The notes beneath the pieces were generated by a model that saw nothing but the letters and a program-made list of their open reading frames with translations, was not told the DNA's origin and did no database searches. Positions 1-53,075 of a DNA stretch of 53,075 nt are shown in pieces. Origin of the DNA: Clostridia bacterium. GTDB lineage: Bacteria; Bacillota; Clostridia; Oscillospirales; Acutalibacteraceae. A program made the translations under genes and the position numbers. The stretch is from the NCBI GenBank assembly GCA_024692685.1, contig JAILMJ010000083.1, positions 1 to 53,075 on the forward strand. Reading direction: 5' to 3'. Every line of letters begins with the position of its first letter. The first letter of the stretch is position 1.

Positions 1-121
<121 letters not shown>

Positions 122-328
122 TTGTATCTCAAAGTCCCTTCAGGAACCTTAAAATCTTTCAGAGCTTAATCGCTCAAGACGCCATTACTGACATCTTTCT
201 TCTTTCTCGTTTCTCAACAAGAATTACTGTTTCTTGAGTACTCTCAAATTCACATCAAGGGTTGGAATTTCTTCCTTGCTTTTTCGTCGTTGTTTAATTT
301 TCAAGGTGCGCTGCCCTCTCGCGAGTGC
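122..328 (-). other. rRNA operon leader
   Basis: About 200 bases lie between the inferred transcription start and the 16S 5' end, with no open reading frame that looks real. This is the usual position of the processed leader of an rRNA operon, which carries antitermination and processing signals. I did not identify a boxA with certainty. Confidence 0.6.
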
Positions 329-334
329 TTGACT

Positions 335-363
335 AATATATCACTTATTATTTCCCTTGTCAA
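335..363 (-). promoter_or_regulatory. rRNA operon promoter
   Basis: On the minus strand a perfect -35 TTGACA (358-363) is followed by a 17-base spacer and a -10 TATATT (335-340). This is a near-consensus housekeeping promoter at the expected distance upstream of the 16S gene. Confidence 0.85.
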
Positions 364-442
364 GAACTTTTTTTGCAAATTCAAATAAAAATTTTTTTAA
401 GGATAAAAATTCGGTTTTTCAATTCCGATTATCTGCTCTTAA

Positions 443-1066
443 TTATGCTTCAATTATCTGTGTGAGTTTGTCTATTAAAGGGGTTCCGCACGCGGAAAGC
501 CTTTCTCTGTTTTCATGGCCCGAGGTCAGAAGCACACAGTCTGCGCCGAGTTCATCCGCCATTTCCCTGTCATGAACCAAATCGCCTATTACAAGTATTT
601 TTCCTTCTTCTTTTCCGGATATATAATTCTTTGCTGCTTCAATCTTTGACTCAGCCATATAATTCTCGGCTCCGATTATCGCGTCGAAATAATCATATAT
701 GCCGAATCGTTTAACGTTATTCTTTAACTGGTTTATATTTGATGAAGATACTATTATCTGGCTGCATCCGCAATTTTTAAAATAATCGAGAACCTCAATG
801 CTGCCTGCCGTAAGAGAACTGTTATCCAAATGATGCAGGTATCCCCTGTTGTAATCATCAAGTATTTTGTTATAGTCCTCATTGTCAAGGTCAAATACCT
901 GCTCATAAAATCTTCTGATCGGAACTCCTATGCATTCTCTGTATCTGTCAATATCTATAGGACTTTTATTTCTCAAAATGAGCATATCGTTAACCGAAGC
1001 CATTGCCGCCCCGACATCATCGAGCAGGGTGCCGTTCCAATCCCAGAATATATATCTGTATTTCAC
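443..1066 (-). CDS. HAD-superfamily hydrolase (phosphoglycolate phosphatase-like)
   Basis: This 207-residue cytoplasmic protein has all four haloacid dehalogenase motifs: DWNGT near residue 9 (nucleophile motif I), VSSSN (motif II Ser/Thr), the Lys in ESKIEAAK (motif III) and GDLVHDREMA (motif IV, Mg2+ binding). A helical cap of about 70 residues sits between motifs I and II, as in the phosphoglycolate phosphatase/beta-phosphoglucomutase branch. The substrate cannot be named. The start is a GTG preceded by GGAGG with an 8-base gap. The gene is transcribed alone from its own promoter at 1102-1130, divergently from malQ. Confidence 0.88.
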   Translation of the reverse strand: MKYRYIFWDWNGTLLDDVGAAMASVNDMLILRNKSPIDIDRYRECIGVPIRRFYEQVFDLDNEDYNKILDDYNRGYLHHLDNSSLTAGSIEVLDYFKNCGCSQIIVSSSNINQLKNNVKRFGIYDYFDAIIGAENYMAESKIEAAKNYISGKEEGKILVIGDLVHDREMADELGADCVLLTSGHENRERLSACGTPLIDKLTQIIEA

Positions 1067-1101
1067 CCGGTTGTCCTCCGTAAGGTTGAATTGCGTTTTG
1101 C

Positions 1102-1130
1102 ATTATACCCTATTTTTTTACGGTGTTCAA
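1102..1130 (-). promoter_or_regulatory. Promoter of the HAD hydrolase gene
   Basis: On the minus strand TTGAAC (1125-1130), a 17-base spacer and a perfect TATAAT (1102-1107) lie about 35 bases upstream of the GTG start. Confidence 0.75.
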
Positions 1131-1196
1131 TATTTACTTTTGAAATTGTTTGTGATAGTATTATTTTATTACATTATATATTGTTCAGGGGTGCTT

Positions 1197-2630
1197 ATGA
1201 AAAGACAAAGCGGTATTCTGATGCATATTTCTTCTCTTTACGGAGACTATTCCATCGGTTCCTTCGGAAAAAATGCGATGGATTTTATTGATTTCTTAAA
1301 AGATGAGGGCTTTTCCGTGTGGCAGGTTCTCCCGTTCACCGTTACCGACGAATTCAACTCCCCTTATAAATCGGTATCTGCTTTCGGAGGAAACCCTTAT
1401 TTTGTTGACCTTGAACTTCTGAAAGAAGAGGGCCTCATTTCGGAAAAGGATCTTTCACAGGCAAAGCAGAACAGCCCGTATGCCTGCGAATTTGAACGCC
1501 TGAATAAGGAACGATTGTCCTTACTCGGAAAGGCAGCCGGTAATTTTAAGGAAAAAGATAAGATAGAAAAGTTTATGGCGGAGCATCCGCATATTGAAAC
1601 CTTTTGCAGGTTTATGGCTCTCAGGGAGCAGAACGGACGCAGGATTCCGCAGGAATGGAAAACCGATAAGCTTACAGATACCGTCACATACGAAACATGG
1701 CGCTTCATTCAGTACGAATTCTACACCCAATGGGCAAAAATAAAAGAATACGCCAACTCAAAGGGCGTTAAGATAATAGGCGATATACCTTTTTATGTCA
1801 GCGATGACAGCTGTGACGTAATGGAATGCAAAAACATTTTCCGACTTAACGAAAAGGGATATCCGCTTGAAGTTGCAGGCGTTCCGCCGGACTACTTTGC
1901 CGCCGACGGTCAGCTCTGGGGCAATCCGCTCTACAACTGGGAAGAACTTAAAAAGACAGGCTTCCGGTGGTGGCGCGACCGAATGGATCACACACTGGAA
2001 ATGTTTGACGGAGTTAGAATAGATCATTTCCGTGCGGTCGAGTCTTACTGGGCTGTCGACGCAAAGGAAACAACCGCCAAAAACGGCAAATGGCTCAAAG
2101 GACCGGGTATGGACTTTGTGAATGCAATAAAAAAAGGTCACGAGGATAAACTGATAATCGCCGAAGACCTCGGAGATATAACAGATGATGTCAGAGCGCT
2201 TGTTGATGAAAGCGGGTTCCCGGGAATGCGTATTTTACAGTTTGCCTTTCTTGATGACGGCGACAGTATACATCTGCCTCACAATTACATCAAAAACTCC
2301 GTAGCATACACGGGCACACACGACAACAACACCATATTCGGCTATCTTTGGGAGTCCGGCGACGCCGAAAGAAAGAGAATGCTTGAATATGTAAACTTCC
2401 CCGGCGGAGACTGGGGCGGGGCTTCTCCGTTGCTCATAAGAGAAATATTCAAGAGCGTAAGCAACCTTTGCATTATCCCCATCCAGGATTTCCTGATGTA
2501 CGGCTCGGACACAAGGATAAACAAACCGGGAATTGCAGACGGCAACTGGTCATACAGAGTGACAAAGGAGCAGCTTCTCAACGCAGACAGGCAATTCTTC
2601 AAAGATCTTAACAGAATATACAGGAGATAA
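1197..2630 (+). CDS. malQ: 4-alpha-glucanotransferase (amylomaltase)
   Basis: This is a GH77 enzyme of 477 residues, which transfers alpha-1,4-glucan segments between maltodextrins in the cytoplasm. Landmarks are the N-terminal RQSGILMHISSLYG, the nucleophile Asp in DGVRIDHFRA (about residue 276), the acid/base Glu in IIAEDLG (about 323) and the stabiliser in THDNN. I chose the ATG at 1197 because AGGGG lies 8 bases upstream and the family motif starts directly after it. The frame stays open further upstream, but that part overlaps the divergent HAD gene. It is the first gene of a seven-gene run; the next ATG is 3 bases after its stop codon. AT-rich sequence upstream (about 1150-1190) could hold a promoter, but none is convincing. 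Confidence 0.96.
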   Translation: MKRQSGILMHISSLYGDYSIGSFGKNAMDFIDFLKDEGFSVWQVLPFTVTDEFNSPYKSVSAFGGNPYFVDLELLKEEGLISEKDLSQAKQNSPYACEFERLNKERLSLLGKAAGNFKEKDKIEKFMAEHPHIETFCRFMALREQNGRRIPQEWKTDKLTDTVTYETWRFIQYEFYTQWAKIKEYANSKGVKIIGDIPFYVSDDSCDVMECKNIFRLNEKGYPLEVAGVPPDYFAADGQLWGNPLYNWEELKKTGFRWWRDRMDHTLEMFDGVRIDHFRAVESYWAVDAKETTAKNGKWLKGPGMDFVNAIKKGHEDKLIIAEDLGDITDDVRALVDESGFPGMRILQFAFLDDGDSIHLPHNYIKNSVAYTGTHDNNTIFGYLWESGDAERKRMLEYVNFPGGDWGGASPLLIREIFKSVSNLCIIPIQDFLMYGSDTRINKPGIADGNWSYRVTKEQLLNADRQFFKDLNRIYRR

Positions 2631-2633
2631 GTT

Positions 2634-3893
2634 ATGCCGTTTTTCGATTTCAGCGACTATGTCCTGGAGCACTCCGAAAAAGCAATGGAAAAGGCGGGAA
2701 AAGCTTTTGATGTCATTGAAGAAACCGGGGCATACAATCAGCAGAAAGTTTTAAAGGCCTTTATTGACAACGCCGTTACGGAAGCTGATTTTTCCGTCAC
2801 AACGGGTTACGGATACGGCGACAGAGGCAGAGAAAAACTTGACAGAATATATGCAGATGTTTTCGGCGCGCAAAGCGCACTGGTACGTCATTCATTCACC
2901 TGCGGAACGCATACGCTTACCGTTATGCTTTTCGGTCTTCTTCGTCCGGGAGATACAATGCTTTGTGTCACGGGAACACCTTATGACACCATTCACGGCG
3001 TTATAGGCATAAACGGTGAGAAAAAGGGCTCACTGGCGGACTTCGGAGTAAAATACGCACAGGTGAACCTTGATAAAAACGGAAGACCGGATATTGAAGC
3101 AATCGAAAAAGCTCTGGAAATGAAGCCGAAAATGGTTTATATCCAGCGTTCAAGAGGATATTCTCTTAGACCGAGCCTCTCAGTTAGAGAAATCGGAGAA
3201 ATCGCCGATCTTGTTCATTCTAAATGTGATGCAATAGTTGCGGTTGACAACTGCTACGGCGAATTCACCGAAAAATCCGAGCCGACACAGGCGGGAGCCG
3301 ATATTATGGCCGGTTCTCTGATAAAGAACCCCGGAGGCGGCATAGCGCGCACAGGCGGATACATAGCAGGCAGGGAGGACCTTGTTGAGCTGTGTTCATT
3401 CCGCGCAACCGCTCCCGGACTCGGAAAGGAAGTAGGCTGCACTCTCGGCGAAAACAGAAATATGTATATGGGAATATTCAGTTCACCGAATGTTGTTACA
3501 CAGGCGCTGAAGACAGCAGTTTTTTCCGCAGCTCTGTTTGAAAATTTCGGGTTTAAAGCCACGCCTTCTTGCAATGAGCCAAGGCATGATATAATTCAGG
3601 CCCTGTGCCTTGAAACGCCTGAAAGACTGTGCGAATTCTGCAAAGGAATACAGGCCGGCTCACCGGTTGATTCCTTCGTAACACCTGAACCATGGGATAT
3701 GCCCGGCTATGACAGCAAAGTGATTATGGCGGCGGGAGCATTTATCTCCGGTGCTTCAATCGAACTTTCTGCCGATGCTCCTTTGCGTGAGCCGTATGCG
3801 GTGTGGATGCAGGGCGGCATAACTTTTGAAACCGGAAAAACAGCGGTTATGCTCGCCGCGGAAAACCTCTTCAAGGCAGGTTTGCTCAAATGA
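2634..3893 (+). CDS. Methionine gamma-lyase family PLP enzyme (aluminium-resistance/YnbB type)
   Basis: This 419-residue fold-type I PLP protein matches the family often annotated as methionine gamma-lyase-like or 'aluminium resistance protein' (B. subtilis YnbB). Features are GYGYGDRGREKLD near residue 60, the RHSFTCGTH segment, the VAVDNCYGEF aspartate that contacts the PLP ring, and the PLP Schiff-base Lys in GSLIKNPGGG (Lys231). True substrates are poorly defined in the family; C-S lyase activity is inferred from homology only. It overlaps the next gene by four bases (ATGA), so translation is probably coupled. Nothing links it directly to glucan metabolism, although it is co-transcribed with malQ. 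Confidence 0.88.
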   Translation: MPFFDFSDYVLEHSEKAMEKAGKAFDVIEETGAYNQQKVLKAFIDNAVTEADFSVTTGYGYGDRGREKLDRIYADVFGAQSALVRHSFTCGTHTLTVMLFGLLRPGDTMLCVTGTPYDTIHGVIGINGEKKGSLADFGVKYAQVNLDKNGRPDIEAIEKALEMKPKMVYIQRSRGYSLRPSLSVREIGEIADLVHSKCDAIVAVDNCYGEFTEKSEPTQAGADIMAGSLIKNPGGGIARTGGYIAGREDLVELCSFRATAPGLGKEVGCTLGENRNMYMGIFSSPNVVTQALKTAVFSAALFENFGFKATPSCNEPRHDIIQALCLETPERLCEFCKGIQAGSPVDSFVTPEPWDMPGYDSKVIMAAGAFISGASIELSADAPLREPYAVWMQGGITFETGKTAVMLAAENLFKAGLLK

Positions 3894-4573
3894 AATACGA
3901 CGGAATAACAAGGGATTCCCTTTTTTTGCTCAGCGATAATATGTTCAGGGATTCCAAAGCATTTTATGACGAGCATAAAGAAGAACTAAAATCGGGAATA
4001 ACCGTCCCGATGCGTCAGATAGCCGAAGCTATAGGCGCGGAACTGGTTAAACTCGATCCTCTGATGAATACAGTCCCCACGAAAATGGTTTCGAGAATCC
4101 GCAGAGATACCCGTTTCACCAAGGATAAGAGACTTTACCGTGAAAATATGTGGATAATGTTTATGCGCGATAAACATCAATGGCACAACTATCCATGTTT
4201 CTGGTTTGAAATTACACCTGCCGAATATACAATGGGTATCGGTCTCTTCGGAGACGACCCGGGAGTTACTGAACTTCTGAGAAGCAGAATGAGGGAAGAC
4301 CCGGCAGTCTTTCTGAAAATCGCAAAGAAATGTGAAAGCACCGGCGCCGTAATCACAGGCAGAGAATACAAAAGAATCCCTGCAGGCTGCCCGGCAGGAC
4401 TCGAAAAATACTATGCTCATAAAAGCCTCGGATTTATAAAATACGGCGGAAATCCGGACGACCTGGCAAGCGAAAAAATCATTGATATAATCCGCTCCTG
4501 TTTCAAAAAATTTTCGCCTCTTTACACCTATCTGCTCGAAACGGCGGACAAATACTTCTCTGAAGGAGAATGA
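3890..4573 (+). CDS. DUF2461 family protein
   Basis: This 227-residue soluble protein has the hallmarks of DUF2461 (the TIGR02453 type): an N-terminal helix ending in FYDEHKEE, RIRRDTRFTKDKRLYRENMW near residues 68-88, and a central beta region with FWFEITPAEYTMGIGLF. The family is widespread but its molecular function is unknown, so I assign none. The start ATG overlaps the stop of the preceding gene (ATGA) and the gene lies in the middle of the operon. Confidence 0.85.
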   Translation: MKYDGITRDSLFLLSDNMFRDSKAFYDEHKEELKSGITVPMRQIAEAIGAELVKLDPLMNTVPTKMVSRIRRDTRFTKDKRLYRENMWIMFMRDKHQWHNYPCFWFEITPAEYTMGIGLFGDDPGVTELLRSRMREDPAVFLKIAKKCESTGAVITGREYKRIPAGCPAGLEKYYAHKSLGFIKYGGNPDDLASEKIIDIIRSCFKKFSPLYTYLLETADKYFSEGE

Positions 4574-4575
4574 TT

Positions 4576-6081
4576 ATGGACTATTCTCGTTTTAAAAGCG
4601 GAAGCGACATACGCGGCATTGCCATAGGGGATGAAAATCAGCCCCTGTTTATGACGGATGAAATGGTGAAACGTTCCGCCGCCGCCTTCGTCGATTATCT
4701 GAAAAGCCGTGAAAACAGCAAAAAACTCCGGGTAGCGGTCGGACATGACAGCAGACTCTCTGCCCAAAGGATAAAAAACGATGTTATCGAAGTGCTTTTG
4801 TCTTACGGAATAGATGTTGACGACTGCGGGCTTTCTTCAACCCCCGCTATGTTTATGACAACTGTCAAGGCAGGATGCGACGGAGCAATACAGATAACCG
4901 CCAGCCATCATCCGAAGGACAGAAACGGGCTTAAATTCTTCACCATTAAGGGCGGTCTTGACGGAAATGAAATTGCCCGAATTCTTGAAAATGCCGGCAA
5001 TCGAAACAAATATGAGGGTAATGAAAAAGGAACGCTGAGGGCCTGCGACTTTATGTCCTCTTACTCTGCTTTGCTCAGGGATATTATCATAAAAGGCGCA
5101 AATGCAGGGGATAAGCCGCTCTCCGGCCTTAAAATAATTGTAGATGCAGGCAACGGTGTCGGCGGATTCTATGCCAATGATGTATTGAAACCGCTCGGCG
5201 CAGACATATCCGGCAGCCTCTTTCTTGAGCCGGACGGCAACTTTCCGAACCACGCTCCCAACCCGGAAAACGCAGAAGCGATGCAGTGCATAACCGAAGC
5301 AACTAAATCAGAGAACGCTGACTTCGGAATCATTTTTGACACCGATGTTGACAGAGCCGCGTGTGTAGGCAAAGGCGGATTTCCGATTAACCGCAACCGC
5401 CTTGTTGCCCTTGCTTCTAAAATTGCGCTTTCATCTGCCCCGGGAGGAACAATAGTCACCGACTCAGTCACCTCCGACGGACTTGCAAAGTTCATCACGG
5501 CAAACGGCGGAAAACACCTGAGATTCAAACGCGGATACAAGAACGTTATAAACAAACAGATAGAGCTTTGTTCAAGCGGCACAAACTGCCCTCTTGCAAT
5601 GGAGACCTCAGGTCACGCAGCTTTCTCCGAGAACTACTTTCTCGATGACGGCGCCTATCTGATAACAAAACTGCTTGTTGAAACCGCCTCCCTTGCAAAG
5701 CAGGGTAAAAGACTCGAGGATCTCATAAAGGATCTGGAAGAACCCGTTGAAGAAAAAGAACTGAGATTTAAAATCAAGTCGGAAGATTTCAGGCGCGTCG
5801 GAGAGGCGCTCATTGAATTCTTCGCGAAATCCGCACCGGAAATACACGACTGGAAAACCGCTCCTGACAATAATGAGGGTATAAGAATAAACAGCATAGA
5901 AAACAAGGGCTGGTTCCTTCTGCGCCTGAGTGTTCACGACCCGATAATTGTGCTCAACTGCGAGAGCAATACCGAAGGCGGATGCCGCGGAATGTGCAAA
6001 AAAGTACTCGAGGTTGCACGCAGGACACCTGTAATTGAAAGTATAGATATAACAGAACTTAAAAACTATACGGAGGACTGA
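4576..6081 (+). CDS. Phosphoglucomutase/phosphomannomutase family protein
   Basis: This 501-residue enzyme of the alpha-D-phosphohexomutase superfamily interconverts hexose 1- and 6-phosphates through a phosphoserine. Visible motifs are FKSGSDIRGIA at the N terminus, the catalytic Ser in TASHHPKDRNG (Ser110), the Mg2+ loop DTDVDRA, the sugar loop METSGHAAF and a C-terminal phosphate-binding domain. I chose the ATG at 4576 rather than the one at 4570 because AAGGAG (4563-4568) is 7 bases from the former and only 1 from the latter. Its place next to malQ suggests channelling glucose 1-phosphate to glucose 6-phosphate, but mannose specificity is equally possible. Confidence 0.92.
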   Translation: MDYSRFKSGSDIRGIAIGDENQPLFMTDEMVKRSAAAFVDYLKSRENSKKLRVAVGHDSRLSAQRIKNDVIEVLLSYGIDVDDCGLSSTPAMFMTTVKAGCDGAIQITASHHPKDRNGLKFFTIKGGLDGNEIARILENAGNRNKYEGNEKGTLRACDFMSSYSALLRDIIIKGANAGDKPLSGLKIIVDAGNGVGGFYANDVLKPLGADISGSLFLEPDGNFPNHAPNPENAEAMQCITEATKSENADFGIIFDTDVDRAACVGKGGFPINRNRLVALASKIALSSAPGGTIVTDSVTSDGLAKFITANGGKHLRFKRGYKNVINKQIELCSSGTNCPLAMETSGHAAFSENYFLDDGAYLITKLLVETASLAKQGKRLEDLIKDLEEPVEEKELRFKIKSEDFRRVGEALIEFFAKSAPEIHDWKTAPDNNEGIRINSIENKGWFLLRLSVHDPIIVLNCESNTEGGCRGMCKKVLEVARRTPVIESIDITELKNYTED

Positions 6082-6084
6082 TGT

Positions 6085-6987
6085 ATGTATAATATTCTCA
6101 CCGCTATATTTGCTTTTATTCTCTCGATTTCTTCTTCTGTTATGCCGCTGAGTGAAATGAAACCGGTTAACCCCAACCCCATCAAGGAAATCAATTCAGA
6201 ACAGCAGACAAGAATTATGACATATAACCTCAAGGTTTCCGGGACGGGACAGTATGCTCCCGCAAAGCGCGCTCCGTCTGTCGTAAAGAGTGTTTTAAGT
6301 TATATGCCCGACTCGGTCGGATTTGAAGAGGCAAGTCCCGAATGGATGAGGATGCTCAAAGAACAGCTGACGGGCTATGCATGCGTAGGAATAGGAAGGG
6401 ACAGAAACAACACAGGCGAAGCAAGCCCGGTTTTCTATCTTGAAGAAAAATATGACCTTGTTGACAGCGGCACATTCTGGCTATCCGAAACTCCGGAAAA
6501 GGTATCCCGCGGCTGGGACGCATTTTTCTTCCACCGTGTCTGCACTTATGCCGTTCTGAAAAACAAGGAAACAGGCTTTACATATGCCCACTTCAACGCC
6601 CACTTTGACCATATAGGAGTTGTGGCGAGAAACGAGTCAGCTGCTCTGGTCTGCAGAAAAATCGCAGAGATTTGCCCTGATATTCCCGTGCTGTTCTCGG
6701 GTGATCTGAACGACGATGAGGGCGGAGCAATGTATGAACGCATACTTGAAAGCGGAATGAAAGACACCAAGTTCCTTGCGAAGGATACTATGGACTCCGG
6801 CACATATCACGGCTATTCCGAAAAGACAGAGGAAGAAAGAACCAAACCAATAGATTTTATATTTGTCAACGCCTATCACGGAGACGTGCTGAAATATAAA
6901 GTTGACCTTGAAAAGTTTGAAGGAATTTATCCTTCCGATCATCATCCGGTAATTACAGACCTTATTCTTGTAAATGGAGGGGAATAA
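6085..6987 (+). CDS. Secreted endonuclease/exonuclease/phosphatase (EEP) family protein
   Basis: This 300-residue protein has a hydrophobic N-terminal segment (residues 1-22), probably a signal peptide or anchor. An EEP metallohydrolase domain follows, with TYNLKV (Asn), FEEA (Glu), HFNAHFDHIG, the metal-binding SGDLND, and the terminal catalytic YPSDHHPV. EEP proteins hydrolyse phosphodiesters or phosphomonoesters, from DNA to sphingomyelin and inositol phosphates; the substrate here cannot be read off. It starts 3 bases after the mutase gene. The next gene is a shorter paralogue without the leader, so the pair appears to be a tandem duplication. Confidence 0.85.
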   Translation: MYNILTAIFAFILSISSSVMPLSEMKPVNPNPIKEINSEQQTRIMTYNLKVSGTGQYAPAKRAPSVVKSVLSYMPDSVGFEEASPEWMRMLKEQLTGYACVGIGRDRNNTGEASPVFYLEEKYDLVDSGTFWLSETPEKVSRGWDAFFFHRVCTYAVLKNKETGFTYAHFNAHFDHIGVVARNESAALVCRKIAEICPDIPVLFSGDLNDDEGGAMYERILESGMKDTKFLAKDTMDSGTYHGYSEKTEEERTKPIDFIFVNAYHGDVLKYKVDLEKFEGIYPSDHHPVITDLILVNGGE

Positions 6988-6988
6988 T

Positions 6989-7747
6989 ATGTACAGGGTA
7001 TTATCAACAAATGTGCTTTGCTACGGAAGCGGAGAACACTGCATTGAAAACAGAATACCTCTGGAAATAGAGATGATTAAAGAAATAAAGCCTTCATCAT
7101 TCGGCGTTCAGGAGGCACACTATCAATGGATAACCGCTTTTGAGAAGGGCCTGCCTGAATACAGCTATGTAGGTGTAGGCAGAGAAGACGGCAAACAAGA
7201 CGGAGAGTACTCAGCGGTGTTTTATCTGAAAGACCGCTTCACAGCCGGAGACAGCGGAACCTTCTGGATTTCCGAAACTCCGGACGTGCCTTCAAAAGGC
7301 TGGGACGCGGCATGCATAAGGATTGCAACATATGTAAAACTGACCGATAAAGAGACAGGTAAGTCCTATATTCATTTCAATACCCATCTTGACCATATAG
7401 GGATTAACGCGCAGATTAACGGTGTGAAGATGATCCAGGAAAAGGCGGCCTCATTCGGCGGTATTCCGATAGTATGCACAGGCGATTTCAATGTTCCCGA
7501 GGGTTCTGAATGTTACAAGACGATGCTGACGTCAAACCTGGGCGACGCAAGAAAAATGGCTCCCGACACGGACACCTGTTATACATTTCACGGTTTCAAT
7601 CCCGACAAAATCAGGGAAACCATCGATTTTATTTTTGCAGATAAAAAAACAGTCAAGCCTTTAAAATTCAGAGTTGTAAACAAAAAAATAAACGGCGCTT
7701 TCTATTCCGACCATTACGCAATTTACTGTGATTTCGATCTGATTTGA
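6989..7747 (+). CDS. Endonuclease/exonuclease/phosphatase (EEP) family protein, cytoplasmic paralogue
   Basis: This 252-residue EEP-domain protein is clearly paralogous to the preceding gene: both contain DSGTFWxSETP, a KGWDA segment, HFN-H-DHIG and a DHH/DHY terminus. Metal and catalytic residues are intact (VQEA, TGDFNVPEG, YSDHYAIY). It has no signal peptide. The ATG at 6989 is supported by GGAGGGG (6976-6982) 6 bases upstream; an in-frame upstream start at 6974 would lie inside the previous gene and lacks a ribosome site. The TTG start of the next gene overlaps its stop codon. Confidence 0.85.
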   Translation: MYRVLSTNVLCYGSGEHCIENRIPLEIEMIKEIKPSSFGVQEAHYQWITAFEKGLPEYSYVGVGREDGKQDGEYSAVFYLKDRFTAGDSGTFWISETPDVPSKGWDAACIRIATYVKLTDKETGKSYIHFNTHLDHIGINAQINGVKMIQEKAASFGGIPIVCTGDFNVPEGSECYKTMLTSNLGDARKMAPDTDTCYTFHGFNPDKIRETIDFIFADKKTVKPLKFRVVNKKINGAFYSDHYAIYCDFDLI

Positions 7748-8829
7748 GCAAGGGGTATTTCAGCGTTGCGGACAGAAACGGGGAATTTGATTTGAAAGAC
7801 TATGTTGTCGGATTCTTCGGCGGCTCAATAACGGCAGGCGCTGCGGCAAGCAGTTATAAAAAATCCTGGTCTCAGCTCGTTTTTAATGAGATTGCCGGAA
7901 TAAAGCCCGACAGAAACTGCAAGTGCTTCAATGCCTCAATCTCCGGAACAGGCTCGGAATTCGGAGTTTTCAGGATAAAGGAACACCTGCTGAAATATAA
8001 TCCCGATGTCATATTCATTGAGTTTGCGGTCAACGACTCCCCTTTGCGCGGCGAAAATGCATACAGAATCTATGACGCTTTTGATTATCTGATTGCTCAA
8101 ACAAAATCCGAATGCCCTGACTGTGCGATAATACTTGTTTATACCGCAATGAGATACGGCAAAACCGCGGCGGATATACACCGCAAAATCGCCGAACATT
8201 ACGGCCTTGCGGAAATCGACGCCGCATCAAAACTGACCGCTGAACTTGACAACGGGAAAACATGGGATGATTTGCTTCCGGACGGTCTTCACCCGACGGA
8301 TTACGGGCACAGGTTATATGCCGACGCAGTGATATCCGCTCTGCTCAGTAACCCTGCCATCCTCACCGTTCCTCCGGCAGACGCAAAACCTATTTCTCAC
8401 CGCCGCTGGAACAATCCGTCATTTGTTCCCGCGGAAAAAGCCAAAGTAATATCCGGCTTCAGTCTTACCGAAATAGATGATGATACGGGTAAGCACATTG
8501 ACGGTATGGTTATCCGCTCTGCAATGACAGCCACGGAACCCGGAGCGGTCATGGAATTTGATTTCTCAGGCAGGTCATTCGGTATTTATCACAGAATCGG
8601 CAGAAAGTACGGTAAAATCAAACTGGAAATAGATAATAAGGTATTTAATGAGATATCTTTTTTCTATCCTTATCCATCGCCGGAATTCAGCGGTGAATTT
8701 CTGAGTTATATGCTGTCCGTGAATTTATCCGCAGGCAAACACACCGCAAGAATCACAACACTTGAGCACGATGAAAACAGCAGCGAAAATACATGCCAGA
8801 TTGCCGCATTTCTCTGTGAAAGCGAATAA
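7744..8829 (+). CDS. SGNH/GDSL-type hydrolase with C-terminal beta-sandwich domain
   Basis: The 361-residue protein opens with an SGNH esterase/acyl-hydrolase domain: block I GGSITAG (catalytic Ser near residue 28), block II Gly in SGTGSEFG, block III Asn in FAVNDSP, and block V with Asp and His in DGLHPTDYGH. After about residue 215 a separate domain follows, probably a beta-sandwich of the carbohydrate-esterase accessory kind. No signal peptide is seen. The start is the TTG at 7744, which overlaps the preceding TGA. No good Shine-Dalgarno sequence precedes it, so translation probably depends on coupling; there is no in-frame ATG before the catalytic block. Carbohydrate deacetylation is a plausible role. 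Confidence 0.82.
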   Translation: MSKGYFSVADRNGEFDLKDYVVGFFGGSITAGAAASSYKKSWSQLVFNEIAGIKPDRNCKCFNASISGTGSEFGVFRIKEHLLKYNPDVIFIEFAVNDSPLRGENAYRIYDAFDYLIAQTKSECPDCAIILVYTAMRYGKTAADIHRKIAEHYGLAEIDAASKLTAELDNGKTWDDLLPDGLHPTDYGHRLYADAVISALLSNPAILTVPPADAKPISHRRWNNPSFVPAEKAKVISGFSLTEIDDDTGKHIDGMVIRSAMTATEPGAVMEFDFSGRSFGIYHRIGRKYGKIKLEIDNKVFNEISFFYPYPSPEFSGEFLSYMLSVNLSAGKHTARITTLEHDENSSENTCQIAAFLCESE

Positions 8830-8846
8830 AAGAGGAACGGCTATAA

Positions 8847-9002
8847 GATATCGCTTCCGGTTACTCCGGGAGCCTTGACAGATACAGCTTTGAAAAACCG
8901 TTTCCTATCCTTAAAAACCCGATGCCGGCAGAAGCGAAGACCGGATTATTCTTCTTTCTGACCTTCGTCCTTACTGTTATTGCGCATTGGAAACTCAACT
9001 AA
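8847..9002 (+). pseudogene. Possible remnant of a membrane-protein C terminus
   Basis: Between the SGNH gene and the terminator, one plus-strand frame stays open for 52 codons. It ends in a hydrophobic stretch TGLFFFLTFVLTVIAHW before a stop at 9000-9002. The only ATG is at 8922 (26 codons) and has no ribosome-binding site. It could be the degraded tail of a lost gene, a tiny membrane peptide or chance. I see nothing else in this interval. Confidence 0.2.
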
Positions 9003-9023
9003 AAACACCTGAAAATAATAAAT

Positions 9024-9079
9024 CCCCTCTCAGACAGGCTCCGCTCCGGAGTTGCTTTATCTGAGAGGGGGTGCTTTTT
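9024..9079 (+). terminator. Intrinsic terminator after the malQ-SGNH operon
   Basis: An 11-base-pair stem pairs CCCCTCTCAGA (9024-9034) with TCTGAGAGGGG (9060-9070). The loop contains a nested CTCCG/CGGAG hairpin, and a T run follows at 9075-9079. On the other strand the stem is followed by ATTTATTATTTT, so it may also terminate the converging gene ending at 9089. Confidence 0.8.
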
Positions 9080-9088
9080 ATGCCGGAC

Positions 9089-10048
9089 TTACTTCTTTTT
9101 CTTTCCGCCCTTCTTTTTGCTTTTTGTTTTGGATGCGGCGGAAGATTTTTTGACGTCCTTTTTCTTTTTATCCGTTTTTTTCGCGTCAGGCTTTTTGTTT
9201 TGCTTTCTTTCCGCATTTGCTTCATCCGACCCATTTTCCGCACCGGGAATGGAATCAGCCGTGCCGAAATGTTTGATGCTTTTATCTCTGACGGCATCGT
9301 GCGAAGGTTCGCCTATGGAGTCAATAATGTATTTGTATTTTTTCAGGGTGAAATTCGGATATCTTCTTTTGAAATGGTTGAAAGCATTTTTTCTGTTGTT
9401 GATGTTTTCTTTTGCCTTGACATACACATCCGAATTCTTTACCAGGTCAACAACCTTCTCCATCTGCTCGGCTGTAAGGTCTACACCCCTCTGGGTTTTA
9501 CCTATGGCCGATGACTGTACCGTTTTCAGAATATTAATTATTCCCTTTAAATCGACAAGCGTGGTTGCGAAGTCAACAACGAGGACTGTGTAAAGGCCAA
9601 AACAGATTGAGTAAAGAACAACCGGGCTCATCAGGTTTAACAGCTTATCCAGAAGAGGCATCAGGTACTTTATTATCAGCACTACCCCTGCTCCGAAAAA
9701 AAGCAAGCCCTTGAGGTAAACCCTGCCGTGGATATTGAACTTTCTGTCCGAATAATCCCACCACATGGCATGGAAAACCTTTTCCATAATAAAATGCGTG
9801 ATATACTCTATGAGGCCTGTAGTCAGAAATCCGAGAATAAACAGTACGGCAATATTGTCAACAGTTCCGTAGAAAAGGACACGGCAGAGAATTGCGGAAA
9901 CGCCGTAAATCGGACAAACCGGACCGAACAGGAAACCTCTTTTAACGACTTTTCCGTCTCTTATCATATAAAGCAGCGTCTCGACTATCCAGCCGCCGAC
10001 GCTGAAAACCATAAATATAAAAAAATATCTGCAGACAGTATTTATCAA
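9089..10048 (-). CDS. CmpB-type putative ABC transporter permease (PF06541 family)
   Basis: This 319-residue membrane protein has about five hydrophobic segments in its first 170 residues. The family-typical GGWIVETLLYMIRDGKVVKRG and FLFGPVCPIYG segments, and the WWDYSDRKFNIHGR motif, are present. The family is annotated only by weak similarity to ABC transporters, with no proven role. From about residue 260 the protein carries a hydrophilic tail very rich in lysine (KKTDKKKKD, KSKKKGGKKKK) that should lie in the cytoplasm and may contact nucleic acid or phospholipid. Its start overlaps the stop of the upstream HD gene by four bases. Confidence 0.82.
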   Translation of the reverse strand: MINTVCRYFFIFMVFSVGGWIVETLLYMIRDGKVVKRGFLFGPVCPIYGVSAILCRVLFYGTVDNIAVLFILGFLTTGLIEYITHFIMEKVFHAMWWDYSDRKFNIHGRVYLKGLLFFGAGVVLIIKYLMPLLDKLLNLMSPVVLYSICFGLYTVLVVDFATTLVDLKGIINILKTVQSSAIGKTQRGVDLTAEQMEKVVDLVKNSDVYVKAKENINNRKNAFNHFKRRYPNFTLKKYKYIIDSIGEPSHDAVRDKSIKHFGTADSIPGAENGSDEANAERKQNKKPDAKKTDKKKKDVKKSSAASKTKSKKKGGKKKK

Positions 10049-10551
10049 GTGCCTGACCTCCTGTTGATTTCTGAGTAAATCGGGGAAAACTTCCGTGATA
10101 AACCGAGGTAATCCGCTGTGGCGCAGTATTTATCTGCTATTGTGAGAAACCACGCGCCGACGCTTCTCGGCATTTCACGGCAGAGAGGAAACATATGAGC
10201 CATCACCATATTCCTCTGCATAGGTGACATATTCCCGAAATGAGATTCAATATTTTTAACAGACTGCACGGGATGATACCAGATATGGTTTTCATCGTGC
10301 TTCTCCGTATACCATTCATAAAGATAAAAGTCGTGAAGCAATGCAGCCCTTATAATCTGTTTTTCATTTTCGGGCTTAAATCTCTCACAGAGCCGCAGAA
10401 CCGTATAAGTTACATAAACGCTGTGATAGTGAGTTGTAATCTCACGGTGATGATGAAAGGTCTTCATTCTTTTTACATCTTCATCATTCAGAAGGTCTTT
10501 TGTATATTCAACAAATTTCAATATGTAATCCGACGTTTTTTCACGCTTCAT
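10045..10551 (-). CDS. HD-domain hydrolase
   Basis: This 168-residue cytoplasmic protein has an HD metal-dependent phosphohydrolase core: the first His in EITTHYHSVYV, the His-Asp pair in ALLHDFYLYEW, and later His residues in the HPVQSVKN and MAHMFPL segments. Proteins of this type act on nucleotides or cyclic nucleotides; the substrate is unknown. The ATG at 10551 has AAGGG 8 bases upstream. Longer in-frame starts are rejected because they would lie inside the likely promoter at 10580-10607. It overlaps the CmpB-like gene by four bases, so the two form an operon. Confidence 0.82.
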   Translation of the reverse strand: MKREKTSDYILKFVEYTKDLLNDEDVKRMKTFHHHREITTHYHSVYVTYTVLRLCERFKPENEKQIIRAALLHDFYLYEWYTEKHDENHIWYHPVQSVKNIESHFGNMSPMQRNMVMAHMFPLCREMPRSVGAWFLTIADKYCATADYLGLSRKFSPIYSEINRRSGT

Positions 10552-10579
10552 AATTGCAACCCTTAATAATTTTTTAAAC

Positions 10580-10607
10580 ATTTTATCATATTTCTCCAAA
10601 AAAGCAA
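10580..10607 (-). promoter_or_regulatory. Promoter of the HD/CmpB operon
   Basis: On the minus strand TTGCTT (10602-10607), a 16-base spacer and TAAAAT (10580-10585) lie 29 bases upstream of the chosen ATG. Confidence 0.5.
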
Positions 10608-10665
10608 TATATTTGCCTCATTCTTAACAAACCCTTAACCTATTAAACGGTTTAAAAACAAATCA

Positions 10666-10694
10666 GGCGGCGGATTTCTCCGCCGCCTTTTTTT
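10666..10694. terminator. Intrinsic terminator
   Basis: GGCGGCGGA (10666-10674) pairs with TCCGCCGCC (10679-10687) around a TTTC loop, with seven Ts on the plus strand. The minus strand, on which the flanking secreted-protein gene ends at 10740, reads TGATTTGTTTTT after the stem. It probably serves that gene. Confidence 0.75.
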
Positions 10695-10739
10695 CGGGGG
10701 TTGACCGTTTGTCCGGCACAATTCAGCGTATTATATAGC

Positions 10740-12731
10740 TTATGCGCTGAATCTGCTTATAAAATTTGAGAAAAAGTAAAGAATATAGTGAAAGAAGCTT
10801 ATTACCTTTCCGAATGTACCGGTATGGACCTGACTGCAATAAACACAGACCGAGTTGTCTGAACCGTACGTCTCATCCTGCGTCTGATTGCCGCCCGCAG
10901 TTGAAGAACTGTTTGCGTCAGCGCTCTGTTCGTCTGTCGAAGAGGGAGGCGTAAAGCCGTTCGGATTTTCCGATGGAATAGCAGGCATATTACCGGAAGG
11001 CGGCGTCATATTGCTTCCGTTCTGACTGCCGCGTCCAGCCGTTACCGAGCCTGTTACGGCTGAAGCTGATTTTACTGTGCTCCCGTTGACACTGAGCTTA
11101 TAAGTTGAACCTGATGTGAGATCGGGCGAAGCAAAAACGGCATAACCTGCATCTCTGACAGAAGTGGCTGTATAAAGCTCATTTCCGGAATTATCAAGGA
11201 TTTTAACGGTTTTGCCTGAGGTAACAAGTGTTGAAGATCTCATACCCATACCGCCTGTTCCCTGACCGAACTCCACATATGTTCCGCCATAGGACTGCTG
11301 CATTGCATTGTTGCCGATTCCGAGTACTGTTCCGCCGCTGAAATTAACGCCTGAGTCCGCGTCTATCGGATCTCCGTCACCCTGTGAGGGCGAATAAATC
11401 TCTGCTCTCCCGCCGGCAAAACTGATTGAGCCGTTTGAGTCTATGCCGTCACCGTTTGATACCGACACGTAAACATACCCGCCGTACTGATTATAACTGA
11501 AGCCGTAATCGGTAAGGTCGCTGTTCGCGGCATTTATTCCATCATCGGTTGCGTTAACTCTTATATTGCCAGAATAAATATTTACGGTAGCGCCTTCGAT
11601 GCCTTCGGCACTGTCGGTTATATTGATTTCGGGACCTGTTGTTCCTTCGGCGCCGATATTAAGAATGTAATCGCTCTTTATACCGTCGTCGGCAGAGCTG
11701 ACGGTTATTATTCCTGAGAGGATGTTCAGCTCTTTGTCGCTCTTCAATCCGTCATTGACATTTGCTTTTATGTTTAAGGTTACATCTTTTATTGTCAGGG
11801 AGGCCGTGCTTAAAAGCGTGTCGGTGGCGGTTGTTGTGCCATCTTCGTTTTCGATTTCATCGTATAAATCATAACCGCCTTTGATACCGTTTTTGCCGTT
11901 TGCCGTAATATTGATTGTACCCTCTCCGCAGATAGTTACATTTGAGCCGTCTTTACATTTTATTACCGCGTTTTCAATATCGGGGTAAAGAGATGTGTCA
12001 GTATAAATATCATCGTTGTTGTATTTGTCATCGCTCAGATTATTGACCGAATCCTTCGCGGCGTAAATGGTAACAGACGAGCCCTTGTTACAGGTTATGG
12101 GTGCTGTGGCACTTGCTCCGAGAGTGAGACCGTCGAGTATCAATATGACGTCTGCCACGTTTTTCTTAACTGTTATTGTTCCGTCTGAACACGAACCGGT
12201 GAATTTATAAGTGCCCGGTCCGGTTATTTTGACATCCGTGCCGTCAACTGATACTCCGGTTGAGGATCCGCTAACCGAGGCGCCGGTTTCCGTGAAAGTG
12301 ACAACTGGATCGCCGGTTTCTGCTTCTGTTTCGCCGCTCTCTTCAAGCGTGACCGTAATTGTAAGATCGCTTGCAACCTTGGTTATTCTCCAGGTGTTGT
12401 CCTTGCCTGTATCGGAGGAATCCTTGAGGTTTTTGTAACTGCCTTCAACAGTAACTGCCGATACGGAGTAACCGTCTGCAGGAACGACAGTGAAATTGAT
12501 TTGTCCTCCATCGGTCGTTATCTCACCGGTGTCATCATCTCTGGAATATGCGCTTGTTGCCGTATATCCCGATGTATAGTCCTGAGTGTCATAGACGGTT
12601 ATACTTGCATCTCCTCCGGATATTACAAATGTTCCCGTATAACAGTCAACTGCAAATGCCGATATTGCCGAAGCAGTTATCATCATCATTGCAAGTGAAA
12701 GCGAAACAGCTTTTAATAATTTCTTTTTCAT
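10740..12731 (-). CDS. Secreted Cthe_2159-like carbohydrate-binding beta-helix protein
   Basis: The 663-residue protein starts with a signal peptide (MKKK, a hydrophobic core, then ASAISAFA before the likely cut near residue 28). After a beta-rich N-terminal module it has a long region of short beta-strand repeats, about residues 190-480, such as GNIRVNATDDGINAA and GRAEIYSPSQGDGDPID. This matches the Cthe_2159 domain, a calcium-binding parallel beta-helix known to bind acidic polysaccharides such as polygalacturonate. A Ser/Thr/Pro/Gln-rich linker (about 560-620) leads to CVYCSQVHTG and a hydrophobic Phe-rich tail ending FFHYILYFFSNFISRF. A surface polysaccharide-binding role is inferred. 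AAGGAGA lies upstream of the ATG. Confidence 0.85.
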   Translation of the reverse strand: MKKKLLKAVSLSLAMMMITASAISAFAVDCYTGTFVISGGDASITVYDTQDYTSGYTATSAYSRDDDTGEITTDGGQINFTVVPADGYSVSAVTVEGSYKNLKDSSDTGKDNTWRITKVASDLTITVTLEESGETEAETGDPVVTFTETGASVSGSSTGVSVDGTDVKITGPGTYKFTGSCSDGTITVKKNVADVILILDGLTLGASATAPITCNKGSSVTIYAAKDSVNNLSDDKYNNDDIYTDTSLYPDIENAVIKCKDGSNVTICGEGTINITANGKNGIKGGYDLYDEIENEDGTTTATDTLLSTASLTIKDVTLNIKANVNDGLKSDKELNILSGIITVSSADDGIKSDYILNIGAEGTTGPEINITDSAEGIEGATVNIYSGNIRVNATDDGINAANSDLTDYGFSYNQYGGYVYVSVSNGDGIDSNGSISFAGGRAEIYSPSQGDGDPIDADSGVNFSGGTVLGIGNNAMQQSYGGTYVEFGQGTGGMGMRSSTLVTSGKTVKILDNSGNELYTATSVRDAGYAVFASPDLTSGSTYKLSVNGSTVKSASAVTGSVTAGRGSQNGSNMTPPSGNMPAIPSENPNGFTPPSSTDEQSADANSSSTAGGNQTQDETYGSDNSVCVYCSQVHTGTFGKVISFFHYILYFFSNFISRFSA

Positions 12732-12858
12732 TGGTTTGTTCTCCTTTCTTTTGTTGAGACCATCATAAAGGGTGAACTTAAAATCAAATTAAAAGAAAAC
12801 AAACTTTTCGCTTTTATGGTTTCCGGCACCGTCTTTTAATTATTTTAAAACAAAAAGA

Positions 12859-12890
12859 GACCCCGCCGAATAATAAATAACAGCGGAATC
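12859..12890. terminator. Intrinsic terminator
   Basis: GACCCCGC (12859-12866) pairs with GCGGAATC (12883-12890), including G-T pairs. On the minus strand the stem is followed by TCTTTTTG, ending the operon that stops at 12919. The plus strand also has a T run. Confidence 0.6.
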
Positions 12891-12918
12891 TTTTTTGAAA
12901 ATTTTTCACTTTTTTAAA

Positions 12919-14211
12919 TTATTCTGCGCTTTCTCCGATAAGAACATCTATATTCTTTTTCATCAGTTCAAAGAAGCGGCTTACGATTTTTTTGTCCTCA
13001 TCATTGCCGCGGACACACATTGAAAGGGTAAGCTCGTTTCTCATTGATGTGGCGGAAAGCAGGACATAAGGTTTATACTTGACCGCTCCGCTCATAAAAC
13101 CTTTGACGGGCTCATGGCCCTCAAGAGCGAGTTTATCCACCTCAAGTATACCTATATTGCTCATTGCAATCATGGGATTCGAATACCCTATCTTGATGAT
13201 TTCCTCGCTTGCCGCATGAGGCATTATTTTATAACCGAGAGAAAGAAGCGGCAGACCGTAAAGACCCATATATTTATCCTGTTTAAAGACATTCGCGCTT
13301 CTTATGGCATATTGAAGGGTTTCAAAAATATCTCTGCCTCTTTCGGGAATTTTGCATTGCATCCACGCCGTATGATTGGTGTATCCCGTTTCGCTCATAT
13401 CCTTGATATGCCTTCTCAGGTCTATTGCGCAGGATATACTCACGCTTTCTTCCTCGCCGAAGCCTGCAAGCTCGTAAAGGCTGAAATAGTATGCCGCCAT
13501 CAGCATATCGTTAATGGTTGCCCCGTATTTTTTGCCCTCGCTCTTGATTTTCAGGAATTTATCGGCGCTGACATTGCACCTTGCGATGAATGACTTATCG
13601 CCGTTTTGGCTTTCAGTCAGAGGAAATCTGTGGTCATCTTTCTTGTTTATGTTCCTGTAAAGATTTTCCGCTGCCTTTTTGTCCCTCTGGGAGAGATCTT
13701 TATACACGGACTTATACGACCTTGTGCCCTGCCGCATATCAATCGGTGAAATCTTTTTCTCCACATAATCATTATAATTACGGCAGAGGTCCTTGAGGAA
13801 AAACTTAAAGTCGCCGCCGTCCATACACATATGGTTTTCGACTATGCAGAGAGTGGATTTCTCTCCGTGATTGAATACGCAGACTTTCATCTGCACCTGA
13901 TTCTCAGGGGGTAGGCATTGTGTAAGAAAGTCATCAACCGCACCGGCAAGCTCATCCTCACTTACCTCTTCAACACTCAGGACATCGTCTATATTGTATT
14001 CGTTTACCCTCCAGTACGGTCTTATATGATTATCGGTGAAGCTTGAATGAAGCACGGGAATCTTCTCAAACGCGCAGACAAGAACCGTCTTCAATGCATT
14101 GATATTAATACGGTAATCATATTCGAGTTCAACATGGACCATACGGTCGTTGAAATCTCTGAAAAGATAATGCATCTTATCCCAGAGTTCCGCTGTCAAC
14201 TGTCTTTCCAT
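12919..14211 (-). CDS. Condensation-domain-like acyltransferase
   Basis: This 430-residue stand-alone protein resembles the chloramphenicol-acetyltransferase/condensation-domain superfamily that includes PapA and alcohol acetyltransferases. The catalytic HHxxxDG-type motif appears as ENHMCMDGGDF (about residues 127-137). A second-half region with INDMLMAAYYFSLYE and CAIDLRRHI is also typical. No carrier-protein or adenylation domains are nearby, so it is probably an O- or N-acyltransferase on a lipid, sugar or alcohol rather than part of a peptide synthetase. It is cytoplasmic and overlaps the upstream membrane-protein gene by 16 bases. Confidence 0.72.
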   Translation of the reverse strand: MERQLTAELWDKMHYLFRDFNDRMVHVELEYDYRININALKTVLVCAFEKIPVLHSSFTDNHIRPYWRVNEYNIDDVLSVEEVSEDELAGAVDDFLTQCLPPENQVQMKVCVFNHGEKSTLCIVENHMCMDGGDFKFFLKDLCRNYNDYVEKKISPIDMRQGTRSYKSVYKDLSQRDKKAAENLYRNINKKDDHRFPLTESQNGDKSFIARCNVSADKFLKIKSEGKKYGATINDMLMAAYYFSLYELAGFGEEESVSISCAIDLRRHIKDMSETGYTNHTAWMQCKIPERGRDIFETLQYAIRSANVFKQDKYMGLYGLPLLSLGYKIMPHAASEEIIKIGYSNPMIAMSNIGILEVDKLALEGHEPVKGFMSGAVKYKPYVLLSATSMRNELTLSMCVRGNDEDKKIVSRFFELMKKNIDVLIGESAE

Positions 14212-15011
14212 TCGCTGTCCTCCTCTATTTCCTGGGATTTATGCTTGTTGTGATCAAGAATTCTGATAAATATCACAAGTAATACAATGATAAGCGACGC
14301 GGGAATCAGCAGCCAGCCGGGATGCCACGGGATAACGCTCAGGGAGCCGAGAATGATATAAATCATAGCCGCTGCGGGGACGATATATAATATATGGAAG
14401 AATATTGCAAACCTTTCACTGGCTTTTTCCGCGTAGATACCGTCAGCGCTCATCATTGCGAGCACTCCGAAGATAAAGGCAAGCCAGGATTTGTTTACAT
14501 CAAAAATGACCTTAAGATAAAGGAAAACCGTGAGGGTAAGAAGCATCACCGCCAGGGCAATAAAAATCCGTGATACCGGATGAAACAGACTCTGACGCCT
14601 GCTGAGTTTTACAACAATCCAAATCAGTGCCGCGGATAAATAAGCAAATATGAAGCTGACAAGATAAACCCAGGTATGTGCCCAATCTCCGGTAACAAAA
14701 CTGACCGCAAGAAAGGCGATAACAATAACAAGGAAATAAATTATTGAGCCGAAAATGCAGGCGAGACGAATCTGCTTTTTATGCCTTTTTTTCTTTTCTT
14801 CATCGACAAGGCGGCCGTATTCGCCTCTTATATCGGGATATTCACTTATGATGAGGTCTCTCACAACATTTTCATCATCTATGCCTGCGTGTGTTATTTC
14901 GTTGGCCCTGTCGGTGATTTCATCAACAATTGCCTTTTTATATTTGTAAAAACTTTTACTGTCGGGTATGCCGCTTAATGAGTCGTCAATATACTTCATC
15001 AATTCTTTCAT
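14196..15011 (-). CDS. Membrane protein with DUF1700-like N terminus
   Basis: This 271-residue protein has a cytoplasmic helical N-terminal domain of about 80 residues (MKELMKYIDDSLSGIPDS, then EITDRANEITHAG). It resembles the short helical domain preceding the membrane part of DUF1700-like and permease-prefix proteins. Six or so hydrophobic segments and an acidic C terminus follow. The ATG at 15011 has AAAGGGGG 7 bases upstream. The 16-base overlap with the acyltransferase gene suggests the two work together, perhaps in modifying an envelope component. No PadR-type regulator is adjacent. Confidence 0.65.
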   Translation of the reverse strand: MKELMKYIDDSLSGIPDSKSFYKYKKAIVDEITDRANEITHAGIDDENVVRDLIISEYPDIRGEYGRLVDEEKKKRHKKQIRLACIFGSIIYFLVIVIAFLAVSFVTGDWAHTWVYLVSFIFAYLSAALIWIVVKLSRRQSLFHPVSRIFIALAVMLLTLTVFLYLKVIFDVNKSWLAFIFGVLAMMSADGIYAEKASERFAIFFHILYIVPAAAMIYIILGSLSVIPWHPGWLLIPASLIIVLLVIFIRILDHNKHKSQEIEEDSEWKDS

Positions 15012-15034
15012 TAAATATCCCCCTTTGATTGAAT

Positions 15035-15063
15035 ATTTTATCATTCTATTTGTTTTTATGCAA
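15035..15063 (-). promoter_or_regulatory. Promoter of the membrane-protein/acyltransferase operon
   Basis: On the minus strand TTGCAT (15058-15063), a 17-base spacer and TAAAAT (15035-15040) stand about 25 bases before the start codon. Confidence 0.6.
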
Positions 15064-15080
15064 ACTAATTTATTTAATAT

Positions 15081-15094
15081 AGTATTAACATACT
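15081..15094. repeat. Short inverted repeat before CIRCE
   Basis: AGTAT-TAAC-ATACT is a perfect 5-base inverted repeat 5 bases upstream of the CIRCE element. It may be an operator half or chance. Confidence 0.35.
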
Positions 15095-15099
15095 GTAAA

Positions 15100-15126
15100 T
15101 TGGCACTCGCAATGATTGAGTGCTAA
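15100..15126 (+). promoter_or_regulatory. CIRCE operator (HrcA binding site) upstream of htpG
   Basis: TTGGCACTC-N9-GAGTGCTAA matches the CIRCE consensus TTAGCACTC-N9-GAGTGCTAA with one mismatch (A to G in the left arm) and exact 9-base spacing. CIRCE is bound by the heat-shock repressor HrcA. Its position about 90 bases upstream of the htpG start indicates HrcA control of this Hsp90 gene. Confidence 0.9.
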
Positions 15127-15127
15127 A

Positions 15128-15142
15128 TTAACACACTGTTAA
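15128..15142. repeat. Short inverted repeat after CIRCE
   Basis: TTAACA-CAC-TGTTAA is a perfect 6-base inverted repeat beginning one base after CIRCE. It overlaps the left half of a possible -35 box. Confidence 0.4.
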
Positions 15143-15166
15143 CAAAACCTTAATAACAGATATAAA
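15139..15166 (+). promoter_or_regulatory. Candidate htpG promoter
   Basis: TTAACA (15139-15144), a 16-base spacer and TATAAA (15161-15166) give a fair promoter just downstream of CIRCE. An alternative is TTGTTT (15050-15055), 17 bases, TTTAAT (15073-15078), which would put CIRCE near +15, the more usual arrangement. The sequence alone does not decide. Confidence 0.4.
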
Positions 15167-15217
15167 TACAAAATATAGAATTAAGAAAATTACAATCGTA
15201 AAACAGAGGTGTATATA

Positions 15218-17104
15218 ATGCGTACCAAACAATTCAAATCTGAATCCAAGCGTCTCCTTGACCTTATGATAAATTCTATTTATACACATAAGGAAATATT
15301 TCTCAGGGAGATTATTTCAAACGCTTCCGATGCTCTTGACAAACTCTATTTCAAGTCCCTCACCGACTCCTCGGTAGGCCTTAACGCAGATGATTTCGTC
15401 ATCAGAATTGAGCTTGACAAAGAAAACAGAACCATAAAAGTTATCGACAACGGCTGCGGAATGACCGAGGAAGAACTTGACTCAAATCTCGGCACAATAG
15501 CAAAGAGCGGCTCTCTTGCTTTCAAAAACGAAAACGAAAAGGCCGAGGATGTGGATATCATAGGTCAGTTCGGCGTGGGCTTTTATTCCGCATTTATGGT
15601 CAGCGACAAGGTTACCGTTGAAACAAAAGCTTACGGCAGTGACAAGGCGTATAAGTGGGAATCCGCAGGCGTTGACGGCTACAAAATCGGCGAGTGCGAA
15701 AAGGACTCCTTCGGCACAACGGTGACTATGCATATAAAAGAAGATACGGAAGATGACAAATACAGCGAGTACCTCGATCAATACCGTATATCCGAGCTTG
15801 TCAAAAAATATTCCGACTATATCCGTCATCCGATTTGCATGGATTTCACGACATCAAAACCCGTTGAGGGCGAAGAAGGCAAATATGAAGATGTAACGGA
15901 AACAAGGACTCTTAACAGCAGAATCCCCATCTGGAAAAAGAATAAAAACGAAATCACCGATGAGGAATACAACAATTTCTATAAAGAGAAATACTATGAT
16001 TTTGACGACCCGCTGAAGGTCATCCATACGAGCGTTGAGGGTAACGCAACTTATAAAGCGCTGCTGTTCATCCCAAAGCACGCTCCGTTCAACTACTACA
16101 CCAAGGACTATGAAAAAGGCCTCCAGCTTTACTCAAAAGGAGTGCTGATAACAGACAAATGCGCCGACCTTCTGCCGGATTACTTCAGCTTTGTGAAGGG
16201 ACTTGTTGACAGCGAAGACCTCTCCCTCAACATCAGCAGAGAGATGCTTCAGCACGACAGTCAGCTTAAACTTATCGCAAAAACAGTTGAGAGAAAAATC
16301 AAGACCGAGCTTGAAAAGATGCTGAAGGATGAAAGAGAGAAATACGAGGAGTTCTTCAAGAACTTCGGCATTCAGCTCAAATTCGGCGTTTACAATATGT
16401 ACGGTCTTCATAAGGACCAGCTGAAAGACCTTTTGCTTTTCACCTCGTCGGCTGAAAAAAAGCAGGTAACCTTAAAAGAATACATCGAGAGAATGCCTGA
16501 GGATCAGCAGTCAATCTACTATGCCTGCGGTGAAACGGTTGAAAAGACCGAGATGCTTCCGCAGTACGACGCAGTCAGAGAAAAGGGATATGAAATACTG
16601 ATTCTGACCGACTATGTTGATGAATTCACGGTCAAAACGCTGATGGAATATGAGGGCAAGAAATTCGTCAACATTTGCGATGAAGAGCTTGACATCTCCT
16701 CCGACGATGAAAAGAAGGCACTTGAAACCGCTAACTCCGAAAACGCGGGTATGTTTGAGGAAATGAAGAAGGCAATCGGAGACGGCATTACCGGTGTAAG
16801 ATTCACAAACAAACTTACGAAACATCCCGTCTGCCTTGCAACGGAGGGCGCAATTTCCCTTGATATGGAAAAGACACTCAACTCGATGCCCGGAGCAGAT
16901 GAAAACAAGGTCAAGGCATCGGTGGTGCTTGAGATAAATATGAATCACAAAATCGCCGACAAACTCAAAGAACTGTATGCCGACAATAATGATAAACTTG
17001 CATCCTATTCAAAACTTCTTTATGCGGAAGCCTGCCTGATAGCTGGTAAATCCATAGATGATCCCATTGAGCACAGCACCCTTGTTTGCGACCTTATGGC
17101 CTGA
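15218..17104 (+). CDS. htpG: Molecular chaperone HtpG (Hsp90)
   Basis: This is a 628-residue bacterial Hsp90, a cytoplasmic ATP-dependent chaperone. The N-terminal GHKL ATPase domain shows EIISNASDALDKL (Mg2+-ligand Asn and catalytic Glu), DNGCGM and GQFGVGFYSAFMV. The middle domain holds SLNISREMLQ with the ATP-contacting Arg. The C-terminal dimerisation domain includes ASVVLEINMNHKIA. The length is normal for the family. The ATG at 15218 has AGAGG 8 bases upstream, and RTKQFKSESKRLLDLM is the expected N terminus. The CIRCE element upstream indicates heat-shock regulation. Confidence 0.97.
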   Translation: MRTKQFKSESKRLLDLMINSIYTHKEIFLREIISNASDALDKLYFKSLTDSSVGLNADDFVIRIELDKENRTIKVIDNGCGMTEEELDSNLGTIAKSGSLAFKNENEKAEDVDIIGQFGVGFYSAFMVSDKVTVETKAYGSDKAYKWESAGVDGYKIGECEKDSFGTTVTMHIKEDTEDDKYSEYLDQYRISELVKKYSDYIRHPICMDFTTSKPVEGEEGKYEDVTETRTLNSRIPIWKKNKNEITDEEYNNFYKEKYYDFDDPLKVIHTSVEGNATYKALLFIPKHAPFNYYTKDYEKGLQLYSKGVLITDKCADLLPDYFSFVKGLVDSEDLSLNISREMLQHDSQLKLIAKTVERKIKTELEKMLKDEREKYEEFFKNFGIQLKFGVYNMYGLHKDQLKDLLLFTSSAEKKQVTLKEYIERMPEDQQSIYYACGETVEKTEMLPQYDAVREKGYEILILTDYVDEFTVKTLMEYEGKKFVNICDEELDISSDDEKKALETANSENAGMFEEMKKAIGDGITGVRFTNKLTKHPVCLATEGAISLDMEKTLNSMPGADENKVKASVVLEINMNHKIADKLKELYADNNDKLASYSKLLYAEACLIAGKSIDDPIEHSTLVCDLMA

Positions 17105-17172
17105 TAATAAAACAACAGCAAAGAAGCCGCCCTTGGGTATCCCCTCGCAAACAGGTATTAAGGAGAAATAAT

Positions 17173-17421
17173 ATGATTAAAACCACAGTTAAAATAGACG
17201 GAATGATGTGCGGTATGTGCGAAGCGCATATAAATGATACAATCTGAAAAGCATTTCCCGACGCAAAGAAGGTGTCCGCTTCAAGAAAAAACGGCGAGGC
17301 CGTATTCCTGACCGAAGACGAAATAAATCCCGATACCTTGAAATCGGCAATAGAAGAAACCGGATATAAATATATCTCCCAAAAATCCGAGCCGTATAAA
17401 AAGCGCGGCCTGTTCGGATGA
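17173..17421 (+). pseudogene. Heavy-metal-associated (HMA) domain protein interrupted by an in-frame TGA
   Basis: After GGAG and an ATG at 17173, an 82-codon frame encodes a CopZ-like HMA domain: IKTTVKIDGMMCGMCEAHI with the metal-binding CxxC, then SGMxC-type fold elements through ETGYKYIS. Codon 25 (17245-17247) is TGA within NDTI-stop-KAFPDAKKV. A single C-to-T change would turn an Arg codon (CGA) into this TGA, and Arg or Lys is common at this position. The frame resumes intact to a normal TGA at 17419. It follows htpG and precedes a strong terminator. It is a recent pseudogene, a sequencing error or, less likely, a read-through gene. Confidence 0.75.
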
Positions 17422-17453
17422 TATAACAGCAAAGATTGTTCATAACGATATTA

Positions 17454-17494
17454 ATCCCCTGCATACCATTAAAAGTATGCAGGGGATCTTTTTT
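17454..17494 (+). terminator. Intrinsic terminator after htpG/HMA
   Basis: A perfect 13-base stem ATCCCCTGCATAC (17454-17466) / GTATGCAGGGGAT (17475-17487) is followed by C and six Ts. Confidence 0.9.
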
Positions 17495-17505
17495 GCATTT
17501 TAAAC

Positions 17506-17835
17506 TTATATTATTTGTTTCACTATAATTTCAGCGGCAAAAACGGCGAGGCAGGCAACCGATGCAACCGAAATAAGGCTTCTGTTGAAAAACGACATTA
17601 TGAATGCCGCAACAAAACCTGCTGCCGCAGTTACAGGAGAAGAGGTTGCATAAAATATTGCCGGAACCGTCATTGCGCTGAGAGTTGCATACGGTATATA
17701 GTGCAGAAATGAAAGAACAAATCTATTTGTTATTTCCCTGTTGATGAGGAGCATCGGCAGTAACCTGATAAGATAGGTGGTAGCCGCCGTAACAAGGGCA
17801 AAAATCAGAAAACGTGTATTATCCGTTTTTGACAC
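17506..17835 (-). CDS. azlD: AzlD-type branched-chain amino acid exporter, small subunit
   Basis: This 109-residue membrane protein has about four hydrophobic helices and the AzlD signatures TYLIRLLPMLL and HYIPYATLSAM. AzlD works with AzlC in the LIV-E exporter family, which exports branched-chain amino acids. I chose the GTG at 17835, which overlaps the azlC 3' end by 17 bases and is preceded by a G run. A longer frame upstream would lie wholly within azlC. Such overlap is usual for azlCD and suggests coupled translation. Confidence 0.85.
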   Translation of the reverse strand: MSKTDNTRFLIFALVTAATTYLIRLLPMLLINREITNRFVLSFLHYIPYATLSAMTVPAIFYATSSPVTAAAGFVAAFIMSFFNRSLISVASVACLAVFAAEIIVKQII

Positions 17836-18535
17836 CCCCCTGCTCTTTAACCGGGAAAATAACTGCCGCAGCAAGAGCCGCTGCAACTGCACAGATAATA
17901 ATAGTAAAGCCTTCGGGTATCTTTGAAAGCACACCGACATATCTGAACAGGCATGAAAGTGCTATTGCGGCAACGCAGCACAAGGCAACCGCTTTATCCT
18001 TTTTCGCGGGAGGAATAACTATTGCCATAAACATGGCATAAATCGCAACTCCCATTGCCGTTACAACGGAACCCGGCAGCACATTGCCCGCTGCCGCTCC
18101 GAGAAGCGTTCCGCCTGTCCAGCCGAAAAACGGCAGCAACATCAGTCCGTAATAGTACCTGCTACCTATCTTCCCCTGCTTTGAAACGGCAACTGCAAAT
18201 ATCTCATCGGTATTCATAAACGCCATAAGGAACTTCTCATAAAAGTGTATGTTCTTATCAAACTTCTGTGAAAGCGAAACGGACATTATAGAATATCGCA
18301 GATTTATTATCAGCTGGCTCAGAAACAGTTCAATAAGAGTGCCGGTGCCTACAATTATGGGAACAGCGGCAAACTGCCCGGCAGATGTGAAGTTCATAAA
18401 AGACAGCGACACACTCTGCCAGACGGACAGTCCGCTTTCATAGGCAAAAATCCCGAAAGCAAACGAAACCGCAAAATATCCGAAGCAAATGGGCAATCCG
18501 TCCTTTACTCCGTGTTTATAGCTGTTTTCAACCAT
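17819..18535 (-). CDS. azlC: AzlC-type branched-chain amino acid exporter, large subunit
   Basis: This 238-residue integral membrane protein of the LIV-E family shows the N-terminal DGLPICFGYFAVSFAFG, the FTSAGQFA motif of helix 2, NLRYSIMSVSLSQ and FAVA in the TDEIFAVA segment. It exports branched-chain amino acids or analogues with the AzlD subunit encoded just downstream. AGGTG precedes the ATG. No Lrp/AsnC-type regulator gene is adjacent. Confidence 0.92.
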   Translation of the reverse strand: MVENSYKHGVKDGLPICFGYFAVSFAFGIFAYESGLSVWQSVSLSFMNFTSAGQFAAVPIIVGTGTLIELFLSQLIINLRYSIMSVSLSQKFDKNIHFYEKFLMAFMNTDEIFAVAVSKQGKIGSRYYYGLMLLPFFGWTGGTLLGAAAGNVLPGSVVTAMGVAIYAMFMAIVIPPAKKDKAVALCCVAAIALSCLFRYVGVLSKIPEGFTIIICAVAAALAAAVIFPVKEQGGVKNG

Positions 18536-18585
18536 AAAACACCTGCTTTGCAGATCAGCTCCCCGGCCTTGAAAACCGATAGACT

Positions 18586-20157
18586 TTATTTAATCATTGA
18601 CTCTTCCCAGGAATCATAAGGCTTGATGCCGAAGATATCCGCTATTGTCGGAGCAACGTTGGCAAGGCCGAAGTTTCCGTCTTTGATTTCGTATTTATTC
18701 TTTGAATAGATGATAAACGGAACGGGATTGAGTGAATGAGCCGTTCTGACCTGAATTTCACCTTTCTTGTTTTTCTCAAGCATCTCATCGGCATTGCCGT
18801 GATCTGCGGTAATAAGCACGGTATATCCTGTTTCATCGGCAACTTTGAGCAGCCTTGCTATGCCGAGGTCAACAGATTCAACCGCCGTAATAGTGGCATC
18901 AAGATTGCCGGTGTGACCGACCATATCTCCGTTGGGATAATTCAGCCTTATGAAATCGTATTTTCCGCTCTCCATAGCCTCGATAACAGCGTCGGTAATC
19001 TCCGCGCTCTTCATCCAAGGCCTCTGGTCAAAGGTGACTCTGTCAGAAGGGATTTCCATATAGGTTTCAAGTTCTTCGCTGAACTTGTCGCTTCTGTTGC
19101 CGTTCCAGAAATATGTTACGTGACCGTATTTCTGAGTTTCGGATATGGCAAACTGAGTCATTCCCTTTGAAACAAGGAGCTCTGAAAGAGTATCTTTGAT
19201 CTCGGGAGGATTGACAAGATACTTCTCGGGAAGTTTGAGGTCTCCGTCATACTGAAGCATTCCGGCATAGATTACATCCGGTTTCGGGCCTCTGTCAAAC
19301 TTGTCAAAATCCTCATAGTCAAATGCCATGCTCAGTTCAAGGGCTCTGTCGCCTCTGAAATTGAAGAGAACTACGCTGTCCCCTTCAACAATTCTGCCGA
19401 GAGGCTGCCCATCACGCGCAATGACGAAAGCGGGAAGATCCTGGTCTATAACACCGGGTATCTCGGCTCTGTAAGTTTCTATAGCCTCAGCGGCGCTTGC
19501 AAACTGTCTGCCGATACCTTTGACGTGAGTATCCCAGCCGAGTTTAACCATATTCCAATCCGCCTGGTAGCGGTCCATTGTGATTTTCATTCGTCCGCCG
19601 CCGGAGGCTATGTCTGCGCTGAAAGAACCGTCATTGAGCTCGGCAAGTTTCTTTTCAAGCTGCTCAACATAGATTAGGGCGGATGTGGCGGGCACATCTC
19701 GTCCGTCAAGCAGAATATGAACGTGAGCTTTCTTTACTCCGCTTTCCTTGACCTTTTCAAGCATAGCAAAAAGGTGAGAAATATTCGAGTGAACATTTCC
19801 GTCGGAAAGAAGGCCGATAAAATGAATCGCCGTATTCTTTGAAATACAGTTTCCTGTGAGTTCCTTCCAAACCCCGGACTCATAGATTTTGCCGGAAGCA
19901 ATGCTTTCGTTTACAAGCTTTGCTCCCTGGGAGTAGATCTGGCCGCAGCCGAGTGCATTATGACCAACCTCGCTGTTACCCATATCATCGTCCGTCGGAA
20001 GACCGACGGCTGAGCCATGAGCTTTAAGTCTGGTGTTAGGATACTCGGCAAGCAATTTGTTGAGAACCGGTGTATTGGCAATGGTAACAGCATCGCCGAG
20101 ACCTGTTTTGGAAAAGCCGACACCGTCCATAACAACTAAAAGAACTTTCTCTGACAT
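18586..20157 (-). CDS. gpmI: 2,3-bisphosphoglycerate-independent phosphoglycerate mutase
   Basis: This 523-residue Mn2+-dependent enzyme of the alkaline-phosphatase superfamily interconverts 3- and 2-phosphoglycerate in glycolysis. Motifs are LLVVMDGVGFS at the N terminus, the phosphorylated Ser in DDMGNSEVGHNALG, HVHILLDGRDVPATS in the transferase domain, FNFRGDRALELS, RLNYPNGDMVGHTGN and ITADHGNADEM. The length is normal. It is the third gene of the pgk-tpiA-gpmI cluster, 61 bases after tpiA. Confidence 0.97.
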   Translation of the reverse strand: MSEKVLLVVMDGVGFSKTGLGDAVTIANTPVLNKLLAEYPNTRLKAHGSAVGLPTDDDMGNSEVGHNALGCGQIYSQGAKLVNESIASGKIYESGVWKELTGNCISKNTAIHFIGLLSDGNVHSNISHLFAMLEKVKESGVKKAHVHILLDGRDVPATSALIYVEQLEKKLAELNDGSFSADIASGGGRMKITMDRYQADWNMVKLGWDTHVKGIGRQFASAAEAIETYRAEIPGVIDQDLPAFVIARDGQPLGRIVEGDSVVLFNFRGDRALELSMAFDYEDFDKFDRGPKPDVIYAGMLQYDGDLKLPEKYLVNPPEIKDTLSELLVSKGMTQFAISETQKYGHVTYFWNGNRSDKFSEELETYMEIPSDRVTFDQRPWMKSAEITDAVIEAMESGKYDFIRLNYPNGDMVGHTGNLDATITAVESVDLGIARLLKVADETGYTVLITADHGNADEMLEKNKKGEIQVRTAHSLNPVPFIIYSKNKYEIKDGNFGLANVAPTIADIFGIKPYDSWEESMIK

Positions 20158-20218
20158 ATTATTTCCTCTTTCTTTAAAGAAGGCAAGGCGGTTTAGCCAC
20201 CTTGCCCTTATTCACTGA

Positions 20219-20986
20219 TTATTTACTTGCCGCTGCAACTATGGCTGCGAACTTGTCTGCTTTGAGTGACGCGCCGCCGATAAGACCGCCGTCAACATCA
20301 TACTGGGCAAGAAGTTCGTCGGCGTTTGCGTCGTTCATTGAGCCGCCGTACTGGATAACGAATCCGTCAGCAGCTTTCCTGCTGTAAAGACGGGCAACAA
20401 GATCTCTGATTATCTTGCATACTTCGTTTGCCTGCTCGGGAGTTGCGGTTTCGCCCGTGCCGATAGCCCAGACAGGCTCGTAGGCAATAATGATATTGTC
20501 AAGTTCATTTTCGGCAACGCCCGCAAGAGCAATCTCAGTCTGAGCGCAGACAACCTGCTCCGTTATTCCCATCTTCCTCTCGGAGAGAACTTCACCGACA
20601 CAAAGGATAACCTTCAGGCCTGCATCGAGAGCCGCTCTGACACGGTTGCGAACGGTAACATCGGTTTCGCCGAAATACTGTCTTCTCTCAGAATGACCTA
20701 TGATAACATAGGGGACACCTGCTGCTTTGAGCATCTGAGCGGAAACTTCGCCTGTGAATGCGCCTTTTTCTGCCCAGTGACAGTTCTCTGCGCCGATTTT
20801 GATGTTGGAGCCGCACGCGGCTTCCATAGCGGCATAGAGATCAATATAGGGAACGCAGAGAACTACATCGCAGTCTGCGTTTGCTACAAGAGGTTTCATT
20901 TCTTCAATGAGAGCCTTTGCCTGATCGGGGGTGTTATTCATTTTCCAGTTGCCCGCTATTACGGGTCTGCGAAGTGATTTATCCAT
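20219..20986 (-). CDS. tpiA: Triosephosphate isomerase
   Basis: This 255-residue TIM-barrel enzyme interconverts dihydroxyacetone phosphate and glyceraldehyde 3-phosphate. It has the substrate Lys in IAGNWKMN, the electrophile His in VIIGHSERRQYFGE and the catalytic Glu in IIAYEPVWAIGTG, then the phosphate-binding YGGS and GGLIGGASL loops. It lies 15 bases after pgk and uses a good AGGAG site. Through dihydroxyacetone phosphate and GAP it connects glycolysis with the GAP-consuming transaldolase of the sulfoquinovose operon in this window. Confidence 0.98.
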   Translation of the reverse strand: MDKSLRRPVIAGNWKMNNTPDQAKALIEEMKPLVANADCDVVLCVPYIDLYAAMEAACGSNIKIGAENCHWAEKGAFTGEVSAQMLKAAGVPYVIIGHSERRQYFGETDVTVRNRVRAALDAGLKVILCVGEVLSERKMGITEQVVCAQTEIALAGVAENELDNIIIAYEPVWAIGTGETATPEQANEVCKIIRDLVARLYSRKAADGFVIQYGGSMNDANADELLAQYDVDGGLIGGASLKADKFAAIVAAASK

Positions 20987-21001
20987 TATTATTTCTCCTT
21001 C

Positions 21002-22213
21002 TTATTTATCGTCAACAGCTTCAATACCGGGAAGAACCTTACCCTCAAGGAATTCAAGGGAAGCGCCGCCGCCGGTTGAAATATGAGTCATCTTATCACC
21101 GAAGCCGAGGGTGTTGACAGCCGCAGCGGAATCGCCTCCGCCGATGATGGTAACAGCATCTGTCTCGGCAAGTGCCTTAGCTATGGCTATAGTGCCTTTA
21201 GCAAGAACGGGATTCTCAAACACGCCCATAGGACCGTTCCAGACAACTGTCTTGGCCTCTCTGACCGCCTGAGTGTAAAGCTCGCAGGATTTGGGACCGA
21301 TATCAAGACCTTCCATATTCCCGGGAATCTTATCGGCATCAAAAAGTTCAACCTCTATGGGAGCGTCAATGGGATCGGGGAAATCGGGAGCCGCGATAAC
21401 ATCAACGGGAAGGAGAATCTTTTTGCCGCACTCTTCAGCCTTCTTCATCATATCTCTGCAATAATCTATCTTGCTCTCATCAAGGAGAGAACGGCCGACC
21501 TCATAACCCTTTGCCGCAAGGAAGGTATAAGCCATACCTCCGCCGATAATCAGGGTGTCCGCCTTGTTGAGGAGATTATCAATAACGTTGAGTTTATCCG
21601 AAACCTTTGCTCCGCCGAGAACGGTAACAAAAGGTCTCTCGGGATTTTCAACAGCATCGCCGAGATATTTGAGCTCTTTGCCCATAAGATATCCGACAGC
21701 CGCTTCTTTGACATAATCGGTAATGCCGACGGTTGAGCAGTGCGCTCTGTGAGCGGCACCGAAAGCGTCATTTACATAAATGTCGCACAGACTTGCGAGA
21801 TCCTTTGAAAATGCCTCGCCGTTCTTTGTCTCTTCGGGACGGAAACGGGTATTCTCAAGAAGAACAACATCGCCGTCTTTCATTGCTGCTACAGCGGCTT
21901 TTGCATTCTCACCGACAACATTGTCGTCAGCGGCAAAAACTACATTTTTACCGAGCTTTTCACTGAGTCTCTTCGCAACGGGAGCGAGTGAGAATTTTGC
22001 TTCGGGGCCGTTCTTGGGCTTGCCGAGATGCGAGCAAAGAATTACTTTTGCGCCATCATCAATAAGCTTTTTGATTGTGGGAAGAGCGCCGTTGATTCTG
22101 TTTTCGTCAGTGATAACGCCGTCTTTGAGGGGCACATTGAAATCACAACGTACAAGCACTTTTTTGCCCTTGGCGCTGATGTCGTCGACTGTTTTCTTGT
22201 TGTAAAAGTTCAT
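21002..22213 (-). CDS. pgk: Phosphoglycerate kinase
   Basis: This 403-residue enzyme makes ATP from 1,3-bisphosphoglycerate. Features are [16 protein letters not shown], the substrate-binding [29 protein letters not shown], the hinge [14 protein letters not shown], the nucleotide-binding WNGPMGVFE and the C-terminal GGGDSAAAV. The length is typical. It heads the glycolytic operon. No gap gene is adjacent, which is less usual, so the GAPDH gene must lie elsewhere. Confidence 0.98.
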
Positions 22214-22263
22214 ACTGGCATTTTCCTTTCGGGTGGTTTATTATCTTTATTTTTATTTGAATA

Positions 22264-22292
22264 ATTATATTATATGGAAAGTCTTTTTGCAA
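22264..22292 (-). promoter_or_regulatory. Promoter of pgk-tpiA-gpmI
   Basis: On the minus strand TTGCAA (22287-22292), a 17-base spacer and a perfect TATAAT (22264-22269) stand about 50 bases before the pgk start. Confidence 0.75.
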
Positions 22293-22365
22293 GATATTTT
22301 TATTCGGCGAAATAACCGAAGATAGAAAACAATACGTAATTTTTTTGTATTACCCATACCGATAA

Positions 22366-22396
22366 GAAAAAGGGCATATCCGCACGGGATATGCCC
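22366..22396 (-). terminator. Intrinsic terminator after PFOR gene
   Basis: On the minus strand GGGCATATCC pairs perfectly with GGATATGCCC (22387-22396 and 22372-22381) and is followed by five Ts. It lies about 20 bases after the nifJ stop codon. Confidence 0.88.
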
Positions 22397-22414
22397 TGAA
22401 ACACCGGGTTGATA

Positions 22415-25400
22415 TTATTCGGCTGAGGGAGCATAGAGATCCCTGAGTCTGAGAAGGTGTGCATATCTTTCGTTTGCAGTCTTCTCTGCCTTGGTGAACA
22501 AGGTCTCCGCACGCTCGGGGAAGGAGCGGGTAAGCTGTGAATAGCGAGCCTCATTCATAATGAAATCTCTGTAGCTTGTGCTTGCCGGTTTGCTGTCAAT
22601 TGTGAAGGGATTCTTGCCCTCTGCCTTGAGAGCGGGGTTGTAACGGAACATATTCCAATATCCGCAGTCAACCGCCTTCTTCATCTCGGACTGGCAATTT
22701 GTCATGCCGCCCTTGATGGAGTGCATCTCGCAGGGTGCGTAAGCGATAACTATTGACGGACCGTGATATGCCTCTGCCTCCGTAAGAGCTTTAATGGTCT
22801 GATTGTTGTCAGCGCCCATTGCTATCTGAGCAACATAAACATAACCGTAACTCATTGCTATCTCCGCAAGGCTCTTCTTGGCTACCGACTTACCTGCCGC
22901 TGCAAACTGTGCAACCTGGCCGATATTGGATGCCTTGGAAGCCTGTCCGCCGGTATTGGAGTAAACTTCGGTATCAAATACCATAATGTTTACATCGTCG
23001 CCGGAAGCGAGTACGTGATCAACGCCGCCGAAACCGATATCGTAAGCCCAGCCGTCACCGCCGAAGATCCATACCGATTTCTTGGCAAGATACTCTTTGC
23101 CGGCGAGAATCTCTTTGCAAAGGTCGCATTCGGCACCGTCTATTGCTGCAACGAGAGCCTTTGTGGCCGCTGCGTTTGCCGCTCCGTCATCGACTGTGTC
23201 GAGATAAGCTGCCGCTGCCGCCTTTGTTGCTTCGGGCGTATTCTCGCCTTCTGCAAGACACTTAATCTTCTCAATGAGCCTGTTACGTATCGCGTTCTGA
23301 CCGAGATACATTCCGTAACCGTGCTCCGCGTTATCTTCAAAGAGGGAGTTTGCCCATGCGGGACCGTGACCTTCCTTGTTAACGGTGTAAGGTGAGGTTG
23401 CTGCGGGACCGCCCCAGATTGAGGAACAGCCGGTTGCGTTTGAAATGTACATTCTGTCTCCGAAGAGCTGGGTTATAAGGCGTGCATAAGATGTTTCCGC
23501 ACAGCCTGCGCAGGAACCGGAGAACTCAAGAAGAGGAGTCTTGAACTGGCTGCCGATAACGGTATTGTCGGCAACATCGTCCTTGACGGAAACATTGGCA
23601 ACCATGTAATCAAATACGGGCTGCATATCATCCTGGGACTCTCTGGGAACCATGGTAAGTGATTGGGTGGGACAAACGCCTATACATACTCCGCAGCCCA
23701 TACAGTCAAGCGGAGAAACGGCAAGTGAATACTTATAAACGCCCTTGCCTTTGCCGGCCTTCTTGTCAACCATAATTGCATTTGCGGGAGCACCTGCCGC
23801 CTCTGCTTCGTTAAGAACATAAGGTCTGATTGTTGCATGGGGGCAGACATAAGCGCACTTGTTACACTGAGCACAGGTGGTTGCATTCCAGGCGGGAACG
23901 GAAACCGCAACGCCTCTCTTCTCATAAGCAGCGGCGCCCTGCTCAAATGTGCCGTCCTCATGATCCTTAAAAGCGGAAACGGGAAGTGAATCGCCGTCCA
24001 TAAGTCCGACGGGCTTCATGATGCTGTCAACCTGCTTAACAAGTTTTGCAGCGCCCTTTGATGCAGCGGCATCACCGCTGTCAACGGCATTTGCCCACTC
24101 GGCGGGAACATTGATTTTAACATACGCTGTGGCACCGGCATCAATGGCATCCTCGTTCATCTTGACGATTTCGATGCCCTTCTTCATGAACTTCTGTGCC
24201 TTTTCCTTCATATAGCCGATTGCATCCTCTTCGGGAAGAACTTTTGCGAGTGAGAAGAATGCGGACTGAAGGATTGTGTTTGTACGTTTGCCAAGACCGA
24301 TTTTTGCGGCAAGGTCGATGGCGTTAACCGTGTAAAGCTGAATATCATTATTGGCAATATATCTCTTTGCTTCTGCATTGAGCTTTTCGCCTAACTCTTT
24401 TTCATCCCACTGGCAGTTGATAAGGAATACACCGCCGGGCTTTACGTCATTGACCATTTTGTAGCCTTTTTCAACATAGGAGGGGTTATGGCAGGCAACG
24501 AAGTTTGCCTTGTTGATGTAATAGGGACTCTTGATGGGCTTGTCACCGAAACGAAGGTGGGAAATGGTGATACCGCCGGTCTTCTTGGAGTCATACTGGA
24601 AATATGCCTGAACATACTTATCGGTATGGTCGCCGATAATTTTGATGGAGTCCTTGTTTGCGCCGACAGTACCGTCACCGCCGAGACCCCAGAATTTGCA
24701 CTCGATGGTTCCCTCGGCTGCGGTGTTGGGAGCTGCCTTCTCGGCAAGCGAAAGATAAGTTACATCGTCATTGATACCGATGGTGAAATGATCCTTCGGC
24801 TCTGCCTTGTCAAGTTCTTCATAAACAGCAAATACGCTGGCAGGAGGAGTATCCTTGGAACCGAGACCGTAACGGCCGCCGGTAACCTTTATGTCGCTTC
24901 TGCCTGTTGCGGCAAGAGCGGCAACAACATCAAGATAAAGGGGCTCGCCGAGAGCGCCGGGTTCCTTTGTTCTGTCAAGAACAGCGATTTTCTTGCATGA
25001 TGCGGGAATGGCTGCGGCAAGTTTTTCCGCCGAGAACGGTCTGTAAAGACGGACCTTGACAAGACCGACCTTTTCGCCCTTTGCGGTGAGATAATCAATA
25101 ACTTCCTCAGCTACGTCGCAGATTGAGCCCATGGCTACAATGACTTTTTCGGCGTCGGGTGCGCCGTAGTAGTTGAAGAGCTGATAGTTTGTGCCGAGTT
25201 TCTTGTTGACCTTATCCATATACTCTTCAACAACAGCAGGAAGAGCGTCATAATAAGAGTTGCAGGCCTCTCTGTGCTGGAAGAAAATATCGCCGTTTTC
25301 GTGAGAACCGCGCATAACAGGTCTTTCGGGATTGAGAGCGCGCTTGCGGAATGCTTCAACGGCATCCATATCGCACATTTCCTTAAGGTCATCGTAATCC

Positions 25401-25957
25401 CATACTTCTATCTTCTGGATTTCGTGAGAAGTGCGGAAGCCGTCAAAGAAGTTTATGAAAGGAACTCTGCCTTTGATAGCGGCAAGATGCGCAACGGCAC
25501 CGAGGTCCATAACTTCCTGGGGATTGGTTTCCGCAAGCATGGCAAAGCCGGTCTGACGGCAGGCATATACGTCGGAGTGGTCTCCGAAAATGTTAAGGGC
25601 GTGCGACGCGACGCAACGGGCCGAAACGTGGAAAACAGCGGGGAGAAGCTCACCGGCTATTTTGTACATATTCGGAATCATAAGGAGAAGGCCCTGGGAA
25701 GCAGTGTAGGTTGTGGTGAGAGCACCGGCTGCAAGTGAGCCGTGAACAGTGCCCGCAGCACCGGCTTCCGACTGCATCTCGGCGACCTTAACGGTAGTGC
25801 CGAAAATGTTTTTCAGACCCTGTGCCGACCATTGGTCGACGTAATCGGCCATGGGGCTTGACGGAGTTATGGGATAAATTCCGGCTACCTCGGTAAACGC
25901 ATAACTGACGTGCGCAGCAGCGTTATTACCGTCCATGGTTTTCTTTTTTCTTGCCAT
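22415..25957 (-). CDS. nifJ: Pyruvate:ferredoxin (flavodoxin) oxidoreductase
   Basis: This single-chain 1180-residue PFOR oxidises pyruvate to acetyl-CoA and CO2 while reducing ferredoxin. In order it has the pyrimidine-binding domain (YPITPSSPMADYVD near residue 30), the domain with TASQGLLLMIPNMYK, the EKR/gamma region with FWGLGGDGTVGANKDS, and a 2[4Fe-4S] ferredoxin insert (CAQCNKCAYVCPH and CMGCGVCIGVCP). The TPP domain follows with CAGCAET, GDGWAYDIGFGG and YSNTGGQ. It is full length. It is monocistronic, with its own promoter and terminator. Reduced ferredoxin would feed the [FeFe]-hydrogenase implied by hydEFG. Confidence 0.98.
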   Translation of the reverse strand: MARKKKTMDGNNAAAHVSYAFTEVAGIYPITPSSPMADYVDQWSAQGLKNIFGTTVKVAEMQSEAGAAGTVHGSLAAGALTTTYTASQGLLLMIPNMYKIAGELLPAVFHVSARCVASHALNIFGDHSDVYACRQTGFAMLAETNPQEVMDLGAVAHLAAIKGRVPFINFFDGFRTSHEIQKIEVWDYDDLKEMCDMDAVEAFRKRALNPERPVMRGSHENGDIFFQHREACNSYYDALPAVVEEYMDKVNKKLGTNYQLFNYYGAPDAEKVIVAMGSICDVAEEVIDYLTAKGEKVGLVKVRLYRPFSAEKLAAAIPASCKKIAVLDRTKEPGALGEPLYLDVVAALAATGRSDIKVTGGRYGLGSKDTPPASVFAVYEELDKAEPKDHFTIGINDDVTYLSLAEKAAPNTAAEGTIECKFWGLGGDGTVGANKDSIKIIGDHTDKYVQAYFQYDSKKTGGITISHLRFGDKPIKSPYYINKANFVACHNPSYVEKGYKMVNDVKPGGVFLINCQWDEKELGEKLNAEAKRYIANNDIQLYTVNAIDLAAKIGLGKRTNTILQSAFFSLAKVLPEEDAIGYMKEKAQKFMKKGIEIVKMNEDAIDAGATAYVKINVPAEWANAVDSGDAAASKGAAKLVKQVDSIMKPVGLMDGDSLPVSAFKDHEDGTFEQGAAAYEKRGVAVSVPAWNATTCAQCNKCAYVCPHATIRPYVLNEAEAAGAPANAIMVDKKAGKGKGVYKYSLAVSPLDCMGCGVCIGVCPTQSLTMVPRESQDDMQPVFDYMVANVSVKDDVADNTVIGSQFKTPLLEFSGSCAGCAETSYARLITQLFGDRMYISNATGCSSIWGGPAATSPYTVNKEGHGPAWANSLFEDNAEHGYGMYLGQNAIRNRLIEKIKCLAEGENTPEATKAAAAAYLDTVDDGAANAAATKALVAAIDGAECDLCKEILAGKEYLAKKSVWIFGGDGWAYDIGFGGVDHVLASGDDVNIMVFDTEVYSNTGGQASKASNIGQVAQFAAAGKSVAKKSLAEIAMSYGYVYVAQIAMGADNNQTIKALTEAEAYHGPSIVIAYAPCEMHSIKGGMTNCQSEMKKAVDCGYWNMFRYNPALKAEGKNPFTIDSKPASTSYRDFIMNEARYSQLTRSFPERAETLFTKAEKTANERYAHLLRLRDLYAPSAE

Positions 25958-26001
25958 AATGACTGTTCCTCCTAAATTTTAAAGAATAAATCGCAAAAAA
26001 T

Positions 26002-26030
26002 ATTTTATCACAGTTTGTATGATTTTACAA
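26002..26030 (-). promoter_or_regulatory. Promoter of the PFOR gene
   Basis: On the minus strand TTGTAA (26025-26030), a 17-base spacer and TAAAAT (26002-26007) lie about 45 bases before the start codon. AGGAGG follows 10 bases before the ATG. Confidence 0.6.
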
Positions 26031-26080
26031 ATACAATTTCAAACAAATTTATTATATATTTCTCCGGGTTATATATGAAA

Positions 26081-27991
26081 TCACCAAATTTTCTTTGAAT
26101 TGACATCAGCAAGCGCCAGATCGATAAAATCGGAGACCTTCATTGAGCCGATATCGCCCTCGCCTCTCCTGCGCACGGAAACAGTTCCTTCTTCCTGCTC
26201 CTTGTCACCGACAACAAGCATATAGGGAATCTTCTGAAGCTGCGCTTCGCGGAGTTTGTAACCGAGTTTTTCGCTTCTGTCATCGGAGTCAGCTCTGAGT
26301 TTAACCTGACGGAGCTGCTCGCAGACCTTTTTTGCGTATTCCTGATGACGGTCGGCTATGGGAAGGACCTTCACCTGCTCGGGAGCCAGCCAGAGCGGAA
26401 ACGCGCCCGCGAAATGCTCTGTAATTACGCCGATGAATCTTTCAACGGAACCGAACACAACTCTGTGAATCATAACTGGAGTGTGCTTTTCTCCGTCCGC
26501 ACCGGTATATTCGAGATTGAATCTTCCGGGAAGCTGATAATCAAGCTGGATGGTGCCGCACTGCCAGGTTCTGCCGAGGCAGTCCTTGATGTGGAAATCA
26601 AGCTTCGGGCCGTAGAAAGCGCCGTCGCCTTCGTTTACGATGTATGTTTTTCCTATTCCGGTTATCGCATCGGCAAGCGCCTTGGTTGCTATTTCCCAAT
26701 CCTCCAGAGAGCCGATATGGTCCTCGGGCATTGTTGAAAGTTCAATCTCATAGGGCAGACCGAACAGATCGTATACCTCGTCAAACAGGCGCGCAATTCT
26801 GATAACCTCGTCGGTAATCTGCTCGGGAGCGAGCAGGATGTGCGCGTCGTCCTGAGTGAAGCATCTCACTCTGAAAAGACCGTGAAGAGCGCCCGAAAGC
26901 TCATTTCTGTGAACCTTGCCGAGTTCTCTGTAACGGAGCGGAAGCTCTTTGTATGAATGAGGCTCAAGGTCATAAACAAGGATAGCGCCGGGACAGTTCA
27001 TCGGCTTTATGGCAAAATCCTCACCCTCGATTTCCGTTGTGAACATATCGTCATGATAATGCTCCCAGTGGCCGGAGGTTTCCCAGAGCGAACGTTTCAT
27101 AATCTGCGGGGTGGATATTTCGAGGTAGTCCCACTTGTTATGAACTTCCTGCCAGTAATCAATGAGAGTATTGCGCAGTACCATTCCCTTGGGCAGATAG
27201 AACGGCATACCCGGGGCCTCATCGCGCAGGGTAAACAGACCGAGCTCCCTGCCGAGCTTTCTGTGGTCTCTCTTCTTTGCCTCCTCTATAGCTTCAAGGT
27301 AGGCATCGAGGTCGTCCTTTTTGGTGAAAGCGGTAGCATAAATGCGCTGAAGCATCTTGTTCTTTTCGCTTCCTCTCCAATACGCCCCGGTGGCGGATGT
27401 AAGCTTGAATGCTTTTATCTTTCCGGTTGACGCTACGTGAGGACCGGCGCACAGTTCGGTAAACTCGCCCTGCTTGTAAAAGCTTATGTTTTCACCGTTT
27501 TCGGCGTGCTCTTTGACAAGCTCAACCTTATAGATTTCGCCCTTGTCCTCATAGTATTTTACGGCTTCTTCCGGAGTCATTTCAAATCTTTCAAGGGGAA
27601 GATTTTCCTTGATGATTTTTTTCATCTCTTCCTCAATTTTTGCAAGATCCTCCTGAGTGAAGGGAACCGGAACATCAAAATCATAATAAAATCCGTTTTC
27701 TATGGACGGGCCTATTGCAAGCTTTGCCTCGGGGAAAAGTCTTTTGACTGCCTGGGCGAGAACGTGGGACGCGGTATGTCTGTAAGTCCTCTTGCCGTCA
27801 TCATCGTCAAACGTAAGAATTTCAAGAGAACAGTCCCTGTCGATGGGTGTTCTCAGATCTTTGACCTCTCCGTCAATTTTGCATACACACGCATTTCTTG
27901 CAAGACCGCCGCTGATACTCTCGGCTATCTGCATAGCAGTTGTTCCGTTTTCAAATTCTCTGACTTCGTCTCTCAATTTTACTTTAACCAT
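26081..27991 (-). CDS. thrS: Threonyl-tRNA synthetase
   Basis: This 636-residue class II synthetase charges tRNA-Thr. The N-terminal TGS domain (first 60 residues) is followed by the editing domain with HTASHVLAQAVKRLFP, where the HxxxH metal motif edits mis-charged Ser-tRNA. The catalytic core shows motif 2 (FRVRCFTQDDAHIL), the Zn-ligand MNCPG Cys and GSVERFIGVITEH (motif 3). A C-terminal anticodon-binding domain (VKVLPIADRHQEYA onward) completes it. Expression is controlled by the T-box leader at 28044-28268. Confidence 0.98.
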   Translation of the reverse strand: MVKVKLRDEVREFENGTTAMQIAESISGGLARNACVCKIDGEVKDLRTPIDRDCSLEILTFDDDDGKRTYRHTASHVLAQAVKRLFPEAKLAIGPSIENGFYYDFDVPVPFTQEDLAKIEEEMKKIIKENLPLERFEMTPEEAVKYYEDKGEIYKVELVKEHAENGENISFYKQGEFTELCAGPHVASTGKIKAFKLTSATGAYWRGSEKNKMLQRIYATAFTKKDDLDAYLEAIEEAKKRDHRKLGRELGLFTLRDEAPGMPFYLPKGMVLRNTLIDYWQEVHNKWDYLEISTPQIMKRSLWETSGHWEHYHDDMFTTEIEGEDFAIKPMNCPGAILVYDLEPHSYKELPLRYRELGKVHRNELSGALHGLFRVRCFTQDDAHILLAPEQITDEVIRIARLFDEVYDLFGLPYEIELSTMPEDHIGSLEDWEIATKALADAITGIGKTYIVNEGDGAFYGPKLDFHIKDCLGRTWQCGTIQLDYQLPGRFNLEYTGADGEKHTPVMIHRVVFGSVERFIGVITEHFAGAFPLWLAPEQVKVLPIADRHQEYAKKVCEQLRQVKLRADSDDRSEKLGYKLREAQLQKIPYMLVVGDKEQEEGTVSVRRRGEGDIGSMKVSDFIDLALADVNSKKIW

Positions 27992-28043
27992 ATTTCCTGC
28001 CTTTCCGGGAAAGCGGTTATGCTTCCCTGTGTATAATAAAAAA

Positions 28044-28268
28044 CCCCACCCTGATAACAGGATGAGGCATAATTACAGTCCCACGGTTCCACCCGTTTTT
28101 CGGCATAAGCCGACTCTCAACTGCCTTAACGCGGCACTTACGGCGCTCCTTGTTTCGGAGGCTCTCGACAGTGGTGACCTAAGCTGCTGTTTACCGCTCT
28201 TGCAGCCGGGAAGCGGTTCTCTGAAAAACTGCTTTTGCTTCGGCTTCTGTCTCACCGATTTAATATGC
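28044..28268 (-). promoter_or_regulatory. T-box riboswitch leader of thrS
   Basis: The leader carries a textbook T-box, GGGTGGAACCGTGGGAC (minus strand, 28078-28094), containing the TGGAACC bulge that pairs with the NCCA end of uncharged tRNA. It is followed by a terminator stem CCTCATCCTG/CAGGGTGGGG (28058-28067 and 28044-28053) with a T run. Upstream lies a long stem I region. An ACC triplet in GGTCACCACTG on its 3' side is a candidate Thr specifier, though I could not fold the stem to prove it. Uncharged tRNA-Thr should switch on thrS. Confidence 0.93.
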
Positions 28269-28274
28269 AAGTCT

Positions 28275-28303
28275 ATACTAACACCATATATTGATGTTGT
28301 CAA
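28275..28303 (-). promoter_or_regulatory. Promoter of the thrS T-box transcript
   Basis: On the minus strand a perfect TTGACA (28298-28303), a 17-base spacer and TAGTAT (28275-28280) lie immediately before the T-box leader. Confidence 0.85.
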
Positions 28304-28334
28304 TATTTTTTTATACCAAATATAAACAAAAAAC

Positions 28335-28363
28335 TTGACATAATGAAGTTATAAGTATATTAT
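28335..28363 (+). promoter_or_regulatory. Promoter of rny
   Basis: A perfect TTGACA (28335-28340), a 17-base spacer and TATTAT (28358-28363) point away from thrS, giving a divergent promoter pair. A weaker second candidate is TTGACA at 28432-28437, 17 bases, then CGATAT. Confidence 0.8.
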
Positions 28364-28369
28364 TTATAT

Positions 28370-28645
28370 AATGGTGTTATTGTGTGCCGATTGTGCGGCA
28401 CACGCCGGTTGAATACGGTATGCATATCCGTTTGACAGTAGCGGAATATGTTTTCGATATACGGTTAATTGATTAACCGGGAGATTTCCGCCCGGATGTG
28501 CGTGCGTCAGTCTGTCTTAACGGGCAGCACGGTGAAATGGCATCATTCTTAAAAATTAAATGTGAATAACTGCGGCGCTCACAGCGCCGGATTATCCGGA
28601 TACCGGCAATGAAACGGGGTATCCGGAAGAAGGAGGAATAGTTTT
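28370..28645 (+). promoter_or_regulatory. Long structured 5' leader of rny
   Basis: About 275 bases without a convincing gene separate the promoter from the rny start codon. Four hairpins are visible: GTGTGCCG/CGGCACAC (28382-28403), GGTTAA/TTAACC (28463-28478), CGGCGCT/AGCGCCG (28573-28589) and TCCGGATACC/GGTATCCGGA (28595-28627). The last ends 3 bases before the Shine-Dalgarno AGGAGG (28631-28636). None has a T run, so these are not terminators. It resembles no riboswitch I recognise. Confidence 0.55.
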
Positions 28646-30196
28646 TTGCAATGGATCAGCATCGTATGTGCGGTAGCCGGTTTAATAATCGGAGCCATTG
28701 CCGGCTTTTTCATAGGCACTGCACATCGCAAAAGAGTTGCCGAAGCAGCGATAGGTTCAGCGGAAAAAGAAGCAGCCAAAATCGTGAGTGATGCGCTTTC
28801 AGCTGCAGAGGCAAAGAAAAAAGAAGCAATTCTTGAAGCCAAGGATGAAATACACAAACAGCGCAGCGAAACAGAAAAAGAACTGCGTGAAAGAAGGTCC
28901 GAGGTACAAAGACTCGAAAAGCGCATAACTCAAAAGGAAGAGAATCTCGACAAAAAAAGCGATAATCTCGAGAAAAAGGAGGAAATCCTTGACGGCAAGA
29001 TAAAAACTGCCGAAGCAAAGCTCGAAGAACTCGAAACGATGAAGAAGAGCCAGCTTGAAATCCTCGAAAGAATATCCGGATTCACTCAGGAGCAGGCAAA
29101 ATCTTACATCATTACCCAGCTCGACGATAAACTTGATCATGAAAAAGCGGTCAAGATTAAGGAATACGAGCAGAAAACAAGAGACGAATCAGACAGCATA
29201 GCAAGAGAAATCATTACCACTGCAATCCAGCGGTGCGCGGCTGACCACGCCGCCGAGGCCACCGTGTCCGTCGTTCCCCTTCCGAACGACGAAATGAAGG
29301 GCAGGATAATAGGCAGAGAAGGAAGAAATGTTCGCACAATAGAGATGATCACAGGTGTCAGCCTTATAATCGATGACACTCCCGAGGTCATCACAATCTC
29401 ATCCTTCGACCCGGTCAGAAGAGAGGTCGCAAGAGTCACTCTTGAGAAGCTTATTCAGGACGGAAGAATCCATCCCGCCAGAATTGAAGAACTCTATGAA
29501 AAAGCAAAGCGCGAGGTTGAACAGACTATCAAGCAAACAGGTGAACGAGCCGTCATTGAGGCAGGCGTCAACAACGTCAATCCCGAAATAGTCAAGCTCC
29601 TCGGCAGACTTAAATACCGCACAAGTTACGGTCAGAACGTTCTTAAGCATTCACTTGAAGTTTCATATATTGCCGGTCTTATGGCGGCAGAACTCGGCAG
29701 TGATGTCAAGAGCGCAAAGAGAGCCGGCCTGCTTCATGATATAGGCAAGGCGCTCGACCACGAAATGGAGGGAACTCACGTTTCCCTCGGCGTTGAATTT
29801 GCGAAGAGATACAAAGAAAACGATATCATTGTCAACGCCATTGAAGCTCATCACGGCGGTGCAGAACCCAAGAGCACTACCGCAGTCCTTGTCCAGGCAG
29901 CCGATGCCATTTCGGCCGCAAGACCCGGAGCAAGAAGAGAAGATCTTCAGAATTACATCAAGAGACTTGAGTCGCTTGAAAATATCGCTACCTCATTTGA
30001 GGGCGTTGAACGCTCGTTTGCCATCCAGGCAGGCAGAGAAGTCAGAATCATTGTTAAGCCCGATATGGTCAGCGATGATAAAATGGTCATCATGGCCAAA
30101 GAAATTGCCGAAAAAATCGAAAATTCAATGGATTATCCCGGCGAAATCAAGGTTAACCTTATCAGAGAAACAAGGGCTTTCGGCGTAGCGAAATAA
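28646..30196 (+). CDS. rny: Ribonuclease Y
   Basis: This 516-residue membrane-anchored endoribonuclease initiates mRNA decay in many Firmicutes. It has an N-terminal transmembrane helix (about residues 3-25), a long charged coiled coil (about 30-180), a KH domain with [20 protein letters not shown], and an HD domain with [22 protein letters not shown] and the AHHGG segment. The start is a TTG at 28646, 9 bases after a perfect AGGAGG; this matches the family's short N terminus and no ATG is suitable. A terminator hairpin lies between it and ymdB. The weak start codon and the structured leader hint at tight expression control. Confidence 0.97.
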
Positions 30197-30202
30197 TCAT
30201 TG

Positions 30203-30234
30203 AGCGGAGACCGAAGAATCGGCCTCCGCTTTTT
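30203..30234 (+). terminator. Intrinsic terminator between rny and ymdB
   Basis: AGCGGAG-A-CCGA (30203-30214) pairs with TCGG-C-CTCCGCT (30219-30230) around an AGAA loop, followed by four more Ts. It probably ends or attenuates the rny transcript. Confidence 0.8.
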
Positions 30235-30253
30235 CAGCAAGAAGGATGGATTT

Positions 30254-31021
30254 ATGAATATACTGGCTATCGGTGACGTTGTATCGGAGATAGGATGCAA
30301 TTTTGTCAGGCAGAAACTGCCCTCACTTAAAAAGGTCAAGGGGATTGATCTTTGCATTGCAAACGGTGAAAACTCGGCTGTGGGAAACGGTATCACACCA
30401 CATTCCGCGCAGTTTTTATTTGACAGCGGAGTGGATGTCATAACAACGGGAAACCATGCGTTCCGCAGGAAAGAGATCTATGATTTTTTTGACACCGAAA
30501 AGAATATAATCCGCCCTGAGAATTATTATGTCAATGCACCGGGCAAGGGTTATGTTACGGTAGATCTCGGCTATTCATCGGTAACCGTCATCAATTTGAG
30601 CGGAAGCATATATATGGACACCTGTGACAATCCGTTCATGGCAGCGGACTCCATTCTGGAAAAAATAAACAGCAAAATTATTATGGTTGATTTTCACGCA
30701 GAGGCAACCTCAGAAAAGGGAGCTATGGCCTATTATCTTGACGGAAGAGTTTCCGGTATTTTCGGAACCCACACCCATGTTATGACTGCCGACGCAAAAA
30801 TTCTCCCCGGCTCCACGGGATTTATAACAGACATCGGAATGACAGGGCCGAAGAATTCCATCCTAGGTGTCAAGCCTGAAATCTCTGTCAACCGTCTGAA
30901 AACCGGAATGCCCGCAAGATTTGACACGGCGGAGGGCGAATGTATGATGAACGCCTGTGTATTCGGAATTGACAACAGCAGCGGAAAATGCATAAGTATT
31001 GAACCGCTGATTATTGAGTAA
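30254..31021 (+). CDS. ymdB: YmdB-family metallophosphoesterase
   Basis: This 255-residue protein belongs to the TIGR00282/YmdB family; the B. subtilis member hydrolyses 2',3'-cyclic nucleotides and affects motility and biofilm choices. Metal-site motifs are IGDVV near residue 6, NGENSAVGNGIT, TTGNHAF, DFHAEATSEK and FGTHTHV. The ATG at 30254 has AAGGA 8 bases upstream; longer in-frame starts fall in the terminator. The rny-ymdB order is conserved in Firmicutes, which supports both calls. Confidence 0.94.
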   Translation: MNILAIGDVVSEIGCNFVRQKLPSLKKVKGIDLCIANGENSAVGNGITPHSAQFLFDSGVDVITTGNHAFRRKEIYDFFDTEKNIIRPENYYVNAPGKGYVTVDLGYSSVTVINLSGSIYMDTCDNPFMAADSILEKINSKIIMVDFHAEATSEKGAMAYYLDGRVSGIFGTHTHVMTADAKILPGSTGFITDIGMTGPKNSILGVKPEISVNRLKTGMPARFDTAEGECMMNACVFGIDNSSGKCISIEPLIIE

Positions 31022-31027
31022 AAAATT

Positions 31028-31738
31028 ATGCAGAAATTATTGAGTTATATGCGTGCCGCCTGTCAGAAGTATAATCTGATAGAAAACGGGGACAGGATTG
31101 CCGTGGCTGTCAGCGGCGGCAAGGATTCCCTTGCGCTTCTGGCCGCATTGGCGCGCATGAAGTCTTTCTATCCCGAAAAATATGAAATTGTCGCTGTCAC
31201 GGTTGATATGCGCTTCGGCAATAAAGACGGAGACTTTTCACCGATAAAAGAGCTCTGCGACAAACTCGGAGTGGAATATCATATCAGAAGCACGGATCTT
31301 GCCCGCCTCATCTTCGAGGTGCGTAACGAAAAGAATCCCTGCTCCCTTTGCGCAAAAATGCGCAGGGGCGCAATTCACAATGCTGCGCTTGAACTCGGCT
31401 GCAACAAGGTGGCTCTCGGGCATCATCTCGACGACATAGCCGAAACCTTTGTAATGAATTTATTCATAGGCGCAAGCCTTGACTGCTTTATGCCCGTTAC
31501 CTACCTGTCAAGAAAGCAAATCACAGTTATAAGGCCTATGATTTTTGCGCGTGAAAGCGACTGCGCAAGGGTCGCGCGCAAGGAACAGCTTCCGGTTATA
31601 AAAAGCAAATGCCCCGCGGACAAAACCACGGAGCGTGAGGAAACAAAACTGTTTTTATCTTCTCTCGAAAAGAAATACGGCAATGTCAGGAAGAAAATCC
31701 TGGAAGCAATGCAAAAAAAGGAAATCAACGGATATTGA
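31028..31738 (+). CDS. TtcA/TilS-superfamily PP-loop ATPase (tRNA thiolation-like)
   Basis: This 236-residue N-type ATP pyrophosphatase has the PP-loop VAVSGGKDSLALLAAL (residues 26-41), a CSLCAKMRRG segment whose CxxC resembles the Fe-S cysteines of TtcA, and GHHLDDIAETFVMNLF. A third Cys lies in KSKCPADKTTERE. The architecture matches the TtcA group, which thiolates cytidine 32 of tRNA. Clostridial members are often of unproven specificity, so the RNA target is not certain. It starts 6 bases after ymdB and ends 3 bases from the convergent hydF stop. Confidence 0.87.
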   Translation: MQKLLSYMRAACQKYNLIENGDRIAVAVSGGKDSLALLAALARMKSFYPEKYEIVAVTVDMRFGNKDGDFSPIKELCDKLGVEYHIRSTDLARLIFEVRNEKNPCSLCAKMRRGAIHNAALELGCNKVALGHHLDDIAETFVMNLFIGASLDCFMPVTYLSRKQITVIRPMIFARESDCARVARKEQLPVIKSKCPADKTTEREETKLFLSSLEKKYGNVRKKILEAMQKKEINGY

Positions 31739-31741
31739 GAT

Positions 31742-32926
31742 TCAGCTCTCAAAGACTTCAAGAGAACGGTCCAGTATTCCATGCATTTGAGCTATGGCGA
31801 TCCCGTAATTTACTATGGGAACGCCTTTTTCTTTTGCCTTCTCGATACGGCTGTGCATCTCTTTTTCGTTGAGCATACAGCCGCCGCAGTGAACAATGAG
31901 CGAGATTCCGCTCAGATTATCCGGGAATTCTCCGCCCGAAGTAAACAGATAGCCCGGTTTGACTCCTGTATATTTTTCTATCCAGCCGGGAAGCTTTACT
32001 GTACCGATATCGTTGCACTGTCTGTGATGGGTACAGCCCTCTGATATGAGAACCGTATCCCCGCTTTTAAGCCCGGAAAGTGCCCTTGCTCCCTTCACAA
32101 GCTCGCCGAGTTCGCCCTTATATCTTGCGAAAAGGATTGAGAACGAGGTGAGACGGGTACTGCGGGAAACGATTTTGCCGACCTGCTCAAAAACCTGCGA
32201 GTCCGTTATTACCAGAGCAGGCGGTTCCTTAAGCGACGACAGCGTCTGTTTAAGTTCCTCAGGCCGGCAGCAAACCGCCGTGCAGTGATAATCAAGAAGC
32301 TCTCTCAGAGTAAGCTGCTGAGGGAGGATGATCCGCCCTTTCGGCGACGACCCGTCTATCGGAATCACGAGTACAACAGTATCGCCGGGCATAATGAGGT
32401 CAGCAACAATCAGTTTGCTGTTCTTCACCTCATCCGCAAAAGCGGAAAGTCTGTTTTTCAGTTCCTCAATACCGTATCCCGTTACTGAACTTGTATAAAT
32501 CTCATTCTCCGTGTTTTGAGGAACCTCAGCCATCAGGTCGGCTTTGGTATAGGCAATCACAAAGGGAACATTTCTGCGGCTGAATATTCCGGTCAGTTCC
32601 TTTTCCCATTCACCGGATCCTTCGCATCCGTCGGCAACAATTACCGCTATATCGGTTTTGCGTATTTCATTTTTTGATTTCCCGGTTCTTTTTTCGCCGA
32701 GCAAGCCCTCATCGTCTATTCCGGGTGTGTCGGTTATAAGCACAGGCCCGAGAGGCAGAAGCTCCATAGCCTTTTTAACGGGATCCGTTGTTGTGCCCTT
32801 GATTTCGGAAACAACGCTCAACTCCTGACCGGTCACGGCATTGACAAGGCTTGACTTTCCTGCGTTTCTCCTGCCGAAAAAGCTTATATGAATTCTCTCG
32901 GCGCTGACAGTATCGTTAAGTCCCAT
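31742..32926 (-). CDS. hydF: [FeFe]-hydrogenase maturation GTPase HydF
   Basis: This 394-residue scaffold GTPase assembles and delivers the 2Fe subcluster to HydA. The N-terminal G domain has the P-loop GRRNAGKS (residues 18-25), GTTTDPV (switch I), DTPGIDD and TKAD. The C-terminal cluster domain shows CTHHRQC and the HCGGC motif, matching the CxH...HCxxC ligands of HydF. It is the last gene of the hydE-hydG-hydF set, 9 bases after hydG. Its stop lies 3 bases from the convergent TtcA-like gene, with no terminator visible between them. Confidence 0.96.
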   Translation of the reverse strand: MGLNDTVSAERIHISFFGRRNAGKSSLVNAVTGQELSVVSEIKGTTTDPVKKAMELLPLGPVLITDTPGIDDEGLLGEKRTGKSKNEIRKTDIAVIVADGCEGSGEWEKELTGIFSRRNVPFVIAYTKADLMAEVPQNTENEIYTSSVTGYGIEELKNRLSAFADEVKNSKLIVADLIMPGDTVVLVIPIDGSSPKGRIILPQQLTLRELLDYHCTAVCCRPEELKQTLSSLKEPPALVITDSQVFEQVGKIVSRSTRLTSFSILFARYKGELGELVKGARALSGLKSGDTVLISEGCTHHRQCNDIGTVKLPGWIEKYTGVKPGYLFTSGGEFPDNLSGISLIVHCGGCMLNEKEMHSRIEKAKEKGVPIVNYGIAIAQMHGILDRSLEVFES

Positions 32927-32935
32927 AAAAACACC

Positions 32936-34399
32936 TTAAAATCTGAAATCGCGTCTGTTTGAGTTCTTTATCGCTTCTATATTCTGCTTTGCTATATTCA
33001 TAACATTTTCCTTGGGTATCTTTTTAAGCTCTTTCTCAATGAGTTCATAGCCGATTTTCTTTGTTTCGGGGCTTGCATAATCCTCAAGATACTCAGTGAG
33101 CGTCATAAGGGCATTGGGGTGACAGCAGTTAAGAATCTGGCCGCTCTTGCAAAGGCTCATAAACCTGTCACCGGTTCTGCCGGCTCTGTAACAGGCCGTA
33201 CAGAATGACGGAATATGGTCCATCTCCATAAGCCAGCGGACAACTTCATCAAGGGTTCTCTGGTCCGAAACATCAAACTGCTCTGAATCGTGGGGGCGTT
33301 CTTCCTCAGTGTATCCGCCGACTGAAGTACGGGAAGCTCCGCTTATCTGGGAGATACCGTAGTCAAGCACTTTGCCTCTGACTGCCTCGCTTTCACGTGT
33401 GGATATAATCATACCGGTATAGGGAACGGCAATCCGGATGCAGGCGATTATCTTGGCAAACATCTCATCGGATATGCTGTTATCAAATGCGCTGGGATCT
33501 ATATCATCGGCGTGCTTTACCCTGGGAACACTGATCGTATGAGGGCCTACTCCGTGGACAGCCTCAAGATGCTCGGCGTGCATAAGAAGACCTGCAAACT
33601 CATATTTGTAACCTTCAAGCCCGAATAATACGCCTAATCCGACATCGTCAATGCCGCCTTCCATGGCTCTGTCCATAGCCTCTGTATGATAATCATAGTC
33701 GTGCTTCGGACCTGTCGGATGAAGCTCAAGATAGCTCTTTTTATTGTAGGTTTCCTGGAAGAGAATATAAGTGCCGATGCCGGCATCTTTGAGCATACGG
33801 TATTCCTCAACCGTTGTGGCGGCGATGTTCACATTCACTCTGCGGATGTCACCGTTCTTGTGATGAACGGAATAAATGGTATTGATACATTCAAGAATAT
33901 ACTCGATGGGGTTATTTACCGGGTCTTCGCCTGCTTCAATGGCAAGCCTTTTGTGGCCCATATCCTGAAGGGCTATTACTTCATTCCTTACCTGCTCCTG
34001 TGTGAGCTTTACTCTCTTTATATGCTTATTTTTGTAATGGTAAGGGCAGTAAAGGCAGCCGTTGACGCAGTAGTTTGAGAGGTAAAGAGGAGCGAACAGA
34101 ACTATACGGTTGCCGTAGAAAGCAAGCTTGATTTCATTCGCGAGTTTATACATCTCCTCAATTTTTTCGGGTATTTCACAAGCGAGCAGAACCGATGCCT
34201 CTCTGTGAGTAAGTCCTGAACACCTGTATCCGTTGCCCTCCCTTTTCGGCTTTGCTTTTTCAAGGAGGGAGTCAATAAGCTCAACATTGTTTTTGTTTGC
34301 CTCGGCATATGCAAGGGTTTCAAGGATTTCTTCGTGATTGATAAATTCTTCGGCGTGAAGAGATTTGGGATTGTAAACAGCCATTGTTAATTGCCTCAC
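32936..34399 (-). CDS. hydG: [FeFe]-hydrogenase H-cluster radical SAM maturase HydG
   Basis: This 487-residue radical SAM tyrosine lyase makes the CO and CN ligands of the H-cluster from tyrosine. The radical SAM cluster motif is CVNGCLYCPYHYKNK (CxxxCxxC). The C-terminal auxiliary-cluster cysteines appear in CTACYRAGRTGDRFM and LNCCHPNALMTL, which distinguishes HydG from the related ThiH. It lies 9 bases after hydE and 9 before hydF. Confidence 0.97.
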   Translation of the reverse strand: MRQLTMAVYNPKSLHAEEFINHEEILETLAYAEANKNNVELIDSLLEKAKPKREGNGYRCSGLTHREASVLLACEIPEKIEEMYKLANEIKLAFYGNRIVLFAPLYLSNYCVNGCLYCPYHYKNKHIKRVKLTQEQVRNEVIALQDMGHKRLAIEAGEDPVNNPIEYILECINTIYSVHHKNGDIRRVNVNIAATTVEEYRMLKDAGIGTYILFQETYNKKSYLELHPTGPKHDYDYHTEAMDRAMEGGIDDVGLGVLFGLEGYKYEFAGLLMHAEHLEAVHGVGPHTISVPRVKHADDIDPSAFDNSISDEMFAKIIACIRIAVPYTGMIISTRESEAVRGKVLDYGISQISGASRTSVGGYTEEERPHDSEQFDVSDQRTLDEVVRWLMEMDHIPSFCTACYRAGRTGDRFMSLCKSGQILNCCHPNALMTLTEYLEDYASPETKKIGYELIEKELKKIPKENVMNIAKQNIEAIKNSNRRDFRF

Positions 34400-34408
34400 T
34401 TTCAGAGT

Positions 34409-35464
34409 TCACTTTATTATATCGCCTCTCGACGAAACTATTCTGTATCCTATGGAATTCATACGCCTTTCAAGACAGACGGCGCATTGGGCTGATTCTT
34501 CTCCGGTGCAGATTTTATTATCGTATAGCGAATACTTATTTCTTACCGCAACCGGAGAAAGATTCGGCATCACAACATTCGCTCCGGCCAGTATTCCCAT
34601 TTCGCGTCCGTCGGGGTCAACTGTTCCGAGGGCAGTTGTGGAGGGTAAAAGAAGATTGGGCTGAGTAAGCCTGAGCAAAGAAAGCAGATATACTGTCTGC
34701 TCGGCAGTACCGGGCGGCTCATTCTCAAAAGGAGTGCCGGCAGCGGGAATAAACGGACCTATTCCGCACATATCCGGCCTGAAGTCAGCCACGAATTTCA
34801 GATCCTTCGCAAGAGTAAGAGAAGTCTGAAACGGCGAACCTACCATAAACCCGCAACCGACCTGAAATCCTATTTCTTTCAGATCCCTGAGACAGCGCAT
34901 ACGGTTATCAAAGGACATTGAAGGCGGATGGAGCTTTTCATAGTGCTCCCTGTCGGCGGTTTCGTGGCGCAGAAGATACCTGTCGGCTCCCGCTTCGAAC
35001 ATACGGGCATAATCCTCACGCGGATATTCTCCGAGAGACAGAGTGATTGCGCAGTCGGGGTAGGCCGAATGAACAGACGAAACAAGCTCACAGATTTCAT
35101 CAACGGAGAATATCCCCTCTCCGCCCTGGAGCACGAAGGTTCTGTATCCGAGACTGTATCCTTCTCGGCAGCAATCCATTATTTCAGCCTTTGTCAGCTT
35201 ATATCTGTCACATTTCTTATTCGATTTTCTTATGCCGCAGTAAAAGCAGTCGTTCCGGCAATAATTGCCGATTTCTATCAGGCCCCTCAGGTAAATATCT
35301 CTGCCGTAAATCTCCGTGCGCACTTTATCCGCAAGGGAAGCGGCAACAGCCCGGGTTTTCTCGTTCTGTCCTTCAATAATCACCCGGTATTCGTCAAGGC
35401 TGAGTCTTTCACCCGCTGCAAGGCGCCCAATCAGCTCTGCGGCTGTTCCGGTTTTTTTATCCAT
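34409..35464 (-). CDS. hydE: [FeFe]-hydrogenase H-cluster radical SAM maturase HydE
   Basis: This 351-residue radical SAM enzyme of H-cluster assembly has the cluster motif CRNDCFYCGIRKSNKKC, then YRTFVLQGGEG and the TIM-barrel strands. The length matches HydE and BioB-like relatives. The ATG at 35464 is unusual: it lies 12 bases after a hairpin with a T run (35469-35501) and has no Shine-Dalgarno sequence. A leaderless or attenuated transcript is possible, or a short undetected upstream start. No hydA gene is in the window. Confidence 0.96.
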   Translation of the reverse strand: MDKKTGTAAELIGRLAAGERLSLDEYRVIIEGQNEKTRAVAASLADKVRTEIYGRDIYLRGLIEIGNYCRNDCFYCGIRKSNKKCDRYKLTKAEIMDCCREGYSLGYRTFVLQGGEGIFSVDEICELVSSVHSAYPDCAITLSLGEYPREDYARMFEAGADRYLLRHETADREHYEKLHPPSMSFDNRMRCLRDLKEIGFQVGCGFMVGSPFQTSLTLAKDLKFVADFRPDMCGIGPFIPAAGTPFENEPPGTAEQTVYLLSLLRLTQPNLLLPSTTALGTVDPDGREMGILAGANVVMPNLSPVAVRNKYSLYDNKICTGEESAQCAVCLERRMNSIGYRIVSSRGDIIK

Positions 35465-35468
35465 ATAA

Positions 35469-35501
35469 TAAAAAATGAGCCGATTACCCTGAGGTCGGCT
35501 C
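35469..35501 (-). terminator. Terminator-like hairpin directly before hydE (possible attenuator)
   Basis: On the minus strand GAGCCGA (35495-35501) pairs with TCGGCTC (35477-35483) around an 11-base loop and is followed by ATTTTTT. The T run ends a few bases before the hydE ATG, between the TM1266-family gene and hydE. Confidence 0.7.
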
Positions 35502-35586
35502 CTGTTAAAATCATTTGAGCTTCCGCCTCAATAAACTATTTCGGCGTCAGGGTCAGATACTATTAATATGTAATATATAATGTTTT

Positions 35587-35847
35587 TTAATCTTCTGTAT
35601 AAGTTTCATTGGAATAAACGGTTTTTACACTCATACCGTCTATTCTTCCGATTTTGCCGGAAAGGGCGCTTACAACGGACTGGGGAGCCTCAACAGCGAC
35701 ACTGATGATGCTTATCCCGCGTTTCCTGTAAGGGATGCCCATTCTGCCCAGAACAAAAGCGCTGTAATCGTGAAGAATGTTGTTGAGCTTATCCGTATTT
35801 TCGTTTTTCTCAACTATGATGCTGATAACCGCAACTCTTGTTTCCAT
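35587..35847 (-). CDS. TM1266-family iron-only hydrogenase system putative regulator
   Basis: This 86-residue protein resembles the small ferredoxin-like/ACT-type TM1266 family, which co-occurs with [FeFe]-hydrogenase maturation genes. Visible features are RVAVISIIVEKNENTDKLN, YSAFVLGRMGIPYRKRGI and ISVAVEAPQSVVSALSGKIG. The regulatory role is inferred from gene neighbourhood only. GGAG lies 8 bases before the ATG. It is 120 bases upstream of hydE, separated by a terminator-like hairpin. Confidence 0.9.
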   Translation of the reverse strand: METRVAVISIIVEKNENTDKLNNILHDYSAFVLGRMGIPYRKRGISIISVAVEAPQSVVSALSGKIGRIDGMSVKTVYSNETYTED

Positions 35848-35866
35848 ATTATCAACTCCGGTTTTC

Positions 35867-35879
35867 GTTCCTCAGGAAC
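35867..35879. promoter_or_regulatory. Perfect inverted repeat upstream of the TM1266-family gene
   Basis: GTTCCT-C-AGGAAC is a perfect 6-1-6 inverted repeat 20 bases before the start codon. It could be an operator or a small RNA hairpin near the ribosome site. No regulator is known for it. Confidence 0.35.
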
Positions 35880-35900
35880 AGAGGATTATCTCCTTATTAA

Positions 35901-35929
35901 GGCGACGGCAACTGACCGTTGCCGCCGCC
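35901..35929 (-). terminator. Probable terminator after the helical secreted-protein gene
   Basis: GGCGACGGCAAC (35901-35912) pairs with GTTGCCGCCGCC (35918-35929) with one mismatch. On the minus strand it is followed by TTAATAAGG, a weak T run. Confidence 0.5.
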
Positions 35930-35959
35930 GATTCAATATCACTTAAATCCGGTTAAATA

Positions 35960-37654
35960 TTATTTCTTGAAGAAAGAGAAGATGGAGGAAAGTGATTCTT
36001 TAATCTTTGCAAAGAAACCGTCGATAAGCTCTTTGATGGAGATTACCTTGCCTGACACTTCATCTTTCGCAACATTGATTACGGCATTTGTGATATTCTG
36101 AGCTGTCGGTTTTGCCGCGTAATCGGGATATACGAAATCTGCACTCAGAACTATATTGTCGGCACCGGAAGGAGTAACATAGGTGTAAACCTTGCTGTTG
36201 AGTGCGGTATCAACGATTGCATATCTGTCGGGACCGACAGTAACATTGGTGTATGAGTAATCTTCAACACCCATAGCACCGGCCTTCTCTACGATAAGAG
36301 TCGCAAGGGTATCGCTGTCTGCAGATGCCTTGACATCCTGAGTTGAGGTAAGGAAGCCCATCTTAATATAGTTAGATGTATACTCGCTGTAAGCACTGGT
36401 GAAGAAACCGTCTGCGGTAGCAAATGTGCTGTTTGTATTTGTAATCTCGGTGGAGCCCGCGGTTATCAACGCAGGAGTGTAAGCGGTGATGATGGAGCTG
36501 ACAAAGCCGTAATCCGAAACGGGAGTATCAAACAGCACGTATTTTGCGAGCTGAAGGAAAGCTATTTCGGAAACGTACTCAAATCTGATGTTGAAGCTGA
36601 GCTGGTTCTTGACCTTGCCTATGAAACCGCCGAGCTGAGCAAGCTTGAGGTTGTAGAGGGTATCTGCGCCGACCTGTCTGAGACCGAGAACGGTGCATAC
36701 TGCAAACTCGTAAGCTTCCGGTGTTGTGGTTCTGCGTGTCCAATCAACCGCACAGGACTCAGCGTAGAAGGTAGTGAAGAGTTCGTCCATAAGGGCATAC
36801 TGGTCGCTGGTGTTCCAGAGAACATCGGCAACGCTTGTGCCTACCTGATAAACCTTGAGGGCAACGGCTGTGTAGGCGTTTGTATCCATAGCAAGAGAGA
36901 TAGCATTCTGGATAACGCTTGTGCCGGTCGAAAGAGCAAGCTTTGCAAGCTCATCCTGAACAAGGTCTTCAATGCTGGCGTTGATCTTGGAAATGAGGTC
37001 AGCCGCTGCTGTGGCAACTACATTGTATTCGCAGTTGTCGGCAACATACTGAAGGAACTCAATGTAGAGATCGTTTGCCGCCTGAACGGAAAGAACTCTT
37101 GCATACATCTCGATAACATCGTCTCTGGACTTGTCATAGAGCTTGTAAATTTTAATGGCATTGTCAATGTACTTGAAAGCTTTGGTCCACTCCTCGGAAG
37201 AGAGGGTGTCGGAAATCTTGACAAAGCCGTTGACCTTCTGGGCAAGATCGTTTGCGTCACTTGCTGTCTGAAGAACTTTATAAATCTGCTCAAACTTTGA
37301 ATCGCCTATGCCGGTGTCAACTTTCTCGATGAGAGAGATAAGAACTTTCTCCGCCGTATCAACGGATACGCTCTGATCAAAAGCGTTCTGCCATGCATTG
37401 TCATAAAGTGAGAAAACCGTGTATGTAAGCATGGTGTCTGTAAGCTCTTTGTTGTTTTCGGCAACATACTTCCAGTTGGCGGATTTCTCGTTGTCGAGAA
37501 GTCTGTTGACAACGAGGTTCATTTTGCCGTTCCATGCGTTGACTCTCTCGCTTGAGGATACTACGGTTGCGTCTCCGTCCGCAAAAGCGGCAAACGGGAT
37601 AACGCAGCAAACCATAAGAACTGCGAGGAGAACTGATAAAATTTTCTTTGTCAT
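35960..37654 (-). CDS. Secreted helical protein of unknown function
   Basis: I do not recognise this 564-residue protein. It begins with a clear signal peptide (MTKKILSVLLAVLMVCCVIPFAAFA, cut near residue 26). The rest appears mainly alpha-helical, with many Asp/Asn/Thr/Ser and few Cys or catalytic-looking motifs, and no repeats I can align. It ends with an amphipathic tail FFAKIKESLSSIFSFFKK, similar in character to the tails of two other secreted proteins in this window. The ATG at 37654 has AAGGAG 8 bases upstream; a GTG three codons earlier is less well placed. It is monocistronic. Confidence 0.8.
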   Translation of the reverse strand: MTKKILSVLLAVLMVCCVIPFAAFADGDATVVSSSERVNAWNGKMNLVVNRLLDNEKSANWKYVAENNKELTDTMLTYTVFSLYDNAWQNAFDQSVSVDTAEKVLISLIEKVDTGIGDSKFEQIYKVLQTASDANDLAQKVNGFVKISDTLSSEEWTKAFKYIDNAIKIYKLYDKSRDDVIEMYARVLSVQAANDLYIEFLQYVADNCEYNVVATAAADLISKINASIEDLVQDELAKLALSTGTSVIQNAISLAMDTNAYTAVALKVYQVGTSVADVLWNTSDQYALMDELFTTFYAESCAVDWTRRTTTPEAYEFAVCTVLGLRQVGADTLYNLKLAQLGGFIGKVKNQLSFNIRFEYVSEIAFLQLAKYVLFDTPVSDYGFVSSIITAYTPALITAGSTEITNTNSTFATADGFFTSAYSEYTSNYIKMGFLTSTQDVKASADSDTLATLIVEKAGAMGVEDYSYTNVTVGPDRYAIVDTALNSKVYTYVTPSGADNIVLSADFVYPDYAAKPTAQNITNAVINVAKDEVSGKVISIKELIDGFFAKIKESLSSIFSFFKK

Positions 37655-37831
37655 ATACTCCACTCCTTTTAGGGGTATAATTTATTCGTAAAAATTATAT
37701 ATTAAAGTTATCGAAAAATAAATTGACATATATTACAAAATTATGAATGATTTTTTATCCATTTTTACTTTGGTTGTAAAAACAGTAATGATTGCTTTTT
37801 TTCGGTATTTTTCAGCAAATTGACATTTCAG

Positions 37832-37860
37832 TGGACATCGGCGAAAATCTGTGGTATTCT
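37832..37860 (+). promoter_or_regulatory. Promoter of the GH16 gene
   Basis: TGGACA (37832-37837), a 17-base spacer and TATTCT (37855-37860) stand 18 bases before the ATG, so the 5' leader would be only about a dozen bases and would begin near the ribosome site. Confidence 0.5.
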
Positions 37861-37878
37861 TTGCGCGAGGTGATTCTG

Positions 37879-38793
37879 ATGGAAAAACTGTTTGACCTTC
37901 TCAAACTCGCATACCGCCAAAGGGAATCAATTTACAGAGTGGGCAGACTTATTCGCAGTCTTCAAGGTTCATTTTCGGTCAGAAAACTGGTTTCGGTGAT
38001 TGTCGCCTTTTTTGAAATGTTCGCTTGTGTCATATCAGACAGCCCGGTAACCCCGCTCGGCGGGGAACTTGATTTAAGCGGTTACTCCCTCGTATTTGAG
38101 GATGAATTCAACTCGGATGCGCTTGATATGCAGGCGTGGAGTCACAGAGGCCTCGGTCCGAGACGCTGCGGCTTTAACGGCGCTTCGCAGGTCAGGGTTG
38201 AGGACGGTAAACTCGTCATCACGGGTGAATACCTCGAAAACGGAGAATACGGTCCTGGCTGGTATGTCGGAATGATTAAACTCAACAAGCAGTATAAACA
38301 CGGGTATTTTGAAATCAGATGTATCTGCAACAAGGGTGCCGATTTCTGGAGCGCATTCTGGATTCAGGCTGAACACCCCTATGATCACAGCATTTCGCAG
38401 GGAGGTGTCGGCGGAGCGGAGCTTGATATATTTGAGTCTGTATCCCGATATGAAGACAACAGGATTTACAAGGACGCAGTCACATCAACCGTTCACTGTA
38501 ACGGAGGCGACGACGATATCGAACACATTGATTCATGTATGGTCGGTCAATTCAGAGGCAAAAACATTCATGAAGAATACAACACCTACGGTCTCAAATG
38601 GACCGAAGACGAATACATATTCTATATCAACGGTGTGGAAAGCGGAAGGACAAGCTTTTCAAAGGGTGTTTCCGACGTGCCCGAAGATGTGATTGTTTCA
38701 CTCGAAATCCCCGATGAAGGGATAAGGTATGAAAAGGATTACAAAACGGAATTCATTGTTGATTATGTAAAAATCTGGCAGACAGACACTTGA
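37879..38793 (+). CDS. GH16-family beta-glucanase (laminarinase/lichenase type)
   Basis: The 304-residue protein contains a GH16 catalytic domain (about residues 70-304). The active-site motif is AELDIFES (ExDxxE), preceded by GYFEIRCIC and the aromatic WSAFWIQAEH stretch, and followed by TYGLKWTEDEYIFYINGV. It should cleave beta-1,3 or mixed beta-1,3/1,4 glucans. The first 60 residues are odd: a basic amphipathic stretch (KLAYRQRESIYRVGRLIRSL) and then a hydrophobic segment KLVSVIVAFFEMFACVIS near 37-54, rather than a normal signal peptide. It may be anchored by this segment. The ATG at 37879 has GAGG 8 bases upstream. Confidence 0.88.
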   Translation: MEKLFDLLKLAYRQRESIYRVGRLIRSLQGSFSVRKLVSVIVAFFEMFACVISDSPVTPLGGELDLSGYSLVFEDEFNSDALDMQAWSHRGLGPRRCGFNGASQVRVEDGKLVITGEYLENGEYGPGWYVGMIKLNKQYKHGYFEIRCICNKGADFWSAFWIQAEHPYDHSISQGGVGGAELDIFESVSRYEDNRIYKDAVTSTVHCNGGDDDIEHIDSCMVGQFRGKNIHEEYNTYGLKWTEDEYIFYINGVESGRTSFSKGVSDVPEDVIVSLEIPDEGIRYEKDYKTEFIVDYVKIWQTDT

Positions 38794-38806
38794 TTGCAGA
38801 AAAATT

Positions 38807-38843
38807 TACCGCAGAAGCTCCCGTGGAGCCCTGCGGTATTTTT
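38807..38843. terminator. Bidirectional terminator between GH16 and the SDR operon
   Basis: TACCGCAG (38807-38814) pairs with CTGCGGTA (38831-38838), with an inner GCTCC/GGAGC pairing. Five Ts follow on the plus strand, and AAATTTTTC on the minus strand. Confidence 0.85.
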
Positions 38844-38862
38844 GTGAGTTATTTGTCCGGTA

Positions 38863-39102
38863 CTAACATTTTGAACGGACTTTTTTTCTTCCCGACCTGT
38901 TTGCTTCAAGCAAACTCATCAGCGCGGCGATACACACCGGCGCCGTCGTGTTGAGAATCGCGAGACGAATGAAAAATGAACAGGCGTCATCCGTCATCTT
39001 TGTCAGAAGTTTTGAGGTCGGATTTTTCGGCTTTATTTTACGGGTTACGCCTGATGATATCCCGGAAAGATCTGCGCCGAGTTTCTTATAATCAAGACTC
39101 AT
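38863..39102 (-). CDS. Small hypothetical protein
   Basis: This 79-residue frame starts with ATG, 7 bases after GGAAGG, and lies 35 bases downstream of the SDR stop in the same direction. The N-terminal half is basic (GVTRKIKPKNPTSKLLTK) and the middle is hydrophobic (SFFIRLAILNTTAPVCIAAL), ending in Arg/Lys. I know no family for it. The good ribosome site and the terminator just after it favour a real gene. Confidence 0.5.
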   Translation of the reverse strand: MSLDYKKLGADLSGISSGVTRKIKPKNPTSKLLTKMTDDACSFFIRLAILNTTAPVCIAALMSLLEANRSGRKKVRSKC

Positions 39103-39137
39103 CTTCTCACCTTCCGCTTACAGAATCGGCAGGACTT

Positions 39138-39911
39138 TTACATGCAGGTGTATCCGCCGTCAACAGCAAGATTGACGCCTGTGACATAGCTTGAAGCGGG
39201 AGAAGCAAGGAAGAGGGCAGCCGTATCAAGTTCGCCCTCATTTCCGTAACGCTCCAAGGGAATCATTGTCTTTGCGTTCTGCTGGAAGAATTCGCTGTTA
39301 AGCGTATATCTGGTCAAATCGGTATAGAAATAACCGGGACAAATGGAATTGACCGTTATGTTGTATTTACCCCACTCCGCCGCAAGCGCGCGGGTAAGAT
39401 TGACCACGCCTCCCTTTGCTGCGTGATAAGGGGCGGAGCCGGCTATTTTATTGCCCACAAGACCGTACATTGAAGCGATGTTGATAATCCTGCCGTACTT
39501 TGCGGGAATCATAGCCTTCTTTGCTGCCGCGCGGGCAACTCTGAATGAACCGAAAAGGTCGATATCGCACTCATCGCCGAACTGCTTGTCTGTGATGTCC
39601 TCCGCGGGGGCAACCGCACCTGTGCCGGCGTTGTTTATAACAATATCAATTCTTCCGAAATGGGCAAGCGCCTCATCAATACTTGCCTCAACTCCGTCGG
39701 TATCTGTTATGTCGCAACAAACGGCAATGGCATCAACGTTGAATTCTGCTTTGATTTCCGCAACTACAGCGTCAAGTTTGTCCTTTCTGCGAGCCAGAGC
39801 AACAATATTGCAGCCCTGATTTGCGAGAGCCTTTGCCATCTGAACTCCCAAACCTGCTGAGCAGCCCGTTACAAGAGCTACCTGACCTTTTAAGTCAAAA
39901 TAATTTTTCAT
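39138..39911 (-). CDS. Short-chain dehydrogenase/reductase (gluconate 5-dehydrogenase-like)
   Basis: This 257-residue classical SDR has the dinucleotide motif TGCSAGLG (residues 15-22), NNAG at about 92, the catalytic Ser in INIASMYG and the YHAAK Tyr-Lys pair, then NSICPGYFYTDLT. The overall pattern resembles 2-dehydro-3-deoxygluconate and gluconate 5-dehydrogenases, but the substrate is inferred only from resemblance. AGGAGG precedes the ATG. It is followed by a small hypothetical gene in the same transcript. Confidence 0.9.
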   Translation of the reverse strand: MKNYFDLKGQVALVTGCSAGLGVQMAKALANQGCNIVALARRKDKLDAVVAEIKAEFNVDAIAVCCDITDTDGVEASIDEALAHFGRIDIVINNAGTGAVAPAEDITDKQFGDECDIDLFGSFRVARAAAKKAMIPAKYGRIINIASMYGLVGNKIAGSAPYHAAKGGVVNLTRALAAEWGKYNITVNSICPGYFYTDLTRYTLNSEFFQQNAKTMIPLERYGNEGELDTAALFLASPASSYVTGVNLAVDGGYTCM

Positions 39912-39987
39912 CTTAAACCTCCTGAATTATTATCGGAAATGCCGGCATAAACCGCAGCCTGCCGAACCGGCAGCATAACCTCATGGT

Positions 39988-39996
39988 ATTATATCA
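39988..39996 (-). promoter_or_regulatory. Extended -10 promoter of the SDR gene
   Basis: On the minus strand TGATATAAT is an extended -10 (TGnTATAAT) with no good -35. The 77-base leader that follows contains a CTGCCG/CGGCAG hairpin. Confidence 0.55.
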
Positions 39997-40079
39997 AATA
40001 TTTACCGATGTTTCTATTCGCTTTTTCCCGAAAAAAAAGGATTATTTATATTTAATGTGCCCATATTTCCGAAAATCTG

Positions 40080-40108
40080 TTGAAAAAAAGGCCGATCAAT
40101 GAGATAAT
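40080..40108 (+). promoter_or_regulatory. Promoter of the metallophosphoesterase gene
   Basis: TTGAAA (40080-40085), a 17-base spacer and GATAAT (40103-40108) lie 79 bases before the ATG. Confidence 0.6.
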
Positions 40109-40187
40109 TAAAAATACGAATTTTCGGGAAACTGTTTATATGTTATGCCGCATTTGATGTGTCAGGCAGAAACCGGGAGGGAATAAT

Positions 40188-41891
40188 ATGAAAAATATCA
40201 GAAAAGCTATCTGCGTCTTTATGGCCTTAATTCTTACAACCGGATGCTTCGGAATAATCTCCTTTGCAGACGGGCAGGACGATGAAATCAGATTTGCCGT
40301 TTGCACAGATATTCACGCTCTCGAAAAGGGCGCCGTGCCCGCTGTAAATTATCCGGAAAACGAGCTTTATTTTCACGCGCGCAATTCCGGAAACCTTTAT
40401 ACCGAAGCTATCGGCATTTTTGTCACCTTTCTGACCAAAATGAAAGAAGAAAAGCCGGATTTTATCATTTTACCCGGTGATCTGGCAAATGACGGAAATC
40501 AGGAGGAGCACGAATACTTCGCCTCTATTCTCAACCTCTTTGAGGAGGAATCGGGCATTCCTGTTTATGTGGCTCCCGGAAACCATGATTATTACCGTTC
40601 CACACGCGAAGAGTTTAAAAGCTATTATCACAATTTCGGCTATGATGAGGCAGTGAATGTTGACACGCAAACCGCTTCTTACTGCGTTGACCTTCCCGGA
40701 AATTTCAGGCTCATAGCGATTGATTCATGCCTGGAAGGAAAAGACGGCGACGGCTTTGATGACAGGCTTTTCGGCTGGATTGAGGCAAGGGCAAATGAGG
40801 CGAAGGAGAGCGGCAGAACGGTTATATCCTTCATGCATCATCCCCTGCTTGACCCGATTCCCTATGCCGAACTGCTTATGAAAGACTTCATCGTCAGAGA
40901 CAGCAAGAAAGTTGCCGAAAAGTTTACGCAGTACGGAATCCAGTATGTTTTCACCGGCCACGAACACGGCAATAACATAAGCGCGTACACGGGCAAAAAC
41001 GGACGGACTGTCTATGACATTCTCACCACCGCGCTCTCGTCTTATCCTCTCGAATACAGAATGGTAAACCTCAGTAAAGATGCGATGGATATCAAAAACG
41101 AGACCATTCTCGAATGCAATTTTGATTATATCACTGAAGGTTTCACCCCCAAGCAGCTTGAGCTGATGAGAACCGATTACACCGAATACTCCAAAGGCTA
41201 TTTCAAATATTCAATCGAGAGAAAGATTGCGAAATACCTGACCCCGGAATTTATTGCCGGCGCCCTCAACCAAAAAAGCGGTCCGCTTTATGATACCATT
41301 CAGACCGTTATGACGCTCGTGGGCGAAGCCGTTGAGATGCCGCTCTACAACAAGGATTACGACGGCACGACGGTTGAATCAATAGCGGCAAAATCCGGCG
41401 TCAAACTGCCCGAATCCGATTATTACAACCTTATGGATTTGATTTCATCGGGAGTTGCCTCAATCTACTACGGAAATGAAAATATGGGTATTGAAACCTC
41501 TCCCGAGGGGAAACTGCTCATTACAGCTCTGAACACTCAGCTTAAATATGTTCTTGCCGAAGCGGGGAACAGACAGACAACTCAGGTTATCAACTCCGTA
41601 ATATCGGCCTTCGGTCTCGAAGAAATCGACGAACTCAATGTTTCTCTTCTTAACAGACTTCCTCTCCCCGGCGCAGACAATTTCTACGAAATTGCCTACA
41701 CGATATTTGAGCCTCTGATAAACAAATTCCTCGTTGATGACGATATATCCGACAGAGACGCTGTTCTTCCCGGTCCGGGAGAGACAGTTGATCCTCCGAA
41801 GAAAATCAACACATTCTTCGACAAAGTACTGTCATTCATCAAATATGTATTCAAAGTGGCTTTCACAAGTCTTACCGTCTGGTTCAGATAA
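40188..41891 (+). CDS. Secreted metallophosphoesterase
   Basis: The 567-residue protein starts with a signal peptide (MKNIRKAICVFMALILTT and then GCFGIISFADG, cut near residue 28). It has a calcineurin-like phosphoesterase domain of about 300 residues with all metal motifs: CTDIHA, PGDLANDG, PGNHDYY, FMHHPLLD and FTGHEHGN. The C-terminal 230 residues are helical and unassigned. A Pro-rich short linker leads to an amphipathic tail, FFDKVLSFIKYVFKVAF. The domain could release phosphate or cleave phosphodiesters outside the cell; the substrate is unknown. GGGAGG precedes the ATG. Confidence 0.88.
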   Translation: MKNIRKAICVFMALILTTGCFGIISFADGQDDEIRFAVCTDIHALEKGAVPAVNYPENELYFHARNSGNLYTEAIGIFVTFLTKMKEEKPDFIILPGDLANDGNQEEHEYFASILNLFEEESGIPVYVAPGNHDYYRSTREEFKSYYHNFGYDEAVNVDTQTASYCVDLPGNFRLIAIDSCLEGKDGDGFDDRLFGWIEARANEAKESGRTVISFMHHPLLDPIPYAELLMKDFIVRDSKKVAEKFTQYGIQYVFTGHEHGNNISAYTGKNGRTVYDILTTALSSYPLEYRMVNLSKDAMDIKNETILECNFDYITEGFTPKQLELMRTDYTEYSKGYFKYSIERKIAKYLTPEFIAGALNQKSGPLYDTIQTVMTLVGEAVEMPLYNKDYDGTTVESIAAKSGVKLPESDYYNLMDLISSGVASIYYGNENMGIETSPEGKLLITALNTQLKYVLAEAGNRQTTQVINSVISAFGLEEIDELNVSLLNRLPLPGADNFYEIAYTIFEPLINKFLVDDDISDRDAVLPGPGETVDPPKKINTFFDKVLSFIKYVFKVAFTSLTVWFR

Positions 41892-41905
41892 GTATAAAAC
41901 TATAA

Positions 41906-41931
41906 CCCCATTCGTTCGAGGACGAATGGGG
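41906..41931. terminator. Bidirectional terminator
   Basis: A perfect 10-base stem CCCCATTCGT/ACGAATGGGG with a 6-base loop lies between two converging transcripts: the metallophosphoesterase gene and the sulfoquinovose operon. TTTATTT follows on the plus strand and TTATAGTTTT on the minus strand. Confidence 0.85.
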
Positions 41932-41962
41932 TTTATTTGTGACCTGTTTGTAATTCTGTGTA

Positions 41963-43402
41963 TTATTCCTCTGTTTCTCTTATCCGCTCAAGATCTTCGT
42001 GCATCTCAACAAGTTTTTTCTTGGAGAGGTTGTAACCGAAGAAGAGCAGAACCGCCATAAGCGAGAGCATAACGGCAGGCACAAGAGTGGAAATGTCATA
42101 GAGCTTTGAAAGAACGTCCTGACTCAGGGCAATTCCCTGCTTTGAAAGCTCACCGTTATAACGAATATAGGCAAGCAAAGCGTTCAGGCCGACTCCGGCA
42201 AGGGTCTGACCGAGTTTTCTTGTGAATGAGAAAAATGCGTAAGCCATGCCTTCTTCGCGTTTCCCCGTACGCACTTCGTGGTAGTCAATGGCATCCATAA
42301 CAAGCGCCCAGACTTCGAGCACAAGAAAGGTCTGACCGAGACCGGAGAAGAAGGTGAACACAAGGAAAACAACGGGGCTTTGGGCAAGAGCCGTCCCCCT
42401 GAGCGCAAAGAGAATAAAATTGATTACGGCCGCAAAAGCCATACCTGCGGCGCAGAGTTCCTTCTTACCGAACTTGCGGATGAGTTTATTCATAACCGGG
42501 ATGAATATTGCCATCGGACCGTAGGTGCAGATTGTTACGAAAGCATACATTCCCGCCTTACCGAAATAGTCAGTGAAAAGGTAGGTGTAGGTGGACTGAT
42601 AATAAAACTGGAACGCTATGAGAAGCATCGAAGCGAGGGAAAGCATAACAAAGGGTCTGTTTGAGATAAGAGCCTTAACCGTAGCAAAAGCATTGTAGTT
42701 CTTGGTGCCGTCCTTCTTCTGGGGTGCAATCCTTTCCTTTGTGAGTTTGTAATGAATTGCATATACAAGGACGGAAAGAACAGAAAGCGCAAGAACGCAC
42801 CAGAAGAGTTTATTCTCATCAAGAGCCTGGATATTGGTACCGTTGGCATATTTGCCCGTAACGGTGTAAACTATCATAGGCAGAACAATTGTGCCGGGAA
42901 GACCGCCGAGACCGGCTCCGATTGAGCGCCACATTGAAAGTGATGAACGCTCAAGCTCATCATCGGTGATAACCGATGCAAGCGAACCGTAAGGAATGTT
43001 CACGGCTGTATACATCATACCATATAATATATAGGTAATATAAGCATAAACGAGATATTTCGTTTCATCCAGGCCGGGAATCTTGAAAAACATCAGGGCA
43101 GACGCAATGGCAAGGGGAATCGAAAACCTGAGTATCCAGGGACGGAACTGCCCTCCCCGATTCGGCTTGCGGGACTGAATGAACGCACCCCAGAGAGGAT
43201 CGTTTACCGCGTCCCAGATTCTGGCGATAAGAATGAGCACAACTATCTTTGCAGGGCTGATACCAAGCGCGTCCGTGTAGAATTTATTCTGAAACGCTCC
43301 GATAAGCGAAAATGTGAGAAGACCGGCGGTATCGCCGAGGGCATAACCGATTTTGTCTTTCAGTTTTATTCCGTGAGTCTCCGTAAGATTAGTCAAATCC
43401 AT
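41963..43402 (-). CDS. GPH-family sugar:cation symporter (probable sulfoquinovose/SQ-glycoside importer)
   Basis: This 479-residue, 12-helix transporter belongs to the glycoside-pentoside-hexuronide (MelB-like) family: KDKIGYALGDTAGLLTFSLIG near the N terminus, ARIWDAVNDPLWG and the central GKYANGTN region. E. coli YihO/YihP, the proposed sulfoquinovose carriers, are of the same family. As the last gene of the sulfo-TAL operon it most likely imports sulfoquinovose or its glycerol glycoside. The start is the second of two adjacent ATGs, favoured slightly by spacing to AAAGGA; 43405 is possible. Confidence 0.88.
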   Translation of the reverse strand: MDLTNLTETHGIKLKDKIGYALGDTAGLLTFSLIGAFQNKFYTDALGISPAKIVVLILIARIWDAVNDPLWGAFIQSRKPNRGGQFRPWILRFSIPLAIASALMFFKIPGLDETKYLVYAYITYILYGMMYTAVNIPYGSLASVITDDELERSSLSMWRSIGAGLGGLPGTIVLPMIVYTVTGKYANGTNIQALDENKLFWCVLALSVLSVLVYAIHYKLTKERIAPQKKDGTKNYNAFATVKALISNRPFVMLSLASMLLIAFQFYYQSTYTYLFTDYFGKAGMYAFVTICTYGPMAIFIPVMNKLIRKFGKKELCAAGMAFAAVINFILFALRGTALAQSPVVFLVFTFFSGLGQTFLVLEVWALVMDAIDYHEVRTGKREEGMAYAFFSFTRKLGQTLAGVGLNALLAYIRYNGELSKQGIALSQDVLSKLYDISTLVPAVMLSLMAVLLFFGYNLSKKKLVEMHEDLERIRETEE

Positions 43403-43419
43403 CATTCCTTTATCAGTTT

Positions 43420-44151
43420 TTATTTAATAAGCAGAGATACTCCGCTGATGAGCATGAGAACATACGTAAGCTGCAAGAATACCTTGCGGCTCATTTTTTT
43501 GCTGATAAGACTGCCGATTACCAGAGCGGCAGCAAGTGTCACAACCGATATTGCGGTAATTCTGATTGTTTCCGGAGTGAAATAACCCTCATATATATCT
43601 GTTGCAAAAAGGATACCGTTCAGCAAAATCCAAACTGCGCTCAGAGTGCCTCTGAATTCGTCCTTATCCCGTATTTTACCGCTTGCATACGTAACAAGCA
43701 GCGGTCCCCCGCACACAAACATACCGTGAACCACTCCCGCAAGCACGAGAAGAATTACAGACACGGGAGACGGCAGAACCTTATCATCTTTGTGCATATA
43801 GAATTTAACGGCATTCATCACAGCAAATACAATCACAATGACTCCGAGTGTCTTATAGAGCAGGGACGGATTGCCCGTGAAGAAACGTTTGAGGTATATT
43901 CCCGCCGCCATACCGACAAGCATAATTCCCGTCATTTTGAGAAGCTCTTTTTTGTTGATATGCCTGAAACAGGTGATGACGACATAGACCGAGGCAAGTA
44001 ACCCGAGTATATTGAGCGCGGGCTTTGCAACGTCATAACCGACAAGCATAACGGAAAAAGGCATCGCAAGAACAGTACCCGCAAAGCCGGTTATGCACTG
44101 GATAATATTGGTAAGAAAAACCGTGAGTAAAAACAGGATTTTTTCAAGCAT
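43420..44151 (-). CDS. TauE/SafE-family exporter (probable organosulfonate exporter)
   Basis: This 243-residue membrane protein has about eight helices in two homologous halves, typical of the TauE/SafE (sulfite/organosulfonate exporter) family: TGFAGTVLAMPFSVMLVGYD in the first half and AGVVHGMFVCGGPLLVTYASG in the second. TauE/SafE proteins accompany most sulfoglycolysis and sulfonate pathways as exporters of the C3-sulfonate. Here the expected cargo is DHPS, or sulfolactate. The ATG at 44151 overlaps the stop codon of the isomerase gene (TGATG), so translation is coupled. Confidence 0.87.
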   Translation of the reverse strand: MLEKILFLLTVFLTNIIQCITGFAGTVLAMPFSVMLVGYDVAKPALNILGLLASVYVVITCFRHINKKELLKMTGIMLVGMAAGIYLKRFFTGNPSLLYKTLGVIVIVFAVMNAVKFYMHKDDKVLPSPVSVILLVLAGVVHGMFVCGGPLLVTYASGKIRDKDEFRGTLSAVWILLNGILFATDIYEGYFTPETIRITAISVVTLAAALVIGSLISKKMSRKVFLQLTYVLMLISGVSLLIK

Positions 44152-45485
44152 CAATACCGGCAAACCTCAATTCCGATAAAATTACCGAGGGCTTCGATTT
44201 CACTTGTAATGTCGCCCATAGCAACGGCAAAATGGGGTTCCCAGCCGTCTCTGACAGCCATATCTATTATTTCGGCGGAACTGCTTTCTGTTTCAACAAC
44301 TATAGAAGTGCCGCTGAACTGTTTCGGCTTGTCAACCGCCCTGCCCTTAGTAAGGAAGAAACGGAAAGTGCCGTCAGGATTTCTGCCGATTCTGAATATC
44401 GTAACCTTTTCCTCAGCCTTGCAGCCGAATTCAAGCGTGGGACCTATCTTTCTGTTACAGTGAAGCCCCGCGCACGCGCCTGTGTCCTCCCTTGCAAGAG
44501 AGCAGGGAGCCATACCGCAGTGCCAAAAGGTCAGGGTGTTCTCTTTTTCATCAAGGGAAACGGGATCGCCGAAGAAAGCTGCCTTGCCCGTAAGCTGATT
44601 TGCGGCGTACATAGTCAGAGCGCCGTAAGCGTCCGACTCACAGGCGGCAGGCACGTTGAGGTCATTGAGGATACCGAGAACCGAACATACCGGAGTGCCG
44701 AAGGAGGTGAAGAAATCGGGCCAGCAGCGGCTTGCAAGAGCACCGATACCCTCGGCTTTGACATATTCATAATATGCCTTATATAACCTCGCAAAATCCC
44801 TGACATTCTTTTCATTTACGGAATCAAGACCGCAGATTCTCTTCTTTGCGTCATCGAGATAAGGCACTATATCCTCGTCTGTAAAGGTTTTTGCCTTGTC
44901 AATCAGTTCTCTCGCCTCAATGGAGTTTACTGTTACTCCGAAAGTTTTCAGTGCTTCAAGATCAAGCGCTCTGCCGAAGCCGAAACCCTGGGGCGTATGG
45001 CCGACCTGGAGAAGTTTAAGTGATTTGAAGGATTTGACAAGTTTTGCAGCCGCATAGACGGATTTGATTTTTGACTTCACTTTATCCTCGTCGGGTGAGC
45101 CGAATACATATTCAAAGGTCTTGCCGAAGCCTCTCATTGAATTTGCCGCCGAAAAAGCGCCGGTAAGCGAATTAAGTCTGAGACGGGTACCGTCAATCAC
45201 GGGCTCGCGCAGAGTCCACAGAAGAACGGGGCAGTCGATTTTTTTGAGTATCTCGCACATATACGCCGCGTTGGCGAATGTGAGATTCTGGACTACCGCA
45301 AAGTCCGGTTTTATTGTTTCAAGGTAGGAGTCGAGCGCATCAATCGTGAGAAGCATATCGGAGGGAGCTTTGAAACCCGCATCCAGACTTCTGAGATAAT
45401 CAACGCTCTTATCAAAGCAGCTCTTTGCGCTTTCAAGATGAAATGTACCGACTCCTATCGGTATGTATGCACATTCAAAAGACAT
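44151..45485 (-). CDS. Fucose/arabinose-isomerase-family protein (probable sulfoquinovose isomerase)
   Basis: This 444-residue protein has the L-fucose/L-arabinose isomerase fold (COG2407 type): an N-terminal Rossmann-like half with DFAVVQNLTFANAAYMCEIL and LLWTLREP, and a C-terminal half with CESDAYGALTMYAANQLTG and FWHCGMAPCSLA, which supply acidic and His metal ligands. In the transaldolase route a member of this family, not the AGE-type YihS, converts sulfoquinovose to 6-deoxy-6-sulfofructose. Function is assigned by context. The ATG at 45485 was chosen over a TTG two codons earlier. It begins 6 bases after the reductase stop. Confidence 0.83.
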   Translation of the reverse strand: MSFECAYIPIGVGTFHLESAKSCFDKSVDYLRSLDAGFKAPSDMLLTIDALDSYLETIKPDFAVVQNLTFANAAYMCEILKKIDCPVLLWTLREPVIDGTRLRLNSLTGAFSAANSMRGFGKTFEYVFGSPDEDKVKSKIKSVYAAAKLVKSFKSLKLLQVGHTPQGFGFGRALDLEALKTFGVTVNSIEARELIDKAKTFTDEDIVPYLDDAKKRICGLDSVNEKNVRDFARLYKAYYEYVKAEGIGALASRCWPDFFTSFGTPVCSVLGILNDLNVPAACESDAYGALTMYAANQLTGKAAFFGDPVSLDEKENTLTFWHCGMAPCSLAREDTGACAGLHCNRKIGPTLEFGCKAEEKVTIFRIGRNPDGTFRFFLTKGRAVDKPKQFSGTSIVVETESSSAEIIDMAVRDGWEPHFAVAMGDITSEIEALGNFIGIEVCRY

Positions 45486-45491
45486 AACCAA

Positions 45492-46352
45492 TCAAACCTC
45501 TCCGTTTACTATTCTGTAGGTAGCTCTGAAGTCGGTTTTGCCCATTCCCTTTTCCATGCCTTTGTCAAAAACCGCTTTGACATTATCAAGGCCGGGCATA
45601 TTGCAGCCGGACGCCTTACACAGACGCTGGGCTATTCCGAGGTCTTTATGTTCATTCTCAAGGGAGAACGCCGTTGTCCAGTTTTCAGAGGCAAGATTCT
45701 GCCACTGGCTGTCAAGATAGAAATTCTGGGCTCCGCCGTATGAAACCGCCTTGACAAAATCCTCAATGGCTATGCCCTGCTTGCGGGCAAGGCCCAGAGT
45801 TTCGTTTACCGCATTCTGAATTTCGCCGACAAGAGCGTTATGGCAGATTTTCATTGTTATACCCATACCGTTTTCGCCCATACGGATAACATTGCAGCCC
45901 ATATATTTGAGAATGGGCTCAATAACGGGATAGAGTTCTTCGTCACAACCTACGAGAATACCGAGCGTGCCGTTGATTGCCGCGGGCTTTGACTTTACAA
46001 CGGGGGCATCTGCAAACCGGCCTCCCTTTGCCTTGACATCGGCGGCAACTTCAACTGAAACGGAAGGATCTATTGTGCTCATATCAACGCAAATCTTAGT
46101 GCTGTCGATAAAGGGAAGCATCTCATCATAAACAGAGCGAACGTGCTCTGACTTCGGAACCATCGTAAAGACGATATCAGCATTTTTGATGACTTCCGCG
46201 CTGCTTGAACAGGGAACACCGCCGACAGCGGCAAGTTTATCAACTTGGGCTTTGTTGATATCAAAAACAAAAACTTTGCCGTCGTGTTTTTTTATTATGT
46301 TTTCACTCATTGACTCGCCCATTATGCCGAGCCCTATAAAACCTATTTTCAT
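45492..46352 (-). CDS. YihU-like beta-hydroxyacid dehydrogenase (probable sulfolactaldehyde reductase)
   Basis: This 286-residue enzyme of the 3-hydroxyisobutyrate dehydrogenase family has NAD-binding GFIGLGIMGESM (residues 4-15), the DMSTIDPSVS loop, the substrate loop DAPVVKSKPAAINGT, the catalytic Lys168 in GITMKICHN and EHKDLGIA near the C-terminal helices. Compared with E. coli YihU as I recall it, the HKDLGIA segment and catalytic Lys are kept, and the loop Arg is a Lys here. It should reduce 3-sulfolactaldehyde to 2,3-dihydroxypropane-1-sulfonate with NADH, serving as a fermentative electron sink. Specificity is inferred from the operon. Confidence 0.85.
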   Translation of the reverse strand: MKIGFIGLGIMGESMSENIIKKHDGKVFVFDINKAQVDKLAAVGGVPCSSSAEVIKNADIVFTMVPKSEHVRSVYDEMLPFIDSTKICVDMSTIDPSVSVEVAADVKAKGGRFADAPVVKSKPAAINGTLGILVGCDEELYPVIEPILKYMGCNVIRMGENGMGITMKICHNALVGEIQNAVNETLGLARKQGIAIEDFVKAVSYGGAQNFYLDSQWQNLASENWTTAFSLENEHKDLGIAQRLCKASGCNMPGLDNVKAVFDKGMEKGMGKTDFRATYRIVNGEV

Positions 46353-46371
46353 AATTTCAGTTTCCTTTCAC

Positions 46372-47058
46372 TCAGTCTGTAATCGTCTTATCCCAGGCAC
46401 TGCAGAAACGCTCAAGACCGTAATCGGTAAACGGATGATAGAAACTGTCTTTGAACACCTGAAGACCGGCGGTAACGATATCCGCTCCCGCAACGGCACA
46501 GTCGACAATCTGCTTGCCGTTTCTGACTGCGGCACAGATTATCTCGGTTTTTCCGTAGAAGCCGTAATTTCTGTAAATCTCCACAATGTCACTTATATAC
46601 TGAACACAGTCTTCACCGCTGTTTTCCTTCCAGCCGATGAACGGGGATACAAACAGGGACTTGTTCTTGGCGGCTATGAGAGCCTGGGAAGGAGAGAAAA
46701 CAAGAGTGAGATTTGTTCTGATATTTTCTTTTTCAAGTCTGCGTGCCGCGGCAATGCCCGCCTCGGTGCAGGGAATCTTGATAACGAAGTTGCTGCTCAT
46801 GGCGGAAATCTTTCTCGCCATTTCAACCATTTCGTCGGCCGTGTCAAGATGAGGGTTAATCTCAACACTTATCGGGAAAACGTCTGAGCCCTCTATTCCT
46901 TTTTCTTTTACGAAACCGGCAAGTTCCGAAATGACGGTATAAAATGGCTTGCCGCTGTTCATTATGTGATTGGGGTTGGTGGTGATGCCGTCAATACCGA
47001 AGGTATCATAGGCCTCTCTGATTTCATCGATTTTTGCGCTGTCAAGAAAGTATTTCAT
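46372..47058 (-). CDS. TalC/FSA-type transaldolase (probable sulfofructose transaldolase)
   Basis: This 228-residue class I aldolase-fold protein of the small transaldolase/fructose-6-phosphate aldolase family has MKYFLDSAKIDEIREA, the GITTNPN motif (residues 24-30), the Schiff-base Lys94 in FVIKIPC, TLVFSPSQALIA and SPFIGW. In this operon it matches the sulfofructose transaldolase, which cleaves 6-deoxy-6-sulfofructose and passes the C3 unit to glyceraldehyde 3-phosphate. The products are sulfolactaldehyde and fructose 6-phosphate. GGAGG lies 7 bases before the ATG. Alone it could be called a generic transaldolase; the neighbours decide. Confidence 0.87.
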   Translation of the reverse strand: MKYFLDSAKIDEIREAYDTFGIDGITTNPNHIMNSGKPFYTVISELAGFVKEKGIEGSDVFPISVEINPHLDTADEMVEMARKISAMSSNFVIKIPCTEAGIAAARRLEKENIRTNLTLVFSPSQALIAAKNKSLFVSPFIGWKENSGEDCVQYISDIVEIYRNYGFYGKTEIICAAVRNGKQIVDCAVAGADIVTAGLQVFKDSFYHPFTDYGLERFCSAWDKTITD

Positions 47059-47072
47059 AGTAAATCCTCCAT

Positions 47073-47771
47073 TTACATTTTTTCAAGTATTTCGGGATGG
47101 GCGGTCAGGTCATAGCGCTTGTAATTATCCTGCGCGTCGAAAAACCAGACTCTCGCATCCGGTCTTTTTTCGGATATTATCAGGGAATATTTACCGCCGG
47201 AGCAGCAAATTGCCGTGTCGTTTTCACAAGCAACGGTTGAAAGCCGGGTTTTCTTTGCGAAGTCGTCAAAACCGTGCCAGAACGCTCCTTCATAATGAGG
47301 AACATTGTTATACGGCAGCAGCCCAAGAGCATCGATAAATTCAAAATCATCGTCCGGCCCGCAGTCATCAAAGCCCTGACGGAACCAGCACATACTGCCG
47401 GATGAACTGCCGAAGAAGATTTTGCCGTTTTCATATCCTTCACGCAGATAATGCGCCGCGTTTGTCCTGTTCCAGACATCCATACAGAATTTGAGATTGC
47501 CGCCCGGAACGTTAATAATATCCGCCCTGCGTATCATATCAGCGATTATTTCTTCCGTAAGGCAGGGATTTGTCAGACACAGCACTTCGCATTTACAGCC
47601 CATCTTGCTGTATATCGGAATTTCCCCTCTTGAGAAATCATAGCCGGTTGTGGGAATAAGCAGATAATTCGGCGACTGTTTGCCTGTTATGGCAATAATC
47701 CTGCGGGCAAGTGACCAGCCGTACTCACCGTCAAAACCGCCGCCTATACCGATAACCGTTCCTTTACTCAT
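47073..47771 (-). CDS. Peptidase S51/glutamine-amidotransferase-like protein
   Basis: This 232-residue class I glutamine-amidotransferase-like protein is of the peptidase E (S51) type, related to dipeptidase E and cyanophycinase. It has GIGGGFDGEYG near the N terminus, NVPGGN at about 87-92, and a nucleophile elbow GSSSG with Ser123 as likely nucleophile (peptidase E has GxSAG). PHYEGAFWHGF may hold the His. AAGGAGG lies 7 bases before the ATG. It sits inside the sulfoquinovose operon, between the GH31 and transaldolase genes, but no step of the known pathway needs a peptidase. Its role is unknown. Confidence 0.82.
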   Translation of the reverse strand: MSKGTVIGIGGGFDGEYGWSLARRIIAITGKQSPNYLLIPTTGYDFSRGEIPIYSKMGCKCEVLCLTNPCLTEEIIADMIRRADIINVPGGNLKFCMDVWNRTNAAHYLREGYENGKIFFGSSSGSMCWFRQGFDDCGPDDDFEFIDALGLLPYNNVPHYEGAFWHGFDDFAKKTRLSTVACENDTAICCSGGKYSLIISEKRPDARVWFFDAQDNYKRYDLTAHPEILEKM

Positions 47772-47783
47772 CAAATAACCTCC

Positions 47784-49787
47784 TTAACCGACAGAACGCG
47801 CATTTTCAAGCACACTGATAACCTCCGGGTCTGCGTTCTTCCTGTAGAAAACGGGAGGACAACCGAGAGGAGCGTCAACCGTAACATGACCGCCCTTGTA
47901 TTCCTTGCCGGAGAAGAAGTGAATCCATTCATCATCCGGCAGATAAACTTCTCTCCTGCTTTCGCCGGGTCTTATAACAGGAGCAACAAGCACGTCCCTG
48001 CCAAGGAGATATTCATAACACTCTGTATACGCGAATTTTTCGTCATAATAGAAGAACAGAGGCCTGACAACACCTACGCCTTTTTCAGCGTTATACTTCA
48101 CGGCTGCCTTGATATATGGCTTGAGCGCAACGTGGATTTTGCTCATCTTTGACTGATGCTCAATAACGGTCTCGCTCGCGTCGAACTGGGCATTCAGGTC
48201 GGGATTAAGGCCTTCGTGGCTTCTCATAACGGGAGAAAATGCATTCATCTCACACCAGCGCATATAAAGTTCTTCACTTCTCTTCAGTATAGAGAAAGTT
48301 GTGTATCCGCCGATATCCGAGTGACTCAGACCGAAGCCGCAGCAAGTGAGCGAAAGCATTGCCGGAATAACAGAGGGCATACCGTAGTCAAACGAAAAGT
48401 CGACATGGTTGTCGCCGTTCCACATCATGGTAGAATATTTCGGAGTTTCAGTATAACCTGAGCGGGTGAAGAACATAATTTCACCGAGTTTGCCTGTTTC
48501 TTCAAGCGCTTCCCTGTTGAGCTTTGCCCATCTCTGAGGCCAGGTGTTATGAACAATCTGGGCATCCTCGCCGCTGTAAAGTACGCAATCCGTCGGAAGA
48601 TATTCGCCGAAATCCGCCATCCAGCCCGAAAGCCCGAACTCAATCATATTCTTTTTTATGATGCCCTTGAGCCACTCATAGGCCTCCGGATTCGTGAAAT
48701 CCACCATAGCGGCGGGGAAAGTGGTTATGGTCACATAATAGTCCTCTCCGTCCTTATTCTTGACGCAATAGCCCTTTTCACTCGCCTCTTTGTAGAGCGG
48801 CTTTTCTATCGCAAGGAACGGATTGCAGTAACCGAGAACCTTTATGTTCTTTTCGTTGAGCTTCTTTATTGCCTCATCAAGACCGGGGTAGAGTTCTTTA
48901 TCCCACTCCCAATTCCAGAAGAGTTGTTTTCCGGCGGCGGTAACTCTCCTGCCCTGCCAGTCCTGAATCCATACGCCGTTGACATCCATACCGTGATCAA
49001 GGCAGTTGTCAACCTTCTTCATCATTATATCCGTTCCGCCCTGTATGCCGAGGATAGCGCCGTCATATACCCAGTCAGGGAGCTCCGGCTGCCTTCCGAG
49101 AAGGTCGGTAAGGTCGGAAACAACTTCCTCAAATGTATCACCCATACCGATAACGAAATCGGAAACGCTGTTGAATTTCAGGCGGATATAGCTGTTTCCG
49201 CTGAAATCAAAGAAAGCGCGTGCGGTTGTGAATGAATGGAAGTAATACTTCCTGCTGCTGAGAAATGTCGGCTGGGCATAGTAGGTTTCATAGTTTGTGA
49301 ATTTTCCTTTTTTGGTTGAATCCCTGCGACCAATGGCTATCTTGGCAAGTTTCTTCGCAATGCAGCGTGCATTCATATGCTCCGCCACCCAGACATTCAC
49401 TTTATGACCTTTCAGGTCAAACTCGCTGAAAGTTTCGCCCGTGCCGTAGAAGTGTTCGCTGCTGTCGGTCGCAAGAGCAAAAGACAGCCGGTTATAATGA
49501 TGAAGGCCGAAAAACTTTACATAAAGTCTTTTGCCGTCAATAACCACATCAAGAGCGCCGTCATCAAATTTAACATGAAGAGTGTTGCCGTCAATTTCAA
49601 GTTCTTTGACTCTCAGCGGCTTATCGCTGTATATCTGATCCTTAATTTTGAAGCTGCCGTGATCCATGGCAAAATCGGCCTCGCCGTAACCGACACTTAC
49701 GGGCTCGCTGCCCGGGGCAAGGGAAAATACCGTCACTCCGCCCGAGACTATATCAACAACATTTCCCCTGGTCTTAAATTCAGTCAT
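47784..49787 (-). CDS. yihQ: GH31-family sulfoquinovosidase (YihQ-like)
   Basis: This 667-residue cytoplasmic GH31 enzyme aligns without gaps to key positions of E. coli YihQ as I recall it (offset 13). Present are the nucleophile Asp392 in GWMADFGEYLPTD, the acid/base Asp459 in MMWNGDNHVDFS, Gln249 (GIQGGTD), Gln275 (IQDW), Trp291 (FWNW) and Tyr495 (SDIGGYTT). The counterpart of Arg301, a sulfonate-binding residue, is Gln288 (GKQLFW). It should release sulfoquinovose from sulfoquinovosyl glycerol. The ATG at 49787 has GGAGG 6 bases upstream. It is the first gene of the operon and has no signal peptide, so glycosides must be imported. Confidence 0.87.
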   Translation of the reverse strand: MTEFKTRGNVVDIVSGGVTVFSLAPGSEPVSVGYGEADFAMDHGSFKIKDQIYSDKPLRVKELEIDGNTLHVKFDDGALDVVIDGKRLYVKFFGLHHYNRLSFALATDSSEHFYGTGETFSEFDLKGHKVNVWVAEHMNARCIAKKLAKIAIGRRDSTKKGKFTNYETYYAQPTFLSSRKYYFHSFTTARAFFDFSGNSYIRLKFNSVSDFVIGMGDTFEEVVSDLTDLLGRQPELPDWVYDGAILGIQGGTDIMMKKVDNCLDHGMDVNGVWIQDWQGRRVTAAGKQLFWNWEWDKELYPGLDEAIKKLNEKNIKVLGYCNPFLAIEKPLYKEASEKGYCVKNKDGEDYYVTITTFPAAMVDFTNPEAYEWLKGIIKKNMIEFGLSGWMADFGEYLPTDCVLYSGEDAQIVHNTWPQRWAKLNREALEETGKLGEIMFFTRSGYTETPKYSTMMWNGDNHVDFSFDYGMPSVIPAMLSLTCCGFGLSHSDIGGYTTFSILKRSEELYMRWCEMNAFSPVMRSHEGLNPDLNAQFDASETVIEHQSKMSKIHVALKPYIKAAVKYNAEKGVGVVRPLFFYYDEKFAYTECYEYLLGRDVLVAPVIRPGESRREVYLPDDEWIHFFSGKEYKGGHVTVDAPLGCPPVFYRKNADPEVISVLENARSVG

Positions 49788-49886
49788 ATTAAACCTCCGA
49801 ACGATTTTAAGAAATACCGGCCGCAAACTGAAAAAGCCTTCCAAAGACATAAGAACTGCAGCCTACTGTTTTACATTATTATTTTT

Positions 49887-49915
49887 ATAATACTACATAA
49901 TAATTATTTTTTCAA
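49887..49915 (-). promoter_or_regulatory. Promoter of the sulfoquinovose operon
   Basis: On the minus strand TTGAAA (49910-49915), a 17-base spacer and TATTAT (49887-49892) lie about 100 bases before the sulfoquinovosidase ATG. No regulator gene is in the operon, and I saw no convincing operator palindrome in the leader. Confidence 0.65.
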
Positions 49916-49918
49916 TAC

Positions 49919-49939
49919 GAAAAAACAGCCCGCCGGCTG
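49919..49939 (-). terminator. Possible minus-strand terminator upstream of the operon promoter
   Basis: CAGCC (49926-49930) pairs with GGCTG (49935-49939), and on the minus strand six or more Ts follow. It would stop antisense transcription coming from the right before the operon promoter. The stem is short. Confidence 0.4.
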
Positions 49940-49985
49940 CATAATTATTATGGATATTCTGCGTAACCTGTGATAAAATAAACAA

Positions 49986-50026
49986 AAACAGTTTTCTCCG
50001 TTTTCCTTCGGCAAACCGAACTGTTT
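49986..50026 (+). promoter_or_regulatory. Leader hairpin before the membrane-protein gene
   Basis: AAACAGTT (49986-49993) pairs perfectly with AACTGTTT (50019-50026), closing a 25-base loop 5 bases before the Shine-Dalgarno AAGGGG. It could be an operator or an mRNA structure. Confidence 0.35.
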
Positions 50027-50045
50027 ATGAGAAGGGGTGACTTCA

Positions 50046-51383
50046 TTGACAACGGATAAAAACATCAGTCTTCAAAGGATTCTGTTTCTTTCACTCACAG
50101 GCGCGCTCCTGCTGGGCGCACTGTGGAGATTCCGCGGCAGCCACGGGTGGGGCGGAGAAAGCGGAGTATTTAACGCCGGCTTTCTTTTTATAATGTTTCT
50201 CGTTGCGGTCTGCCGGGGAGCGCACAAGGCAACTCCGCTTAAAACCGCTTTTGCGGGCGCGGCTTTTATTCTCACCACTCCTGCCTGGGGCACTCTGAAC
50301 AAGCAGATATGCGGAGTTATCTCAAATAAGGACGATCCCCTGATTCACGGCGTGCCGGTTTACTCTGCTGTGCTGATTATGCTGCTGCTCGGTTTCACAA
50401 TGTGCGGTATTTTTGCCCTGTTTACCGCAAACATATTCAGTGAAAAACAGTGGAAACTCCGAAACTACATAATAATAATCGGGCTGTTTTTTGCGGTGCA
50501 GTATTTATTCAAAGCAACCTTGGCTCATCCGCTGCTCAGGCTTATACAACCCGTAAGTGTGAACGCCTTTGACGGCGGCCTGGCCTCCGAAAATATCACT
50601 CAAAACGTATTCAGAGCGTATCTTGCTCACTTTGACAATGTCAGCTGGGCCAAGAAAATCCCCGGAGGACGCAATTATTTTGCGGAAATCGAACTTATTT
50701 CGAGAGCATGCGCGGTTGTATGCTGCCTTCTTGTGACAAGATTCGGCTTCAGGGATAAACAGACGGCAAAACTCGGGGCGATTATATGCGGCGCATTTGC
50801 CGCGGGCATAACCGTTGCCGACCTTTTCTTCCTGTTTTTCACCCCCGAAGGAAAAAACATCCAATCATCCTTTGTCAGTGCCTGGAGCTGCTGGGAATAC
50901 TTCACCGGCTTCATTGCGGGCGGCATCATAACCGCTGCGGTGCTGAAGCTCGGCAAAACCGGCACGGAACCCGAACATTCCCTCGGCTTTATACCGAGAA
51001 AGGTTCACAACATTTTGTCTTTTGCCATAGGGCTGAGTGTCCCCGTTGCATTTAACATTCTGAGACCCCTCATCCTTCGCCTTGACGGAGTAAAATATCA
51101 AATACCCGTGAGCATAGTCGCCTGCCTTGTGACGGCGGTAATTCTGATACTCACAGGTATTAAGCATAAATTTGCCTTTTCGCGGGTCAGAACCGTCAGG
51201 TATTCTCTCGCTGTTCTCGGAACGGTGTTTACGATTCAGACCGTTGTATATTTCTTCATTGCCGGCGAATACGCCGCCGCAAACGACGGCTTTACTCTTT
51301 CAAATCTGATGACGGCTGTCTCATGCGCTGCGGTCATACTGTTTACGCTGATATGCGCAATGAAAGAGAGAAAACCGGATTAA
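50046..51383 (+). CDS. Multi-pass membrane protein of unknown function
   Basis: I do not recognise this 445-residue protein. It has about ten to twelve hydrophobic segments. A striking conserved-looking motif lies at the end of the first helix, GALWRFRGSHGWGGESGVF, and charged loops lie at DNVSWAKKIPGGRNYFAEIE and FFTPEGKNIQSS. I chose the TTG at 50046, 8 bases after AAGGGG (50032-50037), over a GTG that overlaps that site. It is transcribed divergently from the sulfoquinovose operon. That does not prove a link, but a transport or envelope role is likely. Confidence 0.75.
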   Translation: MTTDKNISLQRILFLSLTGALLLGALWRFRGSHGWGGESGVFNAGFLFIMFLVAVCRGAHKATPLKTAFAGAAFILTTPAWGTLNKQICGVISNKDDPLIHGVPVYSAVLIMLLLGFTMCGIFALFTANIFSEKQWKLRNYIIIIGLFFAVQYLFKATLAHPLLRLIQPVSVNAFDGGLASENITQNVFRAYLAHFDNVSWAKKIPGGRNYFAEIELISRACAVVCCLLVTRFGFRDKQTAKLGAIICGAFAAGITVADLFFLFFTPEGKNIQSSFVSAWSCWEYFTGFIAGGIITAAVLKLGKTGTEPEHSLGFIPRKVHNILSFAIGLSVPVAFNILRPLILRLDGVKYQIPVSIVACLVTAVILILTGIKHKFAFSRVRTVRYSLAVLGTVFTIQTVVYFFIAGEYAAANDGFTLSNLMTAVSCAAVILFTLICAMKERKPD

Positions 51384-51387
51384 GCTT

Positions 51388-52797
51388 TTATTCCTCCGCG
51401 GTTTTGGCCGATATATCCTCCGCAGGTTCGTCTTCTGTTTTCTCTTCGGCTGCAGCAGTCTCTTCACTGTCACTTCTGCGGATTGAATCAAAAAACGAAT
51501 TGTACTTTTCCTCCCATTTTGACAGAGCGTCGGCATCGTATCTGTCCGGAAATTGTGACACGATAATGGTATATCTCCCTATCCATCCGAGCATATTCAC
51601 CAGTTTTGCCCTCAATTCGGGCATTGAATTGAGTATTTTCAGCTTTGACCCTATCAGAGGCAGCAGTTTCGCGGCGTGGGTCTCCCCGTTTATAAAACCG
51701 TTGATGTCATCGGATGTGACAAGACCGTTTCTGAAAAGGTCACTGATCTCACGGGCTGTCATATACGGCAAAAGGTTTTTTGCAACGGCAAGCCGCCCCG
51801 CTTCAAAGCCGACATTAAGATAGAATTCTTTTTCGTAGTTCCAGAGTGTTTCGCGGGTATAAAGTTCTTCGGTATCAGCATTGACTGTATTCGCAAGAAG
51901 AGTGCCCGCAATAAGTGAATACGCAAGGCCGGAACCTTTAAGCGGATTGGTCATAAACGCCGCGTCTCCGATTGCGGCATAGCCGTCCGCCGTCAGAACG
52001 GCAAGGGGCTGCCGTATGGGTATATCGGTGAAATTACCGCCCTTAATCATATCTTCACCCATCTGAGGATTGTATTTCCTCAGAAATGAGATTGATTCCG
52101 AAATATCGGTATAGGTGATTTCGGGAAAACGTATAAGAAGGACATCGACGCAGTCCTCTTCGGTTATGCACCATCTGAATCCCTTTGTGCCGTCCTCCTT
52201 TATGTAAAGGCTGTAACTGTACTCCGGGTCCGCGCTGCCGGGAACCCGGGAATAATAAGCTCTGAAGGTATGGAGAATGTCATACAGCGGCGGGTCCTTG
52301 TCTATATTTGCCCACGCAGGAAGGTTGTTCCTGACAGGCGAGTGAACTCCGCAGGCATCAATGACCAGGTCGGCAACCAGGTCGCCTTTTGAGGTCTTGA
52401 TTCCCGTAACCCGCCGGCCTGAAATAATGGGAGACTGAATATCGGTTTCCAAAAGGAACTTTACTCCTGCAGCAGCCGCCTGCCCGGTAAGATAATCGTG
52501 AAACGCTTCGCGTTCAACCGCAAGATTCTTATATCCCTTGTGAGAGGGAATGGTCAGAGGGGCAACGTCATCATCAAGCGGAATAAAGGTCAGAGAATTG
52601 CCTTCGGCACAGTATTCATCGGGTATTTCAAGGCCGGCAAACTCCATGGCCCGCGCATCAAAAAAGTCCTTCTGATCGAGACCGTGACCTCCGTTTTCAA
52701 GTCTGTCACACACGGTTACATCATGACCGGCTTCGGCAAGTTTCATAGCTGCGACCAGACCGCCGTGACCGGCTCCGGCAACAATTATTCTGCTCAT
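51388..52797 (-). CDS. FAD-dependent oxidoreductase (geranylgeranyl-reductase-like)
   Basis: This 469-residue flavoprotein has an N-terminal Rossmann motif IIVAGAGHGGLVAAMKLAEAG (GxGxxG), a ligand-contact region VIDACGVHSPVRNNL, and the second FAD motif GYAAIGDAAFMTNPLKGSGL (about residue 285). This layout is shared by the geranylgeranyl reductase and p-hydroxybenzoate hydroxylase group; the substrate is unknown. The last 35 residues are a low-complexity acidic tail (EETAAAEEKTEDEPAEDIS). The ATG at 52797 precedes the Rossmann strand directly; a GTG four codons earlier is possible. It ends 4 bases from the convergent membrane-protein gene. Confidence 0.8.
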   Translation of the reverse strand: MSRIIVAGAGHGGLVAAMKLAEAGHDVTVCDRLENGGHGLDQKDFFDARAMEFAGLEIPDEYCAEGNSLTFIPLDDDVAPLTIPSHKGYKNLAVEREAFHDYLTGQAAAAGVKFLLETDIQSPIISGRRVTGIKTSKGDLVADLVIDACGVHSPVRNNLPAWANIDKDPPLYDILHTFRAYYSRVPGSADPEYSYSLYIKEDGTKGFRWCITEEDCVDVLLIRFPEITYTDISESISFLRKYNPQMGEDMIKGGNFTDIPIRQPLAVLTADGYAAIGDAAFMTNPLKGSGLAYSLIAGTLLANTVNADTEELYTRETLWNYEKEFYLNVGFEAGRLAVAKNLLPYMTAREISDLFRNGLVTSDDINGFINGETHAAKLLPLIGSKLKILNSMPELRAKLVNMLGWIGRYTIIVSQFPDRYDADALSKWEEKYNSFFDSIRRSDSEETAAAEEKTEDEPAEDISAKTAEE

Positions 52798-52835
52798 TGT
52801 CTTTCTCACATCCCGTCTGTAAATAACCGAATATT

Positions 52836-52864
52836 ATTATAGCGCATTTCAGTCCTTTCTTCAA
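52836..52864 (-). promoter_or_regulatory. Promoter of the FAD oxidoreductase gene
   Basis: On the minus strand TTGAAG (52859-52864), a 17-base spacer and a perfect TATAAT (52836-52841) lie about 38 bases before the start. Confidence 0.75.
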
Positions 52865-52939
52865 TAACCGGGTTGTTAACTTTTTTGCCGCCGCAACTTC
52901 TGCCCGAACAAAACCCATAAAAACGGAATAAAATAATCC

Positions 52940-52968
52940 TTGACAAAAAACACTTGTTCATTTATAAT
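52940..52968 (+). promoter_or_regulatory. tRNA-Val promoter
   Basis: A perfect TTGACA (52940-52945), a 17-base spacer and a perfect TATAAT (52963-52968) lie 31 bases before the tRNA. Confidence 0.88.
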
Positions 52969-52999
52969 TAACTCGCTCAAATGAGTAACAATATAAAAC

Positions 53000-53075
53000 G
53001 GTCGTTTAGCGCAGCTGGTAGCGCATCCGCTTGACGTGCGGGAGGTCACAGGTTCAAGTCCTGTAACGACCACCA
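53000..53075 (+). tRNA. tRNA-Val (anticodon GAC)
   Basis: This is a complete 76-base cloverleaf. The acceptor stem is GGTCGTT/AACGACC, the D stem GCGC/GCGC, and the anticodon stem TCCGC/GCGGG with loop TTGACGT giving anticodon GAC. The T stem is ACAGG/CCTGT with TTCAAGT, and ACCA is encoded. It ends exactly at the window edge. Confidence 0.95.

Follow-up and report, generated by a model that had tools for sequence, protein, structure and literature searches.

The seven-gene operon described here very probably encodes a reductive sulfoglycolytic transaldolase (sulfo-TAL, or SFT) module. Its GH31 enzyme falls into a clade that is sister to the solved sulfoquinovosidases and has Arg301 (YihQ numbering) replaced by Gln and Glu369 by Thr. 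It lies on contig JAILMJ010000083.1 of a Clostridia bacterium (Acutalibacteraceae), analysed over its 53,075 nucleotides (hereafter the window). We conclude that the sulfo-TAL route to DHPS is a known kind of pathway, often found in uncultured Clostridia that come largely from herbivore guts. Novelty lies mainly in the type of GH31 and, less so, in an operon form lacking SftX and carrying a peptidase-S51-like gene. In the following, GH31 enzymes with Gln or Arg at position 301 are referred to as Gln-type and Arg-type, respectively.

Organization of the operon

Seven tightly packed ORFs occupy positions 41963-49787 of the minus strand in the ORF listing of the window. In transcription order they encode a GH31 enzyme, an S51-like protein, a TalC/FSA transaldolase, a beta-hydroxyacid dehydrogenase, a fucose-isomerase-like isomerase, a TauE/SafE protein and a GPH symporter. 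The features of the region are as follows.

49887..49915, minus strand: promoter-like site 5' of the operon (consensus match only)
47784..49787, minus strand: Gln-type homologue of GH31 sulfoquinovosidases (a further possible start, ATG 49850, lies upstream)
48924..48926, minus strand: codon of Gln288 of the window protein, aligned with YihQ Arg301 (position computed from the reading frame)
48720..48722, minus strand: codon of Thr356, aligned with YihQ Glu369, where ITTF replaces FGEF (computed from the reading frame)
47073..47774, minus strand: peptidase-S51-like protein (PF03575, 89 bits; starts at ATG 47771 or TTG 47774)
46372..47058, minus strand: SftT, TalC/FSA transaldolase (top solved match BmSF-TAL 8bc3; tree support 100/100; Lys89)
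45492..46352, minus strand: SftR, probable 3-sulfolactaldehyde reductase (beta-hydroxyacid dehydrogenase family; VVKS[KR] motif)
44151..45491, minus strand: SftI, sulfoquinovose (SQ) isomerase (NF048012, 394 bits, cut-off 700; ATG at 45485)
43420..44163, minus strand: TauE/SafE-family exporter in the SftE role, probably for DHPS (PF01925, 70.8 bits; ATG 44151 overlaps the SftI stop)
41963..43405, minus strand: GPH-family symporter, probably an SQ or SQ-glycerol importer (TIGR00792, 297 bits, cut-off 231)
41904..41933, no strand assigned: hairpin with a T run on both strands, likely a terminator common to the operon and the convergent gene (consensus match only)

In gene order the intergenic spacings are 9, 14, 19, 0, -13 and 14 bases, one pair abutting and one overlapping. 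The arrangement in one direction with gaps of 20 bases or fewer, proposed by an initial sequence-only reading, was thus borne out. That reading spoke of seven genes and named six; all seven are present, the S51-like gene being the one left unnamed. Gene families were assigned with Pfam and NCBIfam, the Pfam fucose-isomerase domain scoring below its cut-off in the isomerase (23.7 versus 29.3 bits). The hairpin site sits between the operon and the convergent gene; matches to the hairpin/T-run consensus numbered 23 in the region against 8.7 expected, and those to the promoter consensus 25 against 11.8 expected. Since 71 of 80 related loci selected by their transaldolase carry a gene for the reductase as well as one for the isomerase, the gene arrangement is not due to chance.

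A GH31 type with a change at the presumed sulfonate site

Arg301 has served as a signature for calling a GH31 enzyme a sulfoquinovosidase, and in YihQ this residue is presumably a sulfonate contact. We take the complete sulfonate-site set to be Gln/Lys262, Gln/Glu288, Arg301, Trp304 and Tyr508 (YihQ numbering). The window GH31 possesses the catalytic Asp pair and the GH31 sulfoquinovosidase fold; its AlphaFold model, searched against the PDB, has the fold of BmSQase (8r56). It is 44% identical to SftG of Eubacterium rectale (6pnr) and scores 786 bits with the NCBIfam YihQ model NF007746 (cut-off 553). Four residues of the sulfonate-site set are kept, but Gln occupies position 301, where all four solved sulfoquinovosidases have Arg, so that the full set is not present. 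The loss of Arg301, with Gln in none of the four solved enzymes, counts against the main reading. The label "YihQ-like GH31" given earlier hides the change at position 301.

This change is not peculiar to the window. The 70 relatives that could be aligned from the 80 loci selected by transaldolase all have Gln at position 301, as does the window (71/71); in the remaining loci the GH31 was truncated or absent according to the limits applied (ORF >450 aa, >300 bits). A 118-row GH31 alignment contains 86 Gln rows, defined by Gln301 together with Trp304 and Gln288 (85 distinct, as the window entered twice, as WIN and L140), 16 Arg rows, which include the four solved proteins and L181 (GERWE; treated as motif-less in the context count below), and 16 motif-less rows. 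Within the Gln rows Gln262, Gln288 and Trp304 are kept, and Tyr508 is found in 80 of 86 (5 Phe, 1 gap). Position 369 is Thr in 86/86 Gln rows, while the Arg rows have Glu (14), Ala (1) or Ser (1), and 25 further positions besides 301 and 369 also separate the two types. Gln301 is encoded by CAG in 76 cases and by CAA in 9, and Thr369 by all four codons. As the codons vary synonymously, selection probably maintains the two residues. In a careful tree of 52 rows, for which the Gln clade was thinned to 29 rows and L180 and L181 were omitted, these 29 rows grouped in a single clade (97/90), with the four solved enzymes placed among the Arg rows. The Gln label takes two changes in a quick tree of 79 rows, which still allows a single origin.

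The genomic context of the GH31 types was determined in 398 genomes of the family of the window, 394 of its order and 391 of its class, at E-values of 1e-100 or better and with at most three candidates scored per genome, so that second copies may be missed. The set from these three sources, window included, comprises 26 Gln-type, 11 Arg-type and 17 motif-less GH31s. A gene was scored as having an SQ-gene neighbour if any of SftT, SftR, SftI, a second type of isomerase or SftX lay within 9 kb, with marker queries taken from the window and its relatives and identity floors of 35-55%. Such neighbours were found for 22/26 Gln-type and 9/11 Arg-type genes, and for 0/11 of the motif-less genes, of which 11 of the 17 were examined, several of them with a context cut short by the contig end (L190 is 4.3 kb). 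The remaining four Gln-type genes, on contig 57 of G162, in G776 and as a tandem pair in G309, count against the main reading, although G162 carries SftT, SftR and an isomerase elsewhere, on a different contig (L053). Among the Arg-type genes, those of G746 and G764 lacked such a neighbour; G764 belongs to the genus of the window and has SftI and SftR on another contig. In the SftT tree, moreover, L214 and L157, two operons of the Arg-type, are placed within the Gln-type operons.

Based on the similar SQ-gene context and this interleaving, we read the Gln- and Arg-type GH31s as serving the same pathway, and the Gln-type is likely to be a second GH31 sulfoquinovosidase type. As Gln-type genes sit in the same operons, there is a good chance that the window enzyme works as a sulfoquinovosidase, which would bind the sulfonate in another way or prefer another SQ glycoside. 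We consider a wider proposition to be evenly poised between true and false: that the Gln-type constitutes a second GH31 sulfoquinovosidase kind that is widespread among uncultured Clostridia of the herbivore gut, with Gln and Thr in place of Arg301 and Glu369, which would handle the sulfonate without the canonical arginine or act on an SQ glycoside other than SQ-glycerol. Among the papers listed in searches of a library that lacks most subscription papers, no title or abstract opening mentions a Gln-type GH31 sulfoquinovosidase.

It is conceivable, though rather unlikely, that the GH31 merely accompanies the operon and is an alpha-glycosidase acting on some other sugar, while SQ would enter the cell in free form. 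The replacement of Arg301 by Gln in 71/71 aligned members, together with 26 other type-separating positions, would suit such an enzyme. Passing NF007746 proves little in this respect, as ten motif-less GH31s, nine of them from one other family of the order, were scored and 8 also pass it. However, SQ genes lie beside 22 of 26 Gln-type genes, and Gln262, Gln288, Trp304 and, in 80 of 86 rows, Tyr508 are retained. In addition, operons with either GH31 type are intermingled in the SftT tree, as would be expected if the types were interchangeable.

Transaldolase, isomerase and reductase

The identity of the pathway is supported by the clade of SftT and by the likeness of SftI and SftR to their counterparts in Arg-type operons. 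The three best solved matches of SftT are 8bc3 (BmSF-TAL), 8bc4 and 8bc2, with 310, 307 and 300 bits, and the next family scores 164; 8bc3 alone is named BmSF-TAL, the other two entries being titled only transaldolase. In a 32-row tree that took 23 of the 98 SftT rows, SftT, BmSF-TAL and 21 relatives form one group (100/100) against nine ordinary transaldolases from genomes of the window's family, long branches being flagged among these outgroups. A transaldolase outside the sulfo-TAL clade had been named beforehand as the result that would speak against the pathway; the window protein lies within the sulfofructose-transaldolase clade (SftT/SqvA) and has its catalytic Lys, Lys89, which is kept in 98/98 SftT rows (some contigs counted twice). 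A plasmid search with SftT gave only aldolases of at most 42% identity among the best 10 of 197 records.

An SQ isomerase of the SftI/SqvD kind, a member of the fucose-isomerase family, is present in the window and is 62% and 55% identical to the isomerases of the Arg-type operons L214 and L157, respectively, whose GH31 resembles that of E. rectale. Its sole NCBIfam match is the SftI model NF048012, at 394 bits under a curated cut-off of 700. We considered this score as counter-evidence and dropped it, because seven relatives also remain below 700: six of SftI type, including three that belong to Arg-type operons, score 372-415 bits (the Arg-type control L214 gives 415), and one of the second isomerase type scores 186. 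The SftR motif VVKS[KR] occurs in 87/87 rows of Gln- and Arg-type operons alike (some contigs counted twice), whereas the family member 3cky has VSGG at this place in an alignment. The likeness to the proteins of other such operons is thereby judged from sequence identity for the isomerase and from family and this common motif for the probable reductase. SftR scores higher with the tartronate semialdehyde reductase model (185.7) than with that for sulfolactaldehyde reductase (154.9), which counts against the main reading. The Arg-type control does likewise (163.3 and 152.8, with 3-hydroxyisobutyrate dehydrogenase on top at 170.6).

This top score, and the reduced positive charge upon replacement of Arg301 by Gln, would agree with an operon for a carboxylated analogue (a hexuronide), in which the isomerase would yield fructuronate, the transaldolase tartronate semialdehyde and F6P, and the reductase glycerate. 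We rejected this pathway as very improbable, since similar SftT, SftI and SftR proteins occur in Arg-type operons; the reductase motif, as opposed to VSGG in 3cky, and the TauE-family exporter in the operon also argue against it.

Gene order, the likeness of SftT, SftI and SftR to those of operons with a canonical GH31, the catalytic residues and the fold are direct observations. From these, we infer the substrate, product and transport roles in a sulfo-TAL module. The GPH symporter would take up SQ-glycerol or SQ, and the GH31 would cleave the alpha-glycoside to release SQ, which SftI would convert into sulfofructose. SftT would then transfer a C3 unit, via a Lys Schiff base, onto GAP to give F6P and sulfolactaldehyde, the latter being reduced by SftR with NADH to DHPS, which the TauE protein would export. 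As outlined in PMC11968277, PMC8397734 and PMC9594981, isomerase, transaldolase and reductase of these kinds lead to DHPS in the sulfo-TAL scheme. DHPS as the product of the window operon, and cross-feeding on it, would follow from this published pathway. The earlier description of the host as hydrogen-producing fits the presence of [FeFe]-hydrogenase domain matches in the genome and of a PFOR in the window itself.

Accessory genes, distribution and related systems

SftX (DUF4867) is a common accessory of sulfo-TAL operons and does not define them. Neither SftX nor a ROK gene is among the ORFs of the window operon; SftX was also not found in the genome of the window, where control queries were equally silent, so that its absence there is unproven. 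The earlier description of the operon as complete takes no account of the lacking SftX or of the S51-like gene. The 80 related loci are the best of 138 relatives from a transaldolase search of genome contigs; being chosen by SftT likeness they are biased to the clade of the window, and many are incomplete. Among the 71 that hold both SftR and SftI, 48 have SftX between the two and 23 have them adjacent without SftX. That the window lacks a gene present in 48/71 related operons counts against the main reading. PMC11968277 argues, from other SQ pathways without SftX, that it may be non-essential.

Since 23 of 71 related operons share this absence with SftR and SftI adjacent, the SftX-less operon looks like a stable form. 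There is only a slight chance that the pathway is incomplete or decaying, with SftX and a regulator lost and genes scattered in sister species: the operon without SftX or ROK gene, and SftI and SftR lying away from the GH31-SftT contigs in two genomes of the genus, G015 and G610, would fit, but the seven ORFs are all open and closely spaced, and the 23 operons have the same form.

The S51-like protein is a putative serine hydrolase, as the Ser of GSSSG and the His of PHY align with 3l4e and are kept in homologue rows. Its gene is present in 1 of the 80 loci (L060, from horse faeces), with a seven-gene order identical to that of the window, and its homologues have varied neighbours, among them an FGGY kinase directly beside L058 and, in the vicinity of L056, a KDPG aldolase together with a PfkB kinase. 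A role as SftX substitute is unsupported, 22 of the 23 SftX-less operons also lacking S51.

According to their titles, the best 80 of 138 loci come mostly from uncultured or metagenome-assembled Clostridia, many from herbivores; the sources named include rumen, goat, sheep, deer, buffalo, horse and rabbit ("Lapin"). In the genus of the window, four of seven genomes searched have SftI (at least 61%) and SftR (at least 69%). A four-gene form, GH31-SftT-MFS-unknown (L116, L122, L133), was considered as a pathway with a new isomerase. This was rejected for G015 (L133) and G610 (L116), because both keep SftI and SftR on other contigs. Relatives of its unknown gene occur in 20 of 200 family genomes, including that of the window (contig 13), with no tie to SQ by this search.

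If the Gln-type enzymes do the job, the Arg301 signature misses a large clade; if they are not sulfoquinovosidases, surveys of yihQ that include them give too high an estimate of SQ use. A rumen survey describes a very high richness of yihQ, of which SQ enriched few variants, and one long branch, with the Mariniplasma YihQ as its reference, holding 64% and 47.5% of the rumen variants in two libraries (PMC13219744). This branch may be the Gln-type, or may consist of motif-less GH31s that pass the YihQ model. The operon would place a DHPS-type route in herbivore-gut Clostridia, where that survey stressed isethionate.

Altered sulfonate sites have a partial parallel in another, unrelated enzyme family of SQ-like gene clusters, in which a sulfonate-site residue is changed in whole groups. 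There, however, the contact is a backbone amide, so that the site stays intact in the authors' models. Compared with YihQ, AtSQase, SftG and BmSQase, the window GH31 shares the fold, the catalytic Asp pair, Gln/Lys262, Gln/Glu288, Trp304 and Tyr508, and differs by Gln for Arg301, an ITTF in place of the FGEF loop, Thr for Met454 and His for Asn/Ser474. The sulfo-TAL system of Bacillus megaterium (BmSF-TAL 8bc3, BmSQase 8r56) has the transaldolase clade, Lys89 and the sulfoquinovosidase fold in common with the window. BmSQase retains Arg301, which is Gln in the window enzyme, and the window has a reductase in place of the SLA oxidation given for the Bacillus scheme (PMC12890257). The SFT system of E. 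rectale (Agathobacter rectalis), as outlined in PMC11968277 and PMC8397734, has the same GH31, SftI, SftT, SftR and exporter genes and the same expected product, DHPS; the window operon differs from it in lacking SftX (DUF4867), in its S51-like insertion and in its Gln-type GH31.

Other genes of the window

Besides the operon, the window carries the following features:
18586-25957, minus strand: run of iPGM, TIM, PGK and PFOR genes
50037-51383, divergent from the operon: gene for a 448-aa protein

The iPGM-to-PFOR run is consistent with a fermentative anaerobe. The 448-aa protein, which appears membrane-like by eye, had no match in Pfam or NCBIfam; a 38% relative of it was found near the transaldolase (SftT) locus L053. 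By eye, the sequence of the ORF at 37792-38793 resembles a GH16-type glucanase.

GH31 genes in other settings

Three loci show a four-gene form, GH31-SftT-MFS-unknown; two of these come from separate genomes of the window's genus:
L133:7993-13287
L116:6850-11946
L122:515-5769

Its fourth gene encodes a product of 290-320 aa, for which the two scanned gave no Pfam match. Both genomes checked, each of the window's genus, carry their isomerase (SftI) and reductase (SftR) genes on contigs other than that of the four-gene form.

Two clusters combine a GH31 with a second isomerase type, SftX (DUF4867), an iron alcohol dehydrogenase and the putative exporter TauE:
L205:8518-14433, Gln-type GH31
L153:5673-14145, Arg-type GH31

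No SftT gene is present within either stretch, and these are perhaps transketolase-type sulfoquinovose clusters.

Locus L154 contains tandem Gln-type GH31 genes, both with Phe at the YihQ Y508 position:
L154:6163-8172
L154:12548-14557

An extracellular solute-binding protein gene separates them, and no sulfoquinovose genes were found nearby. Both are intermediate at the residues separating Gln-type from Arg-type enzymes.

YihQ-like GH31s lacking the sulfonate motif occur at L181 and at L188-L203, the latter from 16 genomes that all belong to another single family of the order. The NCBIfam YihQ model was passed by 8 of the 10 scored, and none of the 11 examined had sulfoquinovose genes nearby.

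Kinase beside the L060 operon

Directly 3' of the symporter (GPH) gene of the related L060 operon lies:
L060:15183-16811, FGGY carbohydrate kinase

This kinase gene is absent from the window operon. A glycerol kinase has been reported in the E. rectale cluster.
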